From: Branchiostoma lanceolatum
Taxonomy: Eukaryota; Chordata; Leptocardii; Amphioxiformes; Branchiostomatidae
Assembly (NCBI RefSeq): GCF_035083965.1
Contig: NC_089738.1
Span: 5,975,398-6,039,397, forward strand
Direction of reading: 5' to 3'
DNA length: 64,000 nt
Numbering within the stretch: the stretch's first letter is position 1; each line of letters begins with the position of its first letter. The notes beneath the pieces are model-generated. The model worked only from the letters and a program-made list of their open reading frames with translations. It was not told the origin of the DNA and made no database searches. A program made the position numbers and the translations under genes. This document shows, one piece after another, positions 1 through 64,000 of the stretch.

Positions 1-115
1 TACGGTGATTCACACCATTCACCCGGACGGGAGATCTGGCACATCCCCGTCTTGTATGACAGCCAACGAAAGTTGTGTGTCACCCCGTAAGGGGCGGTAT
101 AACCCCGACGGTGCT
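1..115 (+). repeat. Interspersed repeat, 3' part
   Basis: Copy of the 61250-61345 repeat, cut by the window edge; lies in a CEP295 intron. Confidence 0.7.
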
Positions 116-354
116 TAAGTGCGTTGACTGATGATGATGACAGTATAGAGCTTGTGGATGCAAATTTGTAGTCTTTTCACTTCTCCTGTACATGTGCTCT
201 TCAAATTTGAAACTTCAACTAAAGCCAGATGTATGACTCTGTTGTATCAAATCATGATATCAACTTTTGTCAATGTATATCTTCTTGATTTACTTTAAAG
301 CTGCTGGTAATACAAAATGAAGTTTTATTTGGTTGCACTAAGAAAGCTAGTTAC

Positions 355-3300
355 CTGAGGTTGTCTTATGGCTGAGGCTTGGGCTGGCTCTTTGTGCAAC
401 CTGCTCTGTGGCACTCCCATAGAACTTGTCCAAGGTTGCAGTTTGGGCACAACGACGTCCCTGTTGGCTGCAGGTATCTGTGCTGGCCTGCCTGGCTGCC
501 TCTGACTGTGCTGTTCCAGTCTCTCCTGTACCTGTTAATTAAAAGTAAGACCAAACCTTAGAATATGCTGCAATAGTATGGGATCCATATACAAAGAAGG
601 AAAAAGATAAAATGGAGAGGGTGCAGAACCATTAGCTGACAGATTTTTCACGGACAACTATGAGTGCTAGCACCACCAAAATGAAAACAGATCTGCAGTG
701 GATGTCACTCGAAGACAGAAGGAAAATGTCCAGACTATGCATGATCTACAAAATTACTTTAACTGGTACTTTAACTACTAAGTCACCTAATACCAGCCCA
801 GAAAAGAACAAGAATAGCCATGCCTTCAAGTAGTTAGAACTATCAACTTAGATTGATGGGTTAAAAAAAAAAATTGTGTTTTCCTAGAACTATCGTAGAG
901 TTGAAGCTGTTACCATCATGCAAGTACTGTAGGGGGATCCTGACCAGATAGCTTCAAACAATGCATGCAGTTAGATGTGCAAAGGCTAGGTGTAACAGGC
1001 CGTTCAGTGTAATATAACCAGCTGGTGCTGCCGCACCACGTGCCTGCAAAGCTGGTGTGTTACTCTGAAAGGCAGTTATACCGGCTATAAAGATACAGAC
1101 TACGTATATCATATACAAGTACCTTCTTCACAGACTCCTGTCTGGCACGGTACTGCTCTAACAGCTTTTTCTGATGACGCCGAATGGTGATGAGCTCATC
1201 ATCTATTGATGGAGGCCGTGGACCAATCACCGACTGTCTTTCTTCTGGGATGGCAGGCTGTCGACCAACCGTATGCTTTGTTTCATCTACACTTGCAGTA
1301 GGGTGACCAATGGCAGCTTCAGTACTGATGGGCACCTGACCAATGGCAAACGGTCTTGCATCTTCTTTCTGACCGATGAAGGCTGGTCTTTCGGTCTCCT
1401 GCTGCTGGAGAAGGTTATGCTCGAGGAACTGTTGGCGCTGATCGTGGGCAGCACGCTCCTGTTCCAGCTGTTCCAGCAGCTGTCTCCTCTGCTGTTCCAG
1501 CTGCTGCATGAGGTTAAGCTGTTCCTGCTTCTGGTGCTCAAGGTCAGCCATCATCTGATAGATGCAAGTTCAAAGAAAAAAACTTTAAATAACTAAAAGT
1601 GAAACAAGATTTACCTGTACAATTCTGGGAATTCTTACAAAACGGGCGTATAATATACTGATAGGCTTGCCCCTGAGGCGTCTCCAAAAATGTACACAAT
1701 GTTCAAAATTACATGCCTTTTCATCAGAGATATATTTCGCATATTATTAAGGAATTGTTGCATGCTCTTGAGCCATGCTAGCACTAAAAAAAAATTACGG
1801 CTCATATATGGTGGCAAATGTTCATTTCCAGAATGAATGGCACTTTGGCACACAAATCTGTGTGTGTTTTTGGCACACTTTTGACAGAATATAATTTGCC
1901 AAAGAGGCTCGGTGGGCATCACTCCACTGTCAAGTTAGGAAAGTCGTGTGAAGTGCCTTTCCCAAGGGCACAACGCCGGGCTATGAAGAGTATCTATAGG
2001 TTCTGGCCCCAAAGTTTAACGCTCTAATCGTTACGCTACACCACATCATAATGCTATCAATATCATTCTAATGGTAATAAAATTGCTAAGCTTCAATAAA
2101 CTGGTTCTTGTGTTTTCAACATTGCTTCAAGTGAGTGGTGCCATGTGCATTGCATAAATACTGTAAATGCAGAAATGTTCACGATGGCTTTAGCCTTCAT
2201 TTTTGTCCAATACTGTAGCTTTGTGATTAATTTATATCGCTGACACAAACTTAAAACCACCACGAACACTTCATTTTCCTTTCAGCGCGAAATGAAAAGC
2301 ATGCAAACTTAAATGCATTTTACAGTATCAATTCAGTTATTATAAACTTTGGAATATTTCCATTATTGTATCCACCTCCTGGTGTTTGGCAGCCTCTGCT
2401 CTGATCCTCTTAGCCTCTTCTCTGGGGTGCAGCAAGGCTGTGCTTCCTGCAACAATGGTGTCTCCTGTGGTGTCCTGAGAGGTAGAAGCTCCCCCTGTCC
2501 CTGCAGTACCAACCTGGACCACTTCCTCTGCCCCTTCTCTGTCAGGTTGGGAATCCCCTTCAGCTGGGCTGTCCTCCCTCTTTGGAGGGACCTCTTGTGA
2601 AGAAGAAACTAGAGTAGAGAGAAAAAATGTTGACTTTTTAGTTTTTTTCTTGGAAAAAAATGCAAGAGCGAGCATTGCAAGGGTGTGAATCGACAAAGTG
2701 GGGGGATGGCATGGAAGGTACATGTATGGAGTTTTGGACAATTTAACCTTAAAATGGGGCACTCTATAGCTAAGGCTTCATAATTTTCTGAGTGGGAGAG
2801 GCACCCATGTGTAAACTGTGCTGTGTGGTGTAGAAATATGTCGGCTTTTAGACTGTAGGATTTGGATGGTGAACCTTTTTTCCCCTTTGTGTATAAATGC
2901 GGCATCTTGTGAACCACGTGCACCTCACGGGGTCAGGTGGGTGCAGTTCAGTGACCTCTCGCAGAGCACTGTTTCAAAGTGGGCGTGAGGAGCCGATACG
3001 CTGACAGAGTTTTTTGTTTTTTGAGTCATTTGTAGGTTTTACCCTAAACTCAAACAAATTCCTTTTTTCATATTTCTCAAGCGCACCGCATTATAATTTT
3101 TACCGCGTCGAAGCCTTGTGGCCCTTAACTATAGAAATCCCCATATCCCCAAAACTATGTTCTGCTGCCTTAACTGTTAAAACAGACATGTTTTAGACCA
3201 TAACATTAATTTAAAAAAATAGAAGGTTAGACAAATGTACCAGTAACTTGTCCAACCTACCTGTGTCCGTAAAGCTTCCCTCTTCCATCACATCTTTAGG

Positions 3301-6300
3301 CCGAGTCTCCCTCTCAACCAACAATGGACCCTCCCTGTCCACTTCCTGTACAACAGGAAATGGAACCATACTGCTCGCAGAGTCCGGTTCTGGAGCATCC
3401 TGGGAAGATCTGGTCACCCACTCGTCTCTCTGGTTCTTAATCTTGTCCAGTAGTCTCTTAAGGTTTACTGCAGTAGTGAGACAGCGTTTTAGTGAAGTGT
3501 GTGTATAAGTTGTGTACTGGCCTCTTAGTTCTAACCCTCTCCCTGCTTTCTAACTCTGTAACCAATTTGGAATGGACCGTTCCCATCAAACATCATCATC
3601 ATCGGTCGACCCCCGGGGGGGACGGGGTTCATTGAACACCTGGTATTAAACATTTAGAACCCTCTTTTTCGGTTCTGAGTGACACCTCCATCAAAATACC
3701 ACTAGAGGTGTTAGAAATAGAACAGGTGGTGGGGCTTATGGTCCATTGGGTACCAAACAGCTACAGTGTAAATGCAGAAATGTTTGCGGTGGTTTTATGT
3801 TCACTGTTTTCGCCGTAAGGTCTTTGCCGCAAACTTAAAACCACCGCGACCATTGCATTTTCTCCCTACCGCGAAATGAAAACCACGCAAACTTACATGC
3901 ATTTACAGTACATGTACTTCAGAGTGTAAAAACTTCTTTTTTTCCTTTCATGTATCAAACAGTGGTGTATCCGGCCTTATTCAATGATATACAATGTAAT
4001 GTGAATATGAGTGCATACGAGCTGGGTACATAGACACAAGATACAATAATAAACATTATTCATCGATTAATTTTGTTTGTTCATACGTTCCTTCCTTAGT
4101 TCCTTCCTTCACTCATGCCTTCATTGATTCCCTCACCTTCTCTCCGTACAGGTTTGTTGTCCCTTCCAGGACTTTTCAGACCCTTCTCTCTCAGAGACTG
4201 GGCGGCCCGTGCCACACGGACCTCCTGGGGGGTCTCCTCCCCCGGCTCCACCGACAGGTCCAGCGAGGGGTCCCCTCCCGTGGGGGTGGCAGGAGGGGGG
4301 TGGGGATCAAGGGCCAGACTCACATCTCCAACATAACCTATTGGAAGAATTATCAATGTGCTGTGATAAATTGATGTTATTCTTTCTTTTGCTGGATCCT
4401 GAACTATTCATTTAAATACTGTACAATAAAGTCATTGTTTTACTGTACATGTTGTTTTACGTCGTTTTTTGACAGACAAGGACGACGTGGTACTGCGGTA
4501 AAGTCTTTCATAACTTAATTTAACAGTGCCACGTACAGAGAACAATATACCCACTTCTACACCTGGGTGGAGTGAGGAAAGGCGTGTAAAGTGCCTTTTC
4601 CAAGGACACAACATTGGTGGTGACAGGGGATTTGAACCGGGGACCGCTGGGTTCTTGGCCAAACACCCTGCCGTTACGCCACACGACCCCACATTGATTT
4701 ACTTTCAACGTTCTGTTTTGCAGTAGGAGGAAAAAAGGAAAAAGGAGATTTTTTGCGGTGCTTTAAATTCTTAGTTGAAACAATTCTTTAGTAAAGTAGT
4801 CATTCAAGGGAGACATATTCGCAGTGTCATGATTTCGCGTTCGAGAGATTACCATGAAAAAAAAAAAACTACATGATTGTTCATGTTGATGAAGGTTAGA
4901 CATCCAGGTAGTAAGATACGCCAAAAATACTGTTACTCAAGCAACTGGATAAAATTTAGAAACAGTCAGACGTTTCAGACAGCATCTGCTGTCTTTCGTC
5001 AGTCACTGACTGTTTCAAAATTTTATCCAGTTTCTTGAGTAACTATTTTTGGCCTACATGTTCATGTATATATGAGTCTCCAAGGTCTCTTTGCAGAGAG
5101 AGCTGTAAAAGAGGGTACCTACCAGTTTGTGCCATGTACATGTCTTCAAACGCTTGTTCCATGTCCTGCTGTCCCTCTTCCTTCAACTCCAACCGCTGGT
5201 GGGGGGGCCGGAACAAGCTGACCTGTAAGAAAGTCAACATTATCACTTTTGCAGAAGACTGTCATCAAAGACATCATACTCATTCTTCAACAAAAAATAC
5301 ATAACACGCACTAGGACAAACACTTTCATGGGGGTAATAAACATGTAACCAATATCATTGAAGAGATTGAAGAATATTCTAGCTATAGTGACATGTAGCA
5401 AATAGCAATTAAGGAACTGCTAAGAAGATGGACAATCTTATAATATCATAGATATAAAACAACTTTGAAGTGCAATATACTGTCTGCATTTTTCTTGCAT
5501 GTTTCACTGAACTTATTAATAAGTACTATTGACTGACCGGCATGTTGGCAATGACCTGACGTCGATGTTGACGGTCCTGACGCTGAAGGTCACTCAGGTC
5601 GTGCAGCAGCTGTTCATGATCCTGTACAGCAAGAATTAAACAAATCTGGCATCACCATCTTTAAAGTTTAATAATTATGTATCACATAAAAAATGTATAA
5701 AAATTGTTTTTACCATATACTCCACTGCATGAATTTTTGGATTGCCTTGATTAACATACTGTCATCCCTGACCATATGACAGTCAGTTTTCAGTAAACCA
5801 GTCTTGTTCTTAGTTTTTTCCTTACAACAATCCTTGTACAACATATATTGAATACGATCTTCCTAATTCCTTTTGGCAACACTGTATAGTAGATCATGCC
5901 AAAGTGAATACAGGTACAGGTATGGCCATGATGACAGGTTTCATACTATTAGGTACTTAACTCTTAATGCAGAAATGTTCACAGGGATTTAAGTTCGCCG
6001 TAGGGAGAAAAGAGACTGTTCGCTGTGGTTTTGAGTTTGCAAACATAAAACCACTGCAAATATTTCTGCATTTATGGTATTCTTTACTTTGAAGATTAGC
6101 AAGAAATCTACCTTGCTATAAACAGAAACGTCACCACTTTTAGAACATTACCTTGTCTAGTCGCACACGATGGAGAGCATGTTTATGTCTTAGCCGAGCT
6201 TTCTCCGTCTGTTCGTGTTTTACTCTTTGTTCCTGGTCTTCCAGATCCTGCAATCTCTCGAACTCTTCAACTGCTGCTGTTTTAGCATCACCCTAGGGGA

Positions 6301-9142
6301 TACATTATACATTGGCATCAGTAAACATTATGTTACAGTACAAATTACAATGAAGTGACAACAAAGAATCTTCCATCAAAACAAATACTAATAAAAATAC
6401 ACCATACAAGACATTTAGGGGGCTATGCATTTTCTAATTGATTTGGTAGTCATGCTAGAATTTCTACTTAATAAAACCTTTGCAATGAATGGCTAAGTGA
6501 TTAGATTGTTCATTTTGCTTTTAATAGATCTTGAGTTCGATCCGTAGCCAAGTCATACCAAATACTTTTAAAATGGTACATAGTACTACATACTGCCTTC
6601 TCTACTTAGCACTCAGCACTTGGGACTTGGGAGTTGAACAAACACCACTAACAGTGGACTAGCCCCCTGCTGTAGTGATTGCACAATGTTGTGTGGCCCA
6701 GCGCTGAAGAAACAAAGATGGGTGCCACCCTATGCATCAACTGGTGCGTGGGGTCGTGCGGCACAACGGCAGAGCTACGGCTCAGAGCCAAGTAGTCCTG
6801 GGTTCGAATCCTATGATGTCACTGATCCTGTGCCCTTGGAAAAGTCATTTTACACGACTCTCCTCACTCCACCAAGGTGTAAATGGTATGTGATTTTTGT
6901 TGGGTAAGGTTGTATTGAGGTAACCTGGTGGTGCCGAATGGCAGCTGCCCAGACCCTGGTGAGTTCCACAAAACGCAAATGTGTTGCCCATGTGTATCTG
7001 TTGCCCATGTGTATTATGATTGTGATTATTGTAAACCCTGCACCAATTCAGCACTAGAAAATAAAATATAAGGCTGCCATTGCACAGGTAATTTCTGACA
7101 ATAAAAACCATTATTAATCTCTCTCTCTCTCTTCTCTCCATTTAAACGTCTCTTATTCCCCATCATATGGGGGTTGGACGTGCTTACACATGGATGGGGG
7201 AGCTCCAGAACTCCTCATCAAGTGCAAGTCTTTTTTGTAGCAAGAGTTTTTACGGCTGGATGCCCTTCCTAACGCCAACCAAACCCCTTATGCAGGGATG
7301 AGGACATGGGAAATATGGAGTAGAATTTCCCAAGGCACAACGTCTGGGTGCATGTCCAGACATGTCTGGGTATACCCCTGGAGATTGAACCTGGGTCTCA
7401 TTGGTTCATAGCCGGATGCACTGACACTATGCCACACAGACGCCACATTATGACTAACTATAATTTCTAGTACCTACCTGTTCTTGTTCCTCAGCCTTCT
7501 CTGCATACCCAGTGGGCATGTGGAAGTGTGTGGTGGACAGGGCGTCTGCATCTGTGAACCTCACAGGACGATTAAGCTGCTTCAGGTCTATGTCCTGCAC
7601 AAAAACACATGTTGTTTAAAAAAAACAATAGCAGATTTCTGCTAGACCAATTGGTTAATATTCACTTGTCTCTATGAACTTGAAAACTTTCCGACAAGAA
7701 TGTTTAAAGCCTTTAGTAAGATGTACATGTAAGAATAATTGACACAAGCATATATTTTTGTACAACAGATGTTCTGTAGAATGGCTTTTCTGCAGCTGTT
7801 AACTGAATCGAAGTACAAGATGACATACCTGTAAGGGGTCAGGTTTGGGAGGGGGGAGGCTGGCTATACGAGCTGCTCTTTCCTTCTCCTCCTCAAGTGC
7901 TGCTTTCCTGCAAGACAAAATTCAACAAAAGATTTCTTTGCTCCCCTCTTAATCAAAGATCTAGAGTTTTGAGCAAGATCTAGAGTAACAGTGCTTAAAC
8001 AAATTTTAAGCTGCTGTGGCTTAGCAATTTCAGTAATACATGTATCTAGACTAAGTATATGATATTGCACATTTGTGTCACATTATCGATTAAAACAGAT
8101 AGAGTTGGACATCATATTGGTCATGTCCCCTTAAGTTACATGAGGTGGTTGTTTAGGGATATCATACCTTGAGACAATGTGAGCTTTCTCTCCTTGCTCC
8201 TTCTGTTCCCTAAGGACCCTTAAGGCCCTCACGGCTTTAACATGTCGCTCATCCGCCTTCCTCTGATCCTCCACAGCCATGGCAAACCTCAGGTCATAGT
8301 CTGGCACCTTGGCAGGGAAAATATATAATAGAGGGTGACCAAGCTTAAGCAGGCTATTAGCTAGCAAGGTGTCAGGGCGTCTTCTGGACAATCAGAATTT
8401 AGATGCCCTTGTGTTGCAGGAGAGGCCCAGAGGACACCCTGTTTCCTTGGTAATTACATACACATGTACTAGTACATGTGTTACCCGTACACATACTGGC
8501 CAATGATTTTTTTATTAGCCTCTACCAGGCCCCGTCCTATCGCTGGGAAAATAGTAGAAATCGGCCGAGGTAGACCGCTATACAGGGTAGTACATTTAGT
8601 ACATTATTGATAATGGAGCTTCATTGTATAGCAGACTACCCTGTAAAGCGGAGTACCTCGGCCGATTTCTACTATTTTCTGTTACTGTACTCCTTTTTTT
8701 ATTCATACCGGACACTGAGACTACAGTACATACATGTACAAATTGATGCAAAGCTACTAGATAATTGACAATTATTCATAGAGCCCATTGGGGAATTCTG
8801 GTTCTGCCCCACCTCCCCCCCCCCCCAATTTTGGACGCCACTTAATTATAGTACAAATCCTGGCTAAAAACTTGTGTAAGGGAATCATTCTGTATAATAG
8901 TTGAACAATCATCTTACATTTTCTTTGGCCTCCTGATGTGCTTCTCCTACTTTCTTGACACTGCTGTCATATAGGGTCTGTAGGGACCTCTGCTTCTCCT
9001 GCTGTTCATGATGCCACTCTTCCTGCAAAGACAGTTCATTCACAATCAATTTCACATACAAGTCACATGCTTACATCAGGGTTAAATGATGGAATTTTCA
9101 AATCCATTGCAATGGATTAGACATATACTGGTAAGTGCAGGC

Positions 9143-9207
<65 letters not shown>

Positions 9208-10534
9208 AACACACAAAAACACACACACATGTACATATCAATAGCCAAGACTGCAATTGACAATCCAGTCATACCTTGCACATGTGTATACAGGGAAATA
9301 TGTAATGTAGTGCACACACTACATACATGTATTATTAATGGGTTTCTGTATGGCTAACTAGTAAGAATATGTGTTAGCCTGGAAACCATACCATCAGGAG
9401 CCCCCCTGTAATCTACGACTGGTAGAGACTGGTCGCCAGGCTATCATTATCAATGTGTAGGATGGAGGGACAAACCTTCAGTTCTGCTGCTATCTTGCTG
9501 ATCTGTTGTTCCTTTCTATCCTTCACATCCTTCCTCACCTGACTGGCAAATGCCTTTTCCTGCTCTCTCACCTGCAAAAAGTGATAATTATAATTACCTT
9601 CGCCGAGAAGGTTATGCAGAGGATAGCGTGTGTGTGTGTGTATGTATGTAAAGAAGCAGAATAACTGGAGAAGGCCTGGATGGATTGTCTTCATATTTGG
9701 TAGGAGGGTAGATCTTGATGAGACCTGGAAATGATTAGATTTTTTAATGATACAAACGATAGAAAGGAATTCTAGTTTCCATTAAGTTAACATACAGAAC
9801 AGGAGTCCTTACAAGTAGCTTAAGCCACAGACATTGTCATCTAGAGATGATCTAAATATGTTAATGTTGTTAGTCTATGAAATCTGATTGGTTTTTGCAA
9901 TTAGCAATTCATTTTTTTCCGACCAATGTAGCAACTGATGTTTCTCCCTTTGAAAAACATACTGTCAATATTGCCGACATATAGTCAAGGACGAAGTGGC
10001 TACTAACAGGATGATCCTGTCAGCAGTAGACAAATTTGCACTGCTCACAGGATCATCCTGTCAATAGCTATCCTGTCAATAGATATCTTATTAATACCAT
10101 AGTGACACCAAATTCTTATTGACAGGAATATCCTGTCCATAGTGCCAACAAATTCTTATTGACAGGAATATCCTGTCCATAGTGCCAACAAATTCTTATT
10201 GACAGGAACACCCTTTCCATAGTGCCAACGAATTCTTATTGACAGGAACAACCATTCCTGTCAATAAGAATGTAAATTGGCATTATTGACAGGATGTTCC
10301 TGTCAATAAGAATAACTTGCCAACACATTCTTATTGACAGGAACGTTTTGTCAAAAGTTAAGTTATAACTTATAGCATAGGCCAAACAAGAATTGTTTCT
10401 CCTAGTTTTACCTGCTGTAACCTAAGTTTCCGCCTTCTTTCCTTTTCGTCTTGGATGAGACGGGCCTCCTCGTTTGGACTGAGTTTCAGGAGCCGCCTGC
10501 TGGCCACTTTACGTTTCACCTTGGACTGCTGCAT
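355..10534 (-). CDS. CEP295: CEP295-like centrosomal protein, 5' 14 coding exons (partial)
   Basis: Coding exons in transcript order: 10534-10412, 9571-9476, 9022-8918, 8307-8168, 7907-7829, 7594-7478, 6292-6152, 5621-5538, 5222-5123, 4337-4137, 3467-3261, 2608-2376, 1554-1123, 525-355. All junctions are GT-AG and the phases join into 743 in-frame codons. The start is the ATG at 10534, giving MQQSKVKRKVASRRLLKLSP, which matches the vertebrate CEP295 N-terminus (KRKV...RLSPNEEA). Other family matches are VREQEKAF (exon 2), ASLPPPKPDPL (exon 5), EQAFEDMYMAQTG (exon 9), VNLKRLLDKIKNQR (exon 11), ALLHPREEAKRIRAEAAKHQ (exon 12) and the Gln-rich coil of exon 13. The protein is charged and mostly coiled coil, with a less ordered Pro/Glu-rich stretch in exons 10-12. 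CEP295 family proteins act in centriole-to-centrosome conversion and centriole wall stability. The 3' part, including any C-terminal ALMS motif, lies left of the window. A 5' noncoding exon probably ends at the GTAAGA donor at 11434. Confidence 0.93.
1930..2035 (-). mobile_element. Diverged tRNA-derived SINE fragment
   Basis: Minus strand GTGGTGTAGCGTAACGATTA head and GTTGTGCCCTTGGGAAAGGC body; the B box is damaged. Confidence 0.65.
2160..2327. mobile_element. MITE, ACTGTAAATGCA family, copy 1
   Basis: Inverted ends ACTGTAAATGCAGAAATGTT and AATGCATTTTACAGTA with AAAACCACC/GGTGGTTTT-like inner repeats; CEP295 intron. Confidence 0.8.
3762..3910. mobile_element. MITE, ACTGTAAATGCA family, copy 2
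   Basis: TACAGTGTAAATGCAGAAAT to ATGCATTTACAGTA, inner GCGGTGGTTTTATG and AAAACCACCGCG. The least diverged copy with its ends. Confidence 0.85.
4562..4700 (-). mobile_element. tRNA-derived SINE head
   Basis: Minus strand GGGGTCGTGTGGCGTAACGG has a perfect A box (TGGCGTAACGG), then GGTTCAAATCC as B box, then the body GTTGTGTCCTTGGAAAAGGC and CTCACTCCACCCAGGTGTA. Confidence 0.8.
4882..5055. repeat. Interspersed repeat GTTAGACATCCAGG family, full copy
   Basis: Hairpin-like unit starting GATGAAGGTTAGACATCCAG, with CAACTGGATAAAATTT and inverse TTTTATCCAGTT. Relatives: 10605-10665, 10998-11190, 38062-38200, 42380-42480 with 42700-42770, 47234-47370 and 51648-51785. The lectin intron copies were carried along by the tandem duplication. 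Confidence 0.8.
5962..6078. mobile_element. MITE, ACTGTAAATGCA family, degraded copy 3
   Basis: CTTAATGCAGAAATGTTCAC to ATTTCTGCATTTATGGTA; the inner part is shortened. Confidence 0.7.
6485..6625 (+). mobile_element. Second SINE family, diverged copy
   Basis: GAGTTCGATCC B box, then CATACCAAATACTTTTAAAATGGTACATAG and CTTAGCACTCAGCACTTGGG, parallel to the 60.6-kb copy. Confidence 0.6.
6741..6900 (+). mobile_element. tRNA-derived SINE head
   Basis: Plus strand: GGGGTCGTGCGGCACAACGG, B box GGTTCGAATCC, body CTGTGCCCTTGGAAAAGTCA and CTCACTCCACCAAGGTGTA. Same family as 4562-4700. Confidence 0.8.
7140..7445 (-). mobile_element. tRNA-derived SINE, near full length
   Basis: On the minus strand a tRNA-like head (GTGTGGCATAGTGTCAGTGC, B-box-like GGTTCAATCTCC) is followed by the shared body CGTTGTGCCTTGGGAAA and, further on, GGCGTTAGGAAGGGCATCCA, a segment I recall from SINE-like repeats of many animals. 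It ends in an AG-rich tail. The most complete of the SINE copies here. Confidence 0.75.
8330..8460 (-). repeat. Interspersed repeat GACGCCCTG family
   Basis: GTGTCAGGGCGTCTTCTGGACA and AGAGGACACCCTGTTTCCTT recur inverted at 18650-18785. Borders are unclear. Confidence 0.6.
8547..8679. mobile_element. Small foldback MITE
   Basis: GAAAATAGTAGAAATCGGCC at the left is inverted exactly at the right, with a second inner pair around CCGCT..ACAGGGTAGT. CEP295 intron. A half copy of the same end is at 22854-22874. Confidence 0.8.
9144..9232. repeat. (CA)n microsatellite
   Basis: About 90 bp of CA dinucleotides, slightly impure at the right, in a CEP295 intron. Confidence 0.95.
10005..10350. repeat. 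Tandem array, ~40-bp unit, in CEP295 intron
   Basis: Starts with the same AGGATGATCCTGTCAGCAGTAGA segment type seen at 16740, then changes to a 40-bp unit with CTTATTGACAGGAATATCCTGTC. The dyad GACAGGA..TCCTGTC is kept in most units. It lies between coding exons 1 and 2 of CEP295. Confidence 0.8.
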
Positions 10535-11432
10535 GTCAGCAGAGCGTCCTTAATTCCTGTACTGAAGGAGGAGGAACACCGAAAGACACATACGTACAGT
10601 TAGTTGAGTCACACAAGCAACTGGATTAAATTTTTAAAACACTAAACAGTCAGACGTTTCAAACAGCATTTATATCTATATTTATATGTTAAAATTGTAT
10701 CTTTGTTAAGCTGTGCAGCGCCATTACAGGTTTGGGTAGCAAAACCTTTGTTGGATCCGTTGGCATGTGTGGTGGTCGCCATCTTGAATTGTGACGTCAC
10801 AGGGTCGCCATACCATTTATTGGGAGGGGTGTTTTTTTTGTACCGGTCGCTAGCGTTCTCGCTATTTTTTACAAATCGGCACATAACTATCACATATTCA
10901 AGTCAAATAAAAAGAAAAATTCAATACCAATTCATAATAATAAAAAGACCACGTAATCGCTAAACTAACATAGTAAACCTGAAGTATATGTACTAGTACG
11001 TTGATGAAGGTTAGACATCCAGGTAATAAGATACGCCAAAAATAGTTACTCAAGCAACTGGATAAGATTTTGAAACAGTCAGACGTTTCAGACAGCATCC
11101 ACTGTCTTTCGTCAGTGACTAACGATAGGACTGAGAACACCAGTAGAAGTATATGTTGCACAAATTTAACTCTAGTTTTAAAACAGCCAGACGTTTCAGA
11201 CAGCAAATTGCGCTATCTTTCGTCAAGTGAGCTATAGGAAAGAACTGGAGAACTAAGTTTTATACCAAAACTTTGAGGAACATACTAGTACATGATGTTA
11301 ACATAATAACTTTTACAGTTCTTCCAGAAAAATGGCTAAATGACGTTTACTACCAATGCGTGGGGAGGGGGGCAACTTTACCATCTTTTCGAAAACTCGA
11401 GTTAAAGTAAACATGAGCTACCCTGTGATCTT

Positions 11433-11866
11433 ACCTTATAAAGCTGCAATCTTCTTCATTTCCAGCATACGTAGGAGATAGAAGAATGGACATATGACTC
11501 AGAAATTCAAGAAACCACGTCTATTTTCGTCGCGGACATTTCCTGACGAAATCGTTGAGTTTCAAAAATGGCGATTCAAAACACCCGCTTTGATTTTACG
11601 ACAGTTGTACAGTCGTAAATGTCGACTAGACATAAACATTCCACGTAGGTTCATTTATACGATAATCATAAGTAATATGTAAGTGCCATAAATATTATAG
11701 ATTATGATTTGTGGAAAATCTGTGGAAGATAAAGACAACTGAAGCTTTTTTCGTCTCAGACTGCTTAATTTGGTGTTGTTTATTTTGACCGCTTTGCGGT
11801 AATTTTTCCCACTATTCTTTGCGCATTACAGACAGACAACAACAGTCTTTTGGAAGACTTAGCTTG
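11433..11866. promoter_or_regulatory. Probable bidirectional CEP295/SMCO4 promoter with two noncoding first exons
   Basis: CEP295 (minus) and SMCO4 (plus) diverge from here. On the minus strand a good donor (AAG|GTAAGAT) ends a likely CEP295 leader exon at 11435; its acceptor would be at 10557-10558, 22 bases before the CEP295 start codon. On the plus strand a donor TTG|GTGAGT ends a likely SMCO4 leader exon at 11866. About 430 bp lie between the two donors, typical of a shared promoter. I see no clear TATA box. Exon 5' ends are unknown; assignment rests on splice signals and gene order only. Confidence 0.4.
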
Positions 11867-12244
11867 GTGAGTTTTTAAAGTTATTTTTTTCACAAATAAA
11901 CGCAAAGATACACAATAGAAAGGTTTTCCAGTTGTTCTTAGGTGTAAAAACGTCCCCTTTGTGTAACAAATTTGGATCAGAAGCTATGATTTGTTGAAAA
12001 ACAGACGCCGTGTTTGAAAAGTGGGAGGGGGGCACAGCTCTCTCGAGTTGTTACACGCAAACTGAAACTTCAGCATATGGTTTGTAAAGTCAAGGACATT
12101 TTATATATAGGACCCTGGTAAAGTGTATGATATGAGGGCGGAAAAATTGTACATACAGAGGGTCACAGAGCCTAGTGATGCTTTAAGTTTAAAACTTAAA
12201 GTATCACTCGAAGGTGTAGGGTCATACACGTACAAAATATTATC

Positions 12245-12725
12245 GGGGAGGGAGTGCTGAAATCAGATCCCATTCAGATCCTGTATAAACAAGGAACAAA
12301 AACAGGCATAAAACTACACTTACCAGTATTTCAATGTCCCAAAACTTCCACCCAATGAACAGCCAAACATGTCTAGTTGCTGTTTTTGCAAAAAGCAGGG
12401 GTTTGACTCCTGCCTTCTGAAGCGATATTGGCCATCGAACGTAAACAACCACTGACCTTTGAACCGGCAGCTGGGAGACACTGGTCTGGCCCGGGATGGA
12501 AAACCCCCTCCCAGATGATGTAATTCTAAACCACCACAAGTGGCAAAGGTCACAATTTTTTTCTGGATTTGAAAAGTAAACATATGTCTGGTCCCCCTGC
12601 CTGAAAACTGGCCAAAAGCGACCAAAGAGTTCACCAGGAAAAAATTCTCAAAAATAATAACAAGAAAATAAACGTGGACCTTCAAACTGGGCTTTCTGCG
12701 CATGTCTATTAAGAGGTCCCTCCCC
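12245..12725 (+). repeat. Left 481-bp direct terminal repeat of the 4.4-kb element
   Basis: Begins GGGGAGGGAGTGCTG and ends GGTCCCTCCCC; nearly identical to 16165-16645. Long minus-strand reading frames cross both copies but look like by-products of conservation. The segment GGTTTGACTCC near 12415 resembles a pol III B box with one mismatch. The repeat is followed by TTACAGG on its inner side. Confidence 0.85.
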
Positions 12726-13327
12726 TTACAGGTGATCCAGCAACGAGATAGACAGATATCACTAAAATCATGTTGTACAGGAAAGGGTTCTTAGCAATAT
12801 CCCCAAAAATTATAGTCCTCCTATCATCAACGAAGATATGACAGGTAGTTATCTAACAGGTGTCAGCTATGCCCTGAGTGCTTGCCTGTACTGGCAGTCA
12901 GCACATGCCTGTTCAGAGAAGCTGGGGGAGTTACAAGGCTACAACCGGTCATTAGGGACAAGTCAATTATCAGATCATGATTTTTTTGTCAACAGTGACA
13001 TTCAAGACACTGACTTGATCACTTGGTGTCTGATTGACACCTATTCTTGACACTTTGAAACCAATTTTACACTTTGACAGCAAGGGGTAGCTGGTACTGG
13101 GATTTGGGTGGTGTCAGTGTGAACAGAGTGACAATCTTACCAAGATTTACTCAAGATAGACATCATATTTCGGTCCATCATACAGTTCACACCTGTAAGA
13201 TGACTAGCATATTCCAGGAAACTGGGGGGGGGGGGGTGTACAAGCCAATTTCTGGGTCCTTCAAGTCTCACAGACTTCCCCCAGTCAGCACTTAAACTTC
13301 TTGGAATTGGGCAGGCAGGGGTAAGGG

Positions 13328-15571
13328 GTGACGTCAGGCTCTCTCCCCTGTGACCATTCATCATCAGCCCACCTCACTTGTCAAGAAAGCTTTAAAATGA
13401 AGCCACAACAAGTAAAATCTCAGAAACACGCCAGCCCAGCCATGGGACGCAAGAAATCCAGCAAGGAGAGGCCTACCGTCTTCAAGAAAGGTTACACACC
13501 CCACAACAAGGGCATGAAGATTCAACATGTCACGCCAGCAACACCTGTCTACCGCAGGGTTTCGGAAGACAACTTCGAGCTACTACAGGACACAGACCGA
13601 AGAGGCAACCTCTTGATACGCCCGAAGAAAGTAGCTCTTGAGAAGAGGAGGGTGATGCTTCTCAGGCCAAAGAAGGAGCCATGCAGCAAGATCGCGAGAG
13701 CTGTGGCAAGAGGATACACCCGGGATGATGCAAGAGATGACAACTTAGACGACTTGGTTGGCTATCGTATCTGGCTGGCACGAGATGCAGTAAAAGCCTG
13801 CACCAAGGCACAGAGAGACCATGATCAAGAACATCCAACCTGCAAAGCACTGGTCCGTCTATCAGCCAAGTTAGAGAGGAAAGTGGGGCTTGCCACATCA
13901 GAAACCTTCGTATGCGACAAGTGCAAGTACAAGTCCAAAGGAAAAAAGTTCTATGACGAGATTGACAAGGATGCAGGACAAGGATGCAGGAGAGGAAGAA
14001 AGGTAGCTGTGCCCAACATGGCTGTTCAGGTGGCATTGGCCAACAGCTCCATTGGAGTGGCTGCCTTCAGACAGTTTGCCGCAGCCATGGACCTACCCGT
14101 GCCTGCTTCCAGCCAGATGAGAAAAAATGCACGCAAGTACAGCGACTTGATGGTGCGGGAGAACAAAAGGGACATGAAAGCATGGAGTGAAAAGGTCAAA
14201 GAGATGAACTCCATACTTGGCAACGCACCGGACAGCCCCATAAAGGGTGAGGCGGACTCCAGATACAAGAGTGCCTTGTATGCAGGACTTGGAAAAAAAC
14301 CTGGCCAGCCATCACCCCACGCTCACAGTACGTTCTGTGAGGGTGTCACTGCACGCCGACTAATCCTGGCCCACTTTTTAGCGCAGAAGCAGTGCTCAAC
14401 TTGTCAGCGGCAGCAGCTCCGACGCAAACGTGTGAGACCTGGGAGAGTGCAGAAGGCAAAGAAACACAAATGTACTGCAAACTTGAAACAGCATGATGTT
14501 ATAGGGAATGAGGAACTTGCTGGTAGAGAGATTGGGAAGAAACTCCTGGCCAACAAGGTCCTGGTAAGCCACATTCTAACAGATAGAGACAGTCACTTTG
14601 CCAAGGGCCTGTCTGAAGTCATGATGGAAGCAAGAGGCAAGCGCACAAAACCGCTGAGGGACTTTGTGCACATGGGCAGGAGCGTGGCCAAAGCTGTCCG
14701 CCACGGAACTTGGAGCAAAGAAATGTTCCCTGGCAACACAGCCGCAAGGAGAAACAAGGTAAAGTCCCGATTTGCAGAGGAGCTGAGGGTCCGACTGAAT
14801 GCAGAACACGACAGTGCCGTGCTGAAATTTGGCAAGAGGAGACAAAAGATGGAAGCTGCGATGGAAGACGTAATGGACGCTATACCTTCATGCTACATGG
14901 GCACTCACGATTTCTGCTCGACGCATTCCATGGTGTGCAATGCCAGGAGGAGGTGGAAGACAGACAGACGGTACCTACCTGTCAAGTGCTTACACCCAAA
15001 CAGCTCGGACATCAAAGAACTCAGACGGATAATGGAGAAGAGACTGGGGAAGAAGGCCTTAGAGTCTACAAGATACTGCATGGACAGCAACAAGGCTGAA
15101 TCTGTCAACCGCCAGTCAAGTAAGAATGTGCCAAAAAGTGGGAACTGGATTGAGACCTTACCTGGGAGGTTTTCCACGACTGTACACAGCTCGAACAATG
15201 GTCCGGCCTTGTCAATCGTGAAGCGTAGAGCGGCAGCAGGTATTCCGTTATCTCCGATGTCGCCGACAGTTAAAGCCCTAGAAAGCATGGAAAGAGATAG
15301 GCTTCACCGCAGGAAGTATAGGAATGAACCGGAGTGCAAACAGAGGGCCTTGGCAAACAGAATTCGTGGGTTCAAAACATACGACGAGCTGCAGGAGATG
15401 GGAACCTACAAGTCAGGTAACGTTCCTAGTGCGGAGAAGAAGAGGAAGGTGGTGACCAAGGTGCCGAGAGGAAAGGAGGACCATACTTACAACAGAATGG
15501 AGGGGGAAGGACCAACTTCAAACTCAGACTCTTCAGGCTGGACTGATACTAGTGGTGATGAAACAGACTGA
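13328..15571 (+). CDS. Mutator-like DDE transposase ORF, apparently intact
   Basis: A 747-codon uninterrupted ORF; the likely start is the third in-frame Met (13442, MGRKKSSKERPTVFKKGYTP) or the second (13397). Numbering from the first Met, the N-terminal region is basic, a CDKC zinc knuckle lies at 196-199, and candidate catalytic acidic residues are D310 (GEADSRYKSAL), D419/D421 (ILTDRDSHFAKGL) and E591 (DSNKAESVNR). A CSTC/C pair sits between the first two acidic residues (356-359, 382), as Mutator-like proteins often show (CKGC). H448 follows the second Asp. The C-terminal part NGPALSIVKRRAAAG and the acidic Ser-rich tail have no assigned role. It would cut and join the element ends. Composition is GC-richer than the surrounding intron. 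The superfamily call is by motif layout only; a different DDE family is possible. Confidence 0.65.
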   Translation: MTSGSLPCDHSSSAHLTCQESFKMKPQQVKSQKHASPAMGRKKSSKERPTVFKKGYTPHNKGMKIQHVTPATPVYRRVSEDNFELLQDTDRRGNLLIRPKKVALEKRRVMLLRPKKEPCSKIARAVARGYTRDDARDDNLDDLVGYRIWLARDAVKACTKAQRDHDQEHPTCKALVRLSAKLERKVGLATSETFVCDKCKYKSKGKKFYDEIDKDAGQGCRRGRKVAVPNMAVQVALANSSIGVAAFRQFAAAMDLPVPASSQMRKNARKYSDLMVRENKRDMKAWSEKVKEMNSILGNAPDSPIKGEADSRYKSALYAGLGKKPGQPSPHAHSTFCEGVTARRLILAHFLAQKQCSTCQRQQLRRKRVRPGRVQKAKKHKCTANLKQHDVIGNEELAGREIGKKLLANKVLVSHILTDRDSHFAKGLSEVMMEARGKRTKPLRDFVHMGRSVAKAVRHGTWSKEMFPGNTAARRNKVKSRFAEELRVRLNAEHDSAVLKFGKRRQKMEAAMEDVMDAIPSCYMGTHDFCSTHSMVCNARRRWKTDRRYLPVKCLHPNSSDIKELRRIMEKRLGKKALESTRYCMDSNKAESVNRQSSKNVPKSGNWIETLPGRFSTTVHSSNNGPALSIVKRRAAAGIPLSPMSPTVKALESMERDRLHRRKYRNEPECKQRALANRIRGFKTYDELQEMGTYKSGNVPSAEKKRKVVTKVPRGKEDHTYNRMEGEGPTSNSDSSGWTDTSGDETD

Positions 15572-15584
15572 CTTGAACTTACCT

Positions 15585-16073
15585 TTAACCTTCAAAAATA
15601 CAATCCGGGTAGCCAGGATGTCCCGTGCACTCGCGCTGAGAATGACATCTCTGTCTGTTATTGTTGATAATATGCGGTTCTGCTGACAAGTGTTCAGGAT
15701 TTACACAGAGACGAACATGACAGCGATGCGATATGTCTTTGCCAGCTATGTCAAACTGACCTGTCCAAGCCATGTAGGCCACTCTATGAACATTGATTGG
15801 TCTTCTATTTCTTTTCTGTAAAGGTAATTCTTCACCTGGCATCCAGGGCACATAGATGCGACCATAGTTTGTTCTTGCACGTACTTGTCCAGTCCAAATC
15901 CAGCAAGATTTAGTCAGGTGACGCCTTGTCTTTTTAGTAATTTTTCTCTTGAACTCTATCTGCCAACTGACATTGTCAAATTGCTGTGCCATTTTGTGTG
16001 AATAGCAGTTAAATGGTGAATAAAATTGAAAATTCTGAATGGTAACCGTCTCTGTCATGTGTTCTGGTGTCAA
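15585..16073 (-). CDS. I-PpoI-like His-Cys-box (His-Me finger) endonuclease ORF
   Basis: The ORF has 162 codons; the likely start is the internal Met at 15992 (MAQQFDNVSW), giving 135 aa. Motifs in order: SCWIWTG...NYGRI, VHRVAYMAWTG, SHRCHVRLCVNPEHL, IINNNRQRC, CTGHPGYPDC. They follow the I-PpoI layout as recalled (AHRLVYALFHG, SHLCHNTRCHNPLHL, DDNKGRNWC, C...C). The first His of SHRCH is the expected general base, the Asn in NNNRQRC the metal ligand, and Cys/His of the RCHVRLCVNPEHL and C-terminal clusters the two zinc sites. It ends 13 bases from the transposase ORF, tail to tail, inside the same terminal repeats. A role in element mobility, for example target or donor cleavage, is inference; it could also be a separate homing gene that invaded the transposon. 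Confidence 0.75.
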   Translation of the reverse strand: MTPEHMTETVTIQNFQFYSPFNCYSHKMAQQFDNVSWQIEFKRKITKKTRRHLTKSCWIWTGQVRARTNYGRIYVPWMPGEELPLQKRNRRPINVHRVAYMAWTGQFDIAGKDISHRCHVRLCVNPEHLSAEPHIINNNRQRCHSQRECTGHPGYPDCIFEG

Positions 16074-16164
16074 TTACTGATATAGTTTGCATAAATTAGC
16101 AGTTTAGAGTGATTAGAGGGTACCATTAGTATATGGCCCATTTCCCTCACCCCTCCCCAGTACA

Positions 16165-16645
16165 GGGGAGGGAGTGCTGAAATCAGATCCCATTCAGATC
16201 CTGTATAAACAAGGAACAAAAACAGGCATAAAACTACACTTACCAGTATTTCAATGTCCCAAAACTTCCACCCAATGAACAGCCAAACATGTCTAGTTGC
16301 TGTTTTTGCAAAAAGCAGGGGTTCGACTCCTGCCTTCTGAAGCGATATTGGCCATCGAACGTAAACAACCACTGACCTTTGAACCGGCAGCTGGGAGACA
16401 CTGGTCTGGCCCGGGATGGAAAACCCCCTCCCAGATGATGTAATTCTAAACCACCACAAGTGGCAAAGGTCACAATTTTTTTCTGGATTTGAAAAGTAAA
16501 CATATGTCTGGTCCCCCTGCCTGAAAACTGGCCAAAAGCGACCAAAGAGTTCACCAGGAAAAAATTCTCAAAAATAATAACAAGAAAATAAACGTGGACC
16601 TTCAAACTGGGCTTTCTGCGCATGTCTATTAAGAGGTCCCTCCCC
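16165..16645 (+). repeat. Right 481-bp direct terminal repeat of the 4.4-kb element
   Basis: Nearly identical to 12245-12725. It is preceded by CTCCCCAGTACA, so the junction reads as a near-palindrome CTCCCC-AGTACA-GGGGAG, as if one element end abutted another. This copy has a perfect B-box-like GGTTCGACTCC near 16322-16332. The outer flank is TATC. Confidence 0.85.
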
Positions 16646-16739
16646 TATCATGCAACTGTTGCATATAACTGTTATGTATGAATTTTGTATGGGGTAGCTA
16701 ACATATAACTTTATACTATAGCTAGGAAGTGGCTACAAG

Positions 16740-16945
16740 ATAGGATGATCCTGTCAGCAGTAGATAATGTGCACTGTTGACAGGATGATCCTGTCAGCAG
16801 TAGAAAATGTGCGCTGTTGACAGGATGATCCTGTCAGCAGTAGAAAAATGTGCACTCTTGACAGGATGTTCCTGTCAGCAGAAGAAAAATTGTACTGATC
16901 CTGTCAGCCGTGCAATTTTTTCCACTGTTGACAGGATCATCCTGT
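16740..16945. repeat. Tandem array, ~40-bp unit built on a palindrome
   Basis: About five units spaced 40-41 bp apart, each carrying TGACAGGATGATCCTGTCA (an odd-length near-perfect palindrome) followed by a CAGTAGAAAATGTGCACT-like spacer. Later units diverge (GATGTTCC, truncated). The array runs directly into a short MITE at 16945. Confidence 0.8.
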
Positions 16946-17159
16946 TACAGTAAATGCAGAAATGTTGGCGGTGGTTTTATGTTCACGGATTTCGTGGGGA
17001 CCTTTTCACTGCAAACTTAAAACCACCGCAAACATTTTTGTCCAATTACTGTAGCAGTATGTGACTATAGCGCTGCCGCAAACTTAAAACCACTGCGGAC
17101 ACTCCATTTTCGCCTTAGTGTGAAATAAAAACCACGCAAACTAAATTGCATTTACAGTA
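16945..17159. mobile_element. MITE, ACTGTAAATGCA family, copy 4 (rearranged)
   Basis: TTACAGTAAATGCAGAAATG to TGCATTTACAGTA with a duplicated inner AAACTTAAAACCACCGC block (a nested or tandem half copy). Follows the 40-bp array directly. Confidence 0.8.
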
Positions 17160-17661
17160 ATAGCCCAGGCTTTCCAAAACATTACCAGAAGTGTACTATA
17201 ATGTTATAGGAGGCTAAGTACATTTTTGTACTATGTGCATATCCAGTCATCTCACTGCAATTTGATTTCATTCCAGATTGTGATGATGTGCTGACAGAGT
17301 AAGTTTCCAAGACAAGAAAGAAATTTATTGTAATCTTAAAGGGCTACCAAAGAAAAAGTGAGTCACAGGTAACATTGTCTTATCATGTAACATACATTTA
17401 TGATGCAACTAAGAATGAAATTATTATATGTATACTAGTAATGTAATTTAGATCAGTTAATTACTATACACTACTTACAATACAACTTACAAGACTTCTA
17501 AGTATGAATTTCAGTAAAATCACATTCCATCGAACACAGTACACATGTAGGTGTTTCTTTGTAGTAGATTGTGTTTAACTTTTTGTTGCCTCTTTGTGAC
17601 ATGTAATTGCTAATTTGTGACCTTTTTCCCCTAGCAGGATTACTACATATTGGAATAGAGA

Positions 17662-18354
17662 ATGAGGCAGCTGAAGGGAAAAGCAAAGAAAGAAACCCGT
17701 AGGGACAAGGAGGAGAGGAAACAGACATTCCATGATGCCAGGAATCAGGTAAAATATCTGTTGAAAGTTCAGGGTGCTAACTTCATATGCAGGTTGTATG
17801 TCAAACCCTGTAGGTGCTAACTGTGTAATACGGAGAGGGAGTGTATTTGATGTGGAAAAGTTTACACATACTTTTCAGATCATCATGTCAACTTACTAGT
17901 ACTACATGTAATTATGTCCATGTTGTCTGTACTTGCAAATATATATATGTGGATAACATGTATTATTTTACCTTGCCACTTCAAGTTGATATTTAGATTT
18001 ATGTGTAACTTATCTTATTCATTTAACACCTTTAATTTGCTCATTGCATATTAATTAGCGGTCCATCTCTGTGTGAGTGGATCAAACCTATCAGTACCTA
18101 GTATGCAAAATTCGTGGTGTGTTCCACCCAAAGGCAGTTTACCGTTTATGCAAAACGAATAAATTTTTCCATATACATTGTTGTATGTATGTTTACAATG
18201 TAATGTTATTATTCTATGTTTGCTTCAATGAAACAACACATAGTCAAGTTCATATTCTATTCCCTAGGTGGTGACCATTGTGCTGCCAGTGCTTGGGGCA
18301 ATCGTTCTGCTCATCACTCTGTTCGTCTACGTGAACACCAGGCCAAAAGCATGA
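17662..18354 (+). CDS. SMCO4: SMCO4: 57-aa single-pass membrane protein with coiled-coil
   Basis: Two coding exons, 17662-17748 and 18268-18354, joined GT-AG in phase 0. The product starts MRQLKGKAKKETRRDKEERK and, after the junction, continues VVTIVLPVLGAIVLLI and ends NTRPKA. Human SMCO4 (59 aa, recalled) starts MRQLKGKPKKETSKDKKERK and ends in a similar single transmembrane segment followed by a Thr-Arg-Pro tail, so length, start and intron-separated layout agree. Residues 1-29 are a basic amphipathic stretch and 30-50 one membrane helix. Its function is poorly known. A further upstream noncoding exon may be 17277-17298 (TTCCAG acceptor, GTAAGT donor), and the acceptor of the first coding exon is the CTAGCAG ending at 17638. 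The 12245-16645 transposon would then lie in its 5' leader intron. The following intron and 3' region hold no other gene. Confidence 0.93.
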
Positions 18355-18649
18355 GCCAGGAAACATTTTGCTTCTTGACTTGCATCATGATCATCACACC
18401 TTTACATAGGGGCATCCAGGCTTTAAGATAAGATTTATGTATAGACAGGGCGTCCAAAAATTTGTAGGCGTTGAGGTCCAGGGTTTGGACCAGACTTGCC
18501 CAATGTGCTTTATGGGTTAACAATTACCTGGTAGCTTTGCATGTCAATCAATTTTCATGCTGTCTTAGTGTCTGGTATGGGGAAAAAACACCTGTGGCAT
18601 TGTGTGTGTGTGGTGGGGGGGGGGGGTGTAGTTGGTTGGACACATGTAA

Positions 18650-18785
18650 ATGTGTAATACTATGTGATTACCAGAGAAACAAGGTGTTCTCTGGGTGTCC
18701 TCAGCAAAAGGAAGGCGTCTTATTTCTTCCTTACACTATTTTCTTAGTAGGGTGTCCAGAAGACGCCCTGACGCCCTGCTAGCAG
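18650..18785 (+). repeat. Interspersed repeat GACGCCCTG family, inverse copy
   Basis: GGTGTCCAGAAGACGCCCTGACGCC and AACAAGGTGTTCTCTGGGTG mirror 8330-8460. It lies 0.3 kb after the SMCO4 stop. Confidence 0.6.
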
Positions 18786-20479
18786 AGTAGCCTGGGGTTT
18801 GGTCAGCATATCATAGCTTGTGAGCACACAAGAGTTAAGTTCTAGTTTTACTATTAGTCATTAATGTACTTAAAAGTATAGAAATTAAGTACAAAAGGAT
18901 CAAGTACATGCTGCCATGAGATTTTTATAAAGCATTCTGAGATTGGCTAAAAGGGAACTTGTGCCCAAACAATCTTGCCAAGCATGTTTACAGTGTTTGT
19001 ATAAGACAGCCAATACGAGCAACACAAGAGTATATTTACAAACTACGCAATAGGAACAGACAGAAACAGATTGACTATTGTGATACTTCAAAACTTTTTA
19101 ATATATATGATATTTGACAAGATTTATTATCCATATACTAGTATCCTGAAAGTGTGCTATAGGAAACTGAATGGTATTGTGCCATGGCGGTGAATAATAG
19201 AGTTAGGGGGTCAGTTATCAAATCATATTTTCTACTTTGTGATACTAAGAATTGTATTCGAAGATAGAAAAATGATGCTTGTATGAAATGTGTGAGTACA
19301 ATAGACTGATCCCGAAGCCACACCCCTGTTCTATTTCGAACACCTCCGTCAAAAACAGCCCTTGACGGACAAGTATGGCCGCGGCCGCTTGGCTGACAAG
19401 AATGGGGACTGACTTCTGTTGAGCTTTTATTGCTCTGAAACCAAACCTGCCAAAGAAAGAAGCAATTACTTGTTGAATGCTAAGCATTATGCTACATGTA
19501 CATGCACTGAGTAGATTTGTTTGAGGAAGGGGTGAATTGTGGTGAGAGCGTAATGTTTTCGGTCAATGTAGAAGTGTTAGGCACCACGTAGCATTACCTT
19601 GTTGGTGGGCAGGTGTGCCCCGTTGCTGACAAGCAGCACATGCGCGTGTAAAGAAAGGTATGTATATCTGTGGCATCTTCCCCACTGTGTTGCCTGCATG
19701 CATTATAGCTGTATGATATTTGGTAACAAAGAATTGAAACGCCCTTCTTTTACTGTTACCCTTTCAAGTTTTCAGTTTCCACAAAATACGAAAGAGACAG
19801 AAAACTGTACTAGCGGACGTTGTAGTAGTTAGAATGCTGTACAAGCACCATCCCCTTGAGTGCCCGAGCTTTTTTTCGTTTCTTTTTTGTCCTGAGCATG
19901 AATGTAGCCAATGTCGTGGAAAACCGGTCACAGATGTACGTACCATGCTTTACACGTGCCATTTCTATCCTACTAGTGCTGTTTTTGACGGAGGTGTTTG
20001 AAAAAGAACAGGGGGTTCTATATGTTCGATATGGTGTTCGACAGGATCGGTCTATTACAATGTGGGTACAACTACATGTATTTGGGTTAAGCATATTGCT
20101 ACACATAGCTTTTATGATGGATAATGTACAGGTGTGGTTTCTGGTAAAGCTGCTGTCCTTTATTACTGTTCTTTGTTCACAATTCTTTAAACTGGCACTA
20201 AGGTTGGAGATTTTCAAGTGTTAGGGTTTGTGTGTAATATCTGATCTCATGGTCAACTTCTTTAAAGCGATTAAAAGAGCTGTTCTTTAACTTTCAACCC
20301 GCTAAGATTGCCGTTTGGCAGCAAATTTGTATTTGTTTTGGGGTTAGGCATTAGGGAGAGGGGTAAATGGTCATGAAACTTTCTAAATACAATATTTTCA
20401 ACACTCTACTGCATCTGTACTGTTATTATTGTGATTTTTTCTGTATAAAGGTTCAAAGGAAAGGACTGTCCCATATTCT

Positions 20480-20735
20480 TTTGAGGCCGTAGAGGCAGTG
20501 GGTTGTTATCCACTGTGTCTTGGTCACGGTATTGGAAGGCAAAGCCCATCCCTCTCCTTCCACCACCTTTTACCTCCCCAACCGAAGTCAGGTATGCATT
20601 TTTTCACCTGGGTGAAGTGAAGAAATTCATGTTTTAAAAAAGTGCCTTTCCCACAGCATCTAGCCCTGTGACATCTTGATACCACATCTGCTAGCCATAC
20701 CACTCATGCAGCCACTGATGCCACTGTTATATTCT
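20480..20735 (-). mobile_element. Diverged tRNA-derived SINE
   Basis: Minus strand body GCTGTGGGAAAGGCACTTTT and CTTCACTTCACCCAGGTGAA, followed by a GGTGGTGGAAGGAGAGGGAT stretch. The head is weak. Intergenic downstream of lectin 1. Confidence 0.6.
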
Positions 20736-21435
20736 AAAAGATAGACAAAAAGAGTGTCCCCTAGTACAGGCTATAGAGAGTGCTGATCACAGACATTGGT
20801 TGAGATTTACACTGTTTATTATACTGTTCTTGTACAGATGAAAGTTTTCGTCACAAACAGTCACTAGACAACACACCTAGATGTTAGCATCTCAGTCAAG
20901 ATACATGTGTAAAGATAAAAGCATGTACTAGTTTAGAACATTCCCCGAAATAGACAGCACACAGAGAAAGTTTCAATGCAGAGCTTGTTTTTGTACTACA
21001 AACTGGCCAAACCTGTTTGCTTTAAATTTGTAACAATACATTTGTACCCAAGTGTGCTAAAGACTGGTTAATGACTTGTTCAAGTTATAAAATACATGTG
21101 CACACATCTGATTATACAAAGAATTACTACGATTCGCAAACTGTGGAAAGCATATCTTTACATATTGATTATTATATGATGTTGTCATTGCTATGAGTAG
21201 TCTGTATTCTAGATGTTGCTACGTTGGTATGTTTCTTAAAAGAACACTTTATAATATCCTTGGTTTCTTACAAGCGCACCTGCTGTCAATGTTTCAGAAA
21301 CGGATGTAAAAAAAGAAGTTGACAAAAAAAGTATCATCTAATGCTGTTTACGTATACTAAGTATACATGAGTACAGAAGAGTGTAAATTCAATACTAGTA
21401 CATGAAGACCTGGACTTCTTCAGACAAGGTTTGGT

Positions 21436-24094
21436 CTAAGCAAGGACTTCACAAATGTAGTAGTAAGAACGTGGGCAATTACTATCATTCCAGCGGTAGT
21501 CCTTATCAGGGTAGATGTGAGCACAGTTTTCCCCTGTGCCACTGTTTGGTTCGCCTGTTCCCCAAATCCCATCACCAGCCAATAAGGTGCCGTCATCCCA
21601 AATCCACACTCCCTCCGTCTCAACGTCACTCAGCCCGATCCAGGTGTTTGCATGAGTTGTAGCTCTCACGTGATTTGCTAAGAAGTCGTGTGTCCAATTA
21701 GTCTTCACTGTTGCTAGGCGACCACCCTCTCCATGACAAGTATCCCGTGCCTCGCTGTACGGTTTCTGGTCGGTGGAGAAGCGGTAACAGGTCCTCTGGA
21801 ACTGCTGGTAGCCAGCCGGGCAAGTGGTAGGGGACTCTGTAGTGTTACAAGTGAATATACATGTACCTGTGTCCCTGATTCTCTCCTCCAACTGTGCAAC
21901 TCGCTCCTTCAGATTGTCTGTGATGTTCTTCTGTTCAGCCAATAGACTAGACAGGCGACTGATCTGCAAAATAGTTCCAAACTGTCAGGTGCAACTGTAA
22001 CAAGAGTTCCACGACCTCATATCTCCATGAACAATTCTATTCATGCAAATGACTTACACATTTGCATAATATATACTTGGTAATCAACACCTTTATCTAA
22101 CTTACACATGTTGCAATATTGACAGTCCTATATTTTTCCAATTAGATTAATTATGGTGTTTTGCATTAATTATGCAAATTTAGAATTTATTCGCATGATT
22201 GGTATCTGTTGATGCTCCACTTTCCATAAACTACATATGTCACATGGATTTGAGTCTGATAACGGAAAACACTGACTGCAAAATGCAAATATAGATTTTC
22301 CTCATTACCTATGCAAATTAAGTGACAATTAGCATAATTTGCACTTCATCATGTATATCTCTGTCTACGCTACCTGCATACTAAGTATCATGTTGACAGT
22401 CCTATAACTTTCCAATTAGATGAGATATGGTGTTGTGCATTAATTATGCAAATTAGGAATTTATTTGCATAAATGGTATCTGTTGATGATCCACTTTCCA
22501 TAAGCTACATACGTTACATGTATTTAAGTCTGATAATGGAAAACACTGCAAATACAGATTTTCCTCATTAGGTATGCAAATCAAGTCCCAATTAGCATAA
22601 TTTGCATTTCATTGTGTATATCTCTATCTAAGGTACCTGCATACTAAATTTCATGGGAATCCGTCGTTCCTTTGTTCAGTTATTCTCCATAGAAGATTTT
22701 CACAAAAACACCCCTGCAGTTCCAGAAGAAGCTGCTAGGGGCCCAAACCTACACCACTTCTTTATTACATCACAAGCTATCTATCACCAAAAACCAAGAC
22801 CACAGCACGTCCATCAAGTTAATGTTTTCCTTTGTGCGAAGTGCGGGTCGCTGGGAAAATAGTAGAAATTGGCCAAATAGATACAAAAATTGAAGTTCTG
22901 CCCCAGTACCAAGGTCATATACCAGGGGGCCCAAAATCGACCTTAACCTTTGGCTTCACAACACCCGCCCACATACCAAATATCATCATAATCCATCAAA
23001 AGGCTCTTGAGGTATGCTGACTAGAGTGGTCCGGAAACACAAACAGACAGACAAACAGACAGATACACCCAAAACAATATCTCCATTTTTCATGGAGATA
23101 ATGATATGTAGGGCAGGTGGCAGTAGTGGCTAGATATTGGACATGTCACATCAGTTCAGGCTCTAACAGAAAACGTAACAAATTTAAAGCTACAGAAAGG
23201 CAACTAATAAGCTAAATTGTTATATTCGTAGGAAGTGACCGCATATAGTGCCAAAACGTTAACAATCAAATATATAATGATACAATTTTGTTGCACATTA
23301 TCAAAACTGAATTTCTTACAATATTGATAGACCGTTCTGGGCCCACAACGTTTCACTCTGAATAGCCAATCTTAACATCAATTGTGTGGTTCGACGTTAC
23401 CTCAGACGTCGCCGAGTCGTTCTGAAGTCGTGCGATCTGCACCTGCTGGGCGATCAGCATAGCTTGGATGTCCGCAAGTTGCTGTAATTAATATTCAGAA
23501 ATACGCCATGGATTGTTGTTACGGGTAACGTATAGTCGATGCCGCAGATCTAGACCTCTTTTGTTTTCCCCAGAAATTCGAGTTATGCCCCATTGAGGAA
23601 AAAGAATGCGTGAATTCGCAGGCCTGAGATACGGTCGCCATCTTTCAATCGTTTTCTTGGTTAACCCTAAAATTCACATCTGATTATTCCGACAACATTC
23701 TAAGGACAGCAGTTTAACAAAACATTGGAAATGTTTTGCAAAGTCAACGCCAGACCAATGCAATGCTAGACGTACTGTACTTCGAAATACTTGTTCTTAC
23801 TCCGGCGTTTCCTACACGGAATACGTCGTATAAAAGCTGTATAAAACCTTTTGAAGGATCTGCGCGTGGTTTAAACCTTTAATAGAACCGTACGTTTGCT
23901 TATTATAAGGGACATTTGTAAGACAACATTACTATTCAAGATGGCTGACATACCCCGTCGAAGTTGCAAGTCTGGGTTCCAACGTTGATCACTGGATTAC
24001 AGACACATTTCTCTTCCGAGCCCCGGCAGTTTAATGTCTGTTCTCCCTTGCATTCCAAGGCAAAAAGTATCATAAGCATGTAAGTCAGAGACAT
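21436..24094 (-). CDS. Secreted C-type lectin 1 (three exons)
   Basis: Exons 24094-23954, 23481-23401 and 21963-21436 (stop TAG), all phase 0, 249 aa. Exon 1 encodes a signal peptide (MSLTYMLMILFALECKG) and a short Cys module (EEKCVCNP...TCNFDG). Exon 2 is a heptad-like coil (QLADIQAMLIAQQVQIARLQ). Exon 3 holds more neck (LLAEQKNITDNLKERVAQLEERI) and a long-form CTLD with six Cys, WIGL, EPN and WND motifs. EPN plus WND is the calcium site of mannose-type lectins, so this is probably a secreted oligomeric carbohydrate binder, likely immune; that is inference. Oddity: unlike its paralogues it has no intron between neck and CTLD. A 30-base GT...AG remnant of that intron (21866-21837) stays in frame and adds GTCIFTCNTT, including two extra Cys. 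Confidence 0.88.
22020..23105. repeat. Interspersed repeat, TCTCCAT-end family, with internal duplication
   Basis: Segment 22020-22330 is repeated at about 22330-22640 (GACAGTCCTATA..TTTCCAATTAGAT). The copy then runs through GGGGGCCCAAAATCGACCTT and ends CTCCATTTTTCATGGAGATA. Relatives: 24370-24735, 56484-56808, 61708-61880, 62940-63470. It fills the lectin 1 intron. Confidence 0.7.
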
Positions 24095-24369
24095 TGCTGA
24101 AATTTTGCAGTTCCCTCGTACAACAACCTTAATTTTCAGACGTCAAGGAAGTTAGTCGGTTTAGTTTTATTTCCGTGTAGATCTCAAGGTGTTTGTACAT
24201 GTGTAATTCTATCCTGTTGTTCAGGCTTCTGCTTCGGCCAATGAGCTGCTGTGTCCCTAAGATTTGCATACCCTTTAGTTGCGCAACCCTGCCAGGTAAC
24301 CAGTCAACCGTTAGTGTTAGGAATGTTTGGATCGCCTCCCCATTGTCAACATTAAGATTCTGGACAGGT

Positions 24370-24735
24370 GTGTTTATCTCCATGAAATGGAGATATTGTT
24401 TTGCGTGTTTGTGTCACCGTTTGTATGTTTGTGCGTCCGGATGCTTAAAGTCAGCATAACTGAAGACCGGCTAGATGGATTGTAATGATATTTAGTATGT
24501 AGGTAGGTTTTGGGAGGAGAAATGTCAATGTCGATTTTGGGCCTCCTTGTATGTGTAACTGGAACTGCAATGGCGTATTTGTCAAAATTTTCTAAGGAGA
24601 ATAACTGAAGAAAGGAGCAACAGATGTTCATGTTATTTACCATGCAGGTATCTTAGACAGAGATATACACAATGAATTGCAAATCATGCAAATTGGGACT
24701 GAATCTGCATAATTAATGAGGATTATCTATATTTC
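24370..24735. repeat. Interspersed repeat, TCTCCAT-end family
   Basis: Begins TTATCTCCATGAAATGGAGATA and includes ATGTCGATTTTGGGCCTCCT and GCATAATTAATGAGGA, in the opposite orientation to 22020-23105. Upstream of lectin 1. Confidence 0.7.
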
Positions 24736-26182
24736 CATTAAAGGCATGTTGTGACAGGCGTTTTAAAACTGGGTCATATATCTTCAGGGACCCAACAGGT
24801 TATGGTCATACCACAGAGGGATATAGAATTAAATTGGTAGGTAACTGGCTTCATACTTAAAAGATGGTATACAGTATTAGATATTATCACATAGCCAGGT
24901 GGCGTCGACCAATCAGAAGCCTCCATTGCCCATGTGTTATGACGCCATAACACAACCGTGATCATCATTCCTCCGATTATGTAGAGGGGGGAGGTTATCT
25001 TTTTGTTATCATTCGTATAATGTTTATTTGTTCCCCAAAATGTTTCTTATCTTAGAATAAATCAAATCTTTTGTAAGCATAAGACAAAATAGAATAAACC
25101 ATTTCAATACAAGTCAATTCAAATCTAAACGGGGGGAACTGTTAGTGGAGCCACCCACAACATTGTCAGAAGGACACCCAGCAGGGAGGAATGATAATAA
25201 TAAATAATAATTTTGAAAAAGATTTGACATGCCAATATTGCAATGTTATTAAATATTATTGGTGGAAATGTTGGTTTTCAAAATCAAATCTATCATCTTC
25301 TGTTCAAAAAGGACACATGTAAATTCTGAAATGCATGCTTAATAGTATAAGGGATCTATGCGTCAGACAGGAATTGTCTACTCTTATATGGGTGAGTTTG
25401 GATAGGCTATATGATAATAACGTTAATGACCCGCCTCTTCCTCGGTGTATATGGTGTCATAACGCCTGGCCATATGCTATAAACACCGAATAAAACCACC
25501 GAGTGAGCGATCGAAGCAGGCGTTATGACACCATATACACCTCGGGGCGGGTCATTAACCCTTAATTATTAGCTACCTCTGGTGATAAATCTTGGGTCCC
25601 TTGACTGGTTTGTGTGGTGCTCTGACACATAAAACATAAGACCCGGCAAATAAAAAACACTGATTATAAAAAGGTTCATGGAGATTTGTTTACAGTGAGA
25701 AAAGTTGCACCAAGTAAACGTTACCTTTTTACAAACAGCACTTATTTTGTGGATAAACAACAGAGACATTTCGGTTTTAAAGAGGTTTTTTTTTAAAAGC
25801 TGGTGGCTATCATTACAAAAAAACAAGACTGCTCAGTTTTTAACTTCAATGATTATAATCATGTGTCGTCTTAAATTTTGTCATCTGACGAAAATGATTA
25901 TAAAATAGAGTTGCTTAAATACAAAATCTCAAATGTAAAGTAATAATATCATTTTTTCATTCATGCCACTACGTATACTATTTTACCCTGTCGAAAGAGG
26001 AATCTTCATGTATCTGACTTTAAGGCTAGCAAAGGGGTTTATTTATGACAGCTGACTTTATCACTAACAGAAGTTATAAGCATATTAAACATCTATTCCT
26101 GGATGCCATATTCGTTACAATTTGTCGCAACACAGTTGTTGTCCTAACACAGTTGTAGTTTACATGCAGTACATATACGTAG
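24736..26182. other. Intergenic region between lectins 1 and 2
   Basis: No gene seen. Contains a short palindrome TGTTATGACGCCATAACA near 24938, the 25422-25559 foldback, and from about 25700 a segment paralogous to 31085-31890 (the conserved 3' flank of lectin copies). Confidence 0.6.
25422..25559. mobile_element. Short foldback element
   Basis: Arms 25422-25467 and 25517-25559 (GTTAATGACCCGCC...GGCGTTATGACACCATATACA inverted) around a 49-bp loop. Intergenic, between lectins 1 and 2. Confidence 0.8.
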
Positions 26183-29100
26183 CTAACCGTAGATTTCACA
26201 AATGTAGTAGTAAGAACTCGGGCATGTACTATCATTCCAGCGGTAGTCATGAAAGCCGTATATTGATAAGTGAGCACAGTTTTCCCTTGTGCCACCGTTT
26301 GGTTCGCCTCTCCCCCACACCCCCTCACCAACCAATAAGGTGCCGTCATCCCAAACCCACACTCCCTCCGTCTCCATGTCACTCAACCCGATCCAGGTGT
26401 GTGATTGAGCTATGGCTCTCACATGATTGGCCAGGAAGTTGTGTGTCTCGTTAGTCTTCACTGTTGCTAGGCGACCACCCTCTCCATGACAAGTATTCCG
26501 TGACTCATTGTACGGTTTTTGGTCGGTGGAGAAGCGGTAGCAGGTCCTCTGGAACAGCTGGTAGCCAGCAGGGCAAGTGGCGGGGGATTCTGCGGGATTA
26601 GAAGTGAATATTCCTACTCTTTAACGGTTACACTTGAGAATTCTACAAAATCGTAACCAAACGTATGTCGCAGCGATGTCTATTTCCATACACAAACCAT
26701 GCAGTTCTTCGAAATTAGGAATAATCAAATTCTGATCTGCTTCCTTCTCTTTAGTAGTTCATCCACGCCTATCTTCAGTTACATACAAGAGAGTGCATAC
26801 ATGTGTCTGGCAAATAAGGATATACCTGTGGCCCTGATTCTCTGCTCCAACTGTGCAACTCGCTCCTTCAGACTTTCTGTGATGTTCATCTGTTCAGCCA
26901 ATAGATGAGACAGGCGACCGATCTGCAAAATAGTTCCACATGTTCAAACCGTCAGATCCAACTGTAACGATAGGACAAGTGACTGTAGCTGATGCATAGG
27001 CTTGTAGACCGTCATAAATAGTATCAGTAGTGTGCAGGTGCATTTGCGCTTAAGATTTCCGTGTCATTTTTTTGTGCTCATCCCTTCCGTCTTTTAAAGA
27101 TATCATATTGCTCTCTCCAACAAAGTTTAAAGATCATTTTGACATTTGCCTGATTAGGTTAGCCTCCGATGCAGACTCCTCCCGGCTGTTTTCTTTTTCA
27201 AGTTACAGTTTTTATACTATTATTTTTTTTTCTTACTGCTGGCCGGGAAGGAGACTGCGTCCACTCGGCGCCATCAAAGGAAATTAAAAATCACTTAGTG
27301 GCAATCGGCATGGACTTGTGAAGTCCGCGCTTGATCCGCGGAGGGTGCACGCACCGCTGGCTCCACGTTCTCACGCCAGCAATAAGAAAAAGAAATGTAA
27401 TAGTATAAAAACTGTAACTTGAAAAAGAAAACAGCCGGGAGGAGTCTGCATCGGAGACTAGATTAGGTGATCTTGAGAATCAAAAATTCTGTAGTCTCAG
27501 GTTACCTCAGAAGTCTCCGAGTCGTTCTCAAGTCGTGCGATCTGCACTTGTTGAGCGATCAGCATAGCCTGGATGTCCGCAAGTTGCTGTAACACGGCAT
27601 GGATTGATTATGAGTAGCATCTTCGTCTGCGTCATTGCATACTTTAATCGAACATGTTTCGGAGGTGTGTTCAAAACGTTTGAGACCTTATCAGGAAACC
27701 AGGGGGGTGGGGGGGGGGGGTATCAAAATTCGGGTCATAGCTATAAACTATAGGACCTCCTATCTACTCTCCAAGCAGAGGTTGGTGGGGAAGATTGTGA
27801 CATTTTTATCAAATGCCCCGTATTTTGTATGCAACCTCTGCTTGGAGAGTACTAGAGTACTTCTATTAGCTTCACATCATTTTGATCATTTATTTATAGC
27901 GACGCTATTTCAAAAATCAGTAGGTAAGAAAAATTGACTATAACTGTGTTTGTTCCTTGTGTCCCCAAGCTTAAGCTGCGAAATCAACAAATACCGTGAT
28001 TGTTAAAATTATTGTCGGGGATTCCTTTCGTTTTTCAACACGTATAAGTGAATATCAGACTTTTTACGGGATAATGGAGATATCAGAAGTTGATACGCTC
28101 ACCGGTATCCCTGGTTATAGCTCAATTTCCCGTTTTTCCCACCTTTGATATACCATGCTGATTTGATTACATGGATGACATCCACGCGCGCATCAATTTA
28201 CGTCCGTTTCCACACAAAAAATTTTGGCCATACTGTTGATCCTACAAAGCAGCTGCAAAATTAAAAAAAAAAACACTTTTTGAATTGCAAAACATATTTT
28301 GGAAAACGGATGCTAGTGTTATAGAATGTCCAAGTCAGTTCCAAAGTCAAAGAAGCTGTTTTGAAAGTCAAAATATAAAGAATCTATATTTCGGAATACC
28401 ATAGTCTGTGTGTTTCGTTTCGTTCATCCTTCTTGACCACGTAGATTATATAATGAAGGCAACTTTTTTTCCAAACTTTTTTTTTATTCGCACGCTTCAT
28501 ATAATCAAATCAACATGGCCTTACTGATTTTCAAAAGGATGTCACCTGCAAGAAAATGGTCCCAAGGATTTGAATTTCGATCAGTGACCAGTAAGGCCTT
28601 TTAGTTTTTCAACGAAATCTTTGTTTAGCCCATTCTTTCTTCGCAAACGTTTTGAACCGTTCAACGCACCTCCAAGTGTAACAGGATTCAGTTTTAAAGG
28701 CAGGCTAAACTTAATTTCGTAAAGCATACTGCAGTATGTTAAATATACCACTAATACCAGTTCTGACTTCTTTTACATGAGTCAATCATAGATTAGCGTT
28801 TTTACAATATTTGAAATTCGCGGTGTGGTGATGTAATACAGCTGGCGATGTCCAGAGACTTTTGACCTTTGTGACATCAGATTCCGAGTCGGCCGCACCT
28901 GCACCATAGGAATTGCTCCAGACGCCATTCCTCCGACTCGGAATCTGACGTCACAAAGGTCAAAGGTCTCTGGACATCGCCAGTATTACATCGCCACACC
29001 GCGAATTTCAAATGTTGTAAAAACGCTAATCTATGATGGACTAGTGTAAAACAAGTCAGAACTGGTCTTAGTGGTATATTTAACATACTGCAGTTTGCTT

Positions 29101-29923
29101 TACGAAATTCAGTTTAGCCTGCCTTTAAGTGTCCTATTGATAAAGGATGTAAATCTCTGTGCTGTTTTTAAACTGTGTGTCCCGTAGGCATGTCGGGTTA
29201 ATTACGCAGTAATTACGACACGAAGTAATTACGACAACACATTTTATTTCAAGTCGCCCATTCTACGATCAAAAAAGGCGCTGTGTAAAGAGGCCACATG
29301 CTTTATTGTTACCAATTGTCTGTCCGTCCTTCCATGTTTCATGTACTTGTAATTAGCCTACGGGCAAGAACTTGCAATAAACTTATTATTATCAGACAAT
29401 GTTTCTTCCTCATAGGTAATGCGCAATTAAAGATGGCATACCCGGAAATCGAGAAATCAACGAGCATAGGAACCAAAAATTGCAGGGATTCGCGGGCCCG
29501 CTGCAAGTAAAAAGGCATACGGTAGACACCCCTTCATTCTTGTCCAACATCCTAAGGAAATAAGTTAGCAAAATTTAGGAGTGGTTTGCAAAGTCAACAT
29601 TTAATAAAAAGTCATGTAGTGCTAGACTTACCGTACTTTGAAATACTTCGGCGTTTCCTGCCCGCAAAATACGTACAAATGATAAAAAATACATTTTATA
29701 AGCTCTTGTGTTGTAAGAACTTAAATCTGTTGACCACAAAGAAGTTGTAAAACAACGTTAGTAACTAAGAATGCTGACATACCCCGTCGAAATTGCAAGT
29801 CTGGCTTCCAACGTTGATCACTGGATTACAGACACATTTCTCTTCCGAGCCCCGGTAGTTTAATGTCGGTTGTCCTTTGCACTCCAAAGCAAAAAGTATT
29901 AGAATCATGTAAGTCAGAGACAT
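26183..29923 (-). CDS. Secreted C-type lectin 2 (four exons)
   Basis: Exons 29923-29783, 27586-27506, 26922-26826 and 26589-26183, phases 0/0/1, 241 aa plus stop. Signal peptide MSLTYMILILFALECKG; Cys module EEKCVCNP..TCNFDG; coil QLADIQAMLIAQQVQIARLE; second neck exon IGRLSHLLAEQMNITESLKE; CTLD from TCPAGYQLFQRTCYRF to YYYICEIYG, with WIGL, EPN and WND and six Cys. It is the closest relative of lectin 1 by exon sequence. The reading frame is intact. Intron 1 contains a 0.44-kb foldback element and intron 2 a 301-bp MITE, neither touching exons. A truncated CTLD copy lies 46 bp beyond its 5' end. Confidence 0.87.
27160..27460. mobile_element. 301-bp MITE with 80-bp inverted repeats, 8-bp target duplication
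   Basis: Ends TAGCCTCCGATGCAGACTCC and its inverse with one change, arms about 80 bp, flanked by GATTAGGT on both sides (27152-27159, 27461-27468). An 8-bp duplication suggests hAT type. It lies in an intron of lectin 2. Confidence 0.9.
28693..29128. mobile_element. Foldback element, ~200-bp arms
   Basis: Left arm 28695-28893 and right arm 28932-29127 are inverted copies with few mismatches (AAAGGCAGGCTAAAC...), leaving a loop of about 38 bp. TTTTAAAGG and CCTTTAAG at the borders fit a TTAA-type target. Located in intron 1 of lectin 2. Confidence 0.88.
29287..29397 (+). mobile_element. LINE 3' tail fragment
   Basis: GTAATTAGCCTACGGGCAAGAACTTGCAATAAACTTATTATTAT is the same non-coding tail as at 55260-55310. 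Nothing coding remains. Confidence 0.55.
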
Positions 29924-29968
29924 AGCTGAAAATTTGCAATTCACTCGTACAACAGACCCTCAATTTTG

Positions 29969-30204
29969 AACCCACAGTCCCTACGTCTCCACGTCACTCA
30001 ACCCGATCCAGGTGTTTGCTTTAGTCGTAGCTCTCACGTGATTGGCCAGGAAGTTGTGTTTCTCGTCAGTCTTCACTGTTGCTAGGCGACCACCCTCTCT
30101 ATGACACGTATCCCGTGCTTTGCTGTACGGCTTTTGGTCGGCGGAGAAGCGGTAACAGGTCCTCTGGAACAGCTGGTAGCCAGCCGGGCAAGTTGCGGGG
30201 GATT
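29969..30204 (-). pseudogene. Truncated C-type lectin CTLD fragment
   Basis: Minus-strand sequence matches the first two thirds of the lectin CTLD exon, beginning right after an acceptor (ACCACAG) with TCPAGYQLFQRTCYRFSADQ and running to TWIGLSDVET. There an in-frame TAG replaces the conserved Glu codon (29981-29983), and homology stops at about 29969. The EPN/WND half is missing and no signal or neck exons lie upstream. The residual intron end upstream of the acceptor (ATATTCACTTTTAGC) matches lectin 2. It is probably left over from a duplication or unequal exchange. Confidence 0.85.
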
Positions 30205-31106
30205 CTGTGGTGCTAAAAGTGAATATTCTTACTCTTTAACTATTACACTTGAGAATTCTAAAAAATTAACCAAACGTATGTCGCAATGATGCACCCGATT
30301 ACTAGACATTCCCCCTTAATAGTGGCCGCGATTTAACGTTTAAAGAAAAGTAGTAGAAACTATTTTTTTCTAAACGTTAAATCGCGGACGCATTCAATCA
30401 CTTCCAAAGTGCCAAAATTGTCAATCTGAAAACATCTTTTGGAAGTTGAAACCTTCCACCATCTCACTGTTGAGTTTGTTTTGTCAGATTTGGTGGTTAA
30501 CGCAAGTTAGAAAGCGATATTTGTCGGGTCATGGCTGATACGAATCTGAGTTTCAATGCGATCGATCGGTCGGGGTGCTTCAGCGGATACCGCTGTGACC
30601 TGAGACCTATGATATGATACGCACCCTGTGTGGAGCCAAATGTCTGCTCCGACAGATTTTTGAGGTTAGGGTTAGGGTTAAGTTTATAGGGCTAACCTCC
30701 ACAACGCGAACCCTCCTCCGTCCATAAATCCACACTGACTTCTGCTTGAAAATTACCATGACCAACGAGTGCTGTGCATAATTCTCCCCTTGGGTATACT
30801 GGAAACCCCCAAGCAGTGTCAATTAAGGCCAATATTTGGCAGGGGCAGAAATTTGGCTTGACACAGGTCTAGACGAAACTGATTGGGAGCATGGTGTTCA
30901 ATCAGAAGTGTTGGGAGGCATGTGATGAAAAAGTCCCCTATATTCAAGCAGATGTGCGGGGTAGAAAATCGTTATAATTTCTGACTTGAAGAGAACCACG
31001 GGTCAGTCATGATACATCGCAATGATCTACCCCCAATATCTGCTTCGATATTAGAGGGCCATGCAGCATACAAACATGGCTTGCACTAAGTAAACGTTAC
31101 CTTTAA
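30205..31106. other. Intergenic, lectin fragment to MITE
   Basis: No gene seen. Notable only for a perfect 17-bp inverted pair CCGCGATTTAACGTTTA at 30326-30342 and its complement at about 30373-30389. Confidence 0.6.
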
Positions 31107-31585
31107 GGCACCCAGAGCATTTTATGAGGCTTGAAAACTAGAAATATTCTAGTTGCTGTAATCTTTATGAAATTGACATTCAATGCTACTGTTGACCACA
31201 TGTGCGTGCGGATTTCTTATCAAAGGTGCTCAAAAGCGGCACAAAAATAAGCTACATGGTGATCTTTTAGTTTCACGCGCCTGGTGTAAATAGAACGCGA
31301 TACCATAGCCCCGCCCACCTCCGTCAAAACGTTGAAACTCAAAATTAAAACATAAAGATGCAAATATTTGACGGACGTGCAGTCACTCTCTCATTGATCG
31401 AACCGCTAATTATGATGGACAGTTAGGATTAGGGCTTGGATTTTCTATCATTTCTCACCACACAACGACATCGTATCTTTGCTCCTTTAATGTCGATATG
31501 TAATGGTATAGCGTCATTGAGACTTACTCTGTGTAGGAATGACTAGAAATTGAAGTTTCTAGCCTCATAAAATGCTCTGGATGCC
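31107..31585. mobile_element. 479-bp MITE, GGCAYCCAGAGCATTTTATG ends
   Basis: Inverted ends of about 30 bp (GGCACCCAGAGCATTTTATG and inverse with GGCATCC), flanked by TTTAA on both sides. The paralogous sequence near 25722 lacks it. A diverged relative without clear ends lies at about 50930-51125. Confidence 0.8.
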
Positions 31586-32089
31586 TTTAAAAAAACATAT
31601 ATATGTGGAAAAACAACAGAGACATTTCAGTTTTAAGGAAAGTTTTTCCTACGCTGGTGGCTATCATTAAAAAACAAGAGTGCTTATAGGTTTTAACTTC
31701 AATGATAATGATCATGTGTCGTCTCAATTATTGTCATCTGATGAAAATGATTATAAGATAGAGTTGCTAAAATAAAACGTTGAGAAATCTCAATTTTCAT
31801 AACAATTAAATGATATCATTTTTCATGCATGCCACTAGGAATACTATTTTACCCTAACATGCATCTGATTTAAGGGCTGGCAAAAGGGTTTACACTGCAC
31901 GAAAAGTGGTATTTACCGTAACGGTAAATGTGATGTAAAGTCTGGTAAAGGTTACATTTACCTGCTATTTACCGGACATTTACCCGTTGGTAAAGGTGCA
32001 GATTTACCCGGCATTTACCGGGTATGGTAAGTCCGGTAATGGTTGCCTAAATTTACCCACATTTACCCAGGTCATGTAAAGCTGCATTT

Positions 32090-32680
32090 ACCGAGATTTA
32101 TCATTCGTGGTATAAGTCACAGTTACTGTCATTTACCCGCCTATACGGACGGTGTAAATATGCATTTACCGAGATTTACCATTCGTGGTATTAGTCACAG
32201 TTACTGTCATTTACCTGCATATACGGACGGTGTAAATATGCATTTACCAAGATTTACCATTCGTGGTATTAGTCACAGTTACTGTCATTTACCTGCATAT
32301 ACGGACAGTGTAAATATGCATTTACCGAGATTTACCATTCGTGGTATTAGTCACAGTTACTGTCATTTACCTGCATATACGGACAGTGTAAATATGCATT
32401 TACCGAGATTTACCATTCGTGGTATTAGTCACAGTTACTGTCATTTACCTGCATATACGGACGGTGTAAATATGCATTTACCAAGATTTACCATTCGTGG
32501 TATTAGTCACAGTTACTGTCATTTACCTGCATATACGGACAGTGTAAATATGCATTTACCGAGATTTACCATTCGTGGTATTAGTCACAGTAACTGTCGT
32601 TTACCCGCCTTTACGCGGAGTGTAAATATGAATTTACCGAGATTTATCATTTGCGTTATATCTCATACTTAGCGGCATTT
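32090..32680 (+). repeat. 78-bp tandem repeat array (about 7.5 units)
   Basis: Units read ATGCATTTACCGAGATTTACC...GACGGTGTAA with few differences. Because 78 is a multiple of three, an open frame of 209 codons crosses the array (MHLPRFTIRGISHSYCHLPA repeated), but this is most likely a by-product. Each unit keeps TTTACC boxes like the element's subterminal repeats. Confidence 0.9.
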
Positions 32681-35059
32681 ACCCACCTATACATTTATCT
32701 GGACATTTACCAATCACGTTCTGACACTCCCCTGAGTTACCCACATCTACTCATGTTTGTGGAGCACAAGGACTGGGTAAAGGACAAAACTCAGCAATAT
32801 TTTCTTTTCTATAGGGTATGCAGATAAGATTTACAGTGTTACCGGTTATAAAATGATCAGACACTGAATGTGATCAACCGTCCTGTATTAACAAACACAT
32901 AAACTACACAAGATACTTACAATGCTTACAAGCATCATTTATGATGAATGGCACTTAACATCTAACAATACTGACAAACAGCAATTTGGAAATTGCATAG
33001 AGCCTATATTAGTGGAGAATGTTTAAACATAAATACATGTTGTATCATAAGTTCTGTGCAAAATTCTGATACCATCATGTCATGAATATTTGCGAGTATG
33101 ATTAGAAGGTTGATAATTATGCAAAGAAACAGTAACATTACTACAATGGTTATAACTGGGCCGGGCCCCCGGTTTCATGTTAGACGTGGAAAATATGTAG
33201 CCATCATTCAGTGGGGCATGCACTATTTTGCCAACATGATCAGTGACATGTTAATCCAAGCAATGCTTTATCATTATTTGATAAAAGAAAGGTTTGGGAA
33301 TTTTTTCCAGCATATCTGTTTGTCACACGTACATCAATTCACAATTTAACATTTCGACATTCCAAACACTTTAAATACAAGACTTTGGTGCAGAGTCGGC
33401 CTGTATATGTGGGATAGTGCTGGTAAAATCAGAGTTAAGGTACAATGTATTTCTTTCATATTGTAAAATGCATGATCATTATAATAACAGAACAATATCA
33501 ACTGCTGTAGAGTGCAAATAGATTGAAACACAATTTGCTACATATTGTACTAAAGCTATGAAGGTCTTAGTAGCCCTTAGTCTGCCCCCCACCCCCATAC
33601 AGACATTGAATTCCAGGAAAGTAATCCTGTATGGGCTGGCAAAACAGTGGCCACCTATGGTACATCACATCATTAACTGAAGTGTTATTTGCTGTGGAGC
33701 TGCTTGTGTCCTCTCTTTATTCCCATTTACATCTGAGTCCACTGCTGCTATGCACTCTGGGCAAGGTGTAGACAAGTTAAGGCTGTCTCCCTCATGTCTG
33801 CATGTTAGACTTCTTGGTGAGCGGTTGAGTCCTTGTAATGAGCCAGTTCCTAGATAACAACACCAAAGTATCATTGAACATGAATTCACATGGACATCTG
33901 TCCAGCAAAGATTGAAAAATCTAAAAAAAGAAACTATGTATGTATATAGTATGATCAAGAAATATCATATCACAGTGGTAACTGGGATACTCCAACAGTC
34001 ACTGTCATTCCTTATATCAGATAGAGCTGTGTACCTAAACAAATTTTAGGTACAGGTACAGGTACTCGGGTTTAGGTGCGCATGCAGGCCCGGACCTGAA
34101 CCTACTCGTTCAGAAAATGGTAGATTTTCAATAAGGACAAAAGCATGTTTGAACTGGTAACAACATAATATCTAAGTTCTAACTGTGCTAGGAATTATTT
34201 TCATAGAAATACAGATGAACATTTGACAGCCTTGCAAATGTGTTATATGTGCTGTAGTATAGTATAGTTGTGGCTTTAGTGCACTGCCAAGGTAATTTCA
34301 TAGTGATTTTAGCTGTCAAAGTGGCCATCCCCTGAGTCAGACTTTACCTGATTAGTACCGGTCCAGTACCGGTCCACCAGGGGTCAGGTATTTTGGACCT
34401 GTACCTTATTGATTGTACCCGGTACTGTATCGGTACAGTGTACCGCTACACAACTCTACCATCAGATTATCACAACAGCTGCTGGTAACAACCAACGAGA
34501 GACAATGGAGATTCAGCATGACAGCCTGCCTCAATAATAAAACACTTTGTCATACCTGGGCCGCAAAAAGTGTTCCATACAGGTGGATTATCACATACAT
34601 ATCTATTTCTATCACATAGACTCCTTAGAATATCTAGTGCTAATTTTCAGTGTGCCGCAGTTGAAAATTGGAATACTGGATTCGGGTGTTGGAATTTGTG
34701 ACTGTTAGTTACAATTTTTTGTTCGAGGACATCAACTTTTCTTAACTTCTGGTGCATTTCGCATTGAAACGTGTGTTTTCTCGGGTGGGTATGAGTTTAC
34801 TATGACATAAAATACAACACGGTGACGGTGTATTCCGCATCACCCTTGGTTGTGCGATACGGAATATACCGTATTGTATTCTAAATGTATACACTGAATG
34901 TGCTTCTGTATTCTGATCATGAGTATGAAGGACTTAAGTCTTACCTAAGAAGCTGTAGCAGCACTTTGGGTACTCAGCAGCTGCATTTCTGTCAGTTGCT
35001 AGCAATGTTCCCAGCCAACCTCCTCACAACCCGCGCTGCATTTTTGAAGGTCTCTACTG

Positions 35060-35787
35060 CTGCCGTACTGGAGAAACATATAATTGGTAAAAGGGGAAAC
35101 AATGACACAGTTGTCAACAACTCTGGGCATCCTCAAATATCTTTAGACATATGACATAGATTTCTACCTGAAATATAATATTGACAAATCATCTGTAGCT
35201 GAATACACCTGAATAACATATTCAGGCAAGAAAAAGCATGAAACCTGCAAATACAACAATCTTCTGGAAGTTAAACTTAACACTGCTGATTCGAGGTCAC
35301 CAACAGCACTTTATTTGTGAGATTTTGAGGAACAAATGAATACTTGTGAAAATTTTGGCTCCCTCTTTCATTATAATTACCTGTAATACTCTACAGTATC
35401 GTTTATTTCTTGTTTGCCAACATGCATTCGTGCCTGGTTTAATACCAAGCATGAACAGGTTGCAAATAAACATTTTACAGATTTTCTTATCAGGTAAGTT
35501 TACCTCCTTGGTACGTTGGAGACATAATTTGAAATTTTTTATCATTTGTGTTTCTGACGATGTCATGTCAATAACTAAAACTAGTTTTGTTGAAAAAAAA
35601 AACATTTTCGAATCTTTACCAGGTGTCTGTACTCACCACTTGGGTTCCGACCCGAAGCACCGTGCCCGAAGATGGTATGCAGGCATGCGGGTAAAAGACA
35701 GACGTCCTTCTCGGCAAGGGGGAGGGGGGCGAAGTGCCGACGAAACTGACACCACCAATTTCCGCGCGTTTTGAGCTTACAACCCAT
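35060..35787 (-). CDS. Possible small two-exon gene carried in the CACTA-like element
   Basis: Exon 35787-35637 (start MGCKLKTRGNWWCQFRRHFA) ends at a strong donor GTG|GTGAGT in phase 1. A plausible acceptor (GCAG at about 35061-35064) would continue with VETFKNAARVVRRLAGNIAS and a stop, giving about 72 aa. Upstream (35880-36010, minus strand) are promoter-like motifs: CTGATTGGT (CCAAT box), GCATGCGC (NRF1-like) and GGGCGG. A further donor at 34944 and a 33851-33665 segment might be downstream exons. Not recognised; it may be a captured host gene piece or noncoding. The exon join is uncertain. Confidence 0.25.
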
Positions 35788-36299
35788 TCCCTTCAACTAT
35801 CAAGCCTCTTCTTGGTCTATTGTCAACCATAGTAGACTATGGCAGTACCATGTTTCACGAGGTGATACAACGGCTCATCCATGCCAAACGAACAAGGCCG
35901 AACGGTTTTTGCCTCCATTTTCGAAATTCTCGCCGCCCACTTGAGCGCATGCGTGCCTCAACTGACCAATCAGAGGATGTTGACCTAGTCGCGACCATTC
36001 CACTATCTCGCGGGGGTCGCGAAGACAAAAGATGGAGAAATGTCGCTTTTGTCAATAAATTCTAGTATTAGTATGAAGCCGCCCCCCTTTAATTGCCATG
36101 ATTTTATCAAAAAGCCTCCCAAGAAAGGCTTTCAATGTTTTAATGTCCTCTGTCATCGCGGGGTCTAGGCACCTACGTTTATACCCTTGTATCATGCCTT
36201 GTGCGTATGATATAAAATACTATGATATATAACAGTTATAAGTTCAGCTTTGTTATATACTGTAGTAAGTTTGGAGACTCATTTCTAACTGAGGCCTTA

Positions 36300-37320
36300 A
36301 CTAGGCCTCTTAACTGGGCCTCTTAACTGGGCCTCTTAACTGGGTCTCTTAACTGGGACTCTTAACTGGGACCTTAACTGGGACCTTAACTGGGACCTTA
36401 ACTGGGACCTTAACTGGGACCTTAACTGGGCCCTTAACTGGGCCCTTAACTTGGACCTTGACTGGGACCTTAACTGGGACCTTAACCGGGCCCTTAACTG
36501 GACCCTTAACTGGGACCTTAACTGGGACCTTAACTGGGACCTTAACTGGGCCCTTAACTGGGCCCTTAACTGGGCCCTTAACTGGGCCCTTAACTGGGCC
36601 CTTAACTGGGACCTTAACTTGGACCTTAACTGGGACCTTAACTGGGACCTTAACTGGGACCTTAACTAGGCCTCTTAAGGGGGCCTCTTAACTGGGCCTC
36701 TTAACTGGGTCTCTTAACTGGGTCTCTTAACTGGGACTCTTAACTGGGACCTTAACTGGGACCTTAACTGGGACCTTAACTGGGACCTTAACTGGGACCT
36801 TAACTCGGCCCTTAACTGGGCCCTTAACTTGGACCTTAACTGGGACCTTAACTGGGACCTTAACTGGGACCTTAACTGGGCCCTTAACTGGGACCTTAAC
36901 TTGGACCTTAACTGGGACCTTAACTGGGACCTTAACTGGGACCTTAACTGGGACCTTAACTGGGACCTTAACTGGGACCTTAACTGGGACCTTAACTGGG
37001 ACCTTAACTGGGACCTTAACTGGGACCTTAACTGAGACCTTAACTGGGACCTTAACTGGGACCTTAACTGGGCCCTTAACTGGGCCCTTAACTGGGCCCT
37101 TAACTGGGCCCTTAACTTGGACCTTAACTGGGACCTTAACTGGGACCTTAACTGGGACCTTAACTGGGACCTTAACTGGGACCTTAACTGGGACCTTAAC
37201 TGGGACCTGGGACCTTAACTGGGACCTTAACTGAGACCTTAACTGGGACCTTAACTGAGCCCAACTCGGCCCTTAACTGGGCCTTTAAACTGGGACTCTT
37301 ACTGGGACTGTTAACTGGTA
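36300..37320. repeat. 12-bp satellite (CTTAACTGGGAC)n, about 1 kb
   Basis: More than 80 units of CCTTAACTGGGA type with ordered variants: GGGCCTCTTAACT at the start, then GGGACC, then GGGCCC blocks. The larger pattern GGGCCTCTT, GGGTCTCTT, GGGACC, GGGCCC recurs at 36665-36830, so there is a higher-order period of about 370 bp. Coding frames crossing it are artefacts. Confidence 0.92.
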
Positions 37321-37638
37321 AGAGGTTATCAAAGGCTTGTGCTGCGGCCTATAACTTACTGCAATACGGATATTTACCCGATATTTACACATCTTTACCG
37401 GGTAAATTTGAGGTATTTGTGGGTAAATGTTACATGTCACATTTACCGAGAATTTACACACCCATGGTAAGTTTGGTAAATCCCAGATTTCATGCAGTGT
37501 TATCTAATCATGACGGCTGATTTTATAACTAGCATACGTTATAAGCACAAACACCTAGGCCTGCAGGCCATATTCGTCACAATTTGTCACAACACAGTTG
37601 TTGTCCTAACACAGTAGTAGTTCGCATGCAGTCCGCAG

Positions 37639-40600
37639 CTAACCGTAGATTTCACAGATGTAGTAGTAAGAACTTGGGCATGTACTATCATTCCAGAGGT
37701 AGTCCTTAGCAGGGTAGATGTGAACACAGTTTTCCCTTGTGCCACCGTTTGGTTCGCTTGTCCCCCACATCCCCTCACCAACCAATACAGTGCCGTCGTC
37801 CCAAATCCACACTCCCTCCGTCTCCACGTCACTCAGCCCGATCCAGGTGTGTGCTTTAGTCGTAGCTCTCACGTGATTGGTCAAGAAGTTGTGTGTCTCG
37901 TTAGTCTTCACTGTTGCTAGGCGACCGCCTTCTTCGTTACATGTGTGTTGAGACTCGTTATACGGTTTCTGGTCGGCGGAGAAGCGGTAACAGGTCCCCT
38001 TGAACAGCTCATAGCGAGCTGGACAGGTTATGACAGCGTCTGTAGTGTCAGTAATAGATAGTTGTGTTGATGAAGGTTAGACATCCAGGTAATAAGATGC
38101 GCAAAATGATCAGCTCAAATGACAGTTATCAAAGCAACTGGAGAAAAATTTCGAAAATTTCTAGATTTTTATCCAGTTGCGTAACTGTCATTTGACGTAA
38201 TAGAAAGCTGTGTCCATTAAAGCGTTAACCAAAAATCTGTTGATAAATTCCCCTTTAACCCTATCCAGACTGGGGGGGGGGGGGCTAAAAGTGCCCGCGG
38301 CAACTTTGACATCGTATTACTGCCTAACGATGTATGCTACGACTACCAAACTTGGTGACTTTTCCTAAAATTTTGTTGGGAACAATTTTATACTAATGGT
38401 TTAAGTTAATCATTTTTCATGTTGCCATGGCAACGGGTTTCTGACAGGCATTTTATGCAAAAATCGTTAATTTTTTGAAAACATTGATATTTCTCAGGTT
38501 TTCTTGCACAACTACACTAGTTTTCCTACATGTATAACATTATATGTAATTAGATGTAACTTTCCTGATTTAATATTCATAATTTATGCTAATTTGATGA
38601 CGTAACCGGTCGAAATCCAAGATGGCGGACTATATCACTATTTCAGGTATCAGCAGGCTTTTTCGCCTTTAAAATGGTCAATACCTGACATTTTCTTTAT
38701 CAGAAACATTTAGATTAACGTTTATAGTCTATTTTCAGTGTCCTTTGGGGTCATAAGGGGAAAAAAAGGATTTTTAAAAATTTCAAAATGGCCGATCCAA
38801 GATGGCGGATCCCAAGGGATCGCTAACAACACATGACGTCACTCTATGGCGTCATTTTGACGTCAACGTACTTACCATTGACGTTGTATGCCTCGCATAC
38901 CTTAGAATGAATAATACAAACCGTTTTGTTTAATACCTTTAGATATTACGGGAATTCCCTATTTAGCCAATAAAATCACATCGATGACGTCATAATTACG
39001 TCATATTACGTCATAACGTCACCAAAATTACAGGAATTATAAAACTTGACGTGAATATCACTCCCTGCAAATTTGGTGATGATACATCATACTGTTCGGA
39101 AATTATGAGGGGGGGGCCGAATCAGCCCCCCCCCAGTCCCAGATATACCAAAAAAGCCCAGTCTGGATAGGGTTAAATCAATGTTTTAACCATTCTTGCC
39201 CTTGATCTTGTCGTTAAAATACTGTTTTAGTTATTTAGCATAGAGAGTTAAGTAGTGCTTAACCAGAGCATTACACAGGAAAATATACAAATGATACCTT
39301 TGGACCTGATCCTCTCCTCAAGCTGTTCAACTCGCTCCATCAGACTGTCGGTGATCTTCTTCTGATCAGCCAATAGACTCTGCAAAACAACCCATGCATT
39401 CTTCATATCAGATTGATACATGTATACATTATATTTGTGTATATATGACTTTTGGACAGCTTACGGTGGATTAATCACATCTCAAGGACTTCTCTTCGCG
39501 TAACTTATTTTAAGATATGGATATATATTTTTTGTGCATGTTCACTTGTGTAATAAGGTACTCATAAGACACCACACCCCTAGAGGAAGGAAGCCTTAGC
39601 TTACCTCAGAGCTTTTGGAGTCGTTTTGAAGTCGTGTGATGTGTGCCTGCTGGGCAATCAGCACCGTCTGGAGGTCCGCCCTGTGCTGTAATAGTCAGAA
39701 ATATGGTACATGTATTGATATGGAGGCTGTGATCGTATCTCCGTCTGCGCTGTCATTTGCACTAAGCTTTAATCCATGAAGTTATGAAGGGAATTTCTAG
39801 GCTGCCAGCTTGGATTGTACGTGCGTGAAAACAGCAGATTTCCAAATTTGTTAAAACGATATCCATTTATCTGAAAATGATTTCTTTGGGCTGATTATCC
39901 ATTATAATGAACCGTGATGATGGGGGATACAGGCTTAGTCACATTTGGGACCGCATTCTTCACAGCAGCGATACCTAGCAGCGGAAAGTAGAACCAGTCA
40001 CCATTGCACTAAGAAGAATATCAGAAGGACTACAGAAACGTCCACGGACAGGTAAATCTCTTTGATTGTTCAACAAAATCTATTATATCCATTTATTTTT
40101 AGTCGTTCAAAGCAAGAACATGTGTGTTCGTCCGTCAGTCTTACAATATATGGCATACCAAGAAATGAAAAGAAAATCAATGCTCATTATTATGAGCAAC
40201 AATCAGCTAGTTTGTTGCCTTGGCATGACTTCGCAGGTCTGATCGTACGTAAACCCAAGGTTAAGGGCGCAAGCTGACCCCTATAGCTTACTTGCTGTGT
40301 GATTTACACCAGGCTTCAATCACCCCAAAACATTGCTAAAGCAGGATATTCAGTTGACAGTTTGCCAAGTCAGCTTCAGGTCAACAGCCAGACATAGCTA
40401 GAAAGACATTTCCTTCTCCACCACTTCTATAATTTCTAAGAAAAATAGGAGCATATTATTTCGGCATTATCAACGGGCATTTCGTACACACACACCATCA
40501 GCGACGTTAACACTTGCAGGTTTTGAGAAGAAAGTATTTCAGAACAGTTTCAGCAATTTCCAAGACACCCAATGCAAAGATGGCCGACATACCCCGTCGT

Positions 40601-40766
40601 AGTTGCAAGGCGGGCTTCCTACGTTCACCACTGGATTACAGACGCATTTCTCTTCCGAGCCGCCGTCGTCGGGTACTGCCCTCAGTCCCTGCAGCTGGGA
40701 CCCTATGGCAAAAACTACCAAAAGCAAATACACCAAAAACATTGTACAGAATCCAGCGGTACGCAT
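37639..40766 (-). CDS. Secreted C-type lectin 3 (four exons)
   Basis: Exons 40766-40593, 39685-39605, 39379-39298 and 38039-37639, phases 0/0/1, 245 aa plus stop. Exon 1: MRTAGFCTMFLVYLLLVVFA signal segment, then EEKCVCNPVVNVGSPPCNYDG-type Cys module. Exon 2 coil HRADLQTVLIAQQAHITRLQ; exon 3 coil SLLADQKKITDSLMERVEQL; exon 4 CTLD (ITCPARYELFKGTCYRF to YYYICEIYG) with WIGL, EPN and WND. First of three tandem copies (with 46806-49026 and 51209-53428). The start could also be the internal Met (MFLVY). Its last intron carries a 914-bp TTAA-target element absent from the other two copies. Confidence 0.88.
38259..39172. mobile_element. 914-bp TTAA-target element (piggyBac/Kolobok type)
   Basis: Ends CCCTATCCAGACTGGG and CCCAGTCTGGATAGGG are perfect inverted copies flanked by TTAA on both sides (38255-38258, 39173-39176). 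The same intron position in lectins 4 (about 47420) and 5 (about 51836) is an uninterrupted CCTTTAAATCAAT, that is, an empty site. It has no ORF and contains G/C homopolymer runs just inside both ends. Confidence 0.88.
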
Positions 40767-41253
40767 TTTTCACAAACACTTAAGAAGCTCCATGGTTGAA
40801 GGAAGTCTTGTAGGAAGTAGCTTAAGAAATTCCAATGCGTGGCAACTGCGTCAGCGGAGATGGCAAATAGCCAAGAGTTCAGAATCAAGATTTCAGCCAA
40901 GATTCTCAAGTGCCAGCATTTATGTGCCAGCGCTTGTGTGTTCTATATTGTTGATAAAAGTTGTACTAAACTCAGATACCTTATGATTACCCATAAGGAC
41001 AGGGAGCATAAGGATACAAGAATTATCACTTTCCTTACTTCCTGTATGATCTATGGATAGGGATGGATATAGACACAAATATAGTCTATCAAATTAGACT
41101 TTGTTCAAGAAGGGATTGTAATCATGGTTGACTGGTAGCAGAATCGATTATTGCAATCAATACCTCAAATACATTTGTACTTTCTACAATTTTCATTGTC
41201 ACATACGCAATTTCTATTGTTTGAACCTTCTATCATAATTTATTTATATATAT

Positions 41254-44200
41254 AACACCAGTCAGTTTACATTGGGGAATACAGTAGCTATTTGGAATCT
41301 CCAGAGAAATTGATGTTCTACCATTAAGTTTCACATCAGTGTGTAGCTCTTAGTGTAACAAGTACGGTGATGTAAAAATTATTATTCTGCAATGTTCATA
41401 ACTGTAGATATAATTAATAAAAAATGTCAGCAGACTGCAGGCTATTTGGTTAGCCCGCTGAAATGAAAAGCTAGCCCGGAGATGTGAAATCACAGAACTC
41501 GGGTCTAAAATTGTTAGACCGCGGCTCTAAATTTCTAGACCGCGGGGCAGAACTGTCCAAAAGCAGGTAGACCGCGGGGAAAACTTCAGACTGCGGGGAA
41601 AACTTGAATGAAAAGCTGTGTCAGAAAGGTGTGAGAGGCGGGGCAGAGAGGTGGGAAAGAGGCGTGAATTGACAGTCTTACAGGAAACACTCCCAACTTT
41701 AGTCTGCAGGGCTTCGAAATTAGACCGCGGTCCTGCATCTCAGACTTGAGGTCCAAATCAGTTGATGTGAAAAATGCTCATTAAAGTTCATATGATAACA
41801 GGTACAACTTATATGTACATTTTCGAAAGAGCAACAGATGCTAACAACCCTGACCAATTCATCTGCTTGGAGATCAATGCGGGGACCTGAGATCGTTTCC
41901 CTCCTATATACTAGATATCAACTGGGATTTAAAATTTGATAACTCAAAATGTGCAAAGAGACAAATTACAGCTGTGTTGCGTGTTGGTCAGACAGTATAT
42001 TGACCATGCAATTGTCCTAGGTAGGTGTTGCACCTACCAGCAGCCTGTTTTCACACATTGGTGGTGTATTTTACATTTATTCATTTATAGTTGGCCTTTT
42101 GTGTGCAACTGATTTCCAAAACCTCTGGCTCCCAGTTGGTAATAGGTGAGGGCAAGTACAAGATAAGTTCATCCAGTATAAAGGCACATGGTTGCCATTT
42201 GACTGCAGTAGATTCATACATTATGAGTTGAAATGTGATTGAATGCCACAAGTTTTTTGGTTACAGAGCATATCTAAGTTTTGCCTCAAATCCCTTTCAT
42301 ATGGGACTGGCAATGAGATGTATTTTGGATCTTCTTGCTTTCATACCGATCAAATCATGTCCTTTATTAGCCAAAACACAATCTCAAAACAACTGAATAA
42401 ATTTTAAAATCATCAGACGTTTGAAGCTTTCAGACCTTATCCAAGGTCCTTTGTCCTTTAACCTAATTATTTTATGCTTTTTTTATGCAGGTTCAAACCT
42501 CATGTTTTGAGCCATGTTGGTGACATACTTATCAATTTTGGTTTACATTCTACGTCAATGTGTTACATAGCTGAGGAGAGATGCCTTTAGGTCACTTTTG
42601 TTGTGCGGGAACTGGAACAAGTATACTGGCTTAGCACATCTAATTCTATAGATTTTTCCATTGGACATATGAAGTTATGAGATTCAGAATTAAATCTCAG
42701 AATTTTATCCACTTGTAGAGTTTGAATTGTCTTTACCTGAATGTCTAACCTTCATAAACGACATATGATAAGTTGTTACAAGCATATGAATCAAAACATC
42801 AGGCTAGCTAGATCTAGAGTTTGTTCTAGCCTCGTTGGTTCTTAAGGTAATATTTTGGTTCCAAATCCTACAATATTGACCTTAGGCAGTTAGGGGGAGA
42901 GCTCATATATATCCTTGTTCAGGAAATTCAAGTAATTATTCGCTTCTTTGTTATGCGGCTTCAAACTAGCTCAGCTATTGTCCTGGACAAGCAGTGATGC
43001 TGTCAAATTATCAAGTTGATTCAGAAGTAATTATCACACAGGGAGTCTACTGTGTGTGTCAAAGGGGCCTTCTTACCAAGAGATCTTGAGGCCTTGCCTT
43101 GGGTCATGGGATGGGAGCCTGGAAATACTGGCTGATCAGAATACAGAAATAACAATCTTCTACCCCACAACTGCTTGATTGAAGATCATGTTAGCCTTGG
43201 CCCTCAGGTCTTGGTATTACAGTATAAGTCAGTGTGTATTTAAAGCAAGGAGGTCTAAACCTCCTTGGTGTAAGCAAGGACATTATATATTGTCCTTGGC
43301 GTAAGCTGAGGTATGATATTAAAGTACAGAAACCTGAAAATTCACTTCTGGGATAGATAATGTATTCAAATGGGTAAACCAGATGTTGGGTAAACCTAGT
43401 AGGTTGTATTCAACTTCAGATGAATCCAGGCAACATTTCTCTGAGAACTAAAAAAAATTCTTTGAAAACAATGTAAGACAAATTAAAGATTGATTTGTCT
43501 GCCCTACCCCCAACCAAATTAGTTCAAGTGCATCCCATTTCATCCCTACAGCTCACTAGTGTCTGAACAAGATGATTTTAAACCTCCTTGGTCTGAAGGA
43601 CTATTTTATTTTCGTGCCTTAGATTGGTGATCTCGGAACCAGAAATGTACTTTGCATAATACTGGCAAGCCAGCCAACCTCTCACTTCACAAAGCTGGCT
43701 TATGGCATGCCTGTGTTGTTATTTGTCTATACCCAATTGTTCTTTAGTTGAAGTAAGGGCATTATTTAGAATAATGTCCTTGGGTGAAGATGGCATTTGC
43801 TTTTCTTGTGAAGCCATTTATGTCAATTGTCTGTTGTCTCGACCAAGGAGGCTATAGAGTTTGTTAGCCTAGACCCTATGTTTACAGCACGACTACCAGG
43901 TCAGACCAACCAGTGGCACTTGGCTCCATTTATTGGGAGATTTTTTAGTGGTTAATTTGTGAACGTGACATTTATCATTTTTTTCATTTTTTTCATTTTA
44001 TCTTTTTTAATCATTGAAAATTTTTTTTTATCATTTTATGTATCATTCTTTAAAACTATAATTTATTGTGAGATTTTGTAGTTGTTAATTTGTGAACATG
44101 AACGCTCCAAGCCAGATTCAAATAGCCTCAAGCCAGCTTGTTCCAAGCTGCCTCTTGAGTTGAGGTGATCTTATATACACTAAGACAGTTCATCATTCTT

Positions 44201-45925
44201 TGGTGTGATTGTGACGGGGTTTGTTTAAGCCTTTACTGACTCCTCAGGCCATATTGAGTTTTTTTCATCCCCTAAAGTTTGTTTGACCAAATTTTAAACC
44301 AGGTTTTGTAAACCTCCTTGGTTTGACATACATGAACTATATACCAAGGGTCAATCTCCATACAGATCAGCTCCCTTCCAGCAAAGATAATATATTTCTA
44401 TACAGAAGTAATGATGTACTTGCACCTTGCGACTGGTTAGCACAGGGAACCTCGAGGGAAATGTTAAAAATCGTAGACACAGCTCCTAGCCTCCCGACCA
44501 AAACCTCTGCTTTTCCTATACCTACTTGATCCATGGTAGCCGAGAAATTCTATCTTTCCATGTACCAATTGTCTTTTGGCTCTATGCAAATCAGTGTAAT
44601 TCACACCATATTCACAGCCAATACAGACATCCCTGAAAGAACAATAAATTCTCACGCATCCCCCCTGTGCTTGATTTAACTTCCTAAGAATTCCTTCCTT
44701 CCTAGAGCACTGGCATTTACTAGTACTTTAAATAATGTCTGGAGATGTTTTCTTAGGTGTTCAGTGCTCCCATCAAACTTAGATGTATGTCGCCTTTAGT
44801 AAATGATGGACAGCTAAGCTGAAATGTCAATCTAAAAAAAAAGAAAAATCAGTATTTTTAGCTTTCACAGGACCTCTGCTTTTACCAAGGAGGTTTTATA
44901 TAGAACCTCCTTGCTTTTACTTAGTTACATCCTACCCAAGAGGTATTTTACTTCCCCTCTTTCTTGCAACAAGGAAGGCACATTTAGTGCTTTTCCACCT
45001 GTGTGAATTTGTTTCGGTATCAAATCAATTTGTTACATACATTGCAAGTTTGATTAACACATTTGTCAACAGTTAACTTATCAAACATTCTAAGACATAT
45101 TTTCCACAGTTGACAATAGTCATGCCTGGCCATGGCTGTAGGTACAAGATTCAAGTCAGACTCTGCCAAATAAAGCAGTTGGCTATATTCTATAAGAGAT
45201 GGTGTGATTTTTCCTACTTTCCAAAGCCTAAAATCCCACATGATTCTTGTTTACCTATCAATGTAGGTCTTCAACATTAATAGCTGGATAATATGCTCTT
45301 TCTGAAATCAGTCCTCTCAATGTTTTGTCCAAGAAAAACCTCCTTGGCCCAAGGTAGTATAATCTCAGTTTTCTGTAGAGCAAAAAATAATGCACAACTA
45401 TTGGAAAGTGGCTCAGCTGTGTTCAGTTCTGAGGACCTAACTATCAGCCCGTTCTACGTTTATTTTAGTATGTGGGGTTCTGTTCAGGACCGCGGCCTAT
45501 CCCCCTTGCTTAGACTTTTCATAGAATTTATCATGTATGTGCTAATTACACAGGCTGGCCAGGTGTGATTTCTGATTAATTCAGTCACTTTCATGGTGTT
45601 GTATGAAATGCAGTCTACATGCAGGCTGGCCTGTCAGCCCCGCGGTCTAACTCACCAAGTCTGGGGGGAAACTTCATAAGCCTGGGGAAACTCTTTCTAC
45701 ACTGCGGTCTAAGCAATTTTGAACTTCAAATATATCGATAAGTTTATACACTACTGGTAATAAAAAAACAACCTAATAATGAAGACAACATAATCTTTGA
45801 AATGGTATGTAAAAGTTTCCTGTACATCCAGGGAAAATAAAGTTGAAAACTAGGGATTTCAGTCAGGGAGGTTCTAGCTGCCTTCGAATCCGGAAACTGT
45901 TCTTCCCAATTTAAACTGACTGGTG

Positions 45926-45927
<2 letters not shown>
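41254..45927. mobile_element. 4.7-kb DNA element with AACACCAGTCAGTTTA ends
   Basis: Left end AACACCAGTCAGTTTACATTGGGG, right end its inverse copy CAATTTAAACTGACTGGTGTT, inserted in a TATA-rich tract; the related tract upstream of lectin 4 (about 49950) lacks it. Subterminal direct and inverted copies of TAGACCGCGG occur at 41510-41580, 41720-41735 and, inverted, 45490-45500 and 45635-45710. CTCCTTGG-type 9-11-mers recur inside (43258, 43587, 44310, 45340 and inverted at 44885). No ORF of meaningful length, so non-autonomous. Superfamily not assigned. Confidence 0.72.
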
Positions 45928-45991
<64 letters not shown>

Positions 45992-45992
45992 G
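45928..45992. repeat. (TA)n microsatellite
   Basis: A TA run abutting the right end of the 4.7-kb element; homologous shorter TA tracts are at 49950-49985 and 53898-53915 upstream of lectins 4 and 5. Confidence 0.9.
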
Positions 45993-46805
45993 TGTGCATA
46001 TGTGCATATTTATGTACAACCCGGAAGGCTCCCTTGAGCGGCTATACTAGCACCAATACAAAATTGGTCAATTTTTGGTTGCAACGTCTGACCAATATAT
46101 TCTTCCAAACCTCAATCTTAGTTAGATAGTTAGAAAGTAAAAAATTAATTGAATGAATACATGAAAACACGTTTGATACATATTGAAACAAGTTTTAACT
46201 GTGATTGCCAACACACAAAAAATTCAACTTGATGAGAAGTTTGGGTCCAATTTCATGTGTTGGCATTTACAGTTAATACTTGTTTCAGAATGACTTTTAC
46301 CAACACAGATGAACTTTCAAGCTTGTTTGAAACATGTTTATTACATCAGAATTCTCCCAGTAACGCTACTAGATGCTAAGTATCATTAAAATGCATTGCC
46401 ATTGTTATCTAAAGCTCACTAGTTGGTCGTTGTTCAACACATGCTTTACCGACACAACTAATTCCAGTTGTGGGTATTTATTCATGCGTAAAATACATCA
46501 ATCATCGATATTAAAAGTAAAATGCAACGTTATATCAATACAAATCTCATATAGTTGATCGTGCTTACACTAAGAATACATCCAATTATCTTATTACCTA
46601 TATACTGGTAAAGCCATTAATAGGTCTAATATACTTATAACGAGTTAAAATAACAAACGAATTCATTAAAATCTTCCAAGGCAAGCTTAAATGCACGTAC
46701 TAATAATTAGTAGCTTAATTTTCACATTAAGATGTAATAGTAGTCCAGTAGTTGGCCGGCCAAATAGTGACGTAGGCTGCAGAATGTTAGACTCTTATAC
46801 TTATA

Positions 46806-49026
46806 CTAGCCTTGTATTTCACAGATGTAGAAGTAAGAGCGCGCGCATGGAACATCATTCCAGCGGTAGTTATATACCCCATGGTAGAAGTGAACACAGT
46901 TTTCCCTTGTGCCACCGTTTGGTTCGTTTGTCCCCCAGATCCCATCACCAACCAATACAGTGCCGTCTTCCCAAATCCACACTCCCTCCGTCTCCACGTC
47001 ACTCAGCCCGATCCAGGTGTGTGCTTTAGTCGTAGCTCTCACGTGATTGGTCAAGAAGTTGTGTGTCTCGTTAGTCTTCACTGTTGCTAGGCGACCGCCT
47101 TCTTCGTTACATGTGTGTTGAGACTCGTTATACGGTTTCTGGTCGGTGGAGAAGCGGTAACAGGTCCCTTTGAAGAGCTCATAGCGAGCTGGACAGGTTA
47201 TGACAGCGTCTGTAGTGTCAATAACAGATAGTTGTGTTGATGAAGGCTAGACATCCAGGTACTAGTAATAAGATACGCCAAAGCTCAAGTACTCAAGCAA
47301 CTGGATAAAAATGTGGAAATTTTCCAAATTTCTATCCAGTTGCGTAACTGTCCTTTGGCGTAATAGATGATTGTGTCCATTAAAGCGTTAACCAAAAATG
47401 TATTGATACATTTCCCTTTAAATCAATGGTTTAACCATTCTTACCCTTAATCTTGTCGTTGAAATACTGTTTTAGTTATTTAGAATAGAACGTTTAGTAG
47501 TACTAAACCAGAGCATCATACAGGAAAGTATAAAAATGATACCTTTGGACCTGATCCTCTCCTCAAGCTGTTCGACTCGCTCCTTCAGACTGTCGGTGAT
47601 CTTCTTCTGTTCAGCCAATAGATTTAACAGCTGACTCTGCAAAACAACCCATGCATTCCTCATATCAGAAAGATACATGCGTGCATTATATTTGTGTATT
47701 TATGACTATTGGACAGCTTACGGTGGATCAATCATATATTTCAAGGACTTCTCTTCGCACGACATTTGTGAAAAGAAAATGGATTTATCTAGTTATCTTT
47801 TACATTATCATTTTTTTGCCTGTACTCGTTAGACACCGCACACCTAGAAGAAGGAAGCCTCAGCTTACCTCAGAACCTTCGGAGTTGTTCTGAAGTCGTG
47901 TAATGTGTGCCTGTTGAGCGATCAGCACAGTCTGGAGGTCCGCCATGTGCTGTGATCGTCAGAAATGTGGTACATGTATTGATATGGAGGCTGTGATCGC
48001 ATCTACGCCTGCACTGTCATTTGCACTAAGCTTTAATTCATGAAGTTTGGAAGGAAATTTCTAGGCGGCCAACTTGGACAGTACGTGCGTGAAAACGACA
48101 GATTTCCAAATTTGTTAAAACGATATCCATTCATCTGAAAATGATTTCTTTAGGCTGATTATCCATTATAATTAACCGTGATGAGGGAGGGATACAGGCT
48201 TAGTCACATTTGGGACCGCATTCTTCTCAGCAGCGCCACCTAGCAGTGGGAAGTAGAACCTGCAATAGTGCACTGATGAAGGTAGCAGAAGGACTACCGA
48301 AATTTTGACAGGTAAATCTCTTTGATTGTGCAACAAAAAATCTATTATATCCATTTATCTTTAGTCGTTCATAACAAGGACATATGTGTTCGTCCGTCAG
48401 TCTTACAATATATGGGGTACCAGGAAATGAAAAGAAAATCAATGCTCATCATATTACGAGCAACAATCAGCTAGTTTGTTGCCTTGGTATGACTTCGCAG
48501 GTCTGATCGTACGTAAAACCAAGGTCAAGGGCGCGACCTGACCCCTATAGCTTACTTGCTGCGTACTCTACCCCTGGCTTCAATCACCCCCAAACATTGC
48601 TAATGAAGTATAGTCAGTTGACAGTTTGCCAAGTCAACTTCAGGTCAACAGCCAGACACAGTACAGCTAGAAAGACATTTCCTTCTCCACCACTTCTAGA
48701 ATTTCTAGAAAGCTAGGAGTATCTTTACCTTTTATTTCGGCATAATTAACGGGTATTTCATACACACACACCATCAGCGACGTTAACACATGCAGTTTTT
48801 GAGGAGAAAGTGTTTCAGAACAGTTTCAGCAATTTCCAAAACACCCATGCAAAGATGGCCGACATACCCCGTCGTAGTTGCAAGGCGGGCTTCCTACGTT
48901 CACCACTGGATTACAGACACATTTCTCTTCCGAACTGCCGTCGTCGGGTACTGCCCTCAGTCCCCGGCACCCTAAGGCAAAAACTACCAGAACCAAACAC
49001 ACCAAAAACATTGTACAGAATCCCAC
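46806..49026 (-). CDS. Secreted C-type lectin 4 (four exons)
   Basis: Exons 49026-48868, 47949-47869, 47636-47543 and 47209-46806, phases 0/0/1, 245 aa plus stop. Signal peptide MGFCTMFLVCLVLVVFALGC, the same Cys module, coil HMADLQTVLIAQQAHITRLQ, a slightly longer second neck exon (SQLLNLLAEQKKITDSLKE, four extra residues versus lectins 3 and 5), and a CTLD ending YFYICEIQG with WIGL, NEPN and WND. The loop before WND reads HFYHGVYNYR instead of HIYPAKDYL in lectin 3, a likely ligand-contact difference. The 5' flank is internally duplicated (about 49015-49430 repeated at 49450-49870). Confidence 0.88.
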
Positions 49027-49870
49027 GATACGCTTGTTTTACAAACACTAAGGAATCGCAAGGGTTGAAGGAAGGCTTGCAAGAAGTAGCGTCAGAAATT
49101 CCCATACGTGGCAACTGCGTCAGCGTATCTGGCAAATATCCAAGAGTTCATAATCATTCTTTCAGCCAAGTTTCTCAAGTGCCAGCTTTTAGTGCTGACG
49201 CTAGCGCTTGTGTCTACTATATTGTTGATAAAAGTTGTACTAAACTCAGATACCTTATGATAACCCATAAGTACAGGGAGCATAAGGATACAAGAATTAT
49301 CACTTTCCTAACGTCCTGTATGATGTATGGATTGAGATGGATATAGACGCATATATAGGTTATCAAATTAGATTTTGCTCAAGAAGGGATAAATCAGATT
49401 ATAATCATGGTTGATTGGTCGCAGAGTCGATTATTGCAATCAGTACCGGTACAGAATCCCACGATACGTTTTTTTCACAAACAGTAAGGAAGCGCAAGGG
49501 TTGAAGGAAGTCTTGTAGGAAGTAGCGTTAGAAATTCCAATACGTGGCGACTGCGTCAGCGCATATGGCAAATAGCCAAGAGTTCAGAATCAAGATTTCA
49601 GCCAAGTTTCTCAAGTGCCAGCATTTATGTGCCAGCGCTTGTGTGTTCTATATTGTTGATAAAAGTTGTACTAAACTCAGATACCTTATGATTACCCATA
49701 AGGACAGGGAGCATAAGGATACAAGAATTATCACTTTCCTGACTTCCTGTATGATCTATGGATAGGGATGGATATAGACACAAATATAGTCTATCAAATT
49801 AGATTTTGTTCAAGAAGGGATTGTAATCATGGTTGATTGGTCGCAGAATCGATTATTGCAATCAATACCT
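49015..49870. repeat. Direct duplication of lectin 4 exon-1 flank
   Basis: 49015-49430 (from CAGAATCCCACGATACG) is repeated at 49450-49870 with moderate divergence. The second copy lacks the signal-peptide exon itself, so only the upstream flank was doubled. Confidence 0.75.
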
Positions 49871-51208
49871 CAAATACATTAATTTTGTACTTTCTACAAT
49901 TTTCATTGTCACATACGCAATTTCTATTGTTTGAACCTTCTATCATAATTTATATATATGCATATATATATATATATATATATATGTGTGCATATGTATG
50001 TGCATTTGTATGTACAACCCGAAAGGCTCCCTTGAGCGTCTATACTAGCACCAATACAAAATTGGTCAATTTTTGGTTGCAACGTCTGATCAATATATTC
50101 TTCCAAACCTCAATCTTAAAACATGATAGTTAGAAAGTAAAAAATTAATTGAATGAATACATGAAAACACGTTTGATACATGCTGAAACAAGTTTTAACT
50201 ATGATTGCCAACACACAAAAAATTAGACTTGACGAAAAGTTTGGGTAATTCCAATTGTATGTGTTGGCATTTACAGGTAATACTTGTTTCCGAATGACTT
50301 CTACCTACACAGATGAACTTTTGAGCTTGTTTGATACATATTCATTACATCAGAACTCTTCCAGTAACTTGATACTTGATACTATTTCGAATCAAAACGG
50401 ACTATGAAACACGTGTTACTAAATGGTAGTTCCGTCCGTTAAAGTATGTGTCATTAAAATGCATTGCCATTGTTATCTAAAGCTCACTAGTTGGTTGTTG
50501 TTCATCACATGCTTTACTGACGTAACTAATTCCAGTTGTGGATATATAGTCATGCGTAAAACCCATCTTCAATAATCGACAATGAAAAGTTAGTGCAACG
50601 TTACATCAATACAAATCTCGTGTAGTTGGTAGTGCTTACACTAAAATACATCCATTTCTCTCATTACCTAATACTTATAAAGCCATACAAGTCCAACATA
50701 CTTAAAGGGTTGGAATCACAGACCAAGTTACAGGCCAAGCTAGTTAAGAATAGACGTATTGATAAGTAGTAGATAAAGCTGTATATTTTCAGTCTAAAGG
50801 CAACCAAAGCAACATTAGGGCCAAAAAATGGAAATAAAAAAAGATGCTGAAATCTAGCTTTATGGTATTGACATTTACTAACTTTGTTAGCACATTTGCG
50901 TAATAACTTCATACTTTGAGCATTTTAAAACCGTGCAAAATCGTGCCGTACGATGATGCCTTAGTTTCGCGAGCCTACTAAAACTCCAGCCACAGTTTTC
51001 AGTGAGTCCCCACATCACAACGACGCCATATTTTTGCACCAATGCATTGTGATAGTGTTGTCTGAACTTATCATGTATAGAAATGACTAGATAAACTGAC
51101 TTTCAAAATCCGATTTTCGGGCCATGATGTTGCTTTGGTTTCTTTTCAGATATAACAGTAGTAGTTGGTCAAATACCTACGTAGGCTGCAGAATGTTAGG
51201 CTCTTATA

Positions 51209-53428
51209 CTAATAATAGCCTCGTATTTCACAGATGTAGAAGAAAGCGTGCGCACATGGCATATCGTTCCAGCGGTAGTTATGTGCCCCATGGTAGAAGT
51301 GAACACAGTTTTCCCCTGTGCCACCGTTTGGTTCGTTTGTCCCCCAGATCCCATCACCAACCATCAAAGTGCCGTCATCCCAAACCCACAGTCCCTCCGT
51401 CTCCACGTCACTCAACCCGATCCAGGTGTGAGCTTTAGTCGTAGCTCTTACGTGATTGGTCAAGAAGTTGTGTGTCTCGTTAGTCTTCACTGTTGCTAGG
51501 CGACCACCTTCTTCGTGACAAATGTGTTGAGACTCGTTGTACGGTTTCTGGTCGGTTGAGAAACGGTAACAGGCCCCCTTGAAGAGCTCATAGCGAGCTG
51601 GACAGGTTATGACAGCGTCTGTAGTGTCAAGAATAGATAGTTGTGTTGATAAAGAGTATGCATACAGGTAATAAGATACGCAAAGTGATCAGCTCAAATG
51701 ACAGTTATCAAAGCAACTGGAGAAAAAATTCGAAAATTTCTAGATTTTTATCCAGTTGCGTAACTGTCATTTGACGTAATAGATAGCTGTGTCCATTAAA
51801 GCGTTAACCAAAAATCTATTGATAAATTCCCCTTTAAATCAATAATTTGACCATTCTTTCCCTTGATCTTGTCGTTAAAATACTGTTTTAGTTATTTAGC
51901 ATAGAGAGTTAAGTAGTGCTAAACCAGAGCATCACACAGGAAAGTATAACAATGATACCTTTGGACCTGATCCTCTCCTCAAGCTGTTCAACTCGCTCCA
52001 TCAGACTGTCGGTGATCTTCTTCTGTTCAGCCAATAGATTCTGCAAAACAACCCATGCATTTTTCATATCAGACAGATACATTTATACATTATATTTGTG
52101 TATAAATGACTATTGGACAGCATACCTGGACCAATCATATATTTCAAGGACTTCTCTTCACGTAACATCTTTCAAGAAATGGATATATATCGTTTTTTGT
52201 GCATGTTCACTTGTGTAATAGGATACTCGTTAGACACCACACACATAGAAGAAGGAAGCCTTAGCTCACCTCAGAACTTTTGGAGTTGTTTTGAAGTCGT
52301 GTGATGTGCGCCTGTTGAGCAATCAGCACAGTCTGGAGGTCCGCCATGTGCTGTGATCGTCAGAAATGTGGTACATGTATTGATATGGAGGCTATGATCG
52401 TATCTCCGTCTGCACTGTCATTTGCACTAAGCTTTAATCCATGAAGTAAGGAAGGAAATTTCGAGGCGGCCAACATGGACAGTACGTGCGTGAAAACGAC
52501 AGATTTCCAAATTTGTTAAAACGATATCCATTCATCTGAAAATGATTTCTTTAGGCTGATTATCCATTATAATTAACCGTGATGAGGGAGGGATACAGGC
52601 TTAGTCACATTTGGGACCGCATTCTTCTCAGCAGCGCCACCTAGCAGTGGGAAGTAGAACCTGCAGTAGTGCACTGATGAAGGTAGCAGAAGGACTACCG
52701 AAATTTTGACAGGTAAATCTCTTTGATTGTGCAACAAAAAATCTATTATATCCATTTATCTTTAGTCGTTCATAACAAGGACATGTGTTCGTCCGTCAGT
52801 CTTACAATATATGGGGTACCAGTAAATGAAAAGAAAATCAATGCTCATCATATTACGAGCAACAATCAGCTAGTTTGTTGCCTTGGTATGACTTCGCAGG
52901 TCTGATCGTATGTAAAGCCAAGGTCAAGGGCGCGACCTGACCCCTATAGCTTACTTGCTGTGTACTCTACACCAGGCTTCAATCACCCTCGAACATTGCT
53001 AATGAAGTATAGTCAGTTGACAGTTTGCCAAGTCAACTTCAGGTCAACAGCCAGACACAGCAAGAAAGACATTTCCTTTTCCACCACTTCTAGAATTTCT
53101 AGAAAGCTAGGAGTACCTTTACGTTTTATTTCGGCATTATTAACGTGTATTTCGTACACACACACACACCATCAGCGCCGTTAACACTGTCTTGCAGTTT
53201 TTCAAAAGAAAGTATTTCAGAACAGTTTCAGCAATTTCCAAGACAATCATGCAAAGATGGCCGACATACCCCGTCGTAGTTGCAAGGCGGGCTTCCTACG
53301 TTCACCACTGGATTGCAGACACATTTCTCTTCCGAACCGCCGTCGTCGGGTGCTGCCCTCATTCCCTGGCACCCTATGGCAAAAACTACCAGATGCACCA
53401 CTACCAAAAACATTGTACAGAATCCCAC
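51209..53428 (-). CDS. Secreted C-type lectin 5 (four exons)
   Basis: Exons 53428-53270, 52350-52270, 52040-51959 and 51618-51209, phases 0/0/1, 243 aa plus stop. Signal peptide MGFCTMFLVVVHLVVFAIGC, Cys module as in lectins 3-4, coil HMADLQTVLIAQQAHITRLQ, neck NLLAEQKKITDSLMERVEQL, and a CTLD ending FFYICEIRGYY with WIGL, NEPN and WND. It is the clean copy of the triplet: neither the 914-bp element nor the large insertions of the lectin 3 copy are present, so it serves as the empty site. The donor after the second exon is GTGAGC where lectins 3 and 4 have GTAAGC. Confidence 0.88.
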
Positions 53429-54868
53429 GATACGCTTGTTTTACAAGCACTAAGGAAGCGCAAGGGTTGAAGGAAGTCTTGTAGGAAGTAGCTTCAGAAA
53501 TTCCCATATGTGGCAACTGCGTCAGCGGAGATGGCAAATAGCCAAGAGTTCAGAATCATTCTTTCAGCCAAGTTTCTCAAGTGCAAGCTTTTATGTGCTA
53601 GCGCTTGTGTGTACTATATTGTTGATAAAAGTCCTACTAAACCCAGATACCTTATGATAACCCATAAGGACAGGGAGCATAAGGATACAAGAATGATCAC
53701 TTTCCTGACTTCCTGTATGATGTATGGATTGAGATGGATAAAGACACAGAAATAGATTTTGTTCAAGTCAAGAAGGGATTATAATCATGGTTGATTGGCC
53801 GCAGAGTCGATTATTGCAATCAATACTACAAATACATTGGTACTTTCTATGATTTCCATTGTCACATACTCAATTTCTATTGTCTAAACCTTCTACTTTA
53901 TATATTTATATATATAAAATCCAGAAGGCTCACATGAGCGGCTATTCTAGCACCAATACAAAGTTGGTCAATTTTTGGTTGCAACGTCTGACTAATTATA
54001 ATATATTCTTCCAAAGATCAATCGAGCTTGAACCATGGTAGTTAGAAAGTAATAAGCAATTAAACGAATGCATGGCATGGAATGCCCATACCAATGGCAG
54101 AAAACAAAAGGATATATTTTTGATTGTTTTCCTAGCTTCTTGTATGATGTATAGATATAGGTAATTGAATTAGATCTTGTTCAAGAAGGGATTCGTAGTG
54201 ATTCGTAGTGATTGACAAGTCTCAGAATCGATTATTTTGATAGATTTTAATCACATCAAAAAGCCTCAAACACTTTCCCAAGGGCACAACATCGGGGCAT
54301 ACCGGTGGTTTCAAACCGGGACTTCTCGGTTCTGGGCGAAACGCCCAACCGATTGCACCATACGATGCCACATGAAGCTATACTATGGGCATACTAGCAC
54401 CGCTACAAAATTTTTGCAATTCAACGTCAGATATATTTTTTCGAAAGATCATCAATTGGGGATTAAAGAAAGGTATTAAATAATAAGAAATTGAAATAAT
54501 GCATACGACTTTTTGACATATGTTTATTACATTTAGAATTCTTCCAGTAACTGGATACTACTTCGTATCAAACCAGACTATGGAATATGGTTACTCAATG
54601 GTAGTTCCGTCCACTAAAGTAAGTGTAATTTGTTTGTTTTATTTGGATCTCCATTAGTGATACAATTCAATGCGCACTTAAACATATGTGTATATAAAAA
54701 TATACAATTAAACATATGTATTGTTATCTTAAGCTAACTAGTTGGTTGTTGTTCATCACATGCTTAAATCCAGTTGTAGATATTCATTCATGTTTAAAAT
54801 ACACCAATCATCTACAATATTAAAAGTTAATGCAATGTAATATCAATACAGATCTCGTGTATACGTAG
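53429..54868. other. Lectin 5 upstream flank
   Basis: No gene. It is homologous to flanks of lectins 3 and 4 (CTAGCACCAATACAAA..TTGGTCAATTTTTGGTTG) up to about 54040, followed by a SINE and AT-rich DNA. Confidence 0.6.
54262..54372 (-). mobile_element. tRNA-derived SINE head
   Basis: Minus strand TGGTGCAATCGGTTGGGCGT (A box region), GGTTTGAAACC (B-box-like), body GATGTTGTGCCCTTGGGAAA. Upstream of lectin 5. Confidence 0.7.
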
Positions 54869-54899
54869 TTGGAACTGCTTAATATACTAAAATGCATCT

Positions 54900-55320
54900 A
54901 TTTCTCTCATTATCCTATATACGAACGCCTTTTTAAGTATTGCAGTACAAATGCCATGGAAGACGAAATACACTTTAATTCAAACTGTTCATTTCATGAT
55001 AATTCACGAAATGAGTTGCCTATTCAGACCACTAAAATCTATCCGAATTTCTCTAAGCTTACAGAAAAGGAAAAGACTATTCTTCTTTTCACTAGCTACC
55101 AAAACCCCGCAAATTATAGAAAAGGTGGGACATTACGTCTTCCATTGCTTATAAAAGAGAAGTCAAACCCCTCACTAGCTATAGTTATAGACAATTACGT
55201 TTGTATAATTTAGATTAGCAGCTTTTATACGTATACCTATTTTTACCCTGTTCTTTTATGTATGTTATTTGCATTTAGCCTTCGGGCATGAACTTGTAAT
55301 GAACTTATTATTTATAAAGT
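54900..55320 (+). mobile_element. LINE 3' end fragment (reverse-transcriptase-end remnant)
   Basis: The frame ending at 55213 has MEDEIHFNSNCSFHDNSRNE and KIYPNFSKLTEKEKTILLFT, matching the C-terminal 'CxxY/FxxxR ... FPNFSxLsxxEKfiylm' end of CR1/L2-type LINE proteins as recalled. It is followed by a 3' tail TTAGCCTTCGGGCATGAACTTG. The 5' part is absent (typical 5' truncation). The same tail is at 29335-29397. Confidence 0.65.
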
Positions 55321-55616
55321 CATTACCTATATAAAGTCATGTATTGTGGTTAGCTGGAAAAACGAAAATCCCTTTACACATATCATTAAGATAAAGTAAC
55401 CACCGTAGGCATTAAGTACCACACTTATACACAGCACTGCTTTTAGATTAGTAATTTGATAGACATTTTAGAAGTATAGTAGTTGATGCACAACTTCATC
55501 CATATCTGTGGAACGTCATAATTTCTGGTAACTGTCAAAAGCACTAAATCTTGTTTTCGGTATATACATCAGCTTCGCAGGAGCTGGCTTTATTACACTG
55601 AACGACCTGTCACACC

Positions 55617-56226
55617 CACCCTCATTAATCAGGACCCCTACGCTCCACGTTACATCGCTCGCGAAGGGGCCCTGATTACCAGCGCCGTCAGACGTGGTTA
55701 TGATTACCAGCGACGTCGCCGACACTTGCTCATGAATAATTAATGAGCTGGCCTTATTTGGCAATGAGCGGACTGACGAACTCATCTCCAGACGGAAGTC
55801 GCGGACGAGATCGGTGGGCTTGCTCGGCTTTCGCTGCCGCTGGGAAGCCCATATAACAGAGGCTCTTCCCTCCGTCTGTCCTTCCACTTAGAAATACGTC
55901 CCTGCCATCAAGCAGTGTCTGTAGGGTGGACTGCTGATGCTGACGAAGCCGCTCTAATCAAAACAAGTCTTCCGCAGCTGAAGCAAAACTGTCGGCTGCC
56001 ATTTGTTTTGGGTAACCAAAGCAACGATGTAACACGTAACCTGATTGGTTGATAGCTTCCCAGCGTTCTTTGCACGATTGCTTCCGATGATGGGAAGCAA
56101 ACCCCTCTGATTGGCTGAAGCTGTTTTGGTGGCGACGTCGCATAACCATGTCTGACGGCGCTGGTAATCAGGGCCCCTTCACGAGCGATGTAATGTTGAG
56201 CGTAGGGGTCCTGATTTATGAGGGTG
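55617..56226. mobile_element. 610-bp MITE with ~90-bp inverted repeats
   Basis: Ends CACCCTCATTAATCAGGACC and inverse (ATAAATCAGG), arms about 90 bp, flanked by GTCACACC and GCCACACC, an 8-bp target duplication with one mismatch. hAT-like by target size. No coding capacity; frames crossing the arms are shadows. Confidence 0.82.
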
Positions 56227-56483
56227 GCCACACCTAACCTTTGTACATCTAGCTAGAAGCTTTTTATTAAAACTGTATGGTAATCATCATAATGCCACTA
56301 CTGTAGGTTAGGGCAATGAGTTCCTATCTATGGTAGTCCTGGGAAAATATAGATTCTAAACACCTCAATCATGGGTTGACAACTCTGGTACTTGGAGGCT
56401 TGACTATTTCTTGTTCTTTTCTGAGCTGGTATTAGATACTAATTATATAAGTAGTCGGTACGTTCGCAAGTTTTAGCTAACTC

Positions 56484-56687
56484 AAATAAGACCACAGCAC
56501 GTCCAGAACCAAAGACACAAAAATTAAGTGTAGCTGCAGTGCCAAGGTCAACTACCAGGAGGCCCAACAATGTGATCAACCTTCACCGTTGGATTTACAC
56601 GACCTACCCAATACCATATCATCGCAATCCTTTCAGCAGTTCTTGAGATATATCCCCATACACATACACATACACATACACATGTAC

Positions 56688-56746
<59 letters not shown>

Positions 56747-56808
56747 TACACATACACATACACATACAGAGTAAAAACTATACCTCCGTTTTTTGATGGA
56801 GATAAACA
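56484..56808. repeat. Interspersed repeat, TCTCCAT-end family, with CACATA microsatellite
   Basis: AAGACCACAGCACGTCCAGA start, GGAGGCCCAACAATGTGATC, (CACATA)n at about 56656-56768, ends CTCCGTTTTTTGATGGAGAT. Just downstream of the SLC5A7 stop. Confidence 0.7.
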
Positions 56809-56815
56809 TGTTGGA

Positions 56816-59800
56816 TTACACGCATTCTTCCCTAAGAAGTGGCGGGTGCTCACAAGGAGCACTATTCCTTCTCCTTGGCTCCTCAACCCTGTCTGACAAC
56901 ATCACCGACCGGTCGCCGAGTGGCAGAAGCACGACCTCCGTGTCTCGGGGATGATCGGGTCGTCGTGCTTGTTCGGCCTTACTTCGGAAGCAGTCGGCGA
57001 CGTCGTACTTCATCGGGATCTTCTCTCCTTCGAAGAGAAGCTTGAGTAGGAGGGAGACGGCGACGATGGTGAGGAGACTGCACAGCATGGCGAAGGCACG
57101 GAAGGGGAAGAGCTGCAGGCCTTCAGTCTCGTCATAATATGGGTACCTTGTGGAAACAACCGTAAGAAGGATTAAAAGAAGCCATATGCATCAGAGCCTT
57201 AACAACCAGAGACGGGGGGCGTCATAAACTACTATAACTGATGACCCGCCACCCACCGAGTCACGCGTTTTGTCTGCACAAAGTGACGCCATCAAGTCGG
57301 TCGATTTCTTAGTCTAACTCCTTGACAAAGAATCGTGTTACTTCGTCGAGAGTGCAGGTGTCTCGAATAGTTTCAGAACGAATTCTAGATCTGGTTTTAC
57401 CTTTAATACAATAAATACCCACCAGCTAGCGTAAGTATATATTACCTACATCAAATCTGAATCTTTCTGGGCAATATAAAATAGAAGAAACTTGCCAACT
57501 TTTCAACCAATCCTGCAGCCTTAATCTTCTCTATTGGTATCTATATAGCCAATATAACCACCCTTCGGCGTAACACACCAACTAAATGTAATAGTAATAT
57601 TGACTCATGTTTCTTGCAAATCAGCAACGAGAAAGCTGTCGTTCAAAGCTTACTTGATGACGGGATCGATGGATAGCAGGCTCTCTCCGCCGCATATCCT
57701 GAGGACCATCCCCACGATGTAGCCGCACAGCGAGCCGTAGGTGTTGGTGAACTCTAGATGCACCACGCACACCAGCTGGGGGAACAGGATGACGAACACC
57801 AGGTCCCCGCACAGTAAAAACAGACCTGGGATCAAGGGAAATTTTGTAAATATTTTGTAAAGGTGACGTATAGAAAGAGGTGACCAGTCAGGGGGTCTGC
57901 TAGAAGAACTTCAGAAATAAAGAAGTGACGCCACTGACGGCTATCCTTATTTTCTGTGGTCCCTATATTCGTTGTATCAATCTAACAACGCAAAAAATGG
58001 CAACTTCAGTGAGCTTATTACAAGCTACTATATTCTGAGTGCCAAGCCATGTGAAGCGGAGTGATACAATCTTACTTCTAGTGATTTAAGCTGCCTAGGT
58101 CACAATCCATGTGCCTGAGAATAGCCGGTTAGGTAGCGGTTACTTATCCCTGATGAGAAAGTAGTGCGGATGCTGTTCTTGTCTATCTTGAATATGTAAA
58201 AGCGATAAAAATTTACAATTTTTTGGCTACGCCTTAGGGGTGTAGCAGCTTTACTATCTCTTACCATATATGGATTTGACAGTCAGCGCCAGAGCTGTTG
58301 CCATGGTTCCCACGACAAAGAGGGAAGCACGAATCACCCACACAAGCTCTGTCTCCGACGCCTGTGATGTGATGGAAATACTGCTGTTTAATCGCTAGTT
58401 GTGTCCCTTTGTATCTAGAAGCAGGTATTTTCTGGCCAGAAATAGATGTGTCGATAAAGGATTTTCCGAAAAAAAGAAAATTCAGAAATTATCTTTGTTT
58501 GAAATCATAGAACCCACTCTTCATTGAAAACGTGTGGCTTTATTTTCCGCTGCCTTCAAAAAAGAAGTCAAACCTCGCAATATAATTAGTAACGTAGATT
58601 TAGAATCTTATCATAGACTAGCAACGTAGTTTAATCTTCATTGTCAGTGTCAGTTGAATATTTTATAATTTACTTAATGCTTGTACACTATCGTTGATTG
58701 TTGTTCACTAGACTACGGAGATGAATTAGTATAAACTTGTTGATTATGCAATAATTATTTTTTTATTACAATTTGCCTGTATACTACTGTCAGTCAGTAT
58801 GACAAAAACTGCGTAAAACAAAATGCAAAAAAAAACCTATTCAAACAGTTAAAGCATCATCATCATCGGTCGGTCGCGCAGCATACAGCTCGCAACTTCG
58901 AGAAAACAGTTCAGAGTTTATTTACAGGAGTTTAACTGCATATGAATTGATATAGAAATGTTTTTAAAATGCTACAAACTGCTACAAGTACCTTTTGTCT
59001 GAGGAGGAGCTTGTAGACGTTCCGTGCGAAGAGAGAGCTGGAGGCCAGGACGGAGGAGTCAGCCGAGGACATGACGGCTGCTGACACGGCACCAAGTCCG
59101 AAGAACGACACCCACGTCGGAGTCAGGTACTGTAGCACCAGGGGTAGGATCAGGCTAGCTTGTCCTTCAACAGCTGGGTCCTTTCCATATGCTGTTTTGG
59201 GCCAGTCTGGAACATTGAAAAGAAGGTGCATTAGGTTCTTGGCGAAGCTTGAGGAGCGGGCCTAACAGTTTAGTATATGTTTAGTTCCAAAGAATTCCAA
59301 ATATCTCAGTAATGCTTTCGCTCACACTCTGTGGAAACCATAACTAGAGAATGAATATTACGCTGGTATTCCAGCTATGTCATCAGTGGACCATTCAGAT
59401 CGCATACCCGAAAAAAGGAGATTAACCTCCCTGCCCAAAAGGTCTCTCTGGGCAAAATGTCCCAGATTTTGGGCAATGAGTTTGACTGAATGAAACACAA
59501 CGAAAACAACGGGCTCACAGACCAGAAATAGCCTGTAACTGCAGACGCCTTACTGGGTTTATAGTGCTCTGAACAAATATCATGGCAGAATCAAGAGTGC
59601 TACGTTGGTACTTTTGTTACATGAAGTAAAATCAACCCAGACATCTTCGTCATGGCATTGCTTTTTTATTACCACAGTCGTTGTCTTTGCCCCGGCTGAA
59701 ACAAAACGATGAGGAAAAGGAAAATGTAACAGCAAATGGATGGCTTGCCATACCTGTTGAGGCTCCAATGGCCCCGATCAGAATAGACGGGATGGACATG

Positions 59801-62800
59801 ATGACGCAACCCAGGCCGGCTGCGATGGACAACCACTGCGCACGCGCGGGAGACTTGGAGGAAAGGACACGTTGGAAGTAGCACTGCCAAGGAATCCCGC
59901 CAAACATCTTGAATGAAAACGTAAGGAACAAGGCATTGCCAAATGAAAATTCCCTAAGGAATGTGTTCACGGAATTCCTAGAATATTTGTTAACGCAATC
60001 GCAGTACTATAGGCTAAAGGCTTCGCTCCTGAGGCGTCGCCAGAAATGCGTGTCTGCCTTGTTTCTATACTGGACCATAGCCGTGCAAGCACTATAGCAG
60101 GGGGTTACTGGTAGTAGTGTGTGCACTCTACCCATATTTTTGCAGGCCATTGCAGCAGTATGTGATTGATATATTCAAGATAAAAATTAGAATTCATCTC
60201 AAGAGGCATTTGGTTGTGTTCAAAGATTAGTAAAGCAAAACGTTCTTTGTAGCCAACCACGATCGCAGCAAAATTATAAAGTTAATTTGAATAAGATGAA
60301 TCTAAAGCACTTTCAAAGCCAGTTAGTTCGGTATGGATTCATTGCCTTACATTGATAGATATTCAAATCCATCTCAAGAGGCACTTGGTTCTATTGAAAG
60401 ATTAGTTAAAGAAAAGCATTATTTTTCTGTAGAAAAGTTTGCAATAACGCCTTACAAAACTGGTTTTGAAACTTGCAGCTATAGATGTCGCTGCTTACAG
60501 ATGCGGTCCCGAAAATTAAGAAAATAAACATATATACATCGATAGCTTTAATGCAAGTGAACCAGGGGCTGATCCGCTGGTAGTGATGTGTGTGTTCAAC
60601 TACCATACTCTTTCCCAAATGCTGAGTGCTGAGCAGAGAAAGCAGTATGTACCATTTTTAAAGTCTTTGGTATTACTCGGCCGAACTCACGACCTACCGT
60701 GTACAAGGCGAACACTCTACCAACTAGGCCATTGCACCAAAACGTCTGTGTGAATAAAACACTTGGATGTATAAAACGAGTTTTGTTATTCAACAAAACA
60801 ATAGCTACCAAGAGCATGGCGTAGTCTATCCACACCCCTGTGTACTTCACGTCCCACGTGCCGTACCAGCCCGCCGTCTCCGTCTCGTTAAAGGTTCTGT
60901 TGTACACGGAGGCGTTAACAGGTGTGTACAGGAGCCGGGTCAGGGTGGTGGTCCCGATCTCCGACACCAGGGGGTTCGTCAGGGCGAAGGGGATGGAGAT
61001 CCACTGCAATGGAAAAGCAATGTGTTAATGATGTACCGTATGTACGTAAAACTGTTGTCTTTTGGATATGACGTTAAAAGGAGGTCCCGTGTTTGGGGAG
61101 AGTCACACCCCACGCATGTAAAAGAACCCACTACACCTTTCAAAAAAGAGTAGGGGCATGCCCCGGTGTGCGATGGTCCAAGTCCTTCCGTCTTGAGTTG
61201 GTGATTCACTACACCCGGGTGGAGGCCTGGCGAACCTCCATCTCGTATCAGCCATACGGTGATTAACACCATTCACCCGGACGGAAGACCTGGCGCATCC
61301 CCATCTTGTATGACAGCCAACGAAAGGATATGTCATCCCGTAAAGGTAGCACATCCAGTAACATACAATTATAGCTTGATTTCTCTCAATGATTTTAGGT
61401 ATGAAGCACTATGGTCCAGATAGGACATCATGGTTTTAGGGTTCTTTATGCAAATCTATGGAAGTTTTCGAAACAAATTTGTCCTCGAATTGAAAATAAA
61501 CCTTATGTAATAAATGTCAAAATGACATCAAACTTGGGGAAAGTCACAAGCGGCAGGAGAGCTTTCATTTTCTGAACTTTGCAAATGACTGACGTGTTTC
61601 TATAGTAACCGTTGCTAAGCAAAATCGTTTTCTATTGCAAGTAGACAGAACATACCTGTTTAATAAACAGGTTTCTCTAGACAGTTTACTTGAAATAAAA
61701 ACACTGCCAACAAGACCACAGCACGTCCAGGGCCAAAGATACAAAAAAGCTTGCTGCTGCAGTACCAAGGTCAACCACCAGGAGGCCCAAAATAGACATT
61801 CACCGTTGGGTTTAGCCTACCTACCCGCCTACCAAATACCATTGCTATCCATCTAGCGGTTCTTGCGTAATAACTTTTCGTGGAGGTAAAGAAATGAACA
61901 TACCAGTCCGACAAATATGCAAAACAGTTGCAGGACGTCGGTGTAAACGACCGAGTACAGTCCTCCCAACAAGGTGTAGAAAACAGCGATGGCGGCTGAG
62001 ATGATGACTGACAGGGTGAAGTTCAGCCCAAGCACAACACTCAGGGTCGCACCTGGACAGAGGGATATACAATACAGGTGTTCTTTTGTAACAAATTTTC
62101 TAACACAATGGATGCAATGAATTGGCTGCGATTTTGTTTCAATAAGCTAGTTCACGGTTGCTACTACGCATGTGCAGTGTCAAAGGTGAAGGCCCCCGAG
62201 ATGTAAACAAAACACATCTGGGCATTGTTATGCAAATCGGGACAATGTCGAGACGAGCACTGTTTACAAGCCGGGGGCCTTCACCTTTGACACTGCACAT
62301 GCGTAGTAGCAACCGCGAACTAGCTTATAAGCTCGTTCACACTTCCGAGTACGCATGCTGGGCATATGTCAAAGGTCCCTGAGACATAAACAAAACACAT
62401 CGGAACATTGTTATGCAAATCGAGACAATGTTCGCGACGAGAACTGCTTTAATACAAGTTAGGGGCCTTCACCTTTGACATATTGCCCACAGTTCCTGTC
62501 ACCACGCATGCGTACTCGACAGTGTGAACGGGCTTATAAGCCCATTCGTAATTCCGACTACGCATGCGCCGTGTCAAAGGTGAAGTCCTCTGGCTTGTGA
62601 ACAGTTCTCGTCTCGACATTGTCTAGATTTGCATAACTACGTCCAGACGAGGTTTGTTTACGTCTCAAGGGCCTTCATCTTTGACACTGCACATGCGTAG
62701 TCGGAATTACGAATGGGTTTATTCAGACGAGTAACAAACTTTGACTTCACCGAGAGCAGCAAGGATGGCGCCGCACCAGCACACATCTGCCATCAGAGCG

Positions 62801-63622
62801 GGGATGAACAGCAGCCCGCCCATCCTGTCTCCGTACCGCTGCTGAAAAGGGTCCAACATCGTCACGTATCCCGCGGCTCGCATCTTCTTGGCAAAGAAAA
62901 GTCCTCCTGTTTGAAAGACCGTGTGAGTTCAATAGGGTTTGTTATCTCCATAGAAAATGGAGATGTAGTTTTGGGTGATATTTGATATGTCCGTAAGTGT
63001 TGGAAAGATAAAATTAAAGTTAATGTCGATTTTGGGCCCCCTGGCATGGTATGTGACCTGATACTGCAGCAGAACTTCTTTTTTTTTATCTTTTGACCTG
63101 AACATGCTATGGTCTTGATTTTTGGTGGCAGATAGCTCGTGATGTGAGAAAGAATTGTTGTAGGTTTTGGCCCACTAGCAGGTTGCTCTAGAACTGCAGG
63201 GGCATTTTTGTCAAAATCTTCCAAGGAGAGTAACTTAACAAAGCAACGACAGATTGCCTTGATATTTAGTATGCAGGTAACTCAGGTAGAGATGCACATA
63301 GTGATGTAAAAAGCATGCAAATTGGGACTTAATTTGCATAATTAATGAGGAAAATCTTAATTTGCAGTGTTTGCCATTATTTGACTCAAATATATGTAAC
63401 ATATGTAGTTTATGTCAGGTAATTAACACATACCAATTATGCAAACCAATGCCTAAATTGCATACATAATACAACCAATACTTAATTCCATATGAGAGTT
63501 CTACTTGCCCAGAACGAGGCCGATAGAGTAACCAAAAGGTGCTTGACACCAGATGAACCCTTGGAGGGGGTCAAAGATCACTTCCGCTGTTCCATTGATG
63601 TAGCCTCCTCCCACCCACGTTG
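56816..63622 (-). CDS. SLC5A7: SLC5A7 high-affinity choline transporter (5' end outside window)
   Basis: Nine exons: 63622-63509, 62906-62751, 62052-61904, 61003-60809, 59907-59754, 59206-58992, 58361-58265, 57825-57654, 57146-56816 (stop). Phases join to 527 codons. Segments match human CHT1 as recalled: [134 protein letters not shown]. It is the Na+/Cl--dependent choline uptake carrier of cholinergic terminals, with 13 membrane helices expected in the full protein. The exon 61003 loop carries N-glycosylation sequons (NAS, NRT, NET). The cytoplasmic tail has VVLLPL, possibly an endocytic signal. The first exon here needs a GC donor (63507-63508). The start codon and first helix lie right of 64000. 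Confidence 0.93.
60610..60742 (-). mobile_element. Second SINE family, tRNA-Thr-like head
   Basis: Minus strand ATGGCCTAGTTGGTAGAGTG and CCTTGTACACGGTAGGTCGT resemble tRNA-Thr(TGT) D and anticodon arms, and GAGTTCGGCC a degraded B box. The tail TTTAAAAATGGTACATACTG is shared with 6485-6625 (plus strand). Not a functional tRNA: the acceptor and T arms do not close. Confidence 0.65.
61080..61346 (+). repeat. Interspersed repeat shared with window start
   Basis: The part ATACGGTGATTAACACCATT..GACAGCCAACGAAAGG is about 90% identical by eye to 1-80 of the window. Contains CATGTAAAAGAACCCACTAC. In an SLC5A7 intron; class unknown. Confidence 0.7.
62143..62720. repeat. Three tandem foldback (palindrome) units in an SLC5A7 intron
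   Basis: Units at about 62143-62330, 62325-62538 and 62533-62720. Each is a hairpin with arms of 60-80 bp sharing ACGCATG..GTGTCAAAGGTGAAGG and an inner TTGTTATGCAAATCGAGACA-like part. Neighbouring units share their TTATAAGC border. Same family, different outer arms. Confidence 0.87.
62940..63470. repeat. Interspersed repeat, TCTCCAT-end family
   Basis: Begins TTATCTCCATAGAAAATGGAGA and includes TTAATGTCGATTTTGGGCCC and GCATAATTAATGAGGAAAAT. In the SLC5A7 intron with the GC donor. A partial copy lies at 61708-61880. Confidence 0.7.
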
Positions 63623-64000
63623 CTGTGAAAGTAGCGAAAAACACACGCGTAAAAAATAGACCAATATACAAAAGAATATAATCTTCACTACTTTAAGTAG
63701 CGAAAATAACCGTGAAAATAGACAAATACGAAAAAAGTATATATTCTTCACTACTTTGAAAGGAGCGAAAACAACCGCCAATATAGACAAATTCCCCTTG
63801 CACACAAATCAAGTAGCACAACAACACATGTCAAGTAGTCTTGATTAAATAACTCTATTCGGAAGCGTGTCAGGAATTTGCAGCGAGGACAGATAGCAAA
63901 ATACCGTTGAGGCGTATAAGAAAGGGTTATTGACATCCCCTGGCCAGGTGTGATTCCCTATAAGCACCTTAAGCTTGTAGTATTAGGAAACTAGTGCGAG

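Follow-up and report, generated by a model that had tools for sequence, protein, structure and literature searches.

The closest described counterpart of the lancelet element reported here is KolobokP, catalogued as 228 families of transposons (Kojima & Bao 2022, Mobile DNA 13:24, PMC9587614). That paper describes an LTDR-INT-LTDR architecture, recurring in many families, in which two long terminal direct repeats (LTDRs) enclose an internal region (INT). The LTDRs measure ~450 or ~660 bp (families with 473 and 480 bp are counted as ~450), seem to move alone and bear short terminal inverted repeats (TIRs) of their own, up to 18 bp overall; those of the oyster families span 11-18 bp and may be perfect or imperfect. 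The termini are 5'-RR ... YY-3', and the target duplication is 3-5 bp with strong site preference absent. A DDE transposase is encoded on the direct strand; in it, a CCHC motif follows the first D, and C/DxxH plus another zinc finger precede the last E. The complementary strand encodes an I-PpoI-like nuclease. Hosts include three Branchiostoma species, and the autonomous oyster families have total lengths of 4022-4748 bp. Clustering in that study used cut-offs of 75% length and 75% identity.

Two wider comparisons can be made from PMC9587614. The Kolobok superfamily as first described shares with our element the RR...YY termini, a 4-bp duplication and the order of the DDE motifs. Its defining target duplication is TTAA, whereas that of the present insertion is TATC, and our element differs further in its long direct repeats and its nuclease ORF. 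Bacterial composite transposons (IS-flanked) likewise carry cargo between two end-bearing repeat copies; the transposase lies in the flanking repeats there, whereas it is central here.

The window (the whole 64-kb stretch of DNA that was analysed) contains an LTDR-INT-LTDR element of 4401 bp. Its anatomy, domains, TIRs and flanks are as follows.

12241-12244, no strand: left target-site duplication, TATC, matching 16646-16649
12245-12725, plus strand: left LTDR, 481 bp, identical to 16165-16645 at 480 of 481 positions
12245-12253, plus strand: left 9-bp TIR, GGGGAGGGA, at the left end of the left LTDR and of the element; partner arm at 12717-12725
12726-16164, plus strand: INT, 3439 bp, starting TTACAGG and ending AGTACA
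13397-15571, plus strand: DDE transposase ORF, 724 aa from the first ATG, or 747 codons if from the GTG at 13328
14255-15100, plus strand: proposed catalytic triad, D287 (14255-14257), D396 (14582-14584) and E568 (15098-15100), an assignment inferred from the published motif order
15585-16073, minus strand: His-Me finger (His-Cys box) nuclease ORF, 162 codons from TTG, 157 from ATG (16058)
16151-16172, no strand: 22-bp near-palindrome CCCTCCCC-AGTACA-GGGGAGGG at the junction of INT and right LTDR, 10 of 11 pairs; possible nuclease or transposase target
16165-16645, plus strand: right LTDR, 481 bp
16637-16645, plus strand: right 9-bp TIR, TCCCTCCCC, at the right end of the right LTDR and of the element
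16646-16649, no strand: right target-site duplication, TATC, matching 12241-12244

The initial annotation had reported near-identical 481-bp direct repeats at both ends with TATC outside them, and this is borne out. The two LTDRs differ by one mismatch (12404 T / 16324 C) and no gaps. Both start with GGGGAGGGA and finish with TCCCTCCCC, and the borders GGGGAGGG / CCCTCCCC are present at both ends of each repeat. The TIR arms pair perfectly over 9 bp and at 13 of the first 17 positions. The element as a whole ends GG ... CC, which fits 5'-RR ... YY-3'. The annotation had also contrasted these direct repeats with the inverted ends of DDE transposons, a contrast that falls away because short TIRs bound each repeat and hence the element as a whole. 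TATC adjoins only the outer ends. The inner flanks are TTAC, 3' of the left LTDR, and TACA, 5' of the right, unlike each other and unlike TATC. Identity over 4 bp at such a spacing is found at 262 of 58,592 other window positions (0.45%). A BLASTN search of the 64-kb window detected no additional copy of the element's LTDRs, ORFs or any other part, and neither solo LTDRs nor multimers.

The transposase-like ORF is intact over 747 codons, as the annotation had it, from GTG at 13328 to 15571. No other stop-free frame closed within the window, as distinct from those running off its ends, reaches 220 aa; the longest frame in 200 single-base shuffles of the INT was 208. A Pfam scan of the element's two main ORFs, an HMM check that the annotation had proposed, matched the 747-codon version to PF20700 over the full profile (E 1.2e-53). 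Pfam labels this family 'Mutator-like', not Kolobok. Between the proposed triad residues lie a CCHC motif (C333, C336, H357, C359), a DxxH motif (D422-H425) and a C-x7-C-x2-H-x3-C finger, giving the order D, CCHC, D, DxxH, C-C-H-C, E. This pattern was drawn up after inspection of the protein, and an H-to-C spacing of 4 in the last finger, which gave no match, was reset to 3. The motif order published in PMC9587614 leads us to propose D287, D396 and E568 as the putative catalytic residues. NCBIfam contained no match to the transposase, and a phmmer search of the PDB returned 21 matches, all at E 0.27 or worse, which were taken as chance. Pattern-based scans for close relatives turned up 53 candidates in viral contigs and 19 in prokaryote genomes, but not one was confirmed. 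Of the two single-sequence structure predictions in this work (mean pLDDT 35.0 and 42.0), neither was good enough to use.

The second ORF is convergent with the first and separated from it by 13 bp. Its description as an I-PpoI-like nuclease is upheld by Pfam matches to PF05551 (E 2.6e-11) and HNH_3 (E 7.7e-8) and by the pattern SH.C....C....H...E....N.....C. This is the register S-H-x-C-x4-C-x4-H-x3-E-x4-N-x5-C, shared without gaps with I-PpoI and the His-Cys box homing endonucleases (PDB 1A73), and 12 of 28 core residues are identical to those of I-PpoI. Further C and H residues follow toward the C terminus in both proteins. The residues C57, C118, C123 and H128, and C143, C149, H152 and C158, are present and presumably form two zinc sites, roles that we assign by assumed correspondence with I-PpoI. 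The second site is spaced C-x5-C-x2-H-x5-C, which differs from the spacing in I-PpoI. Moreover, the nuclease here sits in a transposon, not in a group I intron.

A single-sequence phmmer search of the PDB with the nuclease gave no matches. A profile of five rows, four of them phage or viral-contig proteins, matched with weak E-values I-HmuI (0.0051) and five I-PpoI sequences (0.015-0.67), with one other protein, 3rj2, among them at 0.053. I-HmuI and I-PpoI are the pair that PMC9587614 reports from HHpred. One NCBIfam match, far under the cut-off (E 0.024), was taken as chance. In the libraries searched, phage HNH proteins match the nuclease best. Phage records yielded 717 matches at E<=1, all below 60% identity (the best 20 of 717 are listed), and phrog_826 matched at E 1.2e-16. 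In viral contigs, a pattern-based scan for close relatives confirmed four of six pattern matches, at four loci and 28% identity. With phage HNH endonucleases (phrog_826, phrog_1872, Gordonia phage GMA6 Orf79) the nuclease shares CW-x-W, YG and H...C-x3-LCV-x-P-x-H...N, which are invariant in an alignment of the nuclease and four relatives (n=5, 28-38% identity). These relatives differ in setting: they come from phage records or viral contigs, and the three phage genes inspected sit among ordinary phage genes.

We conclude that the element, inserted with a TATC target duplication, is very probably a KolobokP monomer within the Kolobok DNA transposons, autonomous and complete in structure. Six features that can be seen in a single copy were compared with the published description, and all six are present: (i) an LTDR of 481 bp, within the ~450 class; (ii) a TIR of its own, whose 9 perfect bp lie slightly below the 11-18 bp of oyster families if perfect pairs alone count; (iii) RR...YY ends; (iv) a target duplication of 3-5 bp, TATC/TATC at this one insertion; (v) a direct-strand DDE transposase with the published motifs; and (vi) downstream of it, a complementary-strand His-Me/His-Cys nuclease. 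The total of 4401 bp falls within the range of oyster autonomous families, and Branchiostoma is among the hosts. The claim that direct terminal repeats, DDE transposase and His-Cys nuclease make up one transposable unit is therefore supported. The word 'undescribed' fails, because the combination has been in print since 2022 as KolobokP, with Branchiostoma hosts (PMC9587614). The lancelet find is genuine and of a kind already published. The surprising combination, a composite-like transposon of eukaryotes that encodes two enzymes for cutting DNA, proves both real and already named.

Each repeat bears its own TIR, and LTDRs of published families seem to move alone (PMC9587614). Both points would suit a non-autonomous (MITE-like) element of 481 bp that inserted twice, independently, and happens to flank an unrelated transposase/nuclease pair. 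Neither repeat, however, carries a duplication of its own: the flanks of the individual repeats disagree (TATC/TTAC and TACA/TATC) and only the outer pair matches. The same arrangement also recurs across many published families in that source, and we regard chance flanking as very improbable. We consider it extremely improbable that the element belongs to a new composite-like lineage outside KolobokP that acquired LTDRs and nuclease independently. The phage affinity of the nuclease's top library matches would favour such an origin, and the likeness to KolobokP is judged by published description; against it stand all six features, LTDR length, gene order and strands among them, and, for a Branchiostoma host, the genus as well. 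The direct orientation of the terminal repeats recalls a retroelement (LTR- or DIRS-like) that has lost its reverse transcriptase. In line with the annotation's remark that reverse transcriptase is absent, just one ORF of at least 220 aa lies between the repeats, and it encodes a DDE-type transposase that Pfam matches over the full profile. The repeat termini are GG...CC, as opposed to TG...CA, and form a 9-bp TIR. The chance that this is a retroelement is negligible.

Near-identity of the repeats had been taken as a sign of recent activity. We take it as a weaker sign than in an LTR element, because DNA transposition would move both repeats jointly and recombination can homogenise them, and it does not serve as an LTR-style clock. 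The intact ORFs suggest recent activity more safely.

As to function, we infer DNA cleavage, transposition and a role for the nuclease within the element. The short TIRs (GGGGAGGGA...TCCCTCCCC) would be the substrate of the DDE transposase, which could move the entire unit enclosed by the outermost TIRs or else one LTDR on its own, as a non-autonomous passenger. The His-Cys nuclease would most likely cut within or at the edges of the LTDR, and repair between the repeats after such a cut would duplicate or restore the LTDR-INT unit. Nuclease-induced repeat repair is the published KolobokP model; its authors call it speculative, and state that the multiplication model awaits experimental validation (PMC9587614). 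A clean copy such as this, its two ORFs open, is useful material for testing whether, as proposed, a homing endonuclease maintains the direct-repeat structure of a DDE transposon.

Candidate nuclease sites were sought with a 15-bp query that we take to be the I-PpoI site. The best LTDR match, 9/15 around TTAA at LTDR position 465 of 481, is no evidence of a site because 298 of 300 single-base LTDR shuffles reach at least 9. Over the whole element the best match is 12/15, within the transposase ORF but on the minus strand (about 14060-14074); it was discounted because 12 was reached even by 7 of 300 shuffled versions of the LTDR, a sequence nine times shorter. Among 16-bp semi-palindromes within the LTDR the best has 6/8 pairs, no improvement on shuffled sequence, in which at least 6 are reached in 252 of 300 cases.

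The near-palindrome at the INT/right-LTDR junction resembles two abutted TIRs with a 6-bp spacer. It might be where the dimeric His-Cys nuclease encoded by the element cuts, giving a self-targeted break that would drive LTDR recombination and keep the composite structure in repair. We consider this unlikely; if true, a break site built into the element would sustain the composite structure through LTDR recombination. The palindrome is treated as a lead only, because it was noticed first and tested later, lies in a pyrimidine tract and is one of 63 window positions, chiefly in TA repeats, at which a 22-bp stretch forms at least 10 of its 11 pairs. When INT ends were locally shuffled, CCCTCCCC appeared in the last 28 bp in 9 of 20,000 shuffles. 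Its seven occurrences in the window, where 0.78 would be expected, comprise five in the element (four of these being LTDR ends) and two elsewhere.

Judged by its single-copy features against the published description, the 4401-bp element at 12245-16645 is an already described kind of transposon, KolobokP (Kojima & Bao 2022, PMC9587614). The initial annotation had listed it as a candidate undescribed transposon, a label that must be withdrawn, as all six of the single-copy features tested agree with the element in the window. The sections of the paper on architecture and distribution (PMC9587614) give a layout of two long terminal direct repeats (LTDRs) around an internal region (INT); LTDRs that measure some 450 or 660 bp and have their own terminal inverted repeats (TIRs) of up to 18 bp and RR...YY ends; target duplications of 3-5 bp; and autonomous oyster families of 4022-4748 bp. 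The direct strand encodes the transposase, and the complementary strand encodes the nuclease in most families. The catalogue lists 228 families; KolobokP is reported from 7 phyla, and its hosts include Branchiostoma belcheri, B. floridae and B. japonicum. The anatomy that had been reported here (direct repeats, TATC, transposase ORF and convergent nuclease ORF) is real, with coordinates, flanks and domains all confirmed.

Features of the element
12245-12725, left LTDR, 481 bp
12726-16164, INT, 3439 bp, with one long ORF
13397-15571, transposase ORF from the first ATG, 724 aa (13328-15571 from GTG)
15585-16073, minus strand, nuclease ORF, 13 bp between its end and the transposase ORF
16165-16645, right LTDR, 481 bp, direct

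Each LTDR begins with GGGGAGGGA and finishes with TCCCTCCCC, so that a 9-bp perfect inverted repeat closes each LTDR and the element as a whole; over the first 17 positions the match is 13/17. TATC lies immediately outside both outer ends, and the inner flanks, TTAC and TACA, resemble neither TATC nor each other. The outer pair alone is modest evidence, because 4-bp matches at the same spacing occur at 262 of 58,592 other window positions. Taken together, TATC, the TIRs and LTDRs ending exactly there read as a single insertion of the entire unit.

The two LTDRs differ by a single base, and near-identity had been taken as a sign of recent activity. This difference appears unsuited to LTR-style dating, since an insertion would not involve copying one LTDR from the other, and recombination can make both alike; the two open ORFs nevertheless suggest a young or selected copy. 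The differing base (12404) lies inside a B-box-like (tRNA) stretch, which matches exactly in the right LTDR (GGTTCGACTCC, 16320-16330; left counterpart 12400-12410). With 6801-6811 the window holds two matches (0.06 expected) to the B-box consensus, and a tRNA gene search of the window found none.

The transposase ORF is the sole stop-free frame of at least 220 aa among frames closed within the window, and matches the full Pfam profile PF20700 (Mutator-like transposase, E 1.2e-53). Its motifs run D287, CCHC (C333, C336, H357, C359), D396, DxxH (422-425), a C-x7-C-x2-H-x3-C finger and E568, in a pattern composed, and adjusted once, after the protein had been read. The passages on motifs in the paper give the same order for KolobokP and some related lineages (PMC9587614). 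D287/D396/E568 is assigned as a putative catalytic triad; it is an assignment, not proof, because the pattern is post hoc and the single-sequence fold (mean pLDDT 42.0) is too low to use.

The domains identified in the nuclease are PF05551, at E 2.6e-11, and HNH_3, at E 7.7e-8; the nuclease's predicted fold is unusable (mean pLDDT 35.0). A PDB search with the sequence alone gave no match. At a threshold of E<=1, a profile built from the nuclease and four phage or viral-contig relatives matched seven different sequences in the PDB: I-HmuI (0.0051), five I-PpoI sequences (0.015-0.67) and the uncharacterised 3rj2 (0.053). I-HmuI and I-PpoI are the pair named from HHpred in the paper's account of the nuclease (PMC9587614). 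The core aligns with I-PpoI without gaps (12/28 residues identical) and retains S-H-x-C-x4-C-x4-H-x3-E-x4-N-x5-C, a register covering S97, H98, H110, E114 and N119, the residues that this account terms conserved (PMC9587614).

As to origin, the paper traces the nuclease of KolobokP back to an endonuclease of a eukaryotic group I intron (PMC9587614). The top matches in the libraries searched were phage HNH families, phrog_826 clearly (E 1.2e-16) and Gordonia phage GMA6 (E 2e-6), an unfair contest with an intron-endonuclease origin because these libraries were compared without a eukaryotic set. The solved I-PpoI is matched weakly, via the profile, and the phage HNH families clearly.

Read from the anatomy in the light of the paper, the transposase would act on the short TIRs and may mobilise the entire monomer or a lone LTDR. 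The nuclease probably cleaves in or at the LTDR, leading to recombination that would duplicate or restore LTDR-INT; the induced-crossover model is speculative by the paper's own word (PMC9587614). The end of INT, ...CCCTCCCC-AGTACA, forms with the start of the right LTDR, GGGGAGGG, a 22-bp near-palindrome (16151-16172, 10/11 pairs), the additional CCCTCCCC, which is terminal LTDR sequence, sitting 6 bp ahead of the right LTDR. The arrangement resembles a pair of abutted TIRs with 6 bp as spacer. For a circular intermediate, the paper proposes abutted TIRs as a possible semi-palindromic target of the nuclease (PMC9587614); here a junction of this type is present in the linear element. When INT ends were shuffled locally, CCCTCCCC fell within their final 28 bp in 9 of 20,000 shuffles, for a palindrome tested after being noticed, in one copy and in a pyrimidine tract. 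Equally good or better palindromes occupy 63 window positions (16151-16172 included), mostly TA repeats, and the junction as a putative nuclease target is a small lead. An I-PpoI-like site sought inside the LTDR gave no match above shuffles; a 12/15 match, with no shuffle control at full length, lies within the transposase ORF.

Elsewhere in the window, five similar C-type-lectin-like open stretches lie on the minus strand (21436-21984, 26183-26620, 37639-38076, 46806-47246 and 51209-51688), with Pfam Lectin_C in both of the two scanned (E 7.7e-22 and 5.2e-22). Such lectin-like exons around the element are consistent with an animal source, though they are no proof of Branchiostoma. Some are contained in duplicated blocks, for example 46747-49446 and 51160-53826 (90% identical). 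Tandem arrays occupy 36286-37318 (12-bp unit, about 86 times) and 32075-32651 (about 7 copies of a 78-bp unit, crossed by an open frame). Two minisatellites of 40-bp period, 10097-10248 and 16742-16888, have palindromic GACAGGA...TCCTGT motifs in common, and the latter starts about 100 bp beyond the right end of the element.
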